Assembly (NCBI GenBank): GCA_023249105.1
Contig: JAHFDG010000034.1
Coordinates: 1 to 40,847, forward strand
Length of the DNA: 40,847 nucleotides
From: Candidatus Methanoperedens sp.
GTDB taxonomy: Archaea; Halobacteriota; Methanosarcinia; Methanosarcinales; Methanoperedenaceae
Reading direction: 5' to 3'
The translations under genes and the position numbers were made by a program. The notes beneath the pieces were generated by a model. It saw nothing but the letters and a program-made list of their open reading frames with translations, did no database searches and had not been told where the DNA came from. Of the stretch, positions 1 to 40,847 are shown piece by piece. Within the stretch, counting starts at the first letter, position 1; each line of letters begins with the position of its first letter.

Positions 1-16
1 ACGCAAAGGCTAAATA

Positions 17-2884
17 ATGGATAAGAACGATTTTGACTTTTCAAGCGCGGTCGCTGTACAGGAAACAGATTCGGGGGAAGCTGTCTCTACAACAAAATTC
101 GATTTCTCTACCGCAGAGAACGTTGAAGAACCGCAAGCCCCCGTTAAAAGCCCAAGAACTTCAATTATTTCAGAAGCGGCAAATTTTATGCTAAATAAAC
201 TCCCGGCAACTTCTCAAGCCGACCAAATAAAAGCCGCATTCGATATCATCCCACATTTACCGAGTTTTAATCCTAATGAAAGCATTATTGATTATGGAGA
301 ACGGGTCGGCCCGATCTATCAATCATTATTTAAAGAGAGGGAACGAAAAAAGGTTGAGGCCGGGATAGGGGCTGTTTTGGAAACCCCTTTGCAGATGGGG
401 CTTGCGGTTGGGGCAATTACTAATTTACCCGAAACTGTTGTTAGCATTGGAGCCTATAGCATCCTAGATCATTTTTTTAATCTTCGTCGTTTTACCGAAA
501 CGAATTTCCCGAATACGGCACCGGAAGTTAAAGACATGATTGAAATTGCAGATTTTGCTTTGAAAGGCGGATTGATCGGAAAGGGGGTATTTGAGGGCAG
601 GAAATTTTTAAAATCGACTATGGAAGTTTTGGGCATCCCTAGAAACGCTAATATCTCATCTGACGTTATTCAAAATGTTAAAGATTCAGGGAACCTATTG
701 CCTGAAGAAAAGACAGATTTATTAAAAACGCTTGGGATAGAAGATAAGCATGTTGACGCTTCGATATCAGGGAATTCCCCGATCAATGTCCCAACGGACA
801 AACTGATTGAATTGGCTGATAAACCTTATTGGGAAATCGCAAAGCATGAGCTTCTAGGAGGGACGAAAGAAGAATTGGCGAAGGATTTGTTTGGGGAACC
901 GATTCAGCCTTTGCCTAGAAAAGCATCTCAAGAACTACTTCAGAACTTAAAGAATCTTCAACAGGAAAAGGAATTGTCCGGGGCTACTTTTAAAAAGTTA
1001 AAGGATTTTGTCGGGGTTGAAAATATTAAAAAAGCCCCGGAGCCGCTTATAAAAAAGCTCATCAGTTTCGTTGAGGATTTAGACCCAAAAGATAAATTTC
1101 TTTCTACAAAACAGGTGTCCGATCTTGGAAGTATTATTAAAGATTTCCCTAACCCGGATGTAACACCGAAACGAATTGTGTTGGAAAAATTTGGGGAGAA
1201 AGAAGATATCCTTAATAAAGGGCTTGGTAAGGTAATTATGCCGGAGCTTGCCCCAACGATTGATATTAAAGAAGGTCATCCTCTTGTAAAGAAAATTGTC
1301 GAGGGCGTTTCTGAAAGAATGATTAAAGCCGAGGATATCATTAACGAAAGGAATAAAGAACTCGATAAGATCGTGACTGCCGCTGAAAAATCACGGGCCA
1401 AGCTTCTCCCATTAGATGAGAAGTTAAGACGTAAGGCATATCCCCAAAATAAGGAAATATTCCAAGCATTGAGTGGAGAGAAAATAAATCTTACGTCGGA
1501 AGAATCATCGGCTGTCTCATATCTTAAAAGCTTCTTTGCTGAAGCCAAGACCGATCTGGCGCTTGAGAAATACAGGAAAAATTATATTACTCATCTTGAA
1601 CAGCCATTCATGGAAAAAATCATCACAAAAGGTTTATTTGGGGCGATAAAGGATATTTTCAGAGATACTAAACAGACTGATCTTCCTGTGGATATCCAAC
1701 TTGAACTCGACAATATTATCGGGAGTGAGAAATTCTTTAAATTCGCTCTTGAACGAAAGGGGGGTATAGAGCCGTCCACGAATATCCGCAATATTGTGAA
1801 TCAATACTCGCATCTCTTGGAAAGCAAGAAGGCACTTGACCAAATCCTTCCCGAAGGGCAAGCCGTTACGAAAAATCTACTTCAAGGGAAATCGGCTGTT
1901 TGGATGAAGCGATATCTTCAAAACTTGAAGGGGCGCGGACTCGATAACAATTTCAGAAACGGCCCAATGGGATGGCTCGCCAAAACAGCAGATGCAATTA
2001 TTGATATTGGTTATTTGAAGATGCTAGGTTTAAATTGGAAATCTGCTGTAAAAAATATCGTTGCCGGTGAGGCAAATTCTTGGATATACCAAGATTTTAA
2101 AACTTATTTGAAAGGCAAGGAACGTTTATTCTCAAACCCTAAAAGGGCTTATGATCTAGCTACGAGATACGGAGCCTTAGAGGGGACATACTCTGATTTT
2201 GCTCAAAAAGGGATAGGTGCTCTTAAAAAATATCAAGACTTGGCAATGGTGGGCCAGAAGATAGGAGAAATTGAAATAAGATCATCTATCTTTGCAAGTG
2301 AATTAACACCTGAAGAATGGGCTTCGGGGGAAATCGCCCCGGAACGATTTTCCCATATCAAGGACGTGATCGCCAAAACGCAAGGAATTTTTTCAAAATG
2401 GGATAGCCCTCTGCTTTTGCAGACATGGTACGGCAGAATGTTTTTTCAGATGAACCGCTGGCGCATAACAAACATATCGCTCATGGCTGATATTATAGCA
2501 GGCTCTTATAAAGATATTAAAGCTGGAGAGTGGAAAACGAGAAATGTTACCCGGCTCGGAAAAGCTTTAACAGCCTACGGAGTAGGTATGTATATCAGTT
2601 ATCAGTTTGCACAAGCGGGATATAAAACGGCTTCCCAAATTTCTAGGAATATGGCTCAAACCATTGACGGAGTTGTTACTTTGTTCACAGAAGGGGAATT
2701 CGCGAAAATGTTTACCGATAACCCATCACTTCATACATTGAAGGAATTTTCAAATTCTATCCAGAATCTTGCGGCATATATCCATATTCCGGGGGCGCGA
2801 AAAACAAAAGAAAAAGGAATCGAAGATACTTATATTGCTCCTGTTGAAACGGCTAAAGATGTCATAGGGGCTTTAGAAAATTAG
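17..2884 (+). CDS. Large internal virion protein (T7 gp16 position)
   Basis: A 955-residue protein, the largest but one in the window. Its N-terminus carries two copies of an FDFS-(S/T)A-type motif in the first 35 residues, followed by a Pro/Lys-rich linker. A hydrophobic, Gly/Ala-rich stretch lies near residues 115-145, with long charged helical regions after it. The C-terminal third is aromatic-rich (around WYGRMFFQMNRW) and resembles the large internal or ejection proteins of podoviruses. I see no lysozyme or transglycosylase signature. The start is ATG at 17, preceded by AAAGG. If the window is circular, this ATG overlaps the stop of the gene that runs off the right end, giving a gp14-gp15-gp16-like order. 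Role inferred: a core protein ejected with the DNA. The call rests on size, position and general character, not on a named domain. Confidence 0.6.
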   Translation: MDKNDFDFSSAVAVQETDSGEAVSTTKFDFSTAENVEEPQAPVKSPRTSIISEAANFMLNKLPATSQADQIKAAFDIIPHLPSFNPNESIIDYGERVGPIYQSLFKERERKKVEAGIGAVLETPLQMGLAVGAITNLPETVVSIGAYSILDHFFNLRRFTETNFPNTAPEVKDMIEIADFALKGGLIGKGVFEGRKFLKSTMEVLGIPRNANISSDVIQNVKDSGNLLPEEKTDLLKTLGIEDKHVDASISGNSPINVPTDKLIELADKPYWEIAKHELLGGTKEELAKDLFGEPIQPLPRKASQELLQNLKNLQQEKELSGATFKKLKDFVGVENIKKAPEPLIKKLISFVEDLDPKDKFLSTKQVSDLGSIIKDFPNPDVTPKRIVLEKFGEKEDILNKGLGKVIMPELAPTIDIKEGHPLVKKIVEGVSERMIKAEDIINERNKELDKIVTAAEKSRAKLLPLDEKLRRKAYPQNKEIFQALSGEKINLTSEESSAVSYLKSFFAEAKTDLALEKYRKNYITHLEQPFMEKIITKGLFGAIKDIFRDTKQTDLPVDIQLELDNIIGSEKFFKFALERKGGIEPSTNIRNIVNQYSHLLESKKALDQILPEGQAVTKNLLQGKSAVWMKRYLQNLKGRGLDNNFRNGPMGWLAKTADAIIDIGYLKMLGLNWKSAVKNIVAGEANSWIYQDFKTYLKGKERLFSNPKRAYDLATRYGALEGTYSDFAQKGIGALKKYQDLAMVGQKIGEIEIRSSIFASELTPEEWASGEIAPERFSHIKDVIAKTQGIFSKWDSPLLLQTWYGRMFFQMNRWRITNISLMADIIAGSYKDIKAGEWKTRNVTRLGKALTAYGVGMYISYQFAQAGYKTASQISRNMAQTIDGVVTLFTEGEFAKMFTDNPSLHTLKEFSNSIQNLAAYIHIPGARKTKEKGIEDTYIAPVETAKDVIGALEN

Positions 2885-2895
2885 GAAGGCCACGG

Positions 2896-2991
2896 ATGTT
2901 TAAAATTTTGGCATATAAGACCGAGAAGATACCACCCGACGATAGCATAAATAATATAGAGGCAGAGGGTGCGGAAACCAACAATGAATAA
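2896..2991 (+). CDS. Small hypothetical protein (31 aa)
   Basis: A short open frame starting ATGTTTAAAATT, 11 bases after the stop of the large internal protein, with AGGAAGG upstream as a ribosome site. The product is hydrophilic, with an acidic C-terminal half (IEAEGAE). It overlaps the next small frame by 8 bases. It has no recognisable domain. Its position at the start of the membrane and lysis gene group is the only functional hint. Confidence 0.4.
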   Translation: MFKILAYKTEKIPPDDSINNIEAEGAETNNE

Positions 2992-3061
2992 CTTTTTTCT
3001 GTTTGTCTTATTCATCACCCAAACTATACCACAGGACCAAAAAGGATTCAATGGACTCTAA
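2984..3061 (+). CDS. Very small hydrophobic peptide (25 aa)
   Basis: ATG at 2984, overlapping the end of the previous frame. It encodes a short peptide whose first 13 residues (NNFFLFVLFIT) are strongly hydrophobic, followed by a polar tail. It could be a tiny membrane peptide of the lysis module or merely a chance frame. The stop at 3061 overlaps the start of the 3051 gene by 11 bases. Only overlap and hydrophobicity support it. Confidence 0.25.
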   Translation: MNNFFLFVLFITQTIPQDQKGFNGL

Positions 3062-3266
3062 CGATCATGATCTTTTAATTGAGATCAATTCAAATATGAA
3101 GTTCGCTATTGAGACTCAAAGAAAGCATGAGTTAGAGGATGCGACAAAGCATTCGACGCTTGATAATTCGATTCGCGCGGCGCATAAACGGATTGACGGG
3201 CTGACGATATCCGGCATTTTAGCGATCATTTTTTTGGGGATTTCGTTATGGTTCAGGTCAAGATAA
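3051..3266 (+). CDS. Holin-associated, XhlA-like membrane protein
   Basis: A 71-residue protein. I chose ATG at 3051, preceded by AAAAAGGA, over the TTG at 3003 in the same frame. Residues 1-45 are charged and predicted coiled coil. A single hydrophobic helix (GILAIIFLGISLW) ends three residues before the C-terminus, followed by RSR. This is the layout of XhlA-type holin partners and related small phage membrane proteins: an N-terminal cytoplasmic helix and a C-terminal anchor. It lies directly upstream of another small membrane-type gene and an RlpA-like gene, consistent with a lysis cassette. Family assignment is by architecture only. Confidence 0.5.
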   Translation: MDSNDHDLLIEINSNMKFAIETQRKHELEDATKHSTLDNSIRAAHKRIDGLTISGILAIIFLGISLWFRSR

Positions 3267-3292
3267 AAAAGAAAACTAAACAGGAGGATTCT

Positions 3293-3526
3293 ATGGGCAT
3301 CACGGACAAGATTATCAAGTTTTCAATCAAGAAAAACCTCAAGAAATGGATACAGGGGGGCGGGACAACGCTTGTGGCGTTAGCCGTTCCGCAGATTGCA
3401 AAGTACACGGGCGTATCCTTGACCGCAGAACAGCAGGGGATGTTATCCATTGCGGCGGCCTCGGCGATCGTGGGGCTTTCCAATTTCCTGAAACAGAAAT
3501 TCCCCGGTTTGAAAGAATGGCTTTAA
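3293..3526 (+). CDS. Small membrane-active protein, holin candidate
   Basis: A 77-residue protein starting at ATG 3293 with a strong AGGAGG five bases upstream; the frame extends to 3248 but has no good site there. A basic amphipathic N-terminus (KIIKFSIKKNLKKW) is followed by a hydrophobic segment (GTTLVALAVPQIA) and a second Ala-rich helix (SIAAASAIVGLSNFL), ending in a basic tail. Two short hydrophobic helices in a protein of this size, next to another membrane protein, suggest a holin. Many phages carry similar small proteins of unproven role. Confidence 0.5.
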   Translation: MGITDKIIKFSIKKNLKKWIQGGGTTLVALAVPQIAKYTGVSLTAEQQGMLSIAAASAIVGLSNFLKQKFPGLKEWL

Positions 3527-3651
3527 ACGTCGAGAAGAAATCAGAGAAACCGCCTCTTTGGCTGACCCTTTTAAAGCATATGCGGATCGTTGATTTTGAC
3601 TGGTCGAAAGAGGAAAAGAAGATCGAAATTGGTTTCTTTTTCGAGTGGTAA
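3517..3651 (+). CDS. Small hypothetical protein (44 aa)
   Basis: ATG at 3517 overlaps the end of the preceding gene by 10 bases. The product has a Lys-rich N-terminus, a short hydrophobic patch (PLWLTLLKHM) and an aromatic C-terminus ending GFFFEW. I recognise no family. Tight overlap and same-strand placement support translation coupled to the holin candidate. The longer frame opening at 3346 is an overlap shadow of the gene at 3293. Confidence 0.4.
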   Translation: MALNVEKKSEKPPLWLTLLKHMRIVDFDWSKEEKKIEIGFFFEW

Positions 3652-3659
3652 GCTTGAAA

Positions 3660-3676
3660 CCCTTGTCCCACAAGGG
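3660..3676 (+). terminator. Possible transcription-stop hairpin
   Basis: CCCTTGT-CCC-ACAAGGG forms a perfect 7-bp stem with a 3-base loop, just after the stop at 3651 and before a promoter-like sequence. There is no run of T directly after it, so it is not a textbook intrinsic terminator. Position between two transcription units is the main support. Confidence 0.35.
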
Positions 3677-3710
3677 ATGGATGGTAGCTAAAAATAATTA
3701 AAGATTTTTA

Positions 3711-3738
3711 TTGCACAGGACGTATTAAATGTTATACT
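3711..3738 (+). promoter_or_regulatory. Sigma70-type promoter
   Basis: TTGCAC (3711-3716), a 16-base spacer and TATACT (3733-3738) lie in an AT-rich non-coding stretch after the hairpin at 3660. Transcription would begin near 3745 and run into the zinc-ribbon gene at 3799, opening the early region. It is close to the sigma70 consensus but unproven. Confidence 0.55.
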
Positions 3739-3798
3739 CCTAATGAGTTAATTGATTAGTATGGTTTAAATTGCGATTTAAGCGGTTTGGAGGCTTGC

Positions 3799-3981
3799 AT
3801 GAGAAAAAGTACGGAAAACGGTTTTTGTGAGCTTTGCGGCACTAAATTGCCAGAAAGAAGGCGTTTTTGGATGCGCTTCTGCAACGCGGAATGCCGGACG
3901 GCGAAATATTGGGAGAAACGCAAGGACAAGATTCAATCAGCCGCTTTAAAAGAAGCTAACAAAGCAATGGTAAAACAATGA
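3799..3981 (+). CDS. Small zinc-ribbon protein
   Basis: A 60-residue basic protein. ATG 3799 follows TTGGAGG at 3787-3792, which decides this start over an upstream TTG. It contains C-x2-C (CELCG) and a second pair in FCNAECR, spaced as in treble-clef or zinc-ribbon domains, followed by a Lys/Arg-rich helix. Such proteins in phages are typically small nucleic-acid binders or host-enzyme modulators; the target is unknown. It overlaps the next gene by 4 bases (ATGA) and is the first gene after the promoter at 3711. Confidence 0.6.
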   Translation: MRKSTENGFCELCGTKLPERRRFWMRFCNAECRTAKYWEKRKDKIQSAALKEANKAMVKQ

Positions 3982-4325
3982 TCGCTCTCATCCTGGCAGG
4001 AATGATCTTGACAGGAAAAGCCTCATATTACGGCGTTGAGGCATGTAAATATAACCCTGACCCAAAATGCCCGATGGCAAATGGAGAATCACTTTATGAC
4101 GTGGAAGCAAAAGGGGAAAAGTACGCGGCAATGTGGAATGTTCCTTTCGGCACAAAAGTTAAAGTCTGCAATGAGAGAAGCAAGCTCTGTACAGAATGCG
4201 TTATTAAAGATCGCGGCCCAGCTCCAAGACTTGGCAGACTCATTGATCTCTCTCGATTATCGTTTGGAGAAATTGCAGACCCAAAAGAAGGCGTGATTAA
4301 CGTCACAGCGGAGGTGATTGCATGA
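3978..4325 (+). CDS. RlpA-like double-psi beta-barrel protein (cell-wall active)
   Basis: A 115-residue protein with a short hydrophobic N-terminus (IALILAGMILTG) that could be a signal peptide. A compact RlpA-type double-psi beta-barrel follows: GKASYYG near residue 13, MANGE near 33, PFGTKVKV near 57, KDRGP near 77 and LIDLS near 88. The RGP and DLS elements are hallmarks of RlpA and related secreted lytic proteins. Four to five cysteines suggest disulfides and an extracytoplasmic location. Known RlpA proteins cleave naked glycan strands. Here, next to membrane genes, it is a plausible endolysin or lysis accessory. Catalysis is inferred, not shown. Confidence 0.7.
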   Translation: MIALILAGMILTGKASYYGVEACKYNPDPKCPMANGESLYDVEAKGEKYAAMWNVPFGTKVKVCNERSKLCTECVIKDRGPAPRLGRLIDLSRLSFGEIADPKEGVINVTAEVIA

Positions 4326-4516
4326 ATCTCATCATGGAAATGGATGAATTGAGTTTTGAGTGTCCTGTCAAGCTATGGGATTTAAGCATCCCGATCGTAA
4401 CGCGCCGGAGATTATGCGCCCATACTGGAATCGAGAGGCGGACAAGTAGTTATTGCGTGATTGATTATTATTGCGCGTCCTGCGGGGAATGGCTTCTTGA
4501 CAAGGACGTGTCGTGA
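4322..4516 (+). CDS. Hypothetical protein with CxxC
   Basis: A 64-residue protein beginning at the ATG overlapping the RlpA-like stop (ATGA). A C-x2-C (YYCASCGEWLLDK) near the C-terminus plus two further cysteines suggest zinc binding. No family recognised. It is coupled by stop-start overlap to both neighbours, so it is probably one cistron of the early operon. Confidence 0.5.
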   Translation: MNLIMEMDELSFECPVKLWDLSIPIVTRRRLCAHTGIERRTSSYCVIDYYCASCGEWLLDKDVS

Positions 4517-4734
4517 TGGACGCCGCGGCGTTTTACGAATGGCGCGTAAAATTTCAGCGTGATTTGGCAGAAATGACTATCCCTGAACTTCTGTCAATCA
4601 AAGAGGAAGCTTTAACGCTGGATCAAATGAAGATCATGTTTGAGGACGTTGACAGGCGGATCGAGTATTTAGAGCAAGGCTCAAAAAGCACAAAAGAGGA
4701 AATCCAGCGGTTAAACGGATGGTGGGGTTTATGA
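4516..4734 (+). CDS. Hypothetical helical protein
   Basis: A 72-residue acidic, helical protein. ATG 4516 shares its A with the TGA of the previous gene; a GTG one codon upstream is in frame but less likely. The second half (DVDRRIEYLEQGSKSTKEE) looks like coiled coil. No family recognised. Confidence 0.5.
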   Translation: MDAAAFYEWRVKFQRDLAEMTIPELLSIKEEALTLDQMKIMFEDVDRRIEYLEQGSKSTKEEIQRLNGWWGL

Positions 4735-4847
4735 CACCAAAAGAAAAGAATCGGCTTGAGAAATTAATCATCAGGTCGATTTTACAGGGCCGCACAGGAT
4801 TTGCGGAAGCGGTACAAAATGAAAGGGGAGAAGACCATGATAATTGA
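4731..4847 (+). CDS. Small basic hypothetical protein (38 aa)
   Basis: ATG 4731 overlaps the previous stop (ATGA). The frame runs to TGA 4845-4847, overlapping the start of the nuclease gene by 11 bases. The product is helical and basic (KEKNRLEKLIIRSIL). It is supported by overlap at both ends only. Confidence 0.4.
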   Translation: MTPKEKNRLEKLIIRSILQGRTGFAEAVQNERGEDHDN

Positions 4848-5682
4848 AAGGATTTACGAATATTTGAACAAGGAAGAAAAAACGTTGAACGATGCTTTGA
4901 GATATGAGGTTGAGAAATTAGCCGGAGTATCTTTTAAGCGGCAGTTTATGACGGAAGAAAACGGGGTAAGTAAAGGCACGCTCCGTTTATCGTCTGCCGG
5001 GAAATGCGCTAGACAGCTTGCTTACGCCTATCACGGCTTCGAGAAGAAAGGGAAGGAAATTGACGCACGCGCCAAGATCATTTTCTTTCAGGGTGATCTT
5101 GTTGAATTGATGCTTTCCTCGATTGCCAAGCTTGCTGGGTGCAATCTGACAGCTACGGGGCTTAATCAAGCGGTTTGCAAGCTACAGGTTGGCGAGACGT
5201 TCATCACAGGGCATACGGACGGGCTTTTAATTGAGCCAGGAGAAATCTACCTTGTGGAATTTAAGTCCATGTCATCCTATGGCTTTGAGCGGTTTGAGAA
5301 GGGGTTTATTGATGATTCCTATATCGCTCAATACAACGTGTACATGGAGGCCTTGGGGCTTAAACGTTGTGTGTTTATTGGGTGTAACAAGGATTCGGGT
5401 GTACTCCATGAAATGGTGATTACGAAAGACCCGGTAATCGTTGAAAAGGCGAAAGCGAACTTGGCGAAAGTCATTGCCTCCACGCCTACGGCTTTACCAG
5501 ATCCGCCGAAAGAGTATGGCCCGGATGAGAAGGGATTTTATACATGGAATTGCATGTACTGTGCGTTTTGGGGAATCTGTAGACCGAACGCCGAAAAGGT
5601 GCTTGTTAAAAACTCATGGAAACTAAAGGAAAAGACCAATGACGCCGCAAGAGCTGGAAACATGGCTTCTAAGACTGCCTAA
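4837..5682 (+). CDS. PD-(D/E)XK exonuclease, Cas4/RecB-like with Fe-S cysteines
   Basis: A 281-residue protein starting at ATG 4837 (GGGGAG upstream; an in-frame TTG at 4801 is less likely). Core nuclease residues are visible: GHTDG with Asp128, then EFK with Glu141 and Lys143, and the QYNVYM helix with Gln165 typical of RecB-family nucleases. Cys57 (SAGKCAR) plus Cys239, Cys242 and Cys248 (WNCMYCAFWGIC) match the four-cysteine iron-sulfur layout of Cas4 and AddB. Expected role: single-strand DNA exonuclease in phage recombination or replication. The next two genes, a coiled-coil protein and a zinc/SSB-like protein, look like partners. No cas1 or cas2 lies nearby, so a CRISPR adaptation role is not indicated. 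Confidence 0.8.
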   Translation: MIIERIYEYLNKEEKTLNDALRYEVEKLAGVSFKRQFMTEENGVSKGTLRLSSAGKCARQLAYAYHGFEKKGKEIDARAKIIFFQGDLVELMLSSIAKLAGCNLTATGLNQAVCKLQVGETFITGHTDGLLIEPGEIYLVEFKSMSSYGFERFEKGFIDDSYIAQYNVYMEALGLKRCVFIGCNKDSGVLHEMVITKDPVIVEKAKANLAKVIASTPTALPDPPKEYGPDEKGFYTWNCMYCAFWGICRPNAEKVLVKNSWKLKEKTNDAARAGNMASKTA

Positions 5683-5989
5683 CGACATTTACAAAGCCAA
5701 TGAGGAAGCGATCAAAGCAGAGGAAGAGTTTCAGAAAGTGAAAGCGGAATATGAGGATTCACTTGACAGCGAATATCTCAAAGGGAAAGCATCTGGAGAA
5801 AATATGACGGTCAAAGAGCTTGAGTCAATGGCAAGGCAGGTGACGCGAGAAAAGCGGCTTGCGGTCATTATTCAGGAAGCGAAAATGAAAAGCCTTAAAA
5901 ACAAGGCAGATAAACTAAAGACTGGATTTGCCGCGTGCCAAAGCGCGATCAAGCTTCGGGTATCGGAACTTCAGTCAATCGGAGGATAA
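5639..5989 (+). CDS. Coiled-coil protein beside exonuclease
   Basis: A 116-residue, highly charged, almost wholly helical protein (runs such as KANEEAIKAEEEFQKVKAEY). It overlaps the nuclease gene by 44 bases and ends two bases before the ATG of the following zinc protein. Short coiled-coil proteins next to Cas4/RecB-like nucleases recur in phage early regions and may be recombination accessory factors. No catalytic motif is visible. Confidence 0.6.
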   Translation: MTPQELETWLLRLPNDIYKANEEAIKAEEEFQKVKAEYEDSLDSEYLKGKASGENMTVKELESMARQVTREKRLAVIIQEAKMKSLKNKADKLKTGFAACQSAIKLRVSELQSIGG

Positions 5990-5990
5990 C

Positions 5991-6326
5991 ATGTACGCAG
6001 TTTGTGATCGTTGTGGCAACACCACGACAAAAACGAAGGTCATTACCAGCAAGAAAAACGGTGAGAAATATACGTTGGCGGTTTGTGTTGCTGGCTGTAA
6101 ATCGGGGAAATGGGATTATGCCTTCTTCCCGCCGAGAGAAGATCAAAGCGGAAAGAGCCAGCCTGTAAAACAGGCCCCGCAATCAAGCGGCGGGAGTGAA
6201 GCGGTAAATATTTTGCGCTCCATTGATACACGGCTTGCAAACATCCTGAGCATTTTACAAACGAAATCCGGGCAGATTCCGGTTCAACAAAATGAAATGC
6301 AACCGGATGATGACTTTCTTGGGTAG
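5991..6326 (+). CDS. Zinc-ribbon protein with acidic SSB-like C-terminal tail
   Basis: A 111-residue protein. ATG 5991 follows a strong GGAGG, preferred over the frame opening at 5928. Two cysteine pairs (CDRCG near residue 5 and CVAGC near 28) form a zinc ribbon, followed by basic and aromatic residues (KWDYAFFPPR), a Pro/Gln/Ser-rich linker and a predicted helix. The chain ends in PDDDFLG. An acidic tip after a flexible linker is how single-strand DNA-binding proteins recruit partners. With the nuclease and coiled-coil genes upstream, I infer a single-strand-binding or recombination accessory function; there is no OB fold I can recognise. Confidence 0.5.
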   Translation: MYAVCDRCGNTTTKTKVITSKKNGEKYTLAVCVAGCKSGKWDYAFFPPREDQSGKSQPVKQAPQSSGGSEAVNILRSIDTRLANILSILQTKSGQIPVQQNEMQPDDDFLG

Positions 6327-6335
6327 TCTTAATAA

Positions 6336-6395
6336 CCCCTGCGGTGGCGGCCTCTCCTTTCACCGCCTCCCGATCATGGCGGGAAACCGCAGGGG
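6336..6395 (+). ncRNA. Three-way-junction RNA element upstream of winged-helix gene
   Basis: Three perfect stems nest without gaps. P1 is 6336-6344 with 6387-6395 (9 bp, CCCCTGCGG/CCGCAGGGG). P2 is 6346-6350 with 6363-6367 (GGCGG/CCGCC, 12-base loop). P3 is 6368-6372 with 6380-6384 (TCCCG/CGGGA, 7-base loop). The 3' strand of P1 supplies the first part of the ribosome site GGGGAGG (6392-6398) of the next gene. The P2 loop also holds CCTC, which could pair with GAGG of that site. I infer a cis-acting leader that controls translation of the gene at 6410. No known riboswitch class is recognised. Confidence 0.5.
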
Positions 6396-6409
6396 AGGAA
6401 TCATAAATT

Positions 6410-6709
6410 ATGAGCCAAAAGGATAAAATTTTAAATCTGCTGAAAGACAACCGCTGGCACAGTTTCATGGAATTATTGGCGGTTTATTACAAATACACGC
6501 AACGTATTTTTGATTTACGGGAAATCGGGCATGTGATCGAGGAAAGGCGGAGTGATTCCAATCCGCATGCTTGTGATTACAGGCTCATTTCAAAGCTTCC
6601 TGCGGAAAGTCCGGCGCCTGTGAACGCCGGCTCTGCTCGTTCTCGTAGCGCGAACAGGGCGCAGGAAACTGATTTATTTAAAACCGATCAACACGGAAAT
6701 ATTTATTGA
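6410..6709 (+). CDS. Winged-helix DNA-binding protein
   Basis: A 99-residue protein whose first 60 residues (DKILNLLKDNRWHSFMELL, RIFDLREIGHVIEERR) follow the pattern of short winged-helix domains found in phages: helix, turn, recognition helix with RIFDLR, then a wing. The C-terminal 35 residues are low complexity and Ser/Ala-rich. It is a likely transcriptional regulator or DNA-end accessory protein. It is preceded by the three-way-junction element at 6336, whose stem overlaps its ribosome site, suggesting translational control. The target is unknown. Confidence 0.6.
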   Translation: MSQKDKILNLLKDNRWHSFMELLAVYYKYTQRIFDLREIGHVIEERRSDSNPHACDYRLISKLPAESPAPVNAGSARSRSANRAQETDLFKTDQHGNIY

Positions 6710-6733
6710 CACGAAAAGGAAAGGGAGTAGAAT
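6706..6733 (+). promoter_or_regulatory. Promoter with consensus -35 box
   Basis: TTGACA (6706-6711), 16 bases, then TAGAAT (6728-6733). The -35 is a perfect match and the -10 is good. It sits at the end of the winged-helix gene. Transcription would start near 6740, inside the open frame at 6732, so it would not serve that start codon but would serve genes from 7093 on. Confidence 0.4.
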
Positions 6734-7106
6734 GATTCTTAATTATGAGATTCCGTCAAAAGTTTTATCAAACCGAGCCGAAAAAGATTTCATTTTTAGC
6801 TTTGCGTTAAGCCGGGTTGAGCGATTTCCTCAACGGGGCAATCCCACTTTTGACGGTGCAACCGATAGACTGGCGCAAAGCTTTATTCCTCTCGGCTCAT
6901 TTTTAAAAAATCGAGCGAACGACAACATATCTTTGAAAAGAGAAGAAGGGCACTGGCATGATACCTATTCAAGCCCGTATCTGGATGCAGCCGTGACACC
7001 CCCCACGGAATACACTTCTCCTAGAAGATTGTTCAACTTTTATTTAAACCGGCATTGCCTTATAGGATGCCATATAGGGGGGGTCTGTTTAAATGACAAG
7101 AGATGA
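6732..7106 (+). CDS. Hypothetical protein of doubtful reality
   Basis: A 124-residue frame with ATG 6732 preceded by AAAGGGAG. The sequence shows no recognisable domain, and its second half has an irregular composition with cysteines in the overlapped C-terminus. A promoter -10 box covers its start, and a G-tract/C-tract pairing lies in its 3' part. These features make me suspect the stretch is at least partly a leader for the gene at 7093. It is kept because it has a ribosome site and fills the gap. Confidence 0.35.
   Translation: MILNYEIPSKVLSNRAEKDFIFSFALSRVERFPQRGNPTFDGATDRLAQSFIPLGSFLKNRANDNISLKREEGHWHDTYSSPYLDAAVTPPTEYTSPRRLFNFYLNRHCLIGCHIGGVCLNDKR
6999..7083 (+). promoter_or_regulatory. 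Possible ribosome-site-masking leader structure
   Basis: CCCCCC at 6999-7004 can pair with the G7 run at 7077-7083, which is the only ribosome-site-like sequence before ATG 7093. Between them are two hairpins, 7015-7019 with 7023-7027 (CTTCT/AGAAG) and 7051-7055 with 7067-7071 (GGCAT/ATGCC). The plan resembles the better-supported element at 6336-6395. Confidence 0.25.
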
Positions 7107-7377
7107 GACGGTGGGATTCTTTGAAATGATGCGGGAACATGGTGGGAGAATAAGGAAAAAGGATTTTGCAGAATTAGCGAGGATATCGAACGTCATTGAT
7201 TATAAAATAGCGTTACAAGGTTTTGATGATGCTTTAAAAAGAAACATGTATGCCACACATAATGAAATAACCCGCGCAATTTGGTCTTGCCATAATTCGA
7301 TTAACCAAACCCCGTCAAAAAAAGAAGCGTTTGAGTCCATGCATAATATCTTCTCAAGGATGGGGTATCAGGCATGA
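7093..7377 (+). CDS. Hypothetical protein (94 aa)
   Basis: A 94-residue helical protein; the start ATG 7093 is downstream of a G-rich run. It has a basic N-terminal half (GGRIRKKDFAELARI) and no motif I recognise. It overlaps the doubtful frame at 6732 by 14 bases. It is probably a small early phage protein. Confidence 0.5.
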   Translation: MTRDETVGFFEMMREHGGRIRKKDFAELARISNVIDYKIALQGFDDALKRNMYATHNEITRAIWSCHNSINQTPSKKEAFESMHNIFSRMGYQA

Positions 7378-7408
7378 AAATAAACAAAATCAAAAAGGAG
7401 CGTGAAAA

Positions 7409-7690
7409 ATGAAAGCCGTATTAGTCACAACACAATATAGGGGTGTATTTTTTGGATACATGAATAAAGGTTTTAAATTACCGAAAGAATTAACCTTAAA
7501 AAACGCCCGGAATTGTATTTATTGGTCGGCTGATTGTGGTGGGTTTTTAGGGCTTGCGGCAGAAGGGCCAAGCTCAAATTGCAGAATTGGGAAAAAGGTA
7601 AATGAATTGACTATTTTTGATATCACAAGCGTAACTCCTGTTTCCGATGAGGCGGCTAAAAAATGGGAAAGCGCAACATGGAAGTCATAA
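7409..7690 (+). CDS. Conserved small phage protein (DUF6948-like)
   Basis: A 93-residue protein with AAGGAG upstream of ATG 7409. The pattern VTTQYRGVFFGY, LKNARNCIYW, GGFLGLAAEGP and DEAAKKWE matches a small conserved family found in many phages and bacteria that I associate with DUF6948. It is a compact beta-rich protein with no known function. The family name is from memory and should be treated as provisional. It overlaps the repeat-protein gene by 13 bases. Confidence 0.6.
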   Translation: MKAVLVTTQYRGVFFGYMNKGFKLPKELTLKNARNCIYWSADCGGFLGLAAEGPSSNCRIGKKVNELTIFDITSVTPVSDEAAKKWESATWKS

Positions 7691-8133
7691 CCAAAGAAAT
7701 TGCACTTCGGGCAGTTCTTTTTGGGGCCTGTAAAATCCCTCAGATCGATAGAAAAATAAGTAAAATCGATCAAAGTGATCTTTTATGGGCTGAAAAAATA
7801 TTAACGCAGGGAGAAAGGAAATTGTTTTTAAGACCGTTATGGACTTTCTCCGGCTACGGCTACGGCTCCGGCGACGGCTACGGCTACGGCGACGGCTCCG
7901 GCTCCGGCTACGGCTCCGGCGACGGCTCCGGCTCCGGCGACGGCTACGGCTACGGCTACGGCTCCGGCGACGGCTACGGCTACGGCGACGGCTCCGGCTC
8001 CGGCGACGGCGACGGCTCCGGCTACGGCGACGGCTCCGGCTACGGCTACGGCGACGGCTACGGCTACGGCGACGGCGACGGCTACGGCGACGGCGACGGC
8101 AAAGGTTTAATTACCAAAGCTTTAGACTTATGA
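7678..8133 (+). CDS. Gly-Tyr/Ser/Asp repeat protein
   Basis: A 151-residue protein; I prefer ATG 7678 over 7663. Residues 1-56 are an ordinary small domain (IALRAVLFGACKIP, LLWAEKILTQGERK). Residues 57-141 are a pure alternation of Gly with Tyr, Ser or Asp, encoded by about 41 hexanucleotide GGC-NNC units. The last 10 residues (KGLITKALDL) return to normal composition. The repeat is likely disordered or adhesive. Similar N-terminal modules with GYG/GDG tails occur in environmental phages, but I know of no assigned function. The uniform use of C in the third position shows that the repeat expanded at DNA level. Confidence 0.6.
   Translation: MEVITKEIALRAVLFGACKIPQIDRKISKIDQSDLLWAEKILTQGERKLFLRPLWTFSGYGYGSGDGYGYGDGSGSGYGSGDGSGSGDGYGYGYGSGDGYGYGDGSGSGDGDGSGYGDGSGYGYGDGYGYGDGDGYGDGDGKGLITKALDL
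7849..8100 (+). repeat. Hexanucleotide GGC-NNC repeat tract
   Basis: About 250 bases in which GGC alternates with TAC, TCC or GAC with no other codon. It is strikingly GC-rich against AT-leaning surroundings and lies inside the gene at 7678. Replication slippage or recombination would change its length in-frame in steps of 6. The other frames encode Leu/Arg strings, which are shadows. Confidence 0.9.
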
Positions 8134-8174
8134 AAATCCGAATTGATCCCTTAGACATGAGGAAGAAGCAATGA
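8130..8174 (+). CDS. 14-residue peptide, possible NinG remnant
   Basis: ATG 8130 overlaps the stop of the repeat gene, and its TGA overlaps ATG 8171. It encodes MKIRIDPLDMRKKQ. The first nine residues look like the opening of phage HNH/NinG-type proteins as I remember them. It may therefore be a truncated relic that now serves only to couple translation to the gene at 8171. Confidence 0.25.
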   Translation: MKIRIDPLDMRKKQ

Positions 8175-8611
8175 GAGAAGAAAAAATGCTTCAAAGGCTC
8201 ATGTTTCTGGATTTAAAAAAACTCCAGAAGAGAACGGATACCGCCTTCCAGCTTTTGCGAAGGATGCAGGAAGCGGATAAAAACGGGGTTGTCAGATGTA
8301 TCTCTTGCAATGCCTATGGGTTTTACAAATCGTTCGACGCCGGGCATTTTATCCAGCGTCATCATCTTGGCGTGAGGTATGAGCCTTTAAACGTCTGGCC
8401 GCAATGTAAAAAATGCAACGATCATCTGCATGGAAATCACGCAAAGTACAGGGATGGACTCAAGAAAAAAATAGGCGTTGATGGTGTTGACCATTTGGAG
8501 GATATAAAAGATAAACCTCCGTATGGGCCTGGGGCAAGTTGGCGGGATTGGTGTATTGAAATATTGATTCACGCAAAAAAGAAAATTAAGGAATTTAAAT
8601 GCAACTCCTAA
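8171..8611 (+). CDS. NinG-like recombination nuclease (HNH-type)
   Basis: A 146-residue protein with GAGGAAG before ATG 8171. After a helical N-terminus (LQKRTDTAFQLLRRMQEA) it has C-x2-C (CISCNAYG), DAGHFIQR, then PQCKKCNDHLHGN and KYRDGLKKKIG. This is the order of the lambda NinG / Rap-associated family, whose core is a zinc-bound HNH-like fold. NinG family members act in phage recombination. It sits in the early region with the exonuclease upstream, consistent with a recombination module. Catalytic residues are inferred from the family pattern. Confidence 0.75.
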   Translation: MREEKMLQRLMFLDLKKLQKRTDTAFQLLRRMQEADKNGVVRCISCNAYGFYKSFDAGHFIQRHHLGVRYEPLNVWPQCKKCNDHLHGNHAKYRDGLKKKIGVDGVDHLEDIKDKPPYGPGASWRDWCIEILIHAKKKIKEFKCNS

Positions 8612-8673
8612 CCTTCAAACAAACCGTAGCCTATCTGCAATTTCATCCGGCGAAATTGTACAGAGGAGAACTT

Positions 8674-8937
8674 ATGACCCCCGAAGAACTTGAGAAGATG
8701 GCAGAAGATATTGTTGAGAAAATTGATGAATGGGAGGAGGAATATACCCACTCATATGCTTACGATTGGATCGAACAAGCCCTTCTCGCCGTCCAGAAAC
8801 AGACGAGGGAAGATTGTGAAAGTATTGCTGAAAGTTTGCATGAGTGGAGTCAAGAGGATGTGCCTAAAGGGCATGAAATTTACGGGTATCGAAAAAATGT
8901 AGAGAAAGCCATCCGAGAAAGCGGGGAGAAGAAATGA
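8674..8937 (+). CDS. Small helical phage protein, paralogue of 9086 gene
   Basis: An 87-residue protein. ATG 8674 has AGAGGAGAA directly upstream. The same frame opens at 8599, and the extra 25 residues (QLLTFKQTVAYL...) look like half of an excisionase-type HTH, but there is no ribosome site there. The protein begins MTPEELEKMAEDIV, contains VQKQTRED and ends AIRESGEKK. The gene at 9086 shares this beginning, the QKQTRE block and the ending, so the two are paralogues. It is acidic and helical, of unknown function. Confidence 0.55.
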   Translation: MTPEELEKMAEDIVEKIDEWEEEYTHSYAYDWIEQALLAVQKQTREDCESIAESLHEWSQEDVPKGHEIYGYRKNVEKAIRESGEKK

Positions 8938-9089
8938 AGACTTGTTTTGTGTGCAAAAGGAAGTATGACGGCTATGGGAATAACGCACAACCTTTAAAGA
9001 AAGGCCAATGCTGTGATTTCTGTAATGCAACGAAAGTGCTTCCTGCGAGGATAAGAGAGCATTTTAATTCTAGGAGAAAGAAACCATGA
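8934..9089 (+). CDS. Small four-cysteine zinc protein
   Basis: A 51-residue protein from ATG 8934 (ATGA overlap with the previous gene) to TGA 9087-9089 (overlap with the next). It has C-x2-C (CFVCK), then NNAQPLKKGQCCDFCNATKVLPARI. This pattern, CxxC followed by NNA-PL-G-CCD-CN and V-PARI, recurs in short phage proteins as I remember. It is presumably a zinc-binding structural fold of unknown role. Confidence 0.6.
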   Translation: MKTCFVCKRKYDGYGNNAQPLKKGQCCDFCNATKVLPARIREHFNSRRKKP

Positions 9090-9367
9090 CCCCCGAAGAA
9101 ATCTCTAAGATGGCGATAGAATTGGTTAATATGTTTTATCCGTACGAGCCAACTGGCACTTTAGAGGTAGCGCGATATAACGATAGAGTAAATCGTGTTA
9201 AGCAATCCCTTCTTACCTTCCAGAAACAGACGAGGGAGGAAGATGCGAGCATTGCTGAAATAACAAGCTTTGATCGGATTTGTGACAGGCATGAGGGGGA
9301 GATACGCACAACCTATCATGGCTGTTCAGAAATCGCGAAAGCCATCATGGAAAATGGCGCTAAATGA
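9086..9367 (+). CDS. Small helical phage protein, paralogue of 8674 gene
   Basis: A 93-residue protein starting MTPEEISKMAIELV, with FQKQTREEDASIAE in the middle and AIMENGAK at the end. It shares all three blocks with the protein at 8674, and the two genes have an identical 18-base stretch (8793-8810 and 9220-9237). Function unknown. Stop-start overlaps on both sides show it belongs to the early operon. Confidence 0.6.
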   Translation: MTPEEISKMAIELVNMFYPYEPTGTLEVARYNDRVNRVKQSLLTFQKQTREEDASIAEITSFDRICDRHEGEIRTTYHGCSEIAKAIMENGAK

Positions 9368-9675
9368 ATCAGTGTGATAACTGCCAGAAGCTTGAGAAGG
9401 AAATCAAAAACAAAGATTCAGAATTGTTTAAGCATAAAAATGCAACTTTAGAAATAATAAAATACAGTTGGAGAATAAAAGCTAAACTCGAAGCCCTCAA
9501 ACGACAAGCGGAGAAAATGGAAAAGGCCATTAAATTTTGCAAAGACATTGCCGAGGAGGAACATGGTTTTCAATCACAAGGTGTCGGCGCTGAATGCGCA
9601 TTGAAACACATAATACGGAAATCTCTCGAAGTCCTTTCCTCATGGCAGAAATTCAAGGAGGCGCGGGGGAAATGA
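9364..9675 (+). CDS. Coiled-coil protein with N-terminal CxxC
   Basis: A 103-residue protein: MNQCDNCQKLEKEIK gives C-x2-C at the very start. Long charged helices follow (KAKLEALKRQAEKMEKAIKF). No catalytic motif. Probably a small structural or regulatory early protein. ATGA overlap with the previous gene. Confidence 0.55.
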   Translation: MNQCDNCQKLEKEIKNKDSELFKHKNATLEIIKYSWRIKAKLEALKRQAEKMEKAIKFCKDIAEEEHGFQSQGVGAECALKHIIRKSLEVLSSWQKFKEARGK

Positions 9676-9702
9676 AGCTTGAGATTGTGGTGAGGAAACG
9701 AC

Positions 9703-9849
9703 GTGATTAAGACTATCAAGGGGCTTTTAATCTGCCTTGTGACGGCATCGTTAGCCGCCTTATTCGAGGGTACTGTCCCGCACCAAGAAAAGCACTCATG
9801 GCTTTGGTACTACAAAGAACATTTCAGGCAATGGATGGCGGGAAAATGA
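9703..9849 (+). CDS. Small single-pass membrane protein, GTG start
   Basis: GTG 9703 follows GTGAGGAAA at a good distance. The 48-residue product has a hydrophobic helix (GLLICLVTASLAALF) then an aromatic, charged tail (SWLWYYKEHFRQW). Its TGA overlaps the ATG of the next membrane protein. A membrane pair in an early region may alter the host envelope or exclude other phages, but that is speculation. Confidence 0.45.
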   Translation: MIKTIKGLLICLVTASLAALFEGTVPHQEKHSWLWYYKEHFRQWMAGK

Positions 9850-10025
9850 AAATACTCAAAATACTATGGGTGAGCTTTCTATTTTCTTCTGCCTCTCTGA
9901 TTTTAGGATTTGTTCTTTACATGCTTTTTAAATATTTATTTTCGGTTAACGCTCTATTGGGAACTTTCTGCGTTCTTTTTTTAAGCTGTTTTTTTCTTGG
10001 ATTAGCAGCGGAATATAAAAAATGA
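9846..10025 (+). CDS. Two-helix membrane protein
   Basis: A 59-residue, very hydrophobic protein. ATG 9846 overlaps the previous stop; the frame extends to 9798 but inside another gene. Two transmembrane segments (ILWVSFLFSSASLILGFVLY and LLGTFCVLFLSCFFLGLA) are separated by a short basic-aromatic loop, with a KK tail. Family unknown. Confidence 0.5.
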   Translation: MKILKILWVSFLFSSASLILGFVLYMLFKYLFSVNALLGTFCVLFLSCFFLGLAAEYKK

Positions 10026-10095
10026 TTAGCGGCCGTGTCACATTATAATAAAAAACATCGGTGCATCGTGGGCAGGGTATCGAGCAGCCGCTAAT
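10025..10095 (+). ncRNA. Long-stem element 1, degenerate partner of the tRNA-like element
   Basis: ATTAGCGGC (10025-10033) pairs perfectly with GCCGCTAAT (10087-10095). The inner 7-base segments GCGGCCG/CAGCCGC match the acceptor stem of the tRNA-like element at 10202 except for one C-A mismatch. The sequences flanking both elements are also alike (AAAATGATTRGCGGC before, CAGCCGCTAA after). No T arm is visible. It may be a decayed copy or a companion structured RNA. Confidence 0.4.
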
Positions 10096-10097
10096 GC

Positions 10098-10190
10098 AGA
10101 ACAGCCAATAAAACAAACTTGAACTGCGCGGGGGAACAGCTTGAAACAAAGCTTGAGAAGTCAAGGACTGAACCTGCGATTGGCTGTTCT
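10098..10190 (+). ncRNA. Long-stem element 2 (12-bp perfect closing stem)
   Basis: AGAACAGCCAAT (10098-10109) is the exact reverse complement of ATTGGCTGTTCT (10179-10190). Stacked on it, CGCGGG (10127-10132) pairs with CCTGCG (10173-10178) with one G-U pair. Inside, CTTGA-GAAG-TCAAG (10152-10165) forms a tight hairpin. There is no open frame of note. This is a strongly structured, presumably transcribed RNA of unknown class. Confidence 0.45.
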
Positions 10191-10201
10191 AAAAATGATT
10201 G

Positions 10202-10318
10202 GCGGCTGTGGCGGAATAGGTAGACGCTACGGAAGCTAGACGTACTTAGGGCAGGTGACGCTTTGGGAACGGAGCAGGATTGGGTACGTTATGCCGGGTG
10301 CAAATCCCGGCCAGCCGC
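10202..10318 (+). tRNA. tRNA-like RNA with Leu-type D arm and atypical insert
   Basis: A 7-bp acceptor-like stem (GCGGCTG/CAGCCGC) is followed by TG, a D arm with GCGG-AATAGGTAGAC-GC as in bacterial tRNA-Leu, and a T arm 10293-10298/10306-10311 with loop TGCAAAT. The T stem can be 6 bp, stacking on the acceptor to 13 bp. Where a 17-base anticodon arm and a short variable arm should be, there are 65 bases including ACGTAC/GTACGT (10240-10245/10284-10289). ACTTAGGG resembles a Leu UAG loop but lacks a good stem. No CCA is encoded. It is 117 bases in total, against about 85 for tRNA-Leu. It could be a tRNA with an insertion, or a tRNA-mimic RNA. Confidence 0.45.
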
Positions 10319-10338
10319 TAAAAATTGGAGGCAAGAGA

Positions 10339-10518
10339 ATGACTAATGCTTTACTTCTTTTGATAGCTGATCGAGATTGTCCGGGGCATAAGCATCGGAT
10401 AAAAGGAATTGAATTTAAAACGGGCGTGTGGAATAACGCGGAAGGAAGATATGTTGACGGCCCCGGAAGTTACGGAGAAGCCGTAGTTGAATGCATAAAC
10501 AAAGAGGCAAAGGCATGA
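10339..10518 (+). CDS. Hypothetical protein (59 aa)
   Basis: ATG 10339 has TTGGAGG eight bases upstream, which decides against the longer frame from 10255 that would run through the tRNA-like element. The product has a hydrophobic start (NALLLLIADRD), a CPGHKHR motif and FKTGVWNNAEGRYVDGPGSY. No family recognised. Confidence 0.5.
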   Translation: MTNALLLLIADRDCPGHKHRIKGIEFKTGVWNNAEGRYVDGPGSYGEAVVECINKEAKA

Positions 10519-10521
10519 ATC

Positions 10522-10680
10522 ATGTTTCAACAAAAGAATGAAATGTTCAAAACAGTATGTGAGCTTTACGGCCATTGTTATTGCCAATTCATTTATGTGC
10601 CCATTTCTGGGGCAGAATCAATTTCGGTGACATTTAATCATTCTCAATGCTGTATCTGCGGACACCGTAGAAAGTTATGA
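10522..10680 (+). CDS. Small Cys/His protein (52 aa)
   Basis: ATG 10522 shortly after the previous gene, stop at 10680 abutting the next ATG. It is cysteine-rich: CYCQF in the middle and CCICGHRRK at the end, suggesting zinc binding. It has no clear ribosome site, so the exact start is uncertain. Function unknown. Confidence 0.45.
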   Translation: MFQQKNEMFKTVCELYGHCYCQFIYVPISGAESISVTFNHSQCCICGHRRKL

Positions 10681-11373
10681 ATGAACACGAAAAGGTTATT
10701 CATCTTTATTCACGTCGTGATTTTATTATGCTTACCCCACCAGTCTTTAAGAGCGACGGAAGAATCAAGACTCCGGCCACTGGGTACTTCCGAGTCTGCC
10801 AATGTCCTAAACGCTCTAAGGTCAGAGCTTCGCGCCACCGAAAACTTCGAGACACTAATAAGACGGGCAAGAAAAGAGTTAAGCAGGTACATCCTGATCG
10901 TAAATACTCAAAAGTTAAGGAACCCAGAGCAGGGGGAACAGTTATTCGATAGGCTCTTTGATCTCCGGCTTTGGTTCAACACGATTCACCCGGACAATAA
11001 TCAGGAATACAGAAGATGGCGGGAAGTGAAGGATGGGATCATGTTACTTCTGATGCAAACAGCACGGGAGATTTTAGAATTAGATAGGCATGGAAGCTAT
11101 GATTATAAAGATTGGGGAATTCTGGCATCAGCAAGAAGGTATGTTGTGAAACTCCGGGCTATCACTTTGAAAGAGATAACGAATCGGCAACTCCTAGAGG
11201 ATATGATGGATGGACTTGAAGATGCCACAGATTTTATCGCTGGAGTGGACATCGACGAGTACAAAGAGGAATTTGAGTTTGTGTACGCGCAGATAGTTTC
11301 AACGGCCCAAAATGTGACGGCGAGAATTGTGGAGCTTGAACATGAACGAAGTGAGATTAGAAAGGCGGCATGA
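10681..11373 (+). CDS. Secreted helical protein with LRPL/RSELRA motif
   Basis: A 230-residue protein. Residues 1-25 form a signal peptide (KR, hydrophobic FIFIHVVILLCL, cleavage near LRA). Just after it comes a striking segment with LRATEESRLRPL and later RSELRATEN, a near-repeat. The rest is helical and charged, without catalytic motifs. Post-signal LRP.. and RSELR stretches recall secreted proteins of Omnitrophota-like bacteria, as I remember them, which would make this a host-derived gene. It immediately precedes the glycan genes (ATGA overlap with the cupin), so an envelope role is possible. Confidence 0.55.
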   Translation: MNTKRLFIFIHVVILLCLPHQSLRATEESRLRPLGTSESANVLNALRSELRATENFETLIRRARKELSRYILIVNTQKLRNPEQGEQLFDRLFDLRLWFNTIHPDNNQEYRRWREVKDGIMLLLMQTAREILELDRHGSYDYKDWGILASARRYVVKLRAITLKEITNRQLLEDMMDGLEDATDFIAGVDIDEYKEEFEFVYAQIVSTAQNVTARIVELEHERSEIRKAA

Positions 11374-11777
11374 ATAAAATAACTGTTGGCGATGAAGTCT
11401 ACGCAATTTTAGTGTTACAAAAGAAAGCAAAAAAAGGCACGACCTGGATCGGCGAACCTTACGAACCTTTGCAAGGGTCGATCATGAAATACGAAAAAGG
11501 TAAGGTATTCAGGCTTCACAGGCACATATTAAACCCGCGTATGATCCAAAGAACGCAGGAAGCGTTTGTCGTCATTTCCGGCAAGATAGAAGTGGTCATG
11601 CATGACAAAAACTTTAAACCGATTGGGTCATTACAAGCCTCAGCCGGGGATGCGATTTTTATTTACCGGGGGGGGCATGAAGTGAAAATTATTAAAGATG
11701 CTGTTCTTTATGAGATCAAAGCCGGGGCGTACACTTACGTTTCAGACGATAAAGAGTTTAAAAATGATAAGAGTTAG
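11370..11777 (+). CDS. Cupin-fold protein of glycan island
   Basis: A 135-residue single-domain cupin: KVFRLHRH near residue 46 gives the first metal-binding His cluster, followed by EAFVVISGKIEVVMHD and SAGDAIFIYRGGHEVKI, the two beta-barrel cupin motifs, and a C-terminal strand (YEIKAGAY). Small cupins of this type in polysaccharide clusters are sugar isomerases or regulators; the exact chemistry cannot be told. It overlaps the aminotransferase gene by 14 bases, so they are probably co-translated. Confidence 0.65.
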   Translation: MNKITVGDEVYAILVLQKKAKKGTTWIGEPYEPLQGSIMKYEKGKVFRLHRHILNPRMIQRTQEAFVVISGKIEVVMHDKNFKPIGSLQASAGDAIFIYRGGHEVKIIKDAVLYEIKAGAYTYVSDDKEFKNDKS

Positions 11778-12720
11778 CGAGCCTTTGCTCCTCGGAAACG
11801 AAAAAAAATATTTGTGCGAAGCTATCGACGAGGGCGAAGTCTCAAGCGGCGGGAAGTTTGTCAGGCAATTCGAGGAAGCTTTTGCAAAGTGGTCAGGTAA
11901 TAAATACGCGGTGGGCGTCTCAAGCGGGACAGCGGCGTTGGAAGCGGCGATTTGGGCTTTAGGGCTTCGTGGAATATCCGTACCTTCGGGAACGATCATA
12001 AGCTGTTATGTTGCGGCAATTCGTGCCGGGACAAAAGTTTTGTTAAGAGACAACGGAACAAACCCAAAACATGTCCATTTTATGCGCTGTCATCTATTCG
12101 GGGAGTTTGACGATTGCGGGGGGTTGTGGAACGTTGACGACCTTTCGCAGTATTGGAAACCCTATACCGTCCCCGATGTCGGATGCTATTCGTTATACGC
12201 CAATAAACTTGTTACGTCCGGTGAGGGCGGGGTGATTGTCACAAACCGCGAGGCGATTTACGAACGGTTAAAGTCATACCGGAACCTTTGTCACGGGGAT
12301 GAACGGTTTATCCACGATGATCTTGGTTATAATTTCAGGATGTCAAACGTGCAGGCGGCGGTTGCATTAGCTCAATTAGAGCAGATTGACAAATTCACCG
12401 AGATCAAACAAAGGAACAGAGATTTATATTTGAAATATCTACCGGAAGATATCGCCCCTAAATTCAGGTTTGAAGTTCCGTGGATGTATTTGGTTTATTA
12501 TCACGGGGACGCCGGGGAAATAGTCAAGAAACTGCAAGAGCTGGGCATTGAGTCCCGCCGCTTCTTTTATCCTATTCATCGGCAGAGTTTTATTAATGTG
12601 AAAGGTGACTTCCCCAAAGCGGATGATTTATGGGGGCATAGTTTTTATTTACCCAGCGGGTTAACACTGACGGAGGGTGAGATCATTCATGTTTGCAAAA
12701 TGCTACAGTCAATATTATGA
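11764..12720 (+). CDS. DegT/DnrJ/EryC1-type sugar aminotransferase
   Basis: A 318-residue PLP enzyme, starting at ATG 11764 (MIRVSEPLLLGNE); a frame from 11698 lies inside the cupin gene. Family landmarks are GVSSGTAALEAAIWALGLRG (substrate/PLP pocket), NVDDLSQY and the Schiff-base lysine Lys148 in SLYANKLVTSGEGG, then LGYNFRMSNVQAAVALAQLEQ. It transfers an amino group to a keto-sugar nucleotide for cell-surface glycans. It is about 50 residues shorter than typical members. Neighbours are a cupin and a methyltransferase, an amino-sugar modification set. Confidence 0.85.
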   Translation: MIRVSEPLLLGNEKKYLCEAIDEGEVSSGGKFVRQFEEAFAKWSGNKYAVGVSSGTAALEAAIWALGLRGISVPSGTIISCYVAAIRAGTKVLLRDNGTNPKHVHFMRCHLFGEFDDCGGLWNVDDLSQYWKPYTVPDVGCYSLYANKLVTSGEGGVIVTNREAIYERLKSYRNLCHGDERFIHDDLGYNFRMSNVQAAVALAQLEQIDKFTEIKQRNRDLYLKYLPEDIAPKFRFEVPWMYLVYYHGDAGEIVKKLQELGIESRRFFYPIHRQSFINVKGDFPKADDLWGHSFYLPSGLTLTEGEIIHVCKMLQSIL

Positions 12721-13336
12721 GCTGTTCAATTCTGACAAGCCCTACAAAAAAGAAATAGAATTTGTTTACAAATGGGCCGGGAACCCTTCAAGGATTTTAG
12801 ATATCGGTTGCGGTACGGCGAATTACTGGCAGCATTTCCCGCACGATTGTTTTATTGTCGGGATTGACAGCTCGAAGGAAATGATTGCGGCTTCAAAGCA
12901 TAAGAACAGGATACTTCACCAGAACGTATTAGAAGGTTTTAAAAGGACATGGTTACAGGTCGGATTAGTCACGGCTTTATTTGACGTTATAAATTACATC
13001 CCAGATCATTCATGGTGGAAAGATTTACCGCTTCAGAAAGGCGGGCATTTTATATTTGACATTTTTAATGAATCTATGGTAAAAAGGGATGGATTTCGAG
13101 CAACTAAGAAAACTATCGGTAGTATAAGCCGGATGATTTCGCCATTAAATTATGATGGCAAAAAGATTATTTTAGAAATTAAATTTGGAGGCAATGGCTT
13201 AAAATTACAAGAATTACACACTATGTATATCTGGAGTGAAAAAGATATTGAATCATTTTGTGGGCGAGAATTTGGGATTGTAGAGGTTAAAAATACGTCG
13301 ACATGGCAACAGTGGTGGAAACTCCAGAGAAAATAA
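12689..13336 (+). CDS. SAM-dependent methyltransferase
   Basis: A 215-residue class I methyltransferase. Motif I DIGCGTAN begins at residue 38, motif II around VGIDSSKEM and motif III GHFIFDIF. I chose ATG 12689, with GGAGGG upstream; a GTG at 12677 lies on that site. It overlaps the aminotransferase by 32 bases and the HNH gene by 34 bases. It probably methylates a sugar or sugar nucleotide in this island; the substrate is unknown. Confidence 0.8.
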   Translation: MFAKCYSQYYELFNSDKPYKKEIEFVYKWAGNPSRILDIGCGTANYWQHFPHDCFIVGIDSSKEMIAASKHKNRILHQNVLEGFKRTWLQVGLVTALFDVINYIPDHSWWKDLPLQKGGHFIFDIFNESMVKRDGFRATKKTIGSISRMISPLNYDGKKIILEIKFGGNGLKLQELHTMYIWSEKDIESFCGREFGIVEVKNTSTWQQWWKLQRK

Positions 13337-13752
13337 AATTTGGCAATGCATATCACAAAAGGTGGAGGGCTTTGCATCCAGAATCAGTTAAAAAAAGCGC
13401 GATTAAATTTAGGCGGAAAAATAAAAAAATATTAAAAATATATCACCAAGATTGGTACCAAAGAAATAAAAAAAAACATGACGATAGATCAAAAGAATAT
13501 GTTAAAAAAAATCCATGGGGGAGGCATTATAATAATGCAAGACAAAGATGCGTTAACCCAAAAAGAAAAGACCGAAGCAGCTATAAAGGTATAAAATTTT
13601 TGATGACTGTTGAAGATTTCAAGTTTTTATGGTTCCGAGATAAAGCCTTTAATCTTCGGAGGCCGAGCATAGATCGGGTTAATCCTAGGGGAGATTATAT
13701 TATATCAAACTGTCGTTTTCTTGAGATGAGAGAGAATTGTCAAAAAAAATAG
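13303..13752 (+). CDS. HNH-family homing-type endonuclease
   Basis: A 149-residue, very basic, AT-rich gene product. The C-terminal part (RRPSIDRVNPRGDYIISNCR, then FLEMRENCQ) is the DR-V-P-GDY-NCR-L-EN signature of phage HNH endonucleases related to free-standing homing enzymes. The N-terminal half has HPESVKKSA-type DNA-binding helices and a KNPWGRHYNNARQR region. It is wedged between the methyltransferase and the GT4 genes with 34- and 16-base overlaps, and its base composition differs visibly from both. Likely a mobile gene that promotes exchange of the surrounding region. Confidence 0.7.
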   Translation: MATVVETPEKIKFGNAYHKRWRALHPESVKKSAIKFRRKNKKILKIYHQDWYQRNKKKHDDRSKEYVKKNPWGRHYNNARQRCVNPKRKDRSSYKGIKFLMTVEDFKFLWFRDKAFNLRRPSIDRVNPRGDYIISNCRFLEMRENCQKK

Positions 13753-14732
13753 CTCTTTTGCATCGGCACACAAAAGACCGTATCTGCGAGACGAACGCGG
13801 CGTTCCCATATTTGGCTGAAAAAGGAATGGACGTTTTGACGTTTAAAAATTTTAACCGTTTAAGTGGATTCGGGAAGTTTTGGAAGTCTCTTTTCTGGAT
13901 TATTTACGCTCCGTTTCTTGTGATGGGAAAAGGCTACGACGTGGTGTACTGTGACGACAGCTATCCGTTTTATCCCGCCCTTGTAAAACTCGCTTCCCCA
14001 AAATCAAAAGTTATCATCCGGTTAGGTGATTTTCATCTGATGTATTATTACTCTGGGTTTGTTTATAAAATCCTGCATTATATCGAGAAAATTTGTTGGG
14101 GAATGGTTGACGGGATAATCGCTATTTCATGGGACATGGCGAATTTGATAAGGAAAGAAACAGGGCTGAAAGTGGATATTGCGCTTGACCCGGTTGATTT
14201 AAAAGAATTCCTGCCGCTGAAATCTACTTATAACCCTGAAACTATGTTCCCTATTGTTATGACTCATGGGGTGTTAACAAAAAACAAAAATGTTGATCTT
14301 GTTTTAGAAGCGGCGCGTTTTTTACCTGACGTACGATTCTGGATTATCGGGGACGGGCCGGACAGGAAACGGCTTGAAGCTGACAAGCCCAGAAATGTCT
14401 GGTTTTTTGGTTGGCGGTTTATGGACAGAATAAAATATTATATTAAAGATTGCAATGTGGGGCTAGCTTTGAGAAGCGATAACCCCGGCAATGATTACGT
14501 TGTCACTTCTCCTTTTCTTCAATACGGTTCAATGGGGAAACCTTGTCTTGTGACTCGGCGGAAAGTTTTTGGAGATTATGAATGGCAATTTTCTGGGGTT
14601 GATGAAATGGTCGAGAAGCTGAAAGTTCTTTTGGGCCATCCAGAAGAAGGCGAGAAATTGAGGGAATATGTGATTAAAAACCACGATGCGGAAAAGATTG
14701 CGGGAGAGATATGGGGGATTTTGAATAATTAG
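13737..14732 (+). CDS. Glycosyltransferase family 4
   Basis: A 331-residue GT-B enzyme starting at TTG 13737 (MSKKIALLHRHTKD). The N-terminal Rossmann half has VVYCDDSYPFYPALVKL. The C-terminal half has GVLTKNKNVDLVLEAA, then WIIGDGPDRKRLE and VWFFGWRFMD, the usual GT4 donor-binding order. A late SPFLQYGSMGKPCLVTRR replaces the common P-E-A-x-A-x-G-x-P motif. It transfers a sugar from a nucleotide donor to a growing surface glycan. It overlaps the HNH gene upstream; the pentanucleotide tract begins at its stop codon. Confidence 0.85.
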   Translation: MSKKIALLHRHTKDRICETNAAFPYLAEKGMDVLTFKNFNRLSGFGKFWKSLFWIIYAPFLVMGKGYDVVYCDDSYPFYPALVKLASPKSKVIIRLGDFHLMYYYSGFVYKILHYIEKICWGMVDGIIAISWDMANLIRKETGLKVDIALDPVDLKEFLPLKSTYNPETMFPIVMTHGVLTKNKNVDLVLEAARFLPDVRFWIIGDGPDRKRLEADKPRNVWFFGWRFMDRIKYYIKDCNVGLALRSDNPGNDYVVTSPFLQYGSMGKPCLVTRRKVFGDYEWQFSGVDEMVEKLKVLLGHPEEGEKLREYVIKNHDAEKIAGEIWGILNN

Positions 14733-14811
14733 GCAAGGCTCGGCGGGGTTCGGCGAGGCAGGGTGTGGCGCGGCGGGGTTGGGCTCGGCTTGGCTGGGTG
14801 TGGCAAGGTTA
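14732..14811 (+). repeat. Pentanucleotide (GGYNN)n tract, 16 units
   Basis: Sixteen consecutive 5-base units of the form GGC/GGT plus two variable bases start at the last base of the GT4 stop and end 32 bases before ATG 14844. The tract is G-rich against AT-leaning surroundings. A similar tract lies at 15910. The two bracket a two-gene cassette. No open frame or terminator is associated. Confidence 0.85.
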
Positions 14812-14843
14812 ATTTATAACTTTAAAACAACGAAAGGATGAAC

Positions 14844-15422
14844 ATGAAAAAGCTGAAAGTTAGTATTAAAGGCACAAGGGATTTGATTATGCATAACGGA
14901 AGGCTTGCGAACCCGCTAGACCCTTGGACGAGAGCGGTTAAAGCCGTGATTGAGAAGAAAGATAAAACTGATAAGGGTTTGATTGAGCTTATGAGAGTAG
15001 AGGCAAGAGCAAGCATTTACGAAACAGAAAAAAAAGAAGTTGGGCTCCCTGCTGAAATTGTTTACGCGTCGATTCTGGAGGCCGCCAGAGTACGTAAATT
15101 AGGAATGAAAATTGAAAGGGGGGTTCGGTATGATCCTATTACGGAACCTCTATTTATAAATGGGAAAATATTTAACGCTGATAAGTTCATAGAAGACCCG
15201 AAAAATATTTATTATGTTTCTGTCGGGAATAGAGGCAATCGGGTAATGAGATCGCGACCAATTATTAAAGGAGAATGGAGGGCGGATTACGAATTTGAAT
15301 TAGATCAAAACATTTTAAACATTGAATCGTTTGTTGAAATTCTGGTGTACGCTGGCCCGTATATAGGGCTTTGTGACAGAAGGCCTTTATATGGGACGTA
15401 CAAAGGGGAGGTCATAAAATGA
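14844..15422 (+). CDS. Conserved phage protein with IMHN motif
   Basis: A 192-residue protein; AAAGGA six bases before favours ATG 14844 over 14838. The N-terminus KVSIKGTRDLIMHNGRLANP and later VGLPAEIVYASILEAAR, VMRSRPIIKGEW and ALY-type C-terminus (GLCDRRPLYGTYKGEV) match a conserved phage/mobile-element family I have seen beginning TPLLMHNG. The beta-strand pattern resembles RAMP-like or RNA/DNA-binding folds, but I know no proven function. It is paired with the gene at 15419 and lies between two pentanucleotide tracts, out of context among glycan genes. Confidence 0.55.
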   Translation: MKKLKVSIKGTRDLIMHNGRLANPLDPWTRAVKAVIEKKDKTDKGLIELMRVEARASIYETEKKEVGLPAEIVYASILEAARVRKLGMKIERGVRYDPITEPLFINGKIFNADKFIEDPKNIYYVSVGNRGNRVMRSRPIIKGEWRADYEFELDQNILNIESFVEILVYAGPYIGLCDRRPLYGTYKGEVIK

Positions 15423-15904
15423 CGATTTATCAACAAATTAGTGACTATCTAATAAATAATCCTAAAAAAGAACCTGAAGATATTGTGAAAATGATTATGG
15501 ATCACAACGCAAAGAAAGAATTTTATCCATTAGTCCTTAAAGCTGTTGTTGACGAAAAAAGGATGTTAGCCAGGGCTAAAGAGGAGAAAATATTTAATAA
15601 AATGGTGGATGAAATGAGCATTGATGTTTCTGATGCTCGTATGTATAGCGAGAATTTTGAAAGCTCAAGTTATTCGACATTTGAAAGTCTTATGGATGCG
15701 GAATTCAAGATAAGGGGGAATGACTATATCAAATGGCGTGATGCGACCATTGAAGACCATGAGCGTTACATTGAGGCCTTGAAAGTGCAAATAATGGGTT
15801 GTGAAAGGAACGTCAGACTTCACCAGAAAGCGATTGAAAAAATAAGAAAACATGGCGTTACTTGTTTGAACGAAGTCCCTAAAAAAGATTTAGTTTTAAT
15901 TTAA
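15419..15904 (+). CDS. Cassette partner protein (161 aa)
   Basis: A 161-residue helical protein overlapping the previous gene by 4 bases (ATGA). It has an acidic middle and the block DYIKWRDATIEDHERYIEAL followed by AIEKIRKHGVTCLNEVPKK; the latter ending is a pattern I have seen in phage early proteins. Function unknown. It ends just before the second pentanucleotide tract, so the two genes look like a transferable unit. Confidence 0.55.
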   Translation: MTIYQQISDYLINNPKKEPEDIVKMIMDHNAKKEFYPLVLKAVVDEKRMLARAKEEKIFNKMVDEMSIDVSDARMYSENFESSSYSTFESLMDAEFKIRGNDYIKWRDATIEDHERYIEALKVQIMGCERNVRLHQKAIEKIRKHGVTCLNEVPKKDLVLI

Positions 15905-15909
15905 GTTGA

Positions 15910-15979
15910 GGCGTGGCCTGGCGATGTTTGGCCAGGCGAGGCCGGGCAAGGCTAGGCAAGGCTAGGCAAGGCTAGGCGA
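15910..15979 (+). repeat. Pentanucleotide (GGCNN)n tract, 14 units
   Basis: Fourteen 5-base units, one of them irregular (TGTTT at 15925-15929), the last eight including three copies of the decamer GGCAAGGCTA. It starts 6 bases after the stop of the 15419 gene and ends 27 bases before ATG 16007. It is the same repeat type as 14732-14811, in the same orientation. Confidence 0.85.
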
Positions 15980-16006
15980 GGAACATATTAAAAATGAGGA
16001 GTTATT

Positions 16007-16816
16007 ATGGCAAATCCTAAAGCAAGCATAGTCATTTTGAGCAAGAACCCGCCTCAAGCCTTGATTGAGCAATTGAAAGCCCAGACCTTTCAGGACTTTG
16101 AAATTGTCTATGCGAGGGAGAGAGGCATTTTATTTGCCATGAATTTAGCATTAGAGCGTTGTAGGGGTGAGATCATGGTCAGGATCGACGATGATGTTTC
16201 TATCCCCCCAAAATGGCTAGAATCGCTTTTAAAGCCCTTTTCTGATCCTGACGTTTGCGGGGTGACTGGCCCAACTTTTGTTCCCAAAGACAGGCGCAAC
16301 AACCGGGACAGCATCCGCTATGCTGAAAACCCGCATTGGTTTCTTAAATGGCTTTATGATAACGGGAAGTTCATGCCAGCCGGGATCTATAAATGCGGGT
16401 GTGTATCGTATGACTCCAATTACGAGGAAAGATTTAAAGAGAATTATATCCATTTTAGTTATGAGCCGGATCATCTTGAGGGAACGAATTGGGCGATGCG
16501 GACGGAACTGATACGGAAAGTCGGCGGGTTTGACAAGAAATTTGATGGGGTATGTGAATGGTTCGATGATGACGTGACGTTTAAAATCAAGAAGCTAGGA
16601 TATCGGTTAGCCTATCGAGCCGATGCTTATCTCTATCATCTTCTTGAGAAGGGTGGTCATTTCAACGAACGGTTCGAGGGATGGGGCCGGATCAAGAATT
16701 TCTTGAGGTTCCATATTCGGCATGGCAAATTTCATCCCAAGATGGTTTTGTATCTTTTGGTTTGGTGGGGGTATTTTATTTCTAAGAAATGGGGGATAAA
16801 AAATGACGCACGATGA
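16007..16816 (+). CDS. Glycosyltransferase family 2 (A)
   Basis: A 269-residue GT-A enzyme with GAGGAG upstream of ATG 16007. The fold begins ASIVILSKNPPQALIEQL. The donor/metal motif is RIDDDVS with Asp61-63, and the acceptor-side acidic motif lies in EWFDDDVTFKIKKLGY. A basic, aromatic C-terminus may contact the membrane. Typically adds one sugar to a lipid-linked or polysaccharide acceptor. It overlaps the next gene by 14 bases. Confidence 0.85.
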   Translation: MANPKASIVILSKNPPQALIEQLKAQTFQDFEIVYARERGILFAMNLALERCRGEIMVRIDDDVSIPPKWLESLLKPFSDPDVCGVTGPTFVPKDRRNNRDSIRYAENPHWFLKWLYDNGKFMPAGIYKCGCVSYDSNYEERFKENYIHFSYEPDHLEGTNWAMRTELIRKVGGFDKKFDGVCEWFDDDVTFKIKKLGYRLAYRADAYLYHLLEKGGHFNERFEGWGRIKNFLRFHIRHGKFHPKMVLYLLVWWGYFISKKWGIKNDAR

Positions 16817-17291
16817 GGCTATTAGTAAGATGCTGGGGCGTAGGCTGATAAAAAAACACTATGATTTTTTAATAAATTATAATCCAGATGTTTGTTATAC
16901 GGTGCTGGCCAAAAAATCCGGATTTTCCTATTCCTCAATACATGGGATGATTGAGGAATATGGATTAAAGCATAGAGATATTAAAAAGGCAAGAAGAAGC
17001 AAAAGAAGAAAATATGATAAACCGGAAACCCAATATAGGTTAAATAATTGGGATGAAAAGCTTACGTTAGAACAATTAGCAGATAAATTTGGTGTTTCTG
17101 TTACAACGTGTTGGAATTTGGCTAAAGATAAACATCTAGAATTTAGAAGATTAATACCAGAAAAACGCGAAATGAAGCTTAAAAGAGATAGGATCAAGAC
17201 TTTGGTTAGACAAGGAATAAGATTACAGGAAATAGCTAGATATATTGGTATTTCAAGGGAAAGAGTAAGGCAGATAGTCGAAGGCGTATAA
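16803..17291 (+). CDS. Multi-HTH DNA-binding protein with sigma region 4-like C-terminus
   Basis: A 162-residue, basic, AT-rich gene product with three helix-turn-helix-like segments: TVLAKKSGFSYSSIHGMIEEY (about 33-53), LEQLADKFGVSVTTCWNLAK (about 89-108) and LQEIARYIGISRERVRQIVE (about 141-160). The last matches sigma70 region 4.2 (ISRERVRQI). There is no nuclease motif. It could be a phage transcription factor, or the DNA-binding part of a mobile-gene system. It sits between two GT2 genes and overlaps the first by 14 bases. Confidence 0.65.
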   Translation: MTHDEAISKMLGRRLIKKHYDFLINYNPDVCYTVLAKKSGFSYSSIHGMIEEYGLKHRDIKKARRSKRRKYDKPETQYRLNNWDEKLTLEQLADKFGVSVTTCWNLAKDKHLEFRRLIPEKREMKLKRDRIKTLVRQGIRLQEIARYIGISRERVRQIVEGV

Positions 17292-17297
17292 ATAAAG

Positions 17298-18125
17298 ATG
17301 CAAAAAATATCGGTCATAATCCCAACCATGAAAGGGAGAGAAGAGCTTTTAAAAAAGCTTCTTTCGACACTTCCTGATGATTGCGAAAAGATCGTTGTCG
17401 ATGACGAAGATTTACTCTTGGCAGCTAAAAGGAATAAGGGGGCGAGACAGGCAAAAGGGGATTATTTCCTTTTCATCGACGATGATAATTACCTGAAAGA
17501 ATTTTCAATATCTGAAATGCTGAAAGCCTTTGATGGAACTATTGGAGTCATGGGAATGACCGCCTGTTACCACGATAAGAAAATGATTGTTGCAGATGGT
17601 GGATCGGACAGGAATTATCTAACAGGGTTTACTTATGGCGTTGGAACAAACGATAAAATATCAGACTGGAACAAAAAAGGAATTTATACCGTTGACGAAG
17701 TTGCGAACGCTTTTATGATCCCGCGTCATGTATTTGACGAAGCCGGCGGGTTCGATGAAGAAAACTTCCCGATTGATTTAGACGAAGCTGATTTATGCAA
17801 AAGAATAAAAGACATGGGGTATTTGATTGTAATGAACCCAAAAGCTATTTGCTACCACCGATCGAACACGTATTCACCAATTCCAAATTTCAGGAGGCCA
17901 ATCAGTGCGTACCATCTTTCAAGGAATATCATCTTGTATCAGGGAAAGCATCTTAATGCTTTATCCTATTTCGTGTTTTGTGTTGTTTTCCTTCCTGTAC
18001 GTCTTTGTTTTTATACAGCTTCGCTTATTTGGTATAAAAACTTTCAAATGATTCCGCACATGATAAGGGGGTTTTGGGATGGATTACGATGTCGTCGAGA
18101 AAATCCATATCAGCAAAAATTGTGA
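17298..18125 (+). CDS. Glycosyltransferase family 2 (B), rhamnosyltransferase-like
   Basis: A 275-residue GT-A enzyme. KISVIIPTMKGRE opens the fold; FLFIDDDNY holds Asp61-63. Later come AFMIPRHVFDEAGGFDE and DLDEADLCKRIKDMGY, the acidic acceptor motif seen in WbbL-like rhamnosyltransferases. A hydrophobic segment (LSYFVFCVVFLPVRLCFY) near the C-terminus suggests membrane association. It overlaps the HPr-kinase-like gene by 47 bases. Confidence 0.85.
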   Translation: MQKISVIIPTMKGREELLKKLLSTLPDDCEKIVVDDEDLLLAAKRNKGARQAKGDYFLFIDDDNYLKEFSISEMLKAFDGTIGVMGMTACYHDKKMIVADGGSDRNYLTGFTYGVGTNDKISDWNKKGIYTVDEVANAFMIPRHVFDEAGGFDEENFPIDLDEADLCKRIKDMGYLIVMNPKAICYHRSNTYSPIPNFRRPISAYHLSRNIILYQGKHLNALSYFVFCVVFLPVRLCFYTASLIWYKNFQMIPHMIRGFWDGLRCRRENPYQQKL

Positions 18126-18888
18126 AAAGGTAGGGGCGTTTTTATACGATCCTGAAATTGACGGGCTGTATCATGAAAGCCCTTGGCCTTTCCCTGTTCA
18201 GATCGGGATAACGCATGGGTTGACTCGATGTCAAGTCACGCCGATGTTTTTAAAGCTCCCGTTTATTTTAAAGGGCTGGCTCAACGAGCAAATCCTTCTT
18301 CGGATGATCGAGCTTTTGCGGCTTGTCGGGCAGGGAAAGATTTTGATGCATAGCAGTTGCGTTGACAATACATTGATCGTCGGATTCCCGAATTCGGGCA
18401 AGACGTATCAGACTTATAAAAACGTCTCAAACGGGGGGAAGCTGATCTCTGAGGAATATACAATTCTTGAGATTGAAAAAGATGGGGTGGTTGCTTCGCC
18501 GTATAAACCCGTCATGCGTACTTGCTTTTCAGGCCGCACGCTTAAAGATTGTAAAATTGAGACTTCTTTTTATGAAAAAGCATGGCTTGCGGCGGCGAAT
18601 TTAAGAGCGTGGGCTTTCCCGTTCATGTACGAAGGAGTGATCTGGAAAGAGATCCCGGCAACTGGGAATACGTCGCTTATCAAAAAGATTGTTTACGGCT
18701 CAACGGGCAGAGAGATTAAGGATTGGAAAACTTTCGCAATCCTTTGCGAGAATGAATTCCCTTTTATGGCGAGTGAATTTTTACAGGCTTATGCGGTGGC
18801 ATCCGGCTTTGACATTTTAGGAATCCAGAAACGGCAGAGAGAATTGATAAAAGAAATTATTGATAAAGTTTATGGTGGCCAATCTTAA
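18079..18888 (+). CDS. HPr-kinase-like P-loop protein
   Basis: A 269-residue protein. ILMHSSCVDNTLIVGFPNSGKT (P-loop at 102-109) follows the HPrK/PckA-like arrangement in which a His-Ser/Ala strand precedes the nucleotide loop; LISEEYTILE then stands where the family usually has an acidic metal site. The N-terminal 80 residues are a separate domain. HPr-kinase-like proteins occur in exopolysaccharide and peptide-modification clusters, where they phosphorylate small substrates. Here the substrate is unknown. It lies between two GT2 genes and overlaps both. Confidence 0.65.
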   Translation: MDYDVVEKIHISKNCEKVGAFLYDPEIDGLYHESPWPFPVQIGITHGLTRCQVTPMFLKLPFILKGWLNEQILLRMIELLRLVGQGKILMHSSCVDNTLIVGFPNSGKTYQTYKNVSNGGKLISEEYTILEIEKDGVVASPYKPVMRTCFSGRTLKDCKIETSFYEKAWLAAANLRAWAFPFMYEGVIWKEIPATGNTSLIKKIVYGSTGREIKDWKTFAILCENEFPFMASEFLQAYAVASGFDILGIQKRQRELIKEIIDKVYGGQS

Positions 18889-19472
18889 GCATACTTATCC
18901 CCAACCATCTTGAGCCGCAGATTGAAGCCTTTGTCCAAGAAATAGAAAATCTTGGGGTTTCAAGTGAGATCATCATCTGTATGGACAGGGGGAGCCGTGG
19001 GAAAGGATGGGCATTAAGAGAAGCATTTAAAGTGTCGAAAGGGGATTTGGTTTCTTTTATTGACGGAGATGGTGATTGTTGTGCTAGAATGTTGCTTAGA
19101 CTTTTGCCTTTCGCAGAAGATTTCCCTGTGGTTGTAGGGTCGAAACGTATTACAAAATCGCCTTTAAGAAGAAAGATAATGACTCATGTTACAAGATGGT
19201 GGTTCCGCCTTCTTTTTGGAGTAAAAGTTGATACTCAGACTGGAATTAAAATATTCCATAGAGAAGCCCTTGAAAAACTTGAAAATGGTTGGGCATGTGA
19301 CGATTTTTTATTTGACTTGGAAATAATAGCAAGATTGCAGAAATTAAATGTAAAAATGGTTGAAGTCCCGGTAGAGGTTGAAATCAAACGGCAGGTATCA
19401 TTAAAAACAATTTTTTTGATTGCTTGGGGGAGCATATGTCTACGATTAAATTTATTATTAAAAAAAGAATAG
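18872..19472 (+). CDS. Glycosyltransferase family 2 (C), DPM/GtrB-like, frameshifted at start
   Basis: From ATG 18981 the frame gives GT2 features (RGKGWALREAFKVSKGDLVSF, DGDGD, TGIKIFHREALEKL) as in dolichol-phosphate-mannose-synthase-like enzymes. The first GT2 strand is missing there, yet the same frame upstream (18885-18980) encodes LSILIPNHLEPQIEAFV, the classic beginning, with no start codon. ATG 18872 lies in another frame and reads MVANL just before it. One base too many at about 18883-18887 separates the two. So either the gene is newly broken, or ribosomes shift +1 at CTT AAG, or the assembly has one extra T. The first ATG in the intact frame is 18981. Confidence 0.6.
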
Positions 19473-19876
19473 GCCGCCCAAAAGATAAAAATAATTGGGT
19501 GGAAAGAATATGTAAAGCCTGTGGTTTAAAATTTATGGCCCGGCGATGTTATACAAAACGCGGGCAAATGAAATATTGTTCCGCAAAGTGCGGGTACCAA
19601 AATAAAGGAGAAAGGAATGGCCGTTGGAAAGGAGGCCGAAGTATAGATAATGGATACATTAAATTATATTCGCCAGATCATCCGTTTAGAGATTATGCAA
19701 ATAATGTTATGGAACATCGTCTGGTTATGGAAAAACATCTTAATAGATTGTTAAAACCAAAAGAAATTGTCCACCACATCAATCATATAAAAACAGACAA
19801 TCGAATTGAAAATTTAGAATTATTCGGCAATCAGTCTTTACATCGTAAAGCGCATATTAAAGAAAAGCATGCCTAA
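19436..19876 (+). CDS. HNH endonuclease with zinc ribbon
   Basis: A 146-residue, AT-rich, basic protein starting at ATG 19436 (GGGGGAG upstream). A zinc ribbon (CKACG... and KYCSAKCGYQNKGE) is followed by GRWKGG and the HNH motif EIVHHINHIKTDNRIENLEL, ending in H-x-KAH. This is the layout of phage HNH homing-type endonucleases. It overlaps GT2 genes on both sides (37 and 8 bases), so it is inserted precisely without breaking them. Confidence 0.8.
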   Translation: MSTIKFIIKKRIGRPKDKNNWVERICKACGLKFMARRCYTKRGQMKYCSAKCGYQNKGERNGRWKGGRSIDNGYIKLYSPDHPFRDYANNVMEHRLVMEKHLNRLLKPKEIVHHINHIKTDNRIENLELFGNQSLHRKAHIKEKHA

Positions 19877-20546
19877 AGTCTCAATAATAATCCCATGTAA
19901 AACAAAAGATTATTACGCGAAACGTTGTATCAAGGCATGTAAGAAATATTGTCCTGATGCCGAGCTTCTTGTCATAACTGACAAAATATGTTCCGGGCAT
20001 CCCGCCGGGAAAAGGAATTATGCGATGAGGATTGCAAAAGGGCATATTTTCGCTTTTATCGATTCTGATGCGTACCCATCGGAAGACTGGATGAGAAACG
20101 CCCTTTATTGGCTTAAAGTGTTTCCTGCTGTTTGTGGGCCGGGAGTCTTGCCTCCCGATGCTCCTTTCAGGGAAAAAGTCGCGGATCAAGTGCATAAATG
20201 GATGTTTTGCCCTTACCGCGTGATTCCGCAAAGCGCAAGGACGGTACGCTGGCATCCCACATTTAATTTAATCGTCTGGAAAGAATCTGCGTCTCAGTTT
20301 GAGGATTATCTGACAGGGGAAGATGATAAATTTTGCTCTAACATTGAAGAAGGTATATTTTATCATCCTGACATTTTGGTTTATCATAATAGACGCGGCA
20401 TATTCAAACCGCTATGGAGTCAATTTGGGGTATGGGCGAGGCACAAAGGCCATTTTCAGAGACTTGCGTTTGTGGCGTGGCTGACAACGTTATGGGTGTA
20501 CGCGGTTAATTTTGTGATTGGGTTTTTTAAAAGGAGGCTGTCTTGA
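19869..20546 (+). CDS. Glycosyltransferase family 2 (D)
   Basis: A 225-residue GT-A enzyme: KVSIIIPCKTKDYYAKRCI opens it, FAFIDSDAYPSEDW carries the D-x-D, and HPTFNLIVWKES stands at the acceptor side, with a C-terminal hydrophobic segment (LWVYAVNFVIGFFKRR) that would anchor it to the membrane. It probably acts on a lipid-linked glycan. It overlaps the epimerase gene by 4 bases. Confidence 0.8.
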   Translation: MPKVSIIIPCKTKDYYAKRCIKACKKYCPDAELLVITDKICSGHPAGKRNYAMRIAKGHIFAFIDSDAYPSEDWMRNALYWLKVFPAVCGPGVLPPDAPFREKVADQVHKWMFCPYRVIPQSARTVRWHPTFNLIVWKESASQFEDYLTGEDDKFCSNIEEGIFYHPDILVYHNRRGIFKPLWSQFGVWARHKGHFQRLAFVAWLTTLWVYAVNFVIGFFKRRLS

Positions 20547-21550
20547 AGGCGCTTGTGACAGGGGCTTTAGGGTTGGTTGGTTCCGAAGCTGTCCGCTATT
20601 ATCTAAACAACGCCTGTGAAGTGATTGGGGTAGATAACGACATGCGAAAACACTTTTTCGGGGAAGATGCGTCCGTTGCAAAAAACAAAATAGATCACGG
20701 CAATTACAGGCATTTTGGAGTTGATATTTCAAAGATTGAGGGATTATTCGAGAACGAAAAGCCGGATGTAATTATTCACGCGGCGGCACAACCGAGCCAT
20801 GATTATTCCGCGCAAAACCCGTTACTTGATTTCGGGATTAACGCTTATTCGACGCTTATGCTTTTGGAAATGGCAAGGAAACATACGCCGGCCGCGGTGT
20901 TTATTTATCTTTCGACGAATAAAGTTTATGGGGACAGGCCGAATGAGTTTGATTTTCAGGAATTTGATACTCGCTATTCGATCCCTAGGCAGAGTAAGGC
21001 TGTTACTGCTTCCACTTTGGGATTTAACGAGTCTTTGAGTATTGATTTTACGACGCATTCCCCTTTCGGAGTTTCAAAGCTGGCGGGTGATTTATACGCG
21101 CAGGAATACGCCCGGTATTTTGGGCTGAAAACTGGTATTTTCAGATGTGGCTGTATCACGGGCGCAAGACATGCCGGCGCAGAACTTCACGGATTTCTTT
21201 CCTACATGGTAAAATGTAAAAAAGAAAATAAGCTTTATACGGTCTATGGTTACAAAGGCAAGCAAGTAAGGGATCAGCTTCATGCCTCGGATTTGGTTCG
21301 TGCGATTGACTGTTTCGTGCGTAACCCAAAGCCGGGCGAGGTCTATAACATGGGTGGGGGCCGCCAGTGTAACGTTTCGATTCTTGAAGCGTTCGATATG
21401 CTAAAAATGAAAAAATGGGAGTATGTCGGTACCCCAAGGAAAGGTGACCACAAATGGTATATCAGCGATACTAAGAAATTTGAAAATGATTTCCCTGAAT
21501 GGAAACGGCGATATACTCTATATTCGATATTCGGAGATTTAATGGGATGA
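20543..21550 (+). CDS. NAD-dependent nucleotide-sugar epimerase/dehydratase
   Basis: A 335-residue extended SDR protein starting at TTG 20543 with AGGAGG before it. The NAD loop is TGALGLVGSE (6-15). HAAAQPSHDYS and YLSTNKVYGDRPNE follow the CDP-paratose/CDP-tyvelose 2-epimerase pattern. At the catalytic Y-x3-K site it reads SPFGVSK: Phe175 stands in place of the Tyr, with Lys179 kept. IFRCGCITGARH matches family position. It would interconvert nucleotide sugars for the GTs here, unless the Tyr-to-Phe change has altered or abolished catalysis. Confidence 0.8.
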   Translation: MKALVTGALGLVGSEAVRYYLNNACEVIGVDNDMRKHFFGEDASVAKNKIDHGNYRHFGVDISKIEGLFENEKPDVIIHAAAQPSHDYSAQNPLLDFGINAYSTLMLLEMARKHTPAAVFIYLSTNKVYGDRPNEFDFQEFDTRYSIPRQSKAVTASTLGFNESLSIDFTTHSPFGVSKLAGDLYAQEYARYFGLKTGIFRCGCITGARHAGAELHGFLSYMVKCKKENKLYTVYGYKGKQVRDQLHASDLVRAIDCFVRNPKPGEVYNMGGGRQCNVSILEAFDMLKMKKWEYVGTPRKGDHKWYISDTKKFENDFPEWKRRYTLYSIFGDLMG

Positions 21551-21780
21551 GCGGAATCCCCCCGGCTCCACAGCCTAAAATAAGCGATTCAGATTTTGAA
21601 CCTTGGGCATATCGGGATCTTGTCAAGAAAAGATTGGAGTACAAATTGCATAAAAAGTTTAAGGAAGCCGATGAAATCAGGGATTATCTTTTAAGTCTTG
21701 GGATTACGATCGAAGTTGATGGCATTTATTCATTGTGGGGGCCAACGGGGGGATTTTCTAGAGTGGAAACGTCTATATGA
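21547..21780 (+). CDS. Small protein resembling cysteinyl-tRNA synthetase C-terminal segment
   Basis: A 77-residue protein from ATG 21547 (overlaps the epimerase stop). The block LVKKRLEYKLHKKFKEADEI, then RDYLLSLGITIEV, corresponds to the end of bacterial CysRS (the ..ARAAKDFAxADxIRDxLxxxGI.. segment), followed by D-GIYSLWGPTGGF. There is no catalytic domain. It may be a recruited domain that binds tRNA or another RNA, or a convergent small helical fold. Confidence 0.5.
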   Translation: MSGIPPAPQPKISDSDFEPWAYRDLVKKRLEYKLHKKFKEADEIRDYLLSLGITIEVDGIYSLWGPTGGFSRVETSI

Positions 21781-21823
21781 GATACCTTTTCCCATTAAAC
21801 CCCTATAACCAGCAACGGTAACT

Positions 21824-22327
21824 ATGAATACAAAAAAATGCACTAGATGTAAAAATGTGAGAGACGTTAAGTTTTTCTATTTCTACAAAAAAAGGAAGGT
21901 TTACAGGTCTAACTGCAAGCCGTGCTACAACGAATGGTCTAGAGAATACGGTAAGCAAAAAGAAGTTAAGGAGAGAAGGAACGAAAAGTACAAAAAGTAT
22001 GGTAATAAAAATCTAAACAAGTGGCTTTCGTGCATTCCAAAAGAGACAAATTGTGAAATATGCGGGGTTAGATTGGTTTTTAACAGCAGAAATTCAAATA
22101 CAAGCATTCATTTTGACCACACGCAAGAGAATTGCGATATTAAAGTAAGCCCAATGACATGGTTAATCCGTCGAGCCTACAATGAGATCAACAAGAAAAT
22201 ATGGCTAAGGTGTAACTTTGGGTGGCTTTGTGGAAAATGCAACCGCGCACTCCCAACAATTGGGAGAGAAAAATGGTTGAAGAAAGCCTTGCAATACGCA
22301 GAGAGAAAAAATGAGAGTTCTTTTTAA
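21824..22327 (+). CDS. HNH / endonuclease VII-type homing endonuclease
   Basis: A 167-residue, Lys-rich, AT-rich gene product. Two zinc knuckles (CTRCKN...CKPCYNEW; CEICG...CGKCN) frame FDHTQENCDIKVSPM and WLCGKCNRALPTIGRE, the pattern of endonuclease VII-like HNH enzymes. It overlaps the radical SAM gene by 17 bases. It is the third such gene in the glycan island. Confidence 0.75.
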   Translation: MNTKKCTRCKNVRDVKFFYFYKKRKVYRSNCKPCYNEWSREYGKQKEVKERRNEKYKKYGNKNLNKWLSCIPKETNCEICGVRLVFNSRNSNTSIHFDHTQENCDIKVSPMTWLIRRAYNEINKKIWLRCNFGWLCGKCNRALPTIGREKWLKKALQYAERKNESSF

Positions 22328-23324
22328 AGACAGCCCTTATCACGGTCAAAGGCAATTCCAGAAACCCGCTTGGATTTACCCTGCTCATCTCGCGGCCTAC
22401 GCGACCAATTTGAGAAACCAAGGGGATGAAGTTTCTTGGTTAGGTAAAGACGATGGAAGTTTCGATAAGGTTATTGAATCCGACCTTGACATTGATGTCG
22501 ATTTTGAGAACCTCCCTTTCCCAGATAGAGTTTTCACAAATGCTAAAGCCCCGAAGTACCTTTCATACGGAAATTATAAGAAAAAACCTGCCACGCACTA
22601 TCTGTCCTCAAACCTTTGTTGGTGGGCTGGGAAGAAAGGCTGCGTTTTTTGCGTAGATTCCGAAAGAATAATTAATGGCGAGAAGCGTGGGGTGAGGGCA
22701 GTAGACCATGTAATGACTGAAATTGAGAATTGCGCGAGCCTTGGTTTTAAAGAAATGTTTGATGATGCTGGGACGATTCCCATAAACGCTTGGTTGGAAG
22801 ATTTATGCAACGCCATGATAAAGACGGGTCTAAACAAGCGCATGATGTTGGGATGCAATTTAAAGCCAATAAAGCAGAATTTTAAATTGATGAAGAAGGC
22901 AGGTTTTAGATTTATCCTTGTTGGCTTGGAGTCTGCGAACCAAAAGACTATTGACCGTATTCAAAAAGGCCAAAGGGCTGATAAAGTCATCGAGAATTTC
23001 AAAGCTATGTCGGATGCAGGGTTAGAGCCTCACGCCACAAGTATGCTGGGATATGAGTGGGAGACCCACGAGGACGCAATGCGGACTGTAGATTTGATTT
23101 ATTTCCTGTTACGGAAAGGCTATATCAAGACCGCGCAGGCTTCGGTATTCATGCCGCCGAGAACGGCCCCGCCCAAAGATCATCCAGCGCAAAAGTATGT
23201 ACAAAAGATTTACGACGTTTATAAAAAGCCTTGGTACTGGTGGAAGAAAATAACGGATGTCAGATGTCTTGAGGATGTGACGTATCTTTTAAAAAGATTG
23301 AACCATGTCAAACATGCTGAATAG
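22311..23324 (+). CDS. Radical SAM enzyme, CX7CX2C variant
   Basis: A 337-residue protein. The N-terminal 90 residues look like a reduced B12-binding-type Rossmann domain (DSPYHGQRQ, IYPAHLAAYATNL). The iron-sulfur motif is CWWAGKKGCVFC (Cys103, 111, 114), spacing C-x7-C-x2-C, as in CWWGxxxxCTFC-type B12 radical SAM proteins including RiPP maturases; classical radical SAM proteins have C-x3-C-x2-C. GFRFILVGLESANQKTIDRI and IQKGQ are the family barrel motifs. It could methylate or modify a sugar or lipid carrier for the glycan genes, or a peptide; the substrate is unknown. Confidence 0.75.
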   Translation: MRVLFKDSPYHGQRQFQKPAWIYPAHLAAYATNLRNQGDEVSWLGKDDGSFDKVIESDLDIDVDFENLPFPDRVFTNAKAPKYLSYGNYKKKPATHYLSSNLCWWAGKKGCVFCVDSERIINGEKRGVRAVDHVMTEIENCASLGFKEMFDDAGTIPINAWLEDLCNAMIKTGLNKRMMLGCNLKPIKQNFKLMKKAGFRFILVGLESANQKTIDRIQKGQRADKVIENFKAMSDAGLEPHATSMLGYEWETHEDAMRTVDLIYFLLRKGYIKTAQASVFMPPRTAPPKDHPAQKYVQKIYDVYKKPWYWWKKITDVRCLEDVTYLLKRLNHVKHAE

Positions 23325-23334
23325 GAGGTGTAAA

Positions 23335-23433
23335 ATGAAAAAATGGTTATGGGAATATAGTGATGCGATTATGTTTTTTGTGTTTGTTTCTCTTGGCTTT
23401 GCAGCTTTGATTTTAATGGCTAAAATCTCATAA
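23335..23433 (+). CDS. Small single-pass membrane protein (32 aa)
   Basis: ATG 23335 has AGGAGG upstream. The product has a Lys/Trp N-terminus and one transmembrane helix (MFFVFVSLGFAALILMA), with a short polar tail. A good ribosome site makes it credible in spite of its size. Function unknown; it precedes the large membrane protein. Confidence 0.5.
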   Translation: MKKWLWEYSDAIMFFVFVSLGFAALILMAKIS

Positions 23434-23459
23434 AGACGGCTGATGAATGAGGGCGATCA

Positions 23460-24830
23460 ATGGAGAGAATCTTCTGGATAATATTTGTTAATTTTGCGCT
23501 TTACTGCAAGGTTTTAAAGCATAAGTTTGTATCAGATGACTTTACCGTCTGGAAAAATCCGCCGCCAGTCAAGAACGCATGGCATAAAGCTTGGTTGCGG
23601 TTTATTGGGGCCGCAAAGTTCCAAAGTCCATGCCCTCGGATTTTGAAATATAACGGCAAATGGGTGCTTGCGATTATCAAGACGGAATGGCTAGAGCATT
23701 TTATAGCGTTATTAATTCATATTGCTATCTGCGTATCAATCTATTTTGCGTTTGGGGCGAGCCGGGCCGCTTTTATCGCGGCCCTGCTTTACTCGACAAA
23801 CCCAGTGAACAACCAAGGCACGATCTGGCCGGGGGGGAGGGGGTATGCGCTCCCGATTCTCTCGCTAATGCTGGCAATGGCTGTGCCTATCCTTTCGCCT
23901 GTCCTGCTTTACTTTTGTTCATGGTTTACCATCGGATTCTTTGCGCCTCTTGCGTTGATTGGCTCGTCAAGGTGGTATCTTCTTGGGCTGATGCCTGTCA
24001 TCTGGTGGCTTCATTCCCGCAAATACACAACCGCGATAAAGCTAAAGCAGAAAACAGAGACTTTCGACGAAGATAAGAAAATGAATTTCAACAAGGTGAT
24101 CGTATTCTTTAAGACCTACGGATTTTACCTTGTGTTATGCCTTATTCCTTTCAGGATAACTTTTTATCATAATTTCCTGCAATCAATGGCGGGGAATGAC
24201 ATTATGAAGAAACGAGCTCATTCGATGGATAGATATTTTTGGGTCGGGTTACTGGCATGGTTTGGCACGTTTGTTTATGCCGCGCTTCATTGGGGGCCGT
24301 TAGCTTGGGCTTTCTTAGCGTTCTTAATTGCTATCTTGCCGTTTTGTAATGTTGTCCGCGCAAATCAAGAAATTGCGGAACGATTTGCATGCATGCCGAA
24401 CGTGTTTTTAATGTTCGGTTTGGCGCAAGTGATTAGCTCATATGATGTTATAGTTACAGCGTTTTTAGTGTTTTATGCGACGCGTGCGTGGTGGACGGTT
24501 GGGTTATACCGAGACGAATACTGGATAACCGAAATGGCGGTGGTTGAAGACCCTCATGCGTGGTGGGCGTGGCATTGCCGGGCTATGAAACGATGGGACA
24601 CGCAAAGCTACAAAGAGGCGCTTATACTGTGGGTGATGGCGAAACTGATATCCCCGAAAGAATTTAAGATATTGATGAATATTGCGTCTTGTCTCCGGCT
24701 GTTAGGTAACAGCAAAGAAGCTGACGAATATCTGGCACTTGCAGAAGCGAACATCATTGCCGGGCAGGAAGTGGAAGCGCAAAACTATATTGCTGAACAT
24801 CGGCGCGGGAAACTCCCGATTTTACTTTAA
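23460..24830 (+). CDS. Multi-pass GT-C-like glycosyltransferase with TPR tail (TMTC-like)
   Basis: A 456-residue membrane protein. FVSDDFTVWKNPPP (Asp26-27 after the first transmembrane helix) and ALLYSTNPVNNQGTIWPGGR correspond to the DD loop and the HPVxxExVxWxxGR loop of TMTC/PMT-like GT-C proteins. About eight to ten hydrophobic helices follow, and the last 100 residues have helical repeats (ALILWVMAKL, ASCLRLLGNSKEADEYLAL) resembling TPR. GT-C enzymes take a lipid-phosphate sugar and transfer it outside the membrane. With the DPM/GtrB-like GT2 at 18872 this would form a two-step glucosylation-type system. Specificity unknown. Confidence 0.65.
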   Translation: MERIFWIIFVNFALYCKVLKHKFVSDDFTVWKNPPPVKNAWHKAWLRFIGAAKFQSPCPRILKYNGKWVLAIIKTEWLEHFIALLIHIAICVSIYFAFGASRAAFIAALLYSTNPVNNQGTIWPGGRGYALPILSLMLAMAVPILSPVLLYFCSWFTIGFFAPLALIGSSRWYLLGLMPVIWWLHSRKYTTAIKLKQKTETFDEDKKMNFNKVIVFFKTYGFYLVLCLIPFRITFYHNFLQSMAGNDIMKKRAHSMDRYFWVGLLAWFGTFVYAALHWGPLAWAFLAFLIAILPFCNVVRANQEIAERFACMPNVFLMFGLAQVISSYDVIVTAFLVFYATRAWWTVGLYRDEYWITEMAVVEDPHAWWAWHCRAMKRWDTQSYKEALILWVMAKLISPKEFKILMNIASCLRLLGNSKEADEYLALAEANIIAGQEVEAQNYIAEHRRGKLPILL

Positions 24831-24835
24831 AAAAC

Positions 24836-24864
24836 TTGCATTTAAAAATTGCATGTGTTAAATT
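24836..24864 (+). promoter_or_regulatory. Possible promoter before packaging module
   Basis: TTGCAT (24836-24841), 17 bases, TAAATT (24859-24864) in the only non-coding gap between the glycan island and the terminase region. A second TTGCAT at 24849-24854 gives a direct repeat. The transcript would begin very near the ribosome site of the gene at 24880, which is a weakness. Confidence 0.3.
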
Positions 24865-24879
24865 TGAAAAGGAAATTAC

Positions 24880-25053
24880 ATGGCTGACATTAAGACACGC
24901 GGCTTCAATGTTTTTGCGATCAACGACGAAGTGATATTCAACCGGCTTGGCAAGAAAGTGATTGCCAAATGCCGGGATGGATCGTTTTCAGAATCGGACA
25001 GCGTTGAATCGAATTTACTTTATGAAATCCTCAAAGCGTTAAAGAAGAAATGA
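24880..25053 (+). CDS. Small hypothetical protein before terminase
   Basis: A 57-residue protein with AAAAGGAAA before ATG 24880. FNVFAINDEVIFNRLGKKVIAK, then DSVESNLLYEILKALKKK. Its beta-then-helix pattern and position upstream of the terminase genes suggest a small head or packaging accessory. Its stop overlaps the next ATG (ATGA). Confidence 0.5.
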   Translation: MADIKTRGFNVFAINDEVIFNRLGKKVIAKCRDGSFSESDSVESNLLYEILKALKKK

Positions 25054-25346
25054 ACACCACTGAACGCGAAAAAACAATCAAAGAATTATTCGTTGGAGAA
25101 TGTTGGGGATATTTGCGTAAGAATTTCTCCAAGTTTAATCAGACCAACAAGATAAAGATTGCTTTGGAGCTTTGCAAAAAAGATATTCCGCAAGAAGTGA
25201 AGGGCAGTTATCAAATAACCCAAATGCCGGTGATCCAGATGATGATATCTGATGAGGCGCATCCAATAAAACTGGAGTATAAAATTGGAGCGTCTCCTTT
25301 TACCAAAGATACTGGATATCCCTCCGAAATTACTACCACTCCTTGA
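25050..25346 (+). CDS. Probable small terminase subunit / pre-TerL protein
   Basis: A 98-residue protein immediately upstream of TerL, overlapping it by 62 bases. Helical NTTEREKTIKELFV and KFNQTNKIKIALELCKKDIP are followed by a short conserved tail (EYKIGAS) as found in small proteins in this genomic position in many phages. There is no clear HTH. Position favours a small terminase; sequence alone does not prove it. Confidence 0.45.
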   Translation: MNTTEREKTIKELFVGECWGYLRKNFSKFNQTNKIKIALELCKKDIPQEVKGSYQITQMPVIQMMISDEAHPIKLEYKIGASPFTKDTGYPSEITTTP

Positions 25347-26634
25347 GAAGTTTAACGATTATCGTTATGTCATCATCAAGGGCGGCAGAGGCGCGGGGAA
25401 ATCGCAAGCGGTCGGACGATTTGTTCTTTATCTTTGCGAGAAATATAGGTTAAGGACCGTCTGCGGGCGAGAGACGCAGAACAGTATCAACGAGTCAGTC
25501 TATTCCCTCCTTGCAGACCTTATCCGAGAATATCAGCTTAATTTTGAGATAGCCGCATCACGAATCACCGCAAGACCCACCGAGACACCCATCAATTTCA
25601 GGGGATTTAGAGAGCAAGGCGCATTCAATATTCAGGGGATGGAAGGAATAGACCTTCTCTGGATTGACGAGGCGCAGGCTTTAACGAAACAGACCCTTGA
25701 TGTGTTAATCCCAACGATCCGCAAAGAGAACGCGAAGATCATATTCACGATGAACCCGCATGTTCACAATGACCCGGTGATCACCATGCTTGCGGCAAGG
25801 GCTGATTGTCTTGTCATTAACATCAATTACGATGAAAACAATTTCTGCCCGAACGCTTTAAAGAATGAGGCGGCGGAATGCCGGAAACTATCAGAAAAAG
25901 ATTACAAACATATCTGGATGGGGGAGCCATTAGACCAGTCCGAAGATAAACTATATTCTTTTGATGAGTTTGAGAGAGCTAAGAACGTTCAGCATGCTCT
26001 TGCGGCTGGATACGGGATAAGACTGGCTGGCTTTGATATTGCAAGATTTGGGGATGATAAATGTGCCGCTTATATTATTCAGCAGATGGGCGCATTACAT
26101 TGGGAAGAAATCTTCGTGGATGAGTGGGATCATAAAGACCTGAATTACACAACGGGCAGAATCCTTCAAATCACGAATGAATACAATGTTGATTTAGCGG
26201 CGATTGACGAGGATGGGCTTGGAGCTGGCCCTTACGACACACTGACACGCGGAAGGAAGCTGGAATATTTCACAGGCTTTAAGAATCCGCCGATCAGTCC
26301 ACAATCAAACCCTCATTTCGGCAATAACCGGACTGTTGCCGCGTACAAGCTGAAAGACTTGCTCATGCAGGATCATATCTGCATTAAGGACAAAGCCACG
26401 ATTGACGAGCTATTAACGCTCAAATACGAGTTTGATCATCACCAGCGCAGGATATTGGTGTCAAAGGACAAGATGAAAAAAGAGGGCGTGAAGTCTCCTA
26501 ATCGCGGGGATGCGTGCATTATGGCGGTCAGTTTGATCGGGCAAGTAAAAGAGAGACAAGATCAAGCGTATGAGCCGAAAGTACAGACGGAATCGGCGGA
26601 AGATAATCTATTTAAGCTTGCAGGTGTAAGATGA
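25285..26634 (+). CDS. terL: Terminase large subunit
   Basis: A 449-residue DNA packaging motor. I used TTG 25285 (GGAG upstream). Walker A GGRGAGKS at 33-40, Walker B LLWIDEA at 124-130, coupling FTMNPH at 154-159. The nuclease half has AGFDIARFGDD (Asp251), AAIDEDGLG (Asp308/310) and NRGDACIMA (Asp409), the RNase H-like acidic triad. It belongs with Terminase_3-type (P22/Sf6/PBSX-like) rather than T7 gp19. It cuts and packages DNA into the prohead with the portal at 27614. Confidence 0.9.
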   Translation: MERLLLPKILDIPPKLLPLLEKFNDYRYVIIKGGRGAGKSQAVGRFVLYLCEKYRLRTVCGRETQNSINESVYSLLADLIREYQLNFEIAASRITARPTETPINFRGFREQGAFNIQGMEGIDLLWIDEAQALTKQTLDVLIPTIRKENAKIIFTMNPHVHNDPVITMLAARADCLVININYDENNFCPNALKNEAAECRKLSEKDYKHIWMGEPLDQSEDKLYSFDEFERAKNVQHALAAGYGIRLAGFDIARFGDDKCAAYIIQQMGALHWEEIFVDEWDHKDLNYTTGRILQITNEYNVDLAAIDEDGLGAGPYDTLTRGRKLEYFTGFKNPPISPQSNPHFGNNRTVAAYKLKDLLMQDHICIKDKATIDELLTLKYEFDHHQRRILVSKDKMKKEGVKSPNRGDACIMAVSLIGQVKERQDQAYEPKVQTESAEDNLFKLAGVR

Positions 26635-27095
26635 TAAACTTCACGGTCAAGGAAGAGTTCGCGTCTGACATCTGGGATGAGATTCAGCCGCTATTAAACA
26701 AACACTGGCAAGAGATCGGGCATTATAAAACTATTCCGTTAGACCCTGACAAGAACGTTTATCTCGCGCTTGAGGAAAAGAAGATGTCACGGGTATATGT
26801 GGCACGTAAAGAGGATGGGGCAATGATCGGGTACGCGGTTTATTTTATAAATTATCACCCGCACCATAAAAGCTCACTTCAAGCGGTCAGTGATATTGTT
26901 TACATCTCTCCTGAATACAGAGGAGGCGTTGGGAGGCTTTTAATCAAATCGTGTGATGAGCGGTTAGTGGCTGAGGGGGTTGAGGTGATTTATTATCATG
27001 TTCATGCTCCTCACAATTTCGGGCCAATGCTTGAAAGAATGGGCTATGACCTTGAAGACTTTATTTACAGCAAACACTTAAAAAAGGAGAATTGA
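26631..27095 (+). CDS. GNAT-family N-acetyltransferase
   Basis: A 154-residue protein with GNAT pattern: SRVYVARKEDGAMIGYAVYF, then SDIVYISPEYRGGVGRLLIKS (acetyl-CoA-binding R-x2-G-x-G/A) and EVIYYHVHAPHNFGPMLERMGY. Located between TerL and portal, a position where podoviruses related to this one often carry a GNAT gene as I remember. The substrate is unknown; it may modify a virion or host protein. Confidence 0.75.
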   Translation: MINFTVKEEFASDIWDEIQPLLNKHWQEIGHYKTIPLDPDKNVYLALEEKKMSRVYVARKEDGAMIGYAVYFINYHPHHKSSLQAVSDIVYISPEYRGGVGRLLIKSCDERLVAEGVEVIYYHVHAPHNFGPMLERMGYDLEDFIYSKHLKKEN

Positions 27096-27097
27096 AA

Positions 27098-27361
27098 ATG
27101 GGTAAGATTGCGTTAGCTATTGTTACAGGCGGGGCTTCACTGATTGCCAGCAAGTTATTTTCTCATCCTAAACCCCCGGCGGCTCCAAAACCTCCGGCTC
27201 TCCCAAGTCCTCCAAAAGGCCCGAAACCAGGGGCGGCTGAAGATTTAGCGGCGAAACAGGCGAACAGGCGCAGAGCGGCCATGTCCCAGACGATCTATAC
27301 TAATCCTTTGGGGGTGGGTGGACAGGCTAGTGTTGCGAATAAAACTCTGTTAGGTCAATAA
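27098..27361 (+). CDS. Small conserved pre-portal protein
   Basis: An 87-residue protein; ATG 27098 fits the AGGAG site better than the TTG at 27092. Small hydrophobic start, a Pro/Lys-rich middle (KPPAAPKPPALPSPP), AANRRRAAMSQTI and a C-terminal GG...NKTLLGQ. This composite (proline-rich spacer, then RRR and KTLLG ending) recurs between TerL and portal in podoviruses. Probably a minor virion protein. Confidence 0.6.
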   Translation: MGKIALAIVTGGASLIASKLFSHPKPPAAPKPPALPSPPKGPKPGAAEDLAAKQANRRRAAMSQTIYTNPLGVGGQASVANKTLLGQ

Positions 27362-27431
27362 AAGCATTTACATTTAAGCAATGAATATTTATAATTCTGT
27401 AAACCAAGCTGGACATAGGAAAAGAAATAAA

Positions 27432-27674
27432 ATGGGTTGGGCTGAACGATCGAATCCAAAAAGCGAATGGAACAAGAAAAGAGCCGGGCTTGTTGAAATG
27501 CCGTTCTCGACCCAGACCACGCAGAAACAGAAGTTTATCGAGGCGCCGACCCCCGTTAATCGGGATGAGCCTGTGATTGTGCAATTAACCCTTAAAAACC
27601 TTTGGGGTATTTTGTGCCACAGACTCAGCCTGATGTTCCAAAAGCACTCGCCAAGCCACGCGCCGACGAGTTAA
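27432..27674 (+). CDS. Small hypothetical protein
   Basis: An 80-residue frame; ATG 27432 has GGAAAAGAAA upstream, better than ATG 27381. It is basic and hydrophilic (WAERSNPKSEWNKKRAG) and its last 61 bases overlap the portal gene in another frame. The overlapped end has unremarkable composition, so the true length may be shorter. Confidence 0.35.
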   Translation: MGWAERSNPKSEWNKKRAGLVEMPFSTQTTQKQKFIEAPTPVNRDEPVIVQLTLKNLWGILCHRLSLMFQKHSPSHAPTS

Positions 27675-29290
27675 TCCAGGAATACGAGCAACACCTTTCC
27701 ACGCGCCGTAACTTTGAGAGTTACTGGCAGACCCTCCACGACTATTTCTACATTGAATCCGCTGACGTAAACCGCACGTATACGATGGGCAACGAGTTAA
27801 ATCCATCGATGCTGTGGGACTCCACCACACTTGAATGTGCGGACGTGTTTGCATCCGGCTTTATGAATTACCTCACCCCTCCGACCTCCAAATGGTTCCG
27901 GCTTCGTCATAAAGACCCAGCTTTGCAGGAAAACAAAGAGATTAGCGAGTTTCTTGAAGATGTCGCGGCGGAAGTGAATTCAGCTTTGAACAGGTCAAAC
28001 TTCTATGACCAGATGTTTCCCGCTTATAAATCAAGCGGGATTTACGGGACAGCTCCGATCTTTGAGGAGGAGGACATTCAGGATGATATCCGGTTCTCCT
28101 CAATCCCGTTAAAACAGGTTGTGATTGTTGAGGACGCAAGAGGGCGGGTCTGCAAGTTCTACATTGAGTTTCAATACACGGCAGAGCAAGCGGCTGGCAG
28201 GTGGGGCAAAGAGAATTTATCAAGAGAGTTACAGGAAGAAATCAGCAAAGGGCAGGGGCAGATCAATAAGCATAAATTCCTTCTTTTCATCGCGGATAGA
28301 TATGCCCGCGATCCGAGGAAAACGGATAAACGCAATTTGCCCGTGGAAGCGGTCTGGATTGATGTTAAGGGCCGGATGATCCTTGATGAGTCCGGGTACA
28401 ACGAGTTTCCCGCGTTTTGTCACAGGTTTGATAAACGCCCGTTTATTCAATGGGGATTTTCGCCAGCCATGAAATCTCTCCCTTTCGCAAGGATACTGAA
28501 TGCGATCGCAAAAACGAATCTACGGTCGATGATGAAATTCACTGATCCTCCGATTGCCGTTCCGCACAATGCGTTTATTGCTCCTTTCAACATGAACCCG
28601 AGAGCGATCAACACGTACAAGAAAACCGCAATGGATGGCGGGAAAGATATCTTCGCGTTCGGGAATTTCGGCAACCCAGAGGCAGGTTTGAAATCAATCG
28701 AGTATTACGCCATGCAAGTTAAAACTCTGATGTATCAGGATGTATTTTTAGCGTTCTCGAATATCACGAAGGATATGAATAACCCTGAAATCATGGAGCG
28801 GATCAACGAGAAGATGACGATGCTTGGCCCAGCGGTTGGCAGGTATCTGGATGAAGCATTGAGTCCAATCATTGAAAGGACGATTGGCATATTGGCGCGG
28901 CGCGGGAAGTTACCGGAACCGCCAGAGGAAATGATGCTTGACCCAAGATATGAAATTGATTTTGTTGGAGTGCTGGCACAATCGCAGAGACGGACTGAAT
29001 TAAATACGCTGATGACTGGCCTTTCGATGGTTGGGCAAATGGCACAGTATTCCCCGGAAGTGCTTGACAAGATTGATCCTGACAAAGTGACGGATGAGGT
29101 ATGGTCAATCACGGGGGCGCCGATCAAGGTGTTAAGAGACGATGACGAGATTCAACAGATCAGGGAAGGCCGGGCGCAAGCGTCAGCGGATCAGGAACAA
29201 CAGATGCAGATGCAGTCAGGGGCCGCGATCGCGAAAGATGCAGGGGCGGCGGCGGCTGGATTCGCTAAATCTCAAGAGACAAAGAAATGA
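27614..29290 (+). CDS. Portal protein (T7-like head-tail connector)
   Basis: A 558-residue protein; GTG 27614 with GGGG upstream is preferred to TTG 27602. The order RNFESYWQTLHDYFYIE, MLWDSTTLECADVFASGFMN, YLTPPTSKWFRLRHKD, then QMFPAYKSSGIYGTAPIFEE and FAFGNFGNPEAG, is characteristic of the head-to-tail joining (T7 gp8) family. It forms the 12-fold DNA channel through which TerL packages. The C-terminus is Gln/Ala-rich and helical (QEQQMQMQSGAAIAKDA). Standard length for the family. Confidence 0.9.
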   Translation: MPQTQPDVPKALAKPRADELIQEYEQHLSTRRNFESYWQTLHDYFYIESADVNRTYTMGNELNPSMLWDSTTLECADVFASGFMNYLTPPTSKWFRLRHKDPALQENKEISEFLEDVAAEVNSALNRSNFYDQMFPAYKSSGIYGTAPIFEEEDIQDDIRFSSIPLKQVVIVEDARGRVCKFYIEFQYTAEQAAGRWGKENLSRELQEEISKGQGQINKHKFLLFIADRYARDPRKTDKRNLPVEAVWIDVKGRMILDESGYNEFPAFCHRFDKRPFIQWGFSPAMKSLPFARILNAIAKTNLRSMMKFTDPPIAVPHNAFIAPFNMNPRAINTYKKTAMDGGKDIFAFGNFGNPEAGLKSIEYYAMQVKTLMYQDVFLAFSNITKDMNNPEIMERINEKMTMLGPAVGRYLDEALSPIIERTIGILARRGKLPEPPEEMMLDPRYEIDFVGVLAQSQRRTELNTLMTGLSMVGQMAQYSPEVLDKIDPDKVTDEVWSITGAPIKVLRDDDEIQQIREGRAQASADQEQQMQMQSGAAIAKDAGAAAAGFAKSQETKK

Positions 29291-29535
29291 TTGATTTGAA
29301 TAATATTAACGATGTGAAGTCATTGCAGTCCGATTTAAGGGCAAGTCTTGACACTCCCCAAGGCAAAGAGGTGATGACGTTCCTTGAACAAGTTTGCGGG
29401 TGGTACGACTTTAAAGAGATTGACCCAAACATGATTTTAATAAACCACGGGAAGCGTCAAGTTTTAGCGACGATTAAGACGCTTCTCCGGTTGAATGCTG
29501 ACCAAATCGTCGCAATATCAAACGAGGAGACATAA
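29287..29535 (+). CDS. Bbp19-like small head protein
   Basis: An 82-residue helical protein overlapping the portal stop. LRASLDTPQGKEVMTFLEQVCGWYDF and HGKRQVLATIKTLLRL fit the Bbp19-like family found between portal and scaffold in podoviruses. Exact role unknown; it is part of the head module by position. Family recalled from memory. Confidence 0.65.
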   Translation: MIDLNNINDVKSLQSDLRASLDTPQGKEVMTFLEQVCGWYDFKEIDPNMILINHGKRQVLATIKTLLRLNADQIVAISNEET

Positions 29536-29536
29536 C

Positions 29537-30403
29537 ATGCCGACAAATCCCGATCCAGCCGTTCTGGACAATCCTGATCCGGCCCCAGACGTAACGCCCG
29601 ATCCAGTCCCTGTAGTACCCGAAAAGTTTAGCTGGAAATCTCAGCTTGAGCCGGACTATGTGAATAGTCCGACGATGAAGATATTCCCGGACACCAAAGA
29701 GGGCTTCAATTCAGCCGTGAAATCGCATCTTGAACTTCAAAAGATGATGGGCCATGAGAAAGTGCCGATTCCCAAAGGCCCGAATGACACGGCGGCCCTT
29801 GAAGTATTCAAACGTGCATTCAGGATTCCAGAGAAGCCGGAAGGATACGGGCTTGCTGATATCGAGGTTCCTGACAGCATGAAGGAAATGACGTTTGACA
29901 AGAAGATGTTCAGCGAGGTCATGCACAAACAAAACCTGACTCCCGAACAAGCCAAGAACCTTTGGCAGAATTATACGGAGATGTCAAAACAAGCGTACGC
30001 GGACGTATTGAAGAAGTATCAGGACGATATGGCGCAGGTCGTCACCCAGATGCGATCCGAATGGGGAGACGCTTATGACGCGAAAGTGGGCGTTGGTCAG
30101 ATGGTGATTAACAAGTTCTCCGAAAATCAGGAGATGAACGATTTCATCAGCGCGTCGTTAGTCAAAGACCCGCGTGGCATCAAGTTCCTTGCGAAGATTG
30201 GCGAGCAATTCGCGGAGAATAAAATCGGGGATTTTAAGTATCAGCGGCACAGTTTAACGCCTGATGAAGCGCAGAGGGAAATTGATTCGATCACAGGCGA
30301 CCCGAATCACCCTTACAACAATGAGAAAGCGTCAAGGGCGGAACGTGACAGAGCAATCGATCACGTCAACAGTCTTTATGCTGTAAAAATGTACAAAGGC
30401 TAG
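29537..30403 (+). CDS. Capsid scaffolding / assembly protein
   Basis: A 288-residue protein starting at ATG 29537 (GAGGAG upstream). A Pro/Asp-rich, disordered N-terminus (30 residues) precedes SWKSQLEPDYVNSP, EGFNSAVKSHLELQKMMG, then IPEKPEGYGLADI and a long helical C-terminal half with KKYQDDMAQVVTQMRSEWG. This is a typical scaffold layout, right before the capsid gene. It is not expected in the mature virion. Confidence 0.75.
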   Translation: MPTNPDPAVLDNPDPAPDVTPDPVPVVPEKFSWKSQLEPDYVNSPTMKIFPDTKEGFNSAVKSHLELQKMMGHEKVPIPKGPNDTAALEVFKRAFRIPEKPEGYGLADIEVPDSMKEMTFDKKMFSEVMHKQNLTPEQAKNLWQNYTEMSKQAYADVLKKYQDDMAQVVTQMRSEWGDAYDAKVGVGQMVINKFSENQEMNDFISASLVKDPRGIKFLAKIGEQFAENKIGDFKYQRHSLTPDEAQREIDSITGDPNHPYNNEKASRAERDRAIDHVNSLYAVKMYKG

Positions 30404-30550
30404 ACAACTCCGAACGGGGCCAAGCTTTTGTAAGTGGATGGGCCGGACAATCTGAAATGACCCGGCAAATGGTCGTGTAAGAGGCGATCCTCCGAGTGAG
30501 GGCAATCAAATCCCAAACGTTTTGGTGAACTCACAAAAAGGAGAATCAAC
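30404..30550 (+). promoter_or_regulatory. Structured leader before major capsid gene
   Basis: A 147-base non-coding gap. It can form GCCGG/CCGGC (30442-30446 with 30462-30466) and CCTC/GAGG (30489-30492 with 30498-30501), and ends with AAAGGAG before ATG 30551. No terminator-like T-run and no clear promoter. I read it as a leader that may stabilise or regulate the abundant capsid mRNA. Confidence 0.35.
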
Positions 30551-31441
30551 ATGGCTGACACACAAAGCGTACTGTACGCGCAAGCGTATGCCGCTAATAT
30601 CATGCAATTGGCCCAGCAGAAATACTCGAAGCTGTTGCCGATCTGCTACATGAAGCCTAATGTCAAGGGCAAGACTTTTTTCCAGGATCAGATCGGGAAA
30701 TGGTCAATGTCGACAAAAGGTGGACGAAACGTACAAACCCCCAACAACGATCCGAACCTCGCGCGCCGGATGGGGACGATGGTCGATTTTCAGGACAATC
30801 GTATGCTCGACCGGGGTGATGAGCTGAGGATGCTGTCTGATCCACGTTCCGCGTACACAATCGCGGCGGCCAGTTCTTTGGGCCGTCAGATTGATACGGT
30901 GATCGCTAATCAGTTGTTAGCGACCGCGAAGACCGGGGAAACAGGATCGACAAGCATCACGCTTGGAACCACGTCGATTTCAGCGCACGTCAATCCGACG
31001 ACCGCTGGGGCAACGGGGACTCCCGCAACGCTCACGTTTGCGCGTGTGCGGCAAGCTAAACGGGTGCTTGACCTTGAAGATGTGGAAGCCGATGACCGCT
31101 TTTTCGTCATCACTCCGCAAGGGTTGGATGCGCTCATGAATACCACTCAGGCAACGTCCTCGGACTACATGGCTGTCAAGTCATTGGTCAGAGGCGATAT
31201 TGATACCTGGATGGGCTTTAAGTGGATCATGTCCAACAACCTTTCAAGCTCCGGCACGATCACAAGCTGTTTTGCCATGCAACGCTACGCGATTGCGCTT
31301 GCAATGGGATCAGAACCGCTTGTCAGAACCGATGAACGTATGGACTTGTCCTATTCCTGGCAGGTTTATTACGAGTTAAACATCGGCGCTGTCCGGCTTG
31401 AGGAAGCACGCGTCGTACAGATGGATTTAACGTCTGAATAA
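30551..31441 (+). CDS. Major capsid protein
   Basis: A 296-residue protein with AAAAAGGAG before ATG 30551. QSVLYAQAYAANIMQLAQQK, then FFQDQIGKWSMS, LARRMGTMVDFQDNRMLDRG and ASSLGRQIDTVIANQLLATA match capsid proteins of podoviruses with this gene order (HK97-fold expected). Its place after scaffold and before head-completion genes, the leader, and flanking hairpins fit a highly expressed structural gene. Confidence 0.85.
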   Translation: MADTQSVLYAQAYAANIMQLAQQKYSKLLPICYMKPNVKGKTFFQDQIGKWSMSTKGGRNVQTPNNDPNLARRMGTMVDFQDNRMLDRGDELRMLSDPRSAYTIAAASSLGRQIDTVIANQLLATAKTGETGSTSITLGTTSISAHVNPTTAGATGTPATLTFARVRQAKRVLDLEDVEADDRFFVITPQGLDALMNTTQATSSDYMAVKSLVRGDIDTWMGFKWIMSNNLSSSGTITSCFAMQRYAIALAMGSEPLVRTDERMDLSYSWQVYYELNIGAVRLEEARVVQMDLTSE

Positions 31442-31450
31442 GGTTAACTA

Positions 31451-31498
31451 AAAGGCGGGGCGGTATAGCCGCCCTATCCTTTAACGCCCCTATAGGGG
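31451..31498 (+). terminator. Tandem hairpins after capsid gene
   Basis: GGGCGG-TATAG-CCGCCC (31458-31474) is enlarged by outer AAAGG/CCTTT (31451-31455 with 31478-31482), followed by CCCC-TATA-GGGG (31487-31498). T-runs are absent, so termination may be partial; a stop or mRNA-stabilising signal behind the capsid gene is common in phages. The second hairpin ends beside the GGAGGAG ribosome site of the next gene. Confidence 0.5.
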
Positions 31499-31511
31499 GA
31501 GGAGAATTACA

Positions 31512-32015
31512 ATGGCAACAAATTTAGTGATAGCGTCGAATTTAACAAAATATAACGCAGGCGGAAGCGGTGACAACATCGTTGCTGACGGTTATATTCG
31601 GACGGTCGAGAAGGTCTGGATTGACAGCTACACGATGGTCGAGACATTAACGAACACGACTATCTCGTTAGCGGTTCTCCCGGACAACAAGAAACTGACC
31701 TCGGTGGTTGTGATGATTGATACCTCAGCGTCACAGACGAGCGGGACAGTTGCTTTGGGTTGGGCCAGTGACGCGGATGGCGCTGGTTGGGGCGATTTGA
31801 TGTCAGCCTCCATCATTACGCATAACGCAACAACCACGACTCTTACATTCCCGGCATCGGGCGGGGTGGCCGCGGTTGTTTCATCGGCTCAAAATCCGGT
31901 TAAAATCAGTGGATTTGCGGCAGTTGTTTCCGGGACTCGGAACACGGTTGCTTTGAAACTGAACAACTGGACAATGACGACCGGCACGATTCGGTCAATC
32001 GTTCGGTACACATAA
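31512..32015 (+). CDS. Hypothetical head protein (decoration candidate)
   Basis: A 167-residue, Thr/Ser/Val-rich, beta-type protein with GGAGGAG before ATG 31512. No cysteines; sequence such as KYNAGGSGDNIVADGYIRTVEKVWID and the alternating pattern suggest a beta-barrel or sandwich. Located directly after the capsid gene between two hairpins, it may be a capsid decoration or head-stabilising protein. Family not recognised. Confidence 0.5.
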   Translation: MATNLVIASNLTKYNAGGSGDNIVADGYIRTVEKVWIDSYTMVETLTNTTISLAVLPDNKKLTSVVVMIDTSASQTSGTVALGWASDADGAGWGDLMSASIITHNATTTTLTFPASGGVAAVVSSAQNPVKISGFAAVVSGTRNTVALKLNNWTMTTGTIRSIVRYT

Positions 32016-32032
32016 TCTGAAGGTAAGCGGGG

Positions 32033-32055
32033 GTGAGGGGCTACAGGCTCCTCAC
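32033..32055 (+). terminator. Hairpin between head and tail genes
   Basis: GTGAGGGGC-TACAG-GCTCCTCAC forms a 9-bp stem (one G-U pair) with a 5-base loop in the 62-base gap after 32015. No T-run follows. It could be a partial terminator or processing site. Confidence 0.45.
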
Positions 32056-32077
32056 CTCTTAGCTTTGGAGGAGTGTT

Positions 32078-32701
32078 ATGGCGACCTACACCACGATCGG
32101 GATTTGCAATCATGCGCTTGTTTTATGCGGGGCCTCTCCTATCACGGCCTTGACGGATGATTCGGCGAATGCCCGGAGTCTAAACGCGATTTACGAGAAT
32201 GCCCGAAAAGGGTTTTTAACGGAATGCCGATGGTCGTTTTCTACAACTCGCTCCACGCTTGCCACTAATTCCACGACAAATCTATTCCCATGGACGTTTG
32301 ATGAGGAAGGCTATGTTTACAATCGGCCCGGCACGACTGGAAGCTGTTTGAGGATTTGGGACATGAGCGATATAAACGCGATCTGGCGGGAAGAAGGAGA
32401 ATATCTTATTTCTGATACTACGGGGCTTGGCGCACGCTGGACATGGGATAATTCCGAGGTTGGGTTATGGCGGCCCAAAGCGATCACGGCTTTTATGGAT
32501 AAACTATGTTCTGACATCTGTTACATGATTATTAACTCGGTCACAAAAGCCGAAGCGTTTTTGAAAAAGTACGAGGGTGTTTCGCTTCCGTCCGCAATGG
32601 CTGAAAATTCCCAGACCGGGATGCAACAAGAGGTTATTGACGATGCTTGGGAGAAAGCGAAATTCGGGCAGGGCGGCAACCCGGCAAGGAGTTACAGTTA
32701 A
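32078..32701 (+). CDS. Tail tubular protein A (T7 gp11-like)
   Basis: A 207-residue protein (TTGGAGGAG before ATG 32078). TTIGICNHALVLCGASPITALTDD, then SLNAIYENARKGFLTECRWSF and LFPWTFDEEGYVYNRPGTTG match the tail tubular A / gp11 gatekeeper family. It attaches below the portal and starts the short tail. Typical length. Its stop shares a base with the ATG of the following gene. Confidence 0.85.
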   Translation: MATYTTIGICNHALVLCGASPITALTDDSANARSLNAIYENARKGFLTECRWSFSTTRSTLATNSTTNLFPWTFDEEGYVYNRPGTTGSCLRIWDMSDINAIWREEGEYLISDTTGLGARWTWDNSEVGLWRPKAITAFMDKLCSDICYMIINSVTKAEAFLKKYEGVSLPSAMAENSQTGMQQEVIDDAWEKAKFGQGGNPARSYS

Positions 32702-33336
32702 TGGGCATGCAAGGATCAGATTTATCTCCGGGGATACAAGCAATCAATGAGGCGATCAGGGCTACGCTCACGGTTGGTACTGTCACTTTAAACACAACTG
32801 AATCAACCGTTGCAAATTCTATTTTAAACCCGGTCAACGTTTCTTTGACATCAACTGCGGTAACAGTGACAGGGGCAGTTTCTCTTAGCCCGACAACGGT
32901 GACAGTTGCGGGGACTGTTTCCTTAACCTCAACTCTTGTGACTGTCACGATGTCTAGCACAACCACTGCAAGAACAGTCACGCTTGCAAATACGGGCGTT
33001 ACGATTTCAATAGGCCGGACGCTTACAGCCTCAACAGGTTCTCTTGCGGCAACCAATGGGACTATTAGTTTAACTCCGACTAACAGGATTAAAGTATATG
33101 CGCTTTCTCTTTCAACGACTCAAGTCACAAACATGATGACGTGTATTTTCCATAGTGGGAGTGTAGCAAATGGACTTGAATTGCATCGAGCGCATATCAA
33201 CAACCTGACTCCTGTGACATTATCAGTGACACCTCCCGCTTTTTTGTTTCAAAGCCGATCTGGGACAGCAGTCAGTTTAAGCAACTCTACAGCCGCATTG
33301 GTGAATTATTCTATTTCATATTTTGATGAAGCCTGA
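32701..33336 (+). CDS. Repeat-stalk fibre-like protein (short copy)
   Basis: A 211-residue protein from ATG 32701, which overlaps the gp11-like stop (TAATG). The N-terminus MGMQGSDLSPGIQAINEAIR is followed by about 100 residues of Thr/Val/Ser repeat (TVTVTGAVSL type) and a C-terminal head of about 80 residues (IKVYALSLSTTQVT ... AVSLSNSTAALVNYSISYFDEA). Shares that head with the protein at 33354. Likely a virion fibre or head/tail spike. There is no enzyme motif. Confidence 0.6.
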   Translation: MGMQGSDLSPGIQAINEAIRATLTVGTVTLNTTESTVANSILNPVNVSLTSTAVTVTGAVSLSPTTVTVAGTVSLTSTLVTVTMSSTTTARTVTLANTGVTISIGRTLTASTGSLAATNGTISLTPTNRIKVYALSLSTTQVTNMMTCIFHSGSVANGLELHRAHINNLTPVTLSVTPPAFLFQSRSGTAVSLSNSTAALVNYSISYFDEA

Positions 33337-33353
33337 AAAAGGAGTTATCGCTA

Positions 33354-34391
33354 ATGCCCACTGACCCAAGAAGGTTATACGACCAAAAAGACGCTTTAAT
33401 CGCCGGGCTTTACGCGAAACGCGCTTTAGACGCAGAAGATGTTTTCCCTGTCCTGACCGATACCGCCGGGAATTTGTTGATAGCCGGTACATTATCGACA
33501 ACCCCGGCCACGACAGCGACAACAATCTCGAATTCCACTTCAAATCCTGCGAATGTTTCGCTTGTCTCGACGTTAGTGACAGTGTCTGTCACCGGGACAG
33601 TGACAACCTCCGGATCGGCCTCAAGTACTGCCGCAACAATCACCAATGCGGCTGGAAACCCTGCGAATGTTGCGCTCACGAACACTGCCGTTACCGTAGT
33701 GAATACGGTGACAGTTACTGGAACCGTCACAACGTCCGCGTCAGGGACAGCGGCGACAATCACAAACGCCGCAAGCAATCCAGTTCCAGTTACCGGGAAT
33801 ATAAATATAGCCACCGCCACTTTAGGGACAGTGACTATTTCCGGCAATGTTAATGTAGCATCGGCAACGCTTGGAACCGTTACTATTTCCGGCACTGTCA
33901 CTCCATCCACAACAGCGTCAACAATCACAAATTCAGCGAGTAACCCGGCAAATGTTTCATTGACAGCGACGGCTGTTACCGTCTCAATCGTTTCCGGGCA
34001 GGCGAATCTCACCGGGAATGCCGGAGCAGTTGCCGCAAATACTTTAAGGGTAGTCCAAGCTGATAACACCGGGCGCACGCTCACAGGCTCAACCGGGTCT
34101 TTATCCGCGACGACCGGAACGATTACCGCCACGCCCTCGAACAGGATAAAGGTTTATGCGTTCTCACTTACAACCACCTCGGCAACGGAGCTTATTTGTA
34201 TTTTCCATTGCGGGGGGCTTGAACTTTGGAGAGCGACGTTAATGGCCCCAGCTGGCGCGAATTCAGGAGCAAATCTTTCCGTCGCTCCACCGGCGCATTT
34301 GTTTCAAAGCCGGACTGGGACGGCGGTAAGTTTAAGCTGTAATACGGCGACGCTCGTTCATTATTCAGTATCTTATTATGATGAGGCATAA
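33354..34391 (+). CDS. Repeat-stalk fibre-like protein (long copy)
   Basis: A 345-residue paralogue of the preceding protein. The N-terminus (DPRRLYDQKDALIAGLYAKRAL) differs, then about 200 residues of degenerate beta repeats with recurring NPANVSL, TVTGTV and TITNA units, then the same C-terminal head (IKVYAFSLTTTSAT ... AVSLSCNTATLVHYSVSYYDEA). Probably a trimeric fibre or spike with the head for attachment. Its TAA shares bases with the next ATG. Confidence 0.6.
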   Translation: MPTDPRRLYDQKDALIAGLYAKRALDAEDVFPVLTDTAGNLLIAGTLSTTPATTATTISNSTSNPANVSLVSTLVTVSVTGTVTTSGSASSTAATITNAAGNPANVALTNTAVTVVNTVTVTGTVTTSASGTAATITNAASNPVPVTGNINIATATLGTVTISGNVNVASATLGTVTISGTVTPSTTASTITNSASNPANVSLTATAVTVSIVSGQANLTGNAGAVAANTLRVVQADNTGRTLTGSTGSLSATTGTITATPSNRIKVYAFSLTTTSATELICIFHCGGLELWRATLMAPAGANSGANLSVAPPAHLFQSRTGTAVSLSCNTATLVHYSVSYYDEA

Positions 34392-35041
34392 TGAATCTTT
34401 ATTCCATATCCCACCGAGAAGCAAGCTCAGAGGAAGTTGAAAGAGACAGGCTTTTTAAGGTCTTTGTGATTGGCCTTCCACGCTCCGGCACGTCTTTAAT
34501 GACCAAGATCGTTAAGACTTTAGGCGTGAATATCATCGCAACGTCTGAATCGAAAAAAGAAAAACTTGATGAACAATACAAAAAACAATTCGGAGAATAT
34601 CATCCAAACGAGGGTGGGTTTTATGAGATTACAGAAAGCCCATTAGCTCATTTCTTAGAGATCATTGATAGACCTTACAGTGGATGCAAAATGATCATCC
34701 CAGTAATGGACGTAAGATTTGAACTTCTGAAATTAGCCCCATGCAAAGTAATTATGATGTGGCGTGACCCGAAAGAGATTAAGGAATCACAGGAAGCTTT
34801 TTATTCAGTGGAATCGGATGAGGCTTATTTAAGGACGGCTTTAGTCACTCAAAAGAAAGCGCTTGAAGATTCAAATATTGATCATTGGATTGTCGATTAT
34901 AGAAAACTTGTTACTGACCCTTATCGTGAGATTTATTCCGTTTCTGATTTTATCCTAAGCAATAAGGGGTATAAAGATGCCGTGAATCTTGTTAACCCTG
35001 AAAAGTATCGATTCAGGAAAGATGCGTTATGCACGAGTTAA
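34391..35041 (+). CDS. Sulfotransferase-like P-loop protein
   Basis: A 216-residue protein with 5'-PSB-type P-loop VFVIGLPRSGTSL (residues 25-36) and MMWRDPKEIKESQ farther on, which resembles the 3'-phosphate-binding strand of sulfotransferases. They use PAPS to sulfate sugars or proteins. It is unusual in a tail gene module, coupled by TAATG to the fibre gene and by overlap to the next. It may modify the fibre or host glycan. It could also be a P-loop nucleotide kinase-like protein. Confidence 0.65.
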   Translation: MNLYSISHREASSEEVERDRLFKVFVIGLPRSGTSLMTKIVKTLGVNIIATSESKKEKLDEQYKKQFGEYHPNEGGFYEITESPLAHFLEIIDRPYSGCKMIIPVMDVRFELLKLAPCKVIMMWRDPKEIKESQEAFYSVESDEAYLRTALVTQKKALEDSNIDHWIVDYRKLVTDPYREIYSVSDFILSNKGYKDAVNLVNPEKYRFRKDALCTS

Positions 35042-36318
35042 CCGAAAAACGAACGGAATACGTCAAACACTTTGATCTTGGTGATGGCCAGTTCCAGATT
35101 CAGGCTAGTCTTAAACCAATGCACTATGAAGAAAACGGGCTATGGACTGATATTGATGTTTCTATTATTGATGGAAAAGTTACAGGAACGGTTTACGAAG
35201 CGTTTTTACTCCAGAATGAATACGGGTACATGATTAAACATAAGAAAGATAAAGGTGGAATAACGGTTAGATTAAAATCAATCGGTGGGATATTGCCTGA
35301 TTTTAAACCTCCTTCAATTGAAGGGGAACACGCAACTTGGTCAAATATTATTGCAGGCGTTGATCTTGTAATCGAGTTTCTGCCTTTTCGTGTCCGGGTT
35401 TGGCGAAAACTGGAAGATGAAAACGCTGAAAGGGAAATTGAGTGGAACGTTGAAGAAGATTTTAGAGAAAAACAGATTGAATTGACAAGGCGCGCGGTTG
35501 GGAGGGATGACGATAAACGGTCGATTATCGTTTTGGACCGGCAGATAAAGAACGAATCTGAAAAAGATGGGGTTAAGACTTATGATGTTGTTGATTCATT
35601 TGACGGAAAAGTTTTCAGAAGAAATCCTGTAACGCGGGTCAAGGAAGAAAAACAAGCGAAATATCCTGTTTGGCTTGATGCTGATGTAAATGTAAAAGTT
35701 TCAGCGGCTGGGGACGATGGATATGTTAGCAAACAATATGTAGCGCCAGTTACTACGCCAACATTTCAAAGTTTTTATGCAGTAAAATCATATAATTATG
35801 CTGGTTTCGGGACACACGTAAATTTAGGAGCTCCTTTAGGAAGGAGTAGACTATCAGCATGGATAAGATTTGTTGGGATAACAATTCCTCAAAATGCAAC
35901 TATCAATTCCGCGACGCTTAAAGTGTGGGGGGCCACTTTCCCTTCCGGATTAGTTAACATTACTGCAAATGCTAAAAAATTAAATAATCCTGCTAACCCG
36001 ACAAATATAGCACAGGTAATAAGCCCAGCTACGCTTTGTACTAATAACGCAACATTGGCAGGAATCCCGGCAACAGGAAGCGCAGAAAGAAATTTGAACG
36101 TTAAAAACATCGTCCAGGAACTTGTAAATGCTTTTGATTACTCAAATGAGGCAATGCTTTTTTTTATTAAAAAACCGTCTTCGACTATTCTTGATTCTCC
36201 GGTAAACAGATTCTTCTATTTTACAGCTTATGATAAAGGTAATTCTTCTCGTTTTGAAAATCTTGTAATTAACTATGGCGCCACTATTCGTAAAATGATG
36301 ATGATGGGAATCGGATGA
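35029..36318 (+). CDS. Tail-appendage / carbohydrate-recognition type protein
   Basis: A 429-residue protein with two parts. Residues 1-200 resemble surface proteins with repeated beta hairpins (KHFDLGDGQFQIQASLKPMHY, ENGLWTDIDVSI). Residues 200-429 look like a DNRLRE- or jelly-roll-type domain (ATINSATLKVWGATFPSGL, LNVKNIVQELVNAF). No catalytic motif. Position between fibre genes and gp12 suggests a tail appendage that binds host surface carbohydrate. It overlaps both neighbours. Confidence 0.5.
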   Translation: MHELTEKRTEYVKHFDLGDGQFQIQASLKPMHYEENGLWTDIDVSIIDGKVTGTVYEAFLLQNEYGYMIKHKKDKGGITVRLKSIGGILPDFKPPSIEGEHATWSNIIAGVDLVIEFLPFRVRVWRKLEDENAEREIEWNVEEDFREKQIELTRRAVGRDDDKRSIIVLDRQIKNESEKDGVKTYDVVDSFDGKVFRRNPVTRVKEEKQAKYPVWLDADVNVKVSAAGDDGYVSKQYVAPVTTPTFQSFYAVKSYNYAGFGTHVNLGAPLGRSRLSAWIRFVGITIPQNATINSATLKVWGATFPSGLVNITANAKKLNNPANPTNIAQVISPATLCTNNATLAGIPATGSAERNLNVKNIVQELVNAFDYSNEAMLFFIKKPSSTILDSPVNRFFYFTAYDKGNSSRFENLVINYGATIRKMMMMGIG

Positions 36319-39293
36319 ATATTATTCAAACCTCATTTTCAACGGGTGAAATTGCGCCGTCTATTTACGGGCGGACAGATATCGCGCAGTACGCTAACGC
36401 TTGCGAGATTGTAGAGAATTTCATCCCGCGTTCTTATGGAACCGCTATCTCAATGCCCGGCACAAGATACGTCGCCACGGTGAGCGATTCCACGTTAAGA
36501 TCAAGGCTCATGAAATTTGTTTTCAACAAAACCGATATAAACGTGATTGAAGCGGGTGACCTCTACATGCGGTTTTTCGCCAATCGCGGGGTTGTTGTCA
36601 CCGCCTCCGCTACAGAAGATTTTTCAGGGCTTGCCGCAAATCTTGTCGCGCAATGGAAATTTAACGATAACACCAATTCAACGGTTGTCATTGAAAACGG
36701 CGGGTCATATGGCGGGACATCCTCGACCAACACAAGCACGCTTGCCGCGACTGGAAAAGTAAGCGGCGCTTTCAATTTTGCCGGGCAGTACGCGGTTAGT
36801 GTTGCGGATAACGCCGCATTCACCTTTGATGATTCAGGCGGGAATGGTAAATTCTCGGTTTGCGCGTGGGTTTATTATACGTCAACCGGAGCGCAACAAA
36901 CGATCATTGCAAAATGGGCGAGTTCTAATCATGAATGGAGACTCTATGTAACCTCAACCGGGCATTTGAAGTTTGAGCTTGAAGACCAGAGTGTCACCAA
37001 AGAGGCGGACATTGAATCGTCGTCAGCTTTGACCGCTGGCTGGCATTTTGTGGTTGGCACGTATGACGGCAGGGGCGGGGCAAATGCGGCGTTAGGCCTT
37101 AACCTTTATGTGGATTCTGTTATTTTAACGGGCGTCACAAGAACGACCGATTCCGGGTATATAGCAATGGAGAATTTAACTTCAAGCCTTACGATCGGGA
37201 GAAGGTCAGGGACGCCCCAGGAATTCTGGAAAGACAAAATTGACACTCCGGCGGTTTTCAATACGAACCTGTCAGCAACCCAGATCGCATCTATTTATAG
37301 CTCAGGATCGACGACTTATCAATTAACGACGATCTTCACCGAGGATGAACTTGCGGACATAAAATACGTGCAGGTCAATGACGTTATCTGGATCACCCAC
37401 CCGAACCATGCCCCCCAAAAACTGGTGAGAACGTCTGCGAATGAATGGACGATCGCTGATTTTGATTTTAAGGGGGGCCCTTTCTTAGACGAGAATACGG
37501 ACACCTCGATTGAAATTGATCCGACCTCAACGACCGGGACAATCAATATCGTTGTATCTCCGACCACCGCAAATCTATTCACGCTTTCAACCAGCACGTT
37601 AGGGCATCATAACTCGTACTGGAGAATTGCCGGATTATCGGACACAAACGCCACGACTGGCCTTAAAGAATACGGATACGTAAAAATCACTCATGTAATA
37701 AATTCCTACACCGCGACGGCAACCGTCATAAAAGCCCTGAAATCAGCGGCCTCAACAAGTGTCTGGGCTGAGGGCGCATGGTCAGCGGTCAGAGGATATC
37801 CGGCCTGTGTCACGTTCCACGGAAGCAGGTTATATTTTGCAAGAACGGATCATGAACCTCAGAAAGTGTGGGGTTCGAAAGTATTTATTTATGACAATTT
37901 TGCGCTCGATACACAGGCCGACGATGACGGGCTTAATTTAGCTCTTGCCTCGAATGAATCAAATGAAATTCAATGGCTTGTGTCCGGTGCGAACCTTTAC
38001 GCCGGGACTTTCGGAGGGGTGTTTGTTATCCGCGCCGATGGAGAACTTGCAATTACTCCTGACAATGTGAACGCAAGAGAAGAAGTGGGATATGGCACGA
38101 GTTCGATCCAGGCTAAAAAGGTTGGAAGTTTTATTTATTTTCTTCAGAGGTTCGCAAAGAAATTGAGGGAACTTTTCTATTCATGGGAGAACGATACTTT
38201 CAAAGCGGTCGATGCGACGATCCTTTCCGCACATATTACCGGGAATGGCGTTGTTGATATGGATATCATGACGGCCCCTGAAACAATTATTCATTGCGTG
38301 TTGACCAGCGGAACTTTGGCATGCATGACAAGGGAAATCGATCAGCAGGTAATGGGCTGGTCAAGGATTTCAACGGATGGGACGTTCACATCGGTTGCGA
38401 TCGTTCCTTCTCAAGCCGATGCTTATGATGAGGCCTGGGTCATTGTTGAACGATGGGTTAACAGTACCCGGAAAAAATACGTTGAATATTTCGAGAACCT
38501 GGAACCCCCGGCCCGGCAAGACCTTTGTCTTTACCTTCATTCAGCGTTGACTTATAACGCTTATTCCTCGACCTCCACGTCAGGGGTAACGGTTTCTCTT
38601 TCGGCATCATCGGGATCGGTGACGTTGACATCATCCACCGCTTATTTCGCGGGGGGGATGATAAATAAAAGATTACGGGCGATTGACGAGAACGGAAACA
38701 CGATCGGGGAAGGCTCTATTACCGCAACGGCTTCAACGACGAGTATCACGTTAAGCATCACGACGACGTTTAACGCTTTAAGCTATACCACTGGAAGATG
38801 GGGAGTCTCGGTGGCAACTATTTCCGGGCTGGATCATCTTGAGGCAAAGACTTTGGGGATTTTAGCGGATGGGCTTACGGAATCTCTGACAAGGACTGTC
38901 GCAAGCGGAGCGGTGACGTTAGGCAGTAACTATTTTGTTATTTCAGCGGGGCTTTCGTATAACCAGCTTTTCAGGACATTGAAGAAAGAATTTCAGGTAC
39001 AAACGGGGACGATTCAAACGCAGTGGCAGAGATTCGATAAAATCGCGTTTAAAGTGAACCGTTCCACGCAAAACTTCAAATATGGCCCGGACTCTAGCAA
39101 TCTTGACGATATCCAGCTAGCGGTGACCCCAACGGTGACATCGCTTTATACTGGCATCCTTCCTCCGCAAGGTGGGACGATTGCCATGCGCGGCGGGTAT
39201 CAACGCGGGGCGCAGGTTTATATCAAGAATACTCAACCGTTACCGATTGAGATTTTGAATATTGTCGGGAACCTTGAATCATACGAAGGATAA
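36315..39293 (+). CDS. Tail tubular protein B (T7 gp12-like) with LamG insertion
   Basis: A 992-residue tail protein. The N-terminus (IIQTSFSTGEIAPSIYGRTD, SYGTAISMPGTRYVA) and FTEDELADIKYVQVNDVIWI, followed by THPNHAPQKLVR, define the tail tubular B / gp12 family. Between them residues about 104-332 form a LamG/concanavalin-like sandwich (VAQWKFNDN, KFSVCAWVYYTSTG, AGWHFVVGTYDG, SLTIGRRSG), which binds sugars in many proteins. The C-terminal half has the ITGNGVVDM, VEYFENLEPP and GGYQRGAQVYI elements of the nozzle. Forms the tail tube end; the LamG part probably contacts host glycans. Confidence 0.85.
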   Translation: MNIIQTSFSTGEIAPSIYGRTDIAQYANACEIVENFIPRSYGTAISMPGTRYVATVSDSTLRSRLMKFVFNKTDINVIEAGDLYMRFFANRGVVVTASATEDFSGLAANLVAQWKFNDNTNSTVVIENGGSYGGTSSTNTSTLAATGKVSGAFNFAGQYAVSVADNAAFTFDDSGGNGKFSVCAWVYYTSTGAQQTIIAKWASSNHEWRLYVTSTGHLKFELEDQSVTKEADIESSSALTAGWHFVVGTYDGRGGANAALGLNLYVDSVILTGVTRTTDSGYIAMENLTSSLTIGRRSGTPQEFWKDKIDTPAVFNTNLSATQIASIYSSGSTTYQLTTIFTEDELADIKYVQVNDVIWITHPNHAPQKLVRTSANEWTIADFDFKGGPFLDENTDTSIEIDPTSTTGTINIVVSPTTANLFTLSTSTLGHHNSYWRIAGLSDTNATTGLKEYGYVKITHVINSYTATATVIKALKSAASTSVWAEGAWSAVRGYPACVTFHGSRLYFARTDHEPQKVWGSKVFIYDNFALDTQADDDGLNLALASNESNEIQWLVSGANLYAGTFGGVFVIRADGELAITPDNVNAREEVGYGTSSIQAKKVGSFIYFLQRFAKKLRELFYSWENDTFKAVDATILSAHITGNGVVDMDIMTAPETIIHCVLTSGTLACMTREIDQQVMGWSRISTDGTFTSVAIVPSQADAYDEAWVIVERWVNSTRKKYVEYFENLEPPARQDLCLYLHSALTYNAYSSTSTSGVTVSLSASSGSVTLTSSTAYFAGGMINKRLRAIDENGNTIGEGSITATASTTSITLSITTTFNALSYTTGRWGVSVATISGLDHLEAKTLGILADGLTESLTRTVASGAVTLGSNYFVISAGLSYNQLFRTLKKEFQVQTGTIQTQWQRFDKIAFKVNRSTQNFKYGPDSSNLDDIQLAVTPTVTSLYTGILPPQGGTIAMRGGYQRGAQVYIKNTQPLPIEILNIVGNLESYEG

Positions 39294-39296
39294 AAT

Positions 39297-39803
39297 ATGG
39301 CACAAGCATTACTGATAGCGGGAACAGCTTATTCGGCTTATAGCTCGATCAAAGCGGGACGTGAACAATCCGCGGCTTATCAAGCGCAAGGAGTGGCGGC
39401 TTATCAGCAAAGCCAATACAACGCCGGGATTTATGAGCAACAGGCCGAGATGGTCAAGGCGAAAAAGAAAATTCATGACTATCAATTTAACCGGCAGATG
39501 GGCCGTGCGGATAGCGCAATCATCGCTCAAACTGCCGGGAAAGGGTTGTTATTTTCCGGGTCACCTCTTGCTGTATTAGCAGATAATAAAAGCCAGATGT
39601 TATTTGATAAAGCGATTGACGATTACAATCTTGACATTGAAAAATATTATGCTCTTTCCGGGGCGCAATATCAGAGGATGGCGGGAACATCGGCCCTTAA
39701 CCAAGCCAATGAAGCCGCAAGAGTCTCAAGAAGCGCCGGGTACACAAACGCTTTTTCAACGATTTTAAGCGCAGGATCATCCTACGCTTTGAGGCGGGTC
39801 TAA
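39297..39803 (+). CDS. Internal virion protein (T7 gp14-like)
   Basis: A 168-residue protein. AQALLIAGTAYSAYSSIKAGRE then coiled-coil QSAAYQAQGVAAYQQSQYNAG and DYQFNRQMGRADSAIIAQ, with an Ala/Gly-rich hydrophobic C-terminus; this is the usual shape of gp14-like ejection proteins. It sits after gp12-like and before the gene at 39803 (TAATG overlap). It is expected to insert in the host envelope during DNA ejection. Confidence 0.75.
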   Translation: MAQALLIAGTAYSAYSSIKAGREQSAAYQAQGVAAYQQSQYNAGIYEQQAEMVKAKKKIHDYQFNRQMGRADSAIIAQTAGKGLLFSGSPLAVLADNKSQMLFDKAIDDYNLDIEKYYALSGAQYQRMAGTSALNQANEAARVSRSAGYTNAFSTILSAGSSYALRRV

Positions 39804-40847
39804 TGCCAAACTATCCGAACACCTATCAACGCTACGATTCCAAAGGCGATTTAACCACGCAACAGCCAGCGCACCTTTTAACGGCTGAAACGTTACCCGC
39901 CGTTTCAAGGCAAGCCGAGATCACACAGCAAAAGGGCGAGATCGGGAAACAGATTGCGGATATCGGGCTTAAACTAGACGCGGGGATTATGTCTACCCGC
40001 AAAACTGTTGCCGAGGTTAATTCAGCGGATGCGATTGCGGATATCCATCAAAGAGCGGCAAATGATCCAAACCCGGACAACCAGAAAAATTATATAAAAG
40101 AAATGGATCAGGCGAGACAAAAAAACACGCAGGGACTTGACCGTCTTTCGGCTTTGCAGATAAACCATGATTACAATAACGCCGGAATCCAGCTTGACAA
40201 TATTTTTACAAAGAAAAATCTTGAGATTGATGCTATTGCTACTAAAAGGAAAGCGGAACAACTTGCCAATGAAGGGAAATTCAAAGAAATTTCAGATCTT
40301 TTCCAAGAGAAAGCGGACATCGGGCATATAGACAGAAGCACCGCTTATGATCTTGAAAAAACTTATATTAAAAAAGCAAAAGATACACAGATCGGGCTTG
40401 AAATAGCCAATGACCCGGCACGTGAAGAAAGTCAGTCTCAAGTGCTTGCTGAATTAAAAAAGGTGGATAGCGGTAAATATTCCTATCTTGCCGTAGACGA
40501 AAGACTCGATGCGATCAAAACCTCACAGCAAAGGATTTTTAATAACAACCAAACTTATAAGCGTGATATCGAAGATTCCCAGAATGAAAGACAAAATTCA
40601 CTCATCGATAAAATGGCGAATCAAGAAATAAATATTCATGATATCGAAGACGAGGAAGCTGTCCCCGAAGCGGCTGGGGGGATGAAAAGAACTCAACTCC
40701 TTACTTATAAAAAAGCAGTCCTTACCGGGATTAAGGGGAATCTTGACAGGATGCTTCAGGAAAAAACGAACAAAGAGCCAACTAAAAGAGCGCAAGCTGT
40801 TAAACAATACAATGATTTGATCGAAAATTTTATGGATGATAAATCAG
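39803..40847 (+). CDS. Internal virion protein (T7 gp15 position), truncated by window end
   Basis: An open frame from ATG 39803 (TAATG overlap with the gp14-like gene) runs without a stop to the right end, 348 residues. It is rich in charge and long helices (AEITQQKGEIGKQIADIGLK, EQLANEGKFKEISDLFQEK). If position 1 follows 40847, it continues D-A-K-A-K and stops at TAA 15-17, overlapping ATG 17. It would then be about 353 residues, shorter than T7 gp15. Role inferred from position: ejection or core protein. Confidence 0.65.
   Translation, partial: MPNYPNTYQRYDSKGDLTTQQPAHLLTAETLPAVSRQAEITQQKGEIGKQIADIGLKLDAGIMSTRKTVAEVNSADAIADIHQRAANDPNPDNQKNYIKEMDQARQKNTQGLDRLSALQINHDYNNAGIQLDNIFTKKNLEIDAIATKRKAEQLANEGKFKEISDLFQEKADIGHIDRSTAYDLEKTYIKKAKDTQIGLEIANDPAREESQSQVLAELKKVDSGKYSYLAVDERLDAIKTSQQRIFNNNQTYKRDIEDSQNERQNSLIDKMANQEINIHDIEDEEAVPEAAGGMKRTQLLTYKKAVLTGIKGNLDRMLQEKTNKEPTKRAQAVKQYNDLIENFMDDKS

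Follow-up and report, generated by a model that had tools for sequence, protein, structure and literature searches.

The RNA element at 10202-10319 of the window, that is, of the whole 40,847-nucleotide contig analysed here (JAHFDG010000034.1, from an assembly assigned to Candidatus Methanoperedens sp.), raises the question of what a molecule with the ends, D arm and T arm of a tRNA does when no anticodon arm lies between them. A preliminary description made from the letters had recognised the acceptor, D-arm and T-arm features, and both sequence and fold bear these out: on the forward strand, RNAfold gives a 7-bp acceptor stem, a tRNA-Leu D arm and a 6-bp T arm (Table 1). Exactly 65 nt (10228-10292) separate the D stem from the T stem, as had been noted, and these contain an 11-bp helix (10239-10249/10280-10290) with an inner hairpin and no anticodon arm, while the T stem and acceptor can stack into the 13 bp described, as 7 + 6. 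One small correction is needed, as N73 is U (10319), not A, and CCA is not encoded. The element is present in a single copy in the genome assembly and scored 77.5 bits (E 4.7e-16) when the family covariance model R1 was run against the whole genome, a score that is not independent since the alignment row of the window copy is among the 52 rows of R1.

Table 1. Coordinates of the window element and its parts, with the loci of the D-loop-insert variants. Positions refer to the window except where a locus number (L) is given
Feature	Position	Strand	Basis
Complete tRNA-Leu-like anticodon-less RNA, type 1	10202-10319	+	Family covariance model R1: 77.5 bits (window copy among the model rows)
Acceptor stem, 5′ strand GCGGCTG	10202-10208	+	7/7 pairs covary in relatives
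U8 and G9 equivalents	10209-10210	+	U8 = T in 227/227 unique relatives
D arm of bacterial tRNA-Leu type, GCG-GAAUAGGUAGA-CGC, 3-bp stem, A14 A15 G18 G19	10211-10227	+	Letters match real tRNA-Leu D arms
Linker replacing anticodon arm; hypervariable cassette begins here	10228-10238	+	Without anticodon stem
P2 helix, 5′ strand GACGUACUUAG	10239-10249	+	RNAfold; P2 enriched across family
Inner cassette hairpin GCUUUG-GGAA-CGGAGC	10260-10275	+	RNAfold; peculiar to window copy
P2 helix, 3′ strand, adjoining A-U48	10280-10290	+	RNAfold and family-wide enrichment
A, followed by the U48 equivalent (potential partner of A15)	10291-10292	+	U48 = T in relatives
T arm, 6-bp stem GCCGGG/CCCGGC, loop UGCAAAU (G55 replaces U55)	10293-10311	+	4/6 pairs covary
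Acceptor stem, 3′ strand CAGCCGC	10312-10318	+	Pairs covary
Discriminator position N73 = U, no CCA encoded after	10319	+	Sequence
D-loop-insert variants	L024:3737-3936; L057:11630-11870(-); L105; L227; L315		

Two hairpins lie immediately upstream of the element. The one at 10022-10095 (TTAGCGGCYG/CAGCCGCTAA) has an end stem nearly identical to that of the element, and a second long closed hairpin at 10097-10190 (GAACAGCCAAT/ATTGGCTGTTC) folds with a z of -4.25 against shuffles; either could be a degenerate or different tRNA-like RNA.

That the element is neither a canonical tRNA nor an obvious tmRNA, as first proposed, was upheld by searches against known RNA classes. ARAGORN reported 0 genes in the entire window, and Rfam 15 gave no match to the element at the gathering threshold, two spurious matches (snoU82P and FMN) at E 0.9-4, and no tRNA or tmRNA match even at E <= 5; with relatives of the element as input, too, neither program made an assignment. 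A readable anticodon arm is absent from the window and from the family described below, and since an insert takes its place, the RNA cannot be an ordinary tRNA.

Members of this small-RNA family occur in many phages and in some plasmids. Homology searching, which the preliminary description had suggested, found relatives in many phages with the pairing conserved. In a distant BLAST comparison with phage records, the D arm alone matched, in stretches without annotation in lactic-acid-bacteria and Enterococcus phages, and these stretches followed a common plan of N7 acceptor, U8, GGCGGAAUAGGUAGACGC, an unrelated middle, YAUG, a T stem with GGUGCAAAUCC, and the complementary acceptor strand. With a search pattern consisting of D-arm and T-loop letters, each of two IMG/VR scans returned at least 120 stretches, and two spacer lengths alone gave 61 contigs; extrapolated over the observed spacer range, the exact core is estimated to occur in ~1,000-2,000 IMG/VR contigs. 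The GTDB species-representative genomes yielded 70 stretches with one spacer range, mostly in Bacilli and Clostridia.

Members were also found in phages of Listeria, Lactobacillus, Enterococcus and Leuconostoc and in SBSphiJ-type Bacillus phages. The SPbeta/phi3T copy sits between yonN and yonK, the copy in Listeria vB_LmoS_188 lies downstream of a sigma-factor gene, and that in Enterococcus phage 21C1 adjoins the tmRNA. The tRNA cluster of A511/P100-like Listeria phages holds a degenerate member (L249:2887-3028, 39.9 bits) in which the D loop is not intact; Listeria phage CKA15 appears to be without an A511-type element. Among plasmids, copies are carried by the Enterococcus faecalis pheromone plasmids (L433:2934-3306 in pTEF1, L434 and L436), where they occupy the untranslated stretch from sea1 (surface exclusion) to a DUF5406/PrgU gene, upstream of aggregation substance. 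BLAST with this 392-nt plasmid gap as query found matches in 226 Enterococcus plasmid records, and in 157 these spanned 80% or more of the gap. According to the published account of pCF10, our only source for that plasmid, the untranslated prgA-prgB stretch is implicated in prgB regulation (PMC8265641). At L433 and L434 the family copy is followed by what seems to be another tRNA-like RNA without an anticodon arm, this one with a T arm of canonical type (TTGGCGT...GGTAGGTTCGACTCCTACCACGCCA).

The structure is strongly conserved across these relatives. In 52 diverse copies, 98.2% of cells were paired compared to 73.5% in shuffles, and 206 cells were changed on both sides compared to 51 in shuffles; compensatory changes were seen at 7/7 acceptor pairs and 4/6 T-stem pairs, and the covariation signal was destroyed when the partner columns were slid by 1-3. 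In 268 non-redundant copies, at least 6 of the 7 acceptor pairs were formed in 94%, compared to 12% when 3′ strands were swapped among elements. A tRNA score below background and a lack of conservation at the paired positions had been named beforehand as grounds against a tRNA-like RNA; the tRNA score does lie below background, whereas the lack of conservation is strongly contradicted by these 52 and 268 relatives. The letters of the D arm and T loop were set by the search pattern and their invariance is therefore not counted as evidence. Positions U8 and U48 fall outside the search pattern (for U8, the first pattern used), and both are T in 227/227 unique copies, as is U48 in 299/300 of a wider set, while the D stem, GCG/CGC, is replaced by GUG/CAC in copies beyond the first pattern. 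The stem covariation, the D-stem change and the conservation of U8 and U48 indicate that the parts of a tRNA elbow (acceptor, D arm and T arm) are present. Real tRNA-Leu genes scored ~25-26 bits with the family model compared to 64-85 bits for typical members, although many scored members, the window copy included, belong to the model alignment, so that the 64-85-bit scores are not independent.

The middle of the RNA behaves differently from this core. It is mostly 47-111 nt long, with extremes to 163 nt, and has no common sequence; neither a single shared motif nor a single fold was found across the middles that might point to the target of a payload. The sole recurring feature is a helix (P2) whose 3′ strand adjoins AU48. 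In the 268 copies this closing helix reaches at least 6 bp in 42%, compared to 9% with 3′ ends swapped, and at least 7 bp in 29% compared to 4%, and it is thus under selection. Pseudoknots between linker and loop, plausible in individual copies, were overall not above shuffles, and a canonical T-arm-like module, GGUUCRANYC, occurs in ~5% of middles. An 'AUG + stop' just before the T stem was considered and set aside, as arithmetic on the counts placed it not above the base composition of those T-stem positions.

Comparison of closely related loci showed how the middles change. In three locus pairs the flanks are 86-100% identical and the core 94-100%, with unrelated middles. At L394/L150, the flanks (300 nt each side) are 98% and 100% identical and the core 100%, but the middles differ in length and align at only 42%, with breakpoints exactly at AGACGC^ and ^CATG; L411/L170 and L171/L422 follow the same pattern of unrelated middles in near-identical loci. 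Among pairs with at least one flank more than 80% identical, 61/144 have unrelated middles, many of the 144 pairs being interrelated rather than independent events. Since unrelated middles occupy near-identical loci, the middle is an exchangeable cassette within a conserved frame, and the element belongs to a family of structured RNAs in which the core is tRNA-like and the insert can be exchanged. Diverse middles would also arise from a neutral spacer with occasional replacement.

The core resembles bacterial (class II) tRNA-Leu, with which it shares the D arm GCGGAAUAGGUAGACGC, U8, A14, A15-U48, G18G19, the 7-bp acceptor and a helix at the position of the variable arm. The family differs from tRNA-Leu in having no anticodon arm and an insert of 45-160 nt, and its type 1 form, to which the window copy belongs, also differs in the 6-bp T stem, the UGCAAAU loop and the unconserved discriminator A. 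Because the closing helix stands where class II tRNAs have their variable arm, we read the element as derived from a tRNA-Leu whose anticodon arm would have disappeared and whose variable arm would have grown.

A control scan that kept the spacing but used a canonical T loop (GGUUCAAAUCC) returned 69 contigs, most of which represent a second form (type 2) with a 5-bp T stem, a UUCAAAU loop and A73 in 31/41, then often CAA, CTA or CCA. T-stem length and loop type are strongly associated, 6 bp going with UGCAAAU (300:1 versus 12:41, Fisher p 1e-41). For the canonical-T-loop relatives, the intron mode of ARAGORN gives inconsistent anticodons. The acceptor of type 2 loci (L325-L393) is often AGTCAGG/CCTGACT. 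In a third variation, the D loop is interrupted by an insert of ~50-85 nt, in every case placed between G18 and G19 (Table 1). Locus L057 has two family copies ~10 nt apart. At L057:11876-11960(-) and L066:5376-5485 we also noticed candidate tRNA-like RNAs that lack an anticodon arm, have canonical T arms and carry D arms of non-Leu type, one of these candidates being nested inside a family member.

The genomic setting of the elements is varied. A tRNA gene lies within 1.5 kb of 36/122 elements with adequate flanks, and on the same strand in 36/36. No recurring partner gene was found near the elements beyond terminase, HNH, ArpU-like and similar genes, and the partner is therefore probably a host factor. 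DUF5406/PrgU was rejected as a general partner, being beside the element in E. faecalis plasmids and absent from the carrier phages. A promoter and terminator scan around the element gave nothing above chance. The 16S gene of the genome bin looks archaeal on our reading of its sequence, but the window contig carries genes of bacterial podovirus type (NinG, Terminase_3 and a PF12236 connector). By tetranucleotide composition the contig is not firmly assigned to the bin, and the other genomes searched from the bin's phylum contained 0 family copies at E <= 1e-6. The contig is here taken as that of a phage of uncertain host and may be misbinned. Sugar-modification genes (a DegT aminotransferase, glycosyltransferases and an epimerase) occupy 11698-21550 of the window, ahead of the terminase.

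Of the suggestions first made for this locus, that of a tRNA mimic pointed in the right direction, and the tRNA shape is probably used to present or protect something else. The reading that we favour, with a probability of about 0.5, is that tRNA-processing enzymes of the host trim and protect the tRNA-like ends, which serve as a stable scaffold on which an effector RNA domain is rapidly exchanged. The acceptor, D arm and T arm would form a tRNA elbow, with U8, A14, an A15-U48 pair and G18-G19 docking the T loop, and the position of the variable arm would hold a hypertrophied, exchangeable RNA domain of ~45-160 nt closed by the helix adjoining U48. Host RNase P and a 3′ tRNA endonuclease would cut the RNA from phage transcripts, often beside tRNA genes, and the tRNA-like ends would stabilise it and perhaps anchor it on machinery that binds tRNAs. 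The effector would be the exchangeable domain, different in each phage and swapped by recombination at the conserved arms, and such swapping would fit an expected anti-host or anti-competitor function. Transcription, processing, stability and the effector role are here what we infer from the sequence comparisons. A man-made parallel is found in the tRNA scaffolds used for recombinant RNA, in which stable tRNA ends carry a foreign insert at the anticodon arm; the family is proposed as their natural equivalent.

The tRNA-like core might itself be the active part, a decoy that occupies a host factor reading the acceptor or elbow (RNase P, the CCA enzyme, EF-Tu, LeuRS, tmRNA/SmpB or a tRNA-targeting defence protein are candidates), with the middle a spacer that prevents decoding. 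In favour of a decoy, very different phages keep the core far better than the middle and no partner gene is fixed, and a precedent exists in the CDS-less tmRNA of mycobacteriophage DS6A, which, as cited in PMC11915505, inhibits E. coli tmRNA when expressed. That RNA resembles the family as a tRNA-like phage RNA without a message and possibly an inhibitor but is, going by the same citation (PMC11915505), a short tmRNA derivative, whereas the core of the family is of Leu type and its insert hypervariable. We consider the decoy unlikely, as a pure spacer would need neither a selected closing helix nor wholesale replacement of the middle in near-identical loci.

Punctuation of RNA processing is more doubtful still. 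The tRNA-like signal would direct cuts by RNase P and the 3′ endonuclease that separate early or late operon segments, much as mascRNA is the tRNA-like cut signal of MALAT1. Copies are co-directional with their neighbours, ~20% of flanked copies precede terminase genes, some follow ArpU or sigma genes, and the E. faecalis plasmid copy sits in the untranslated sea1-DUF5406/PrgU stretch. However, copies stand in quite different places (in tRNA clusters, between tRNA-Arg genes, after an HU-like gene), and the elaborate exchangeable middle would be left unexplained. mascRNA and menRNA, which have a reduced anticodon arm and are matured by tRNA-processing enzymes, are likewise tRNA-like but are 3′ processing products of human lncRNAs without an exchangeable insert.

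LeuRS does not read the anticodon, and the family could in principle be a leucyl-accepting, tmRNA-like RNA, charged by LeuRS and used in a reaction linked to translation or EF-Tu. The D arm and A15-U48 position are as in tRNA-Leu, and the canonical T arm, A73 and CAA, CTA or CCA tail of type 2 would suit such a role. In type 1, however, the discriminator is A in only 126/268 copies (47%), compared to 46/47 real tRNA-Leu genes at the same loci, and with A73 lost leucylation becomes unlikely; type 1 RNAs, that of the window included, are probably not leucylated. The 13-bp stack and G55 of type 1 are also unusual. The family does resemble tmRNA (SsrA; RF00023, RF04321) in its tRNA-like ends and in the large insert replacing the anticodon arm, but it has a Leu-type D arm, an exchangeable and much shorter insert and no apparent tag frame, no shared coding pattern being visible by eye in middles of 47-163 nt. 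No tmRNA match was obtained, and the weak sub-gathering tmRNA fragments in L002 and L007 fall outside the elements. Leucyl acceptance thus appears improbable for the family.

There is very little to recommend a bacterial Y RNA with a Ro/Rsr partner and PNPase tether, although Y RNAs such as YrlA mimic tRNA, with parts like its acceptor and its D and T arms, and ncRNAs of Listeria phages have been put forward as Y RNAs (PMC12282133). In Y RNA, the 5′ and 3′ ends form the Ro stem and the tRNA-like part is distal (PMC8394870), the opposite of the family, in which the ends form the acceptor stem. TROVE/Ro (PF05731), which YrlA requires, was found in 0/9 genomes or records (the window genome and 8 carrier phages), with the control genome positive. 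With Ro absent and the topology inverted, the Y RNA reading is unsupported. The very abundant ncRNAs of Listeria CKA15 (PMC12282133) were also considered as possible members and rejected, as the most abundant cka15 region gave no family match; CKA15_055, the RNA-binding neighbour of these ncRNAs, is a DUF2828/DUF7788 protein.

A decayed or intron-bearing tRNA-Leu, both raised in the preliminary description, has scarcely any probability left despite the Leu-type D arm and tRNA-like ends: decay is ruled out by the strong compensatory covariation, which extends to every acceptor pair, and by recurrence in very diverse phages, while an intron is left unsupported by the lack of an anticodon stem or any conserved anticodon arm, by ARAGORN, which in its tRNA modes (intron modes included) and tmRNA mode recognised 0/192 type-1 elements, and by middles that are interchangeable at near-identical loci.

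In literature searches that covered few subscription papers or preprints, neither the core letters nor a description of the family was found, and we regard the family as probably new. It would have been overlooked because tRNA finders reject the RNA and Rfam lacks the family. The scaffold-and-effector reading may extend, more tentatively, to a class of mobile-element RNA in which an anticodon-less tRNA-Leu serves as a universal host-compatible scaffold for a cassette-exchanged effector in phage-host and phage-phage conflict. A large RNA family would be added in well-studied phages (SPbeta/phi3T and Listeria A511-like) and in E. faecalis pheromone plasmids, for which the core pattern is a ready tool for annotation, and with a conserved core and a replaceable insert, what phages gain from tRNA-related genes becomes directly testable.

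Follow-up and report, generated by a model that had tools for sequence, protein, structure and literature searches.

We describe here a block of sugar genes that looks like a core part of an uncultured short-tailed phage lineage, kept in several arrangements, and not like stray cargo. The most probable role of this operon is to alter the glycan coat of the infected cell. In phages, sugar genes tend to be optional cargo with a role that is only guessed at; this lineage, with genomes of 40 kb, devotes roughly a quarter of its genome to them and conserves them as it does capsid genes. The window, meaning the whole stretch of 40,847 nt that was analyzed, is a single podovirus contig, circularly permuted and nearly complete. 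No published description of the lineage was found within one open literature library.

Gene content and predicted folds

In the window, the glycan block sits between the early genes and the terminase (Table 1), and comprises a cupin, a DegT aminotransferase, a methyltransferase, a GT4, four GT2 enzymes, an HprK/PEPCK-fold protein, an epimerase, a radical SAM protein and a GT-C protein. All the activities named in the initial annotation were located where it had put them, by Pfam matches or, for the GT-C and HprK/PEPCK proteins, by predicted fold. Its picture of a solid island taking a third of the genome has to be revised, however: the glycan genes total ~10.2 kb (25% of the window) and are interspersed with HNH-type, HTH and other genes across the 14-kb interval 10681–24830. 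The shared operon begins at 11370. The reading frame before it (10681–11373) matched no family, and the operon of other phages contains no relative of it; its product may resemble Omnitrophota proteins. Among the insertions, the HNH gene at 13303 has the same place in one relative, G149, and is missing from most others, and the genes at 14838 and 15419 are not in the operon of most relatives.

Table 1. Genes of the glycan block and adjoining landmarks
Feature	Position	Strand	Evidence
WbuC-like cupin, first gene of the shared operon	11370..11777	+	Cupin_2 (Pfam) 6.5e-4 and WbuC 1.3e-8, both below cut-off
DegT-type sugar aminotransferase, perosamine-synthase-like	11698..12720	+	PF01041 6.8e-44; perosamine synthase 3dr7 5e-35
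Class I SAM methyltransferase	12677..13336	+	PF13649 2.2e-6
HNH endonuclease, sporadic insertion outside the pathway	13303..13752	+	PHROG 3377 1.7e-9
GT4 glycosyltransferase	13737..14732	+	PF13692 2e-7
Two phage genes (starts 14838, 15419), function unassigned, window insertion	14838..15904	+	PHROG 4652- and 4604-like
GT2a glycosyltransferase	16007..16816	+	PF00535 4e-11
HTH DNA-binding protein, window insertion	16803..17291	+	
GT2b glycosyltransferase, one C-terminal hydrophobic segment	17298..18125	+	PF10111 1.5e-9; hydropathy
HprK/PEPCK-fold P-loop protein, probable kinase	18079..18888	+	predicted fold
GT2c, compact, polyprenyl-phosphate-sugar-synthase-like GT2	18882..19472	+	profile search
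HNH endonuclease insertion	19424..19876	+	PF13392 1.5e-9
GT2d glycosyltransferase, C-terminal hydrophobic segment	19869..20546	+	PF00535 2.1e-8; hydropathy
NDP-sugar epimerase/dehydratase	20543..21550	+	PF01370 5e-40; 9rl0 3.6e-45, 1orr 1.4e-38
Small ORF	21499 (start)		
Endonuclease VII/HNH-type insertion	21824..22327	+	PHROG 2633 1.5e-12
Radical SAM protein, HpnJ/PhpK/BchE-like group, short N-terminal part	22311..23324	+	PF04055 5.9e-13; HpnJ 3.3e-15, below cut-off
GT-C glycosyltransferase with C-terminal TPR, PMT/TMTC-like	23460..24830	+	predicted fold
Terminase large subunit, adjoining landmark	25285..26634	+	PHROG 3717 1.1e-43
Portal (head-tail adaptor), probe for unbiased locus retrieval	27602..29290	+	PHROG 332 6.6e-127

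Relatives of the cupin (50–59% identical) occupy the same place in other phages, those of the methyltransferase are 45–50% identical, and at the DegT position several relatives have a short form of ~195 aa. The GT4, which had no match among PDB sequences, shares 56–66% identity with type A relatives and 41% and 54% with the more distant L213 and L161. GT2c, the third GT2, has no standard start in the window, where codon 18882–18884 is ATC, aligned with the ATG of its relatives. A profile of 14 GT2c members matches DPM synthase (5mlz, 2.2e-6), ArnC (5.9e-6) and GtrB (sll0501, 4.5e-5).

The HprK-like protein had no match in Pfam, NCBIfam, PHROGs or PDB sequences. Its model (pLDDT 84.6) aligned with HprK 1ko7 at Z 8.8 over 100 residues (rmsd 2.5), near the aligner's stated background of 7–8, and with PEPCK 2pc9 at Z 8.4 over 195 residues (rmsd 4.2). 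The score is near background, but the consistent family, a P-loop and the 195-residue PEPCK alignment speak for this fold. Residues G107, K108 and T109 are invariant in 11 of 11 sequences. In the radical SAM family, C103, C111 and C114 are invariant in 16 of 16, and relatives also occur in other phage contigs of 48–54 kb with no GT-C nearby.

The GT-C protein had no Pfam match above cut-off, giving only a weak TPR match, and none in NCBIfam; PF08409 (DUF1736) was found in none of its 16 family members at E up to 1. Its model (pLDDT 84.3) shows about 11 candidate membrane helices, of presumed sidedness, and then the TPR. The closest folds are Pmt4 (9i5k, Z 16.6 over 282 residues, rmsd 4.4), ALG12 (Z 16.0) and ArnT (Z 14.2), in a second structure aligner where matches confined to the TPR tail score as high as Z 14, leaving Pmt4 and ALG12 a lead of ~2 units; Foldseek put TPR proteins at the top. 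The S25-D26-D27 motif is invariant in 16 of 16 members, with the Asp-Asp pair directly following the first helix, a placement shared with TMTC; an acidic pair in the first outer loop is described as the PMT/TMTC motif (PMC7801869, in excerpt). By hydropathy, the GT-C stands alone among the listed ORFs in having three or more strong hydrophobic segments that are clearly separate. The operon adds two families, the GT-C/TPR and the radical SAM, that none of 50,697 named phage records matched.

Conservation and host

The order of the operon genes is repeated in many independent contigs and is thus beyond chance, which excludes the misassembled host fragment that the initial annotation had named as its refutation. 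The 28 records of the operon comparison were picked for carrying operon genes, and the only unbiased set is that of 42 loci retrieved by the portal gene alone. Fourteen of these extend 4.5 kb or more upstream of the terminase, and all 14 carry the GT-C and radical SAM genes there; GT2c is present in 10, and the other four end before its position. In the 28 loci left out (<4.5 kb upstream), the GT-C is still visible in nine and not in 19, which are short upstream.

Divergence of the GT-C correlates with that of the portal (r 0.90, 27 records), as does that of the capsid (0.85, 21 records), with 0.58 for the radical SAM protein (n = 26) and 0.55–0.82 for other operon genes (n = 8–10). Because operon genes served to choose part of the records in these Mantel comparisons, and near-duplicates occur among them (the GT-C is identical in L002 and L004), the p values should be read with caution. 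In four informative pairs (two GT2b, two radical SAM), the only operon-gene pairs within the usable range, dN/dS was 0.11–0.23, indicating purifying selection. Conservation of the operon is roughly on a par with that of the shell genes.

The rRNA of the bin is archaeal (RF01959, 1552 bits versus 1118 for the bacterial model). The phage encodes a DPBB_1 lytic transglycosylase (36.6 bits, cut-off 28.8), a putatively murein-lytic gene that speaks for a bacterial host whose wall contains murein. Relatives were found in two other bins, one titled Saccharibacteria and the other "bacterium", from a group of mostly small genomes; the bins thus disagree about the host. Among the best matches listed for 634 distinct CRISPR spacers of the bin and its genus, none aligned to the window or its relatives over more than 21 of ~35 bases. 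A portal relative was present in only one of 148 other related genomes (30% identity), the protein at 10681 was absent from 59, and a search of the phylum with the GT-C profile found nothing stronger than weak, partial hits, in 10 of 145 genomes.

Proposed function and alternatives

In the mechanism that we propose, the DegT, epimerase and methyltransferase, probably with the cupin and the HprK-fold kinase, would make an unusual NDP-sugar in the cytoplasm, and GT2c would put one sugar onto polyprenyl phosphate. The loaded lipid would be flipped, perhaps by a host flippase, after which the GT-C, working on the outer side of the membrane, would pass the sugar to a surface glycan or an exported protein; the radical SAM protein may alter the sugar or the lipid. 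The changed surface could block superinfection and prevent progeny from re-adsorbing to debris. Of this scheme, the genes present, their order, their conservation and the predicted folds come from the data, whereas substrates, topology, acceptor and benefit are inferred. Transfer of a lipid-linked sugar outside the membrane is suggested by the match of the GT-C model to Pmt4, ALG12 and ArnT and by the grouping of GT2c with polyprenyl-phosphate-sugar synthases, and GT-C enzymes of this type act on the outer face in described systems (PMC11127046 and PMC7801869, in excerpt). Several observations count against re-coating of the host. No flippase family appeared in Pfam scans of the operon, and no initiating phosphoglycosyltransferase or polymerase was recognized in the set, which leaves the complete oligosaccharide suggested by the initial annotation conjectural. 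Structural genes adjoin the operon, as they might a virion-decorating set, GT2c lacks a standard start codon in the window, and radical SAM relatives occur apart from the GT-C.

The initial annotation had left re-coating of the host and decoration of the virion side by side. We favor the former because the most widely shared transferases, GT2c and the membrane GT-C, are of a type with solved relatives that take lipid-linked donors and act on the far side of the membrane from the cytoplasm. Tailed virions are assembled inside the cell, which counts against the latter, and it is unlikely that the GT4 and GT2 enzymes glycosylate capsid or tail proteins in the cytoplasm and so shield the particle, even though the operon adjoins the terminase and co-diverges with the portal and a tail protein has a lectin-like domain. 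Virion glycosylation has been reported in mycobacteriophages (cited in PMC12619734, seen in excerpt). A tentative but possible alternative is that the lineage possesses its own extracytoplasmic protein glycosylation, in which the DPMS-like synthase and the PMT/TMTC-like TPR GT-C would attach to exported host or phage proteins a sugar that the phage makes and its radical SAM protein modifies. Such glycosylation would be an obligatory part of infection and not an optional trait.

The HprK/PEPCK-fold and radical SAM proteins are atypical of seroconversion sets, and the operon might instead help the infected cell by making a glycolipid, an exopolysaccharide or a small glycosylated molecule, without disguising its surface. 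We regard this as doubtful, since the DPMS-type and GT-C steps point to the envelope. Some phage glycosyltransferases do glycosylate DNA (PMC12838424, PMC12619734, both in excerpt), but protection of the phage DNA from restriction is very improbable here, as no base-modifying enzyme or nucleotide kinase was found among 50 ORFs scanned against PHROGs and a membrane GT-C would have no place in it. Finally, the same gene families make up surface-polysaccharide loci and the G+C content is slightly lower in the interval (0.417 versus 0.453), as might be expected of a capsule or LPS fragment taken up from the host by the phage or the assembly. This origin is hardly credible: besides the common gene order, the portal-retrieved set refutes it for the whole block, and the HprK-like protein has no relative elsewhere in the bin or in the 59 related genomes.

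Comparison with known systems

Three-component glycosylation is known from Shigella, Salmonella and a single Caudoviricetes genome (PMC11127046, in excerpt). The phage operon resembles these Gtr-type/GT136 periplasmic systems in pairing a GtrB-like GT2c with a GT-C transferase. It differs in having no recognized GtrA, SMR or MATE flippase, in the TPR of its GT-C, and in its far larger size, with sugar synthesis, a GT4, three more GT2 enzymes, a kinase fold and a radical SAM protein. The initial annotation was thus right that this phage-borne set exceeds a Gtr seroconversion set, and glycan synthesis or modification is its likely task; with no flippase recognized in the set, it is not classed as a Gtr-type member but would work alike. 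No integrase was found, so the precedent of lysogenic conversion is not directly transferable.

With the PMT/TMTC O-mannosyltransferases, the GT-C shares its fold, the position of the Asp-Asp pair and a DPMS-like partner, and the candidate membrane helices followed by TPR in its model may be a further likeness, but it is phage-encoded and lacks PF08409. The epimerase and DegT are nearest to CDP-tyvelose 2-epimerase (the nearest solved relative of the former) and perosamine synthase of the O-antigen pathways, although only distantly related to them, such that the actual sugar is not deducible. Large surface-sugar gene sets are also known from the T4-like cyanophages P-SSM2, S-SM2 and S-SSM7, which have LPS gene clusters, and from the glycosyltransferases of pelagimyophages; in the excerpts of the two reports, their function was doubted and "stuffer DNA" considered (PMC3037559, PMC7029224). 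Those sets are sporadic and lie in large myovirus genomes, whereas here a fixed operon adjoins the terminase in a genome of 40 kb, and why phages repaint their hosts can be tested on one compact operon.

Conservation and order of the sugar genes

Relatives of the phage were collected with the portal protein alone, a probe blind to the sugar genes, which gave 40 loci plus 2 more, or 42. In the 14 of these 42 with at least 4.5 kb upstream of the terminase, genes for the GT-C and radical SAM proteins were found upstream of the terminase in every case, and GT2c, the third GT2 gene of the window, in 10; the other four sequences end before the GT2c place. Judged from these sequences, the sugar gene block is a core operon of the podovirus lineage. 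GT-C distances track portal distances (r 0.90, n = 27) about as closely as capsid distances do (r 0.85, n = 21). Tracking is looser for the radical SAM protein (0.58, n = 26) and the other operon genes (0.55-0.82, n = 8-10), so some exchange occurred.

Ten relatives spanning the DegT place to GT-C define a first arrangement: cupin (or other sugar dehydratase-like genes), DegT, methyltransferase, GT4, GT2a, GT2b, HprK-like, an optional second epimerase, GT2c, GT2d, epimerase, radical SAM and GT-C, directly followed by the terminase in 9 of the 10. In more distant members a second arrangement runs from three different GT2 genes through, in most cases, a dehydratase to radical SAM, GT-C, GT2c and terminase; in a third arrangement (L211, L216, L225), GT2c and one GT2 lie farther upstream. 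The most widely shared unit is the trio of radical SAM, GT-C and GT2c near the terminase. The first arrangement also occurs in L213 and, in a shorter, rearranged form, in L161, two related contigs where it lies beside virion genes on the opposite strand; neither a terminase nor a portal relative is present within the sequence stretch examined. Six phage contigs of 48-54 kb (L177, L178, L179, L182, L186, L188) hold radical SAM relatives (54-67%) with no GT-C in the neighbourhood.

The second epimerase is absent from the window and some relatives. The window and five relatives have a full-length DegT; in eight other records it is replaced by a half-size form of ~195 residues lacking the C-terminal part (e.g. 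L059, 5839-6429). GT2c expression in the window is uncertain, because ATC stands where ATG is expected.

All the activities that the initial annotation placed in a glycan island at 10681-24830 are present. The shared operon, however, begins at 11370, and non-glycan genes share the interval, namely those for three HNH-type endonucleases, an HTH protein and two phage proteins without known function, plus a small ORF. Glycan genes amount to ~10.2 kb, 25% of the contig rather than a third. The HNH genes, both unknown phage genes, the HTH protein and the 10681 protein are absent from the operons of most relatives. The GT-C guess is supported by a predicted model (mean pLDDT 84.3) with GT-C structures as best matches: Pmt4 (Z 16.6, 282 residues, rmsd 4.4), ALG12 (16.0) and, lower, ArnT (14.2). 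The HPr-kinase guess holds at the fold level (HprK Z 8.8, PEPCK 8.4).

Features of the window (strand where assigned)
Feature	Position	Strand	Observation
DPBB_1 (RlpA-like) lytic transglycosylase	3978-4325		above curated cut-off; related genes in several relatives
Repeat array	7800-8153		~15 overlapping 18/12-nt repeats within ORF 7663-8133; codes Gly-Tyr-Ser-Asp-rich tract
Putative exported protein	10681-11373		N-terminal hydrophobic segment; no family; possibly akin to Omnitrophota proteins
PHROG 4652 protein	14838-15422		3.7e-39; unknown function; inserted in operon; 29% relative at operon start of related contig G152
HprK-like	18079-18888	+	
Epimerase	20543-21550	+	
Radical SAM	22311-23324	+	
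GT-C	23460-24830	+	
Terminase	25285-26634	+	
Acetyltransferase-like (phrog_1249)	26631-27095		terminase/portal interval; no relative among other phages
Portal	27602-29290	+	
Sulfotransferase-like	34391-35041		within tail gene block; no relative among other phages
Tail protein (phrog_376)	36315-39293		lectin-like Laminin_G_3 domain, residues 175-325; some relatives align only outside it

Completeness and host of the phage contig

The window, which is contig C119 in full (40,847 bases), has the gene set of a podovirus, with a Cas4-type exonuclease and NinG alongside terminase, portal, protease, major head protein, tail tubular protein and a tail protein of 992 residues. No integrase was recognised in it. 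Relatives of the frame leaving its right end and of the frame from base 17 are consecutive in the related contigs G149 and G151 (internal virion protein, end frame, 955-residue protein), so it most probably represents a near-complete genome in circular permutation.

The 3.28 Mb bin holding this contig (C119) has archaeal rRNA, and the phage could be an archaeal podovirus. The 634 spacers of the bin's genus gave no match to it among the best alignments listed, the lineage was not found in the related genomes searched, and a lytic transglycosylase is encoded; the contig is therefore likely misbinned. A second podovirus-like contig in the bin (C115) has a portal 28% identical.

Proposed working and comparison with known systems

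In profile searches GT2c groups with dolichol-phosphate mannose synthase, ArnC and GtrB, enzymes that put one sugar on lipid phosphate at the inner face. GT2c would likewise load lipid phosphate there, and GT-C would use such a donor at the outer face, as PMC11127046 describes for GT-C enzymes. In the GT-C protein, Ser-Asp-Asp is invariant directly after the first helix, and a TPR tail follows at the C-terminus. TMTC O-mannosyltransferases are described as built on this plan (PMC7801869), but the GT-C protein lacks a match to PF08409. By sequence comparison, the epimerase, DegT, methyltransferase and cupin look like enzymes that produce deoxy-amino sugars. From the DPMS-like GT2c, presumed outer-face GT-C and sugar-making enzymes we infer that the operon remodels the host surface, which might help to exclude superinfecting phages or to free progeny from debris. 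Neither a flippase nor an initiating enzyme nor a polymerase was recognised; the host would need to provide them, and the recognised phage genes alone would fall short of a complete oligosaccharide pathway. Such glycans can matter for adsorption, since phage phiC31 requires the Streptomyces Ppm1/Pmt pair (PMC5882110).

Phage-encoded surface glycosylation is already known, with LPS clusters described in large cyanophages and pelagimyophages (PMC3037559, PMC7029224). Among 50,697 named phage records, GT-C, radical SAM and HprK-like matched none, GT2c one, distantly, and the epimerase 214, at <60% identity. Nor did these records show a fixed operon in which a GT-C with a TPR tail, a compact DPMS-like GT2 and a radical SAM protein form the core of a 40 kb podovirus lineage.
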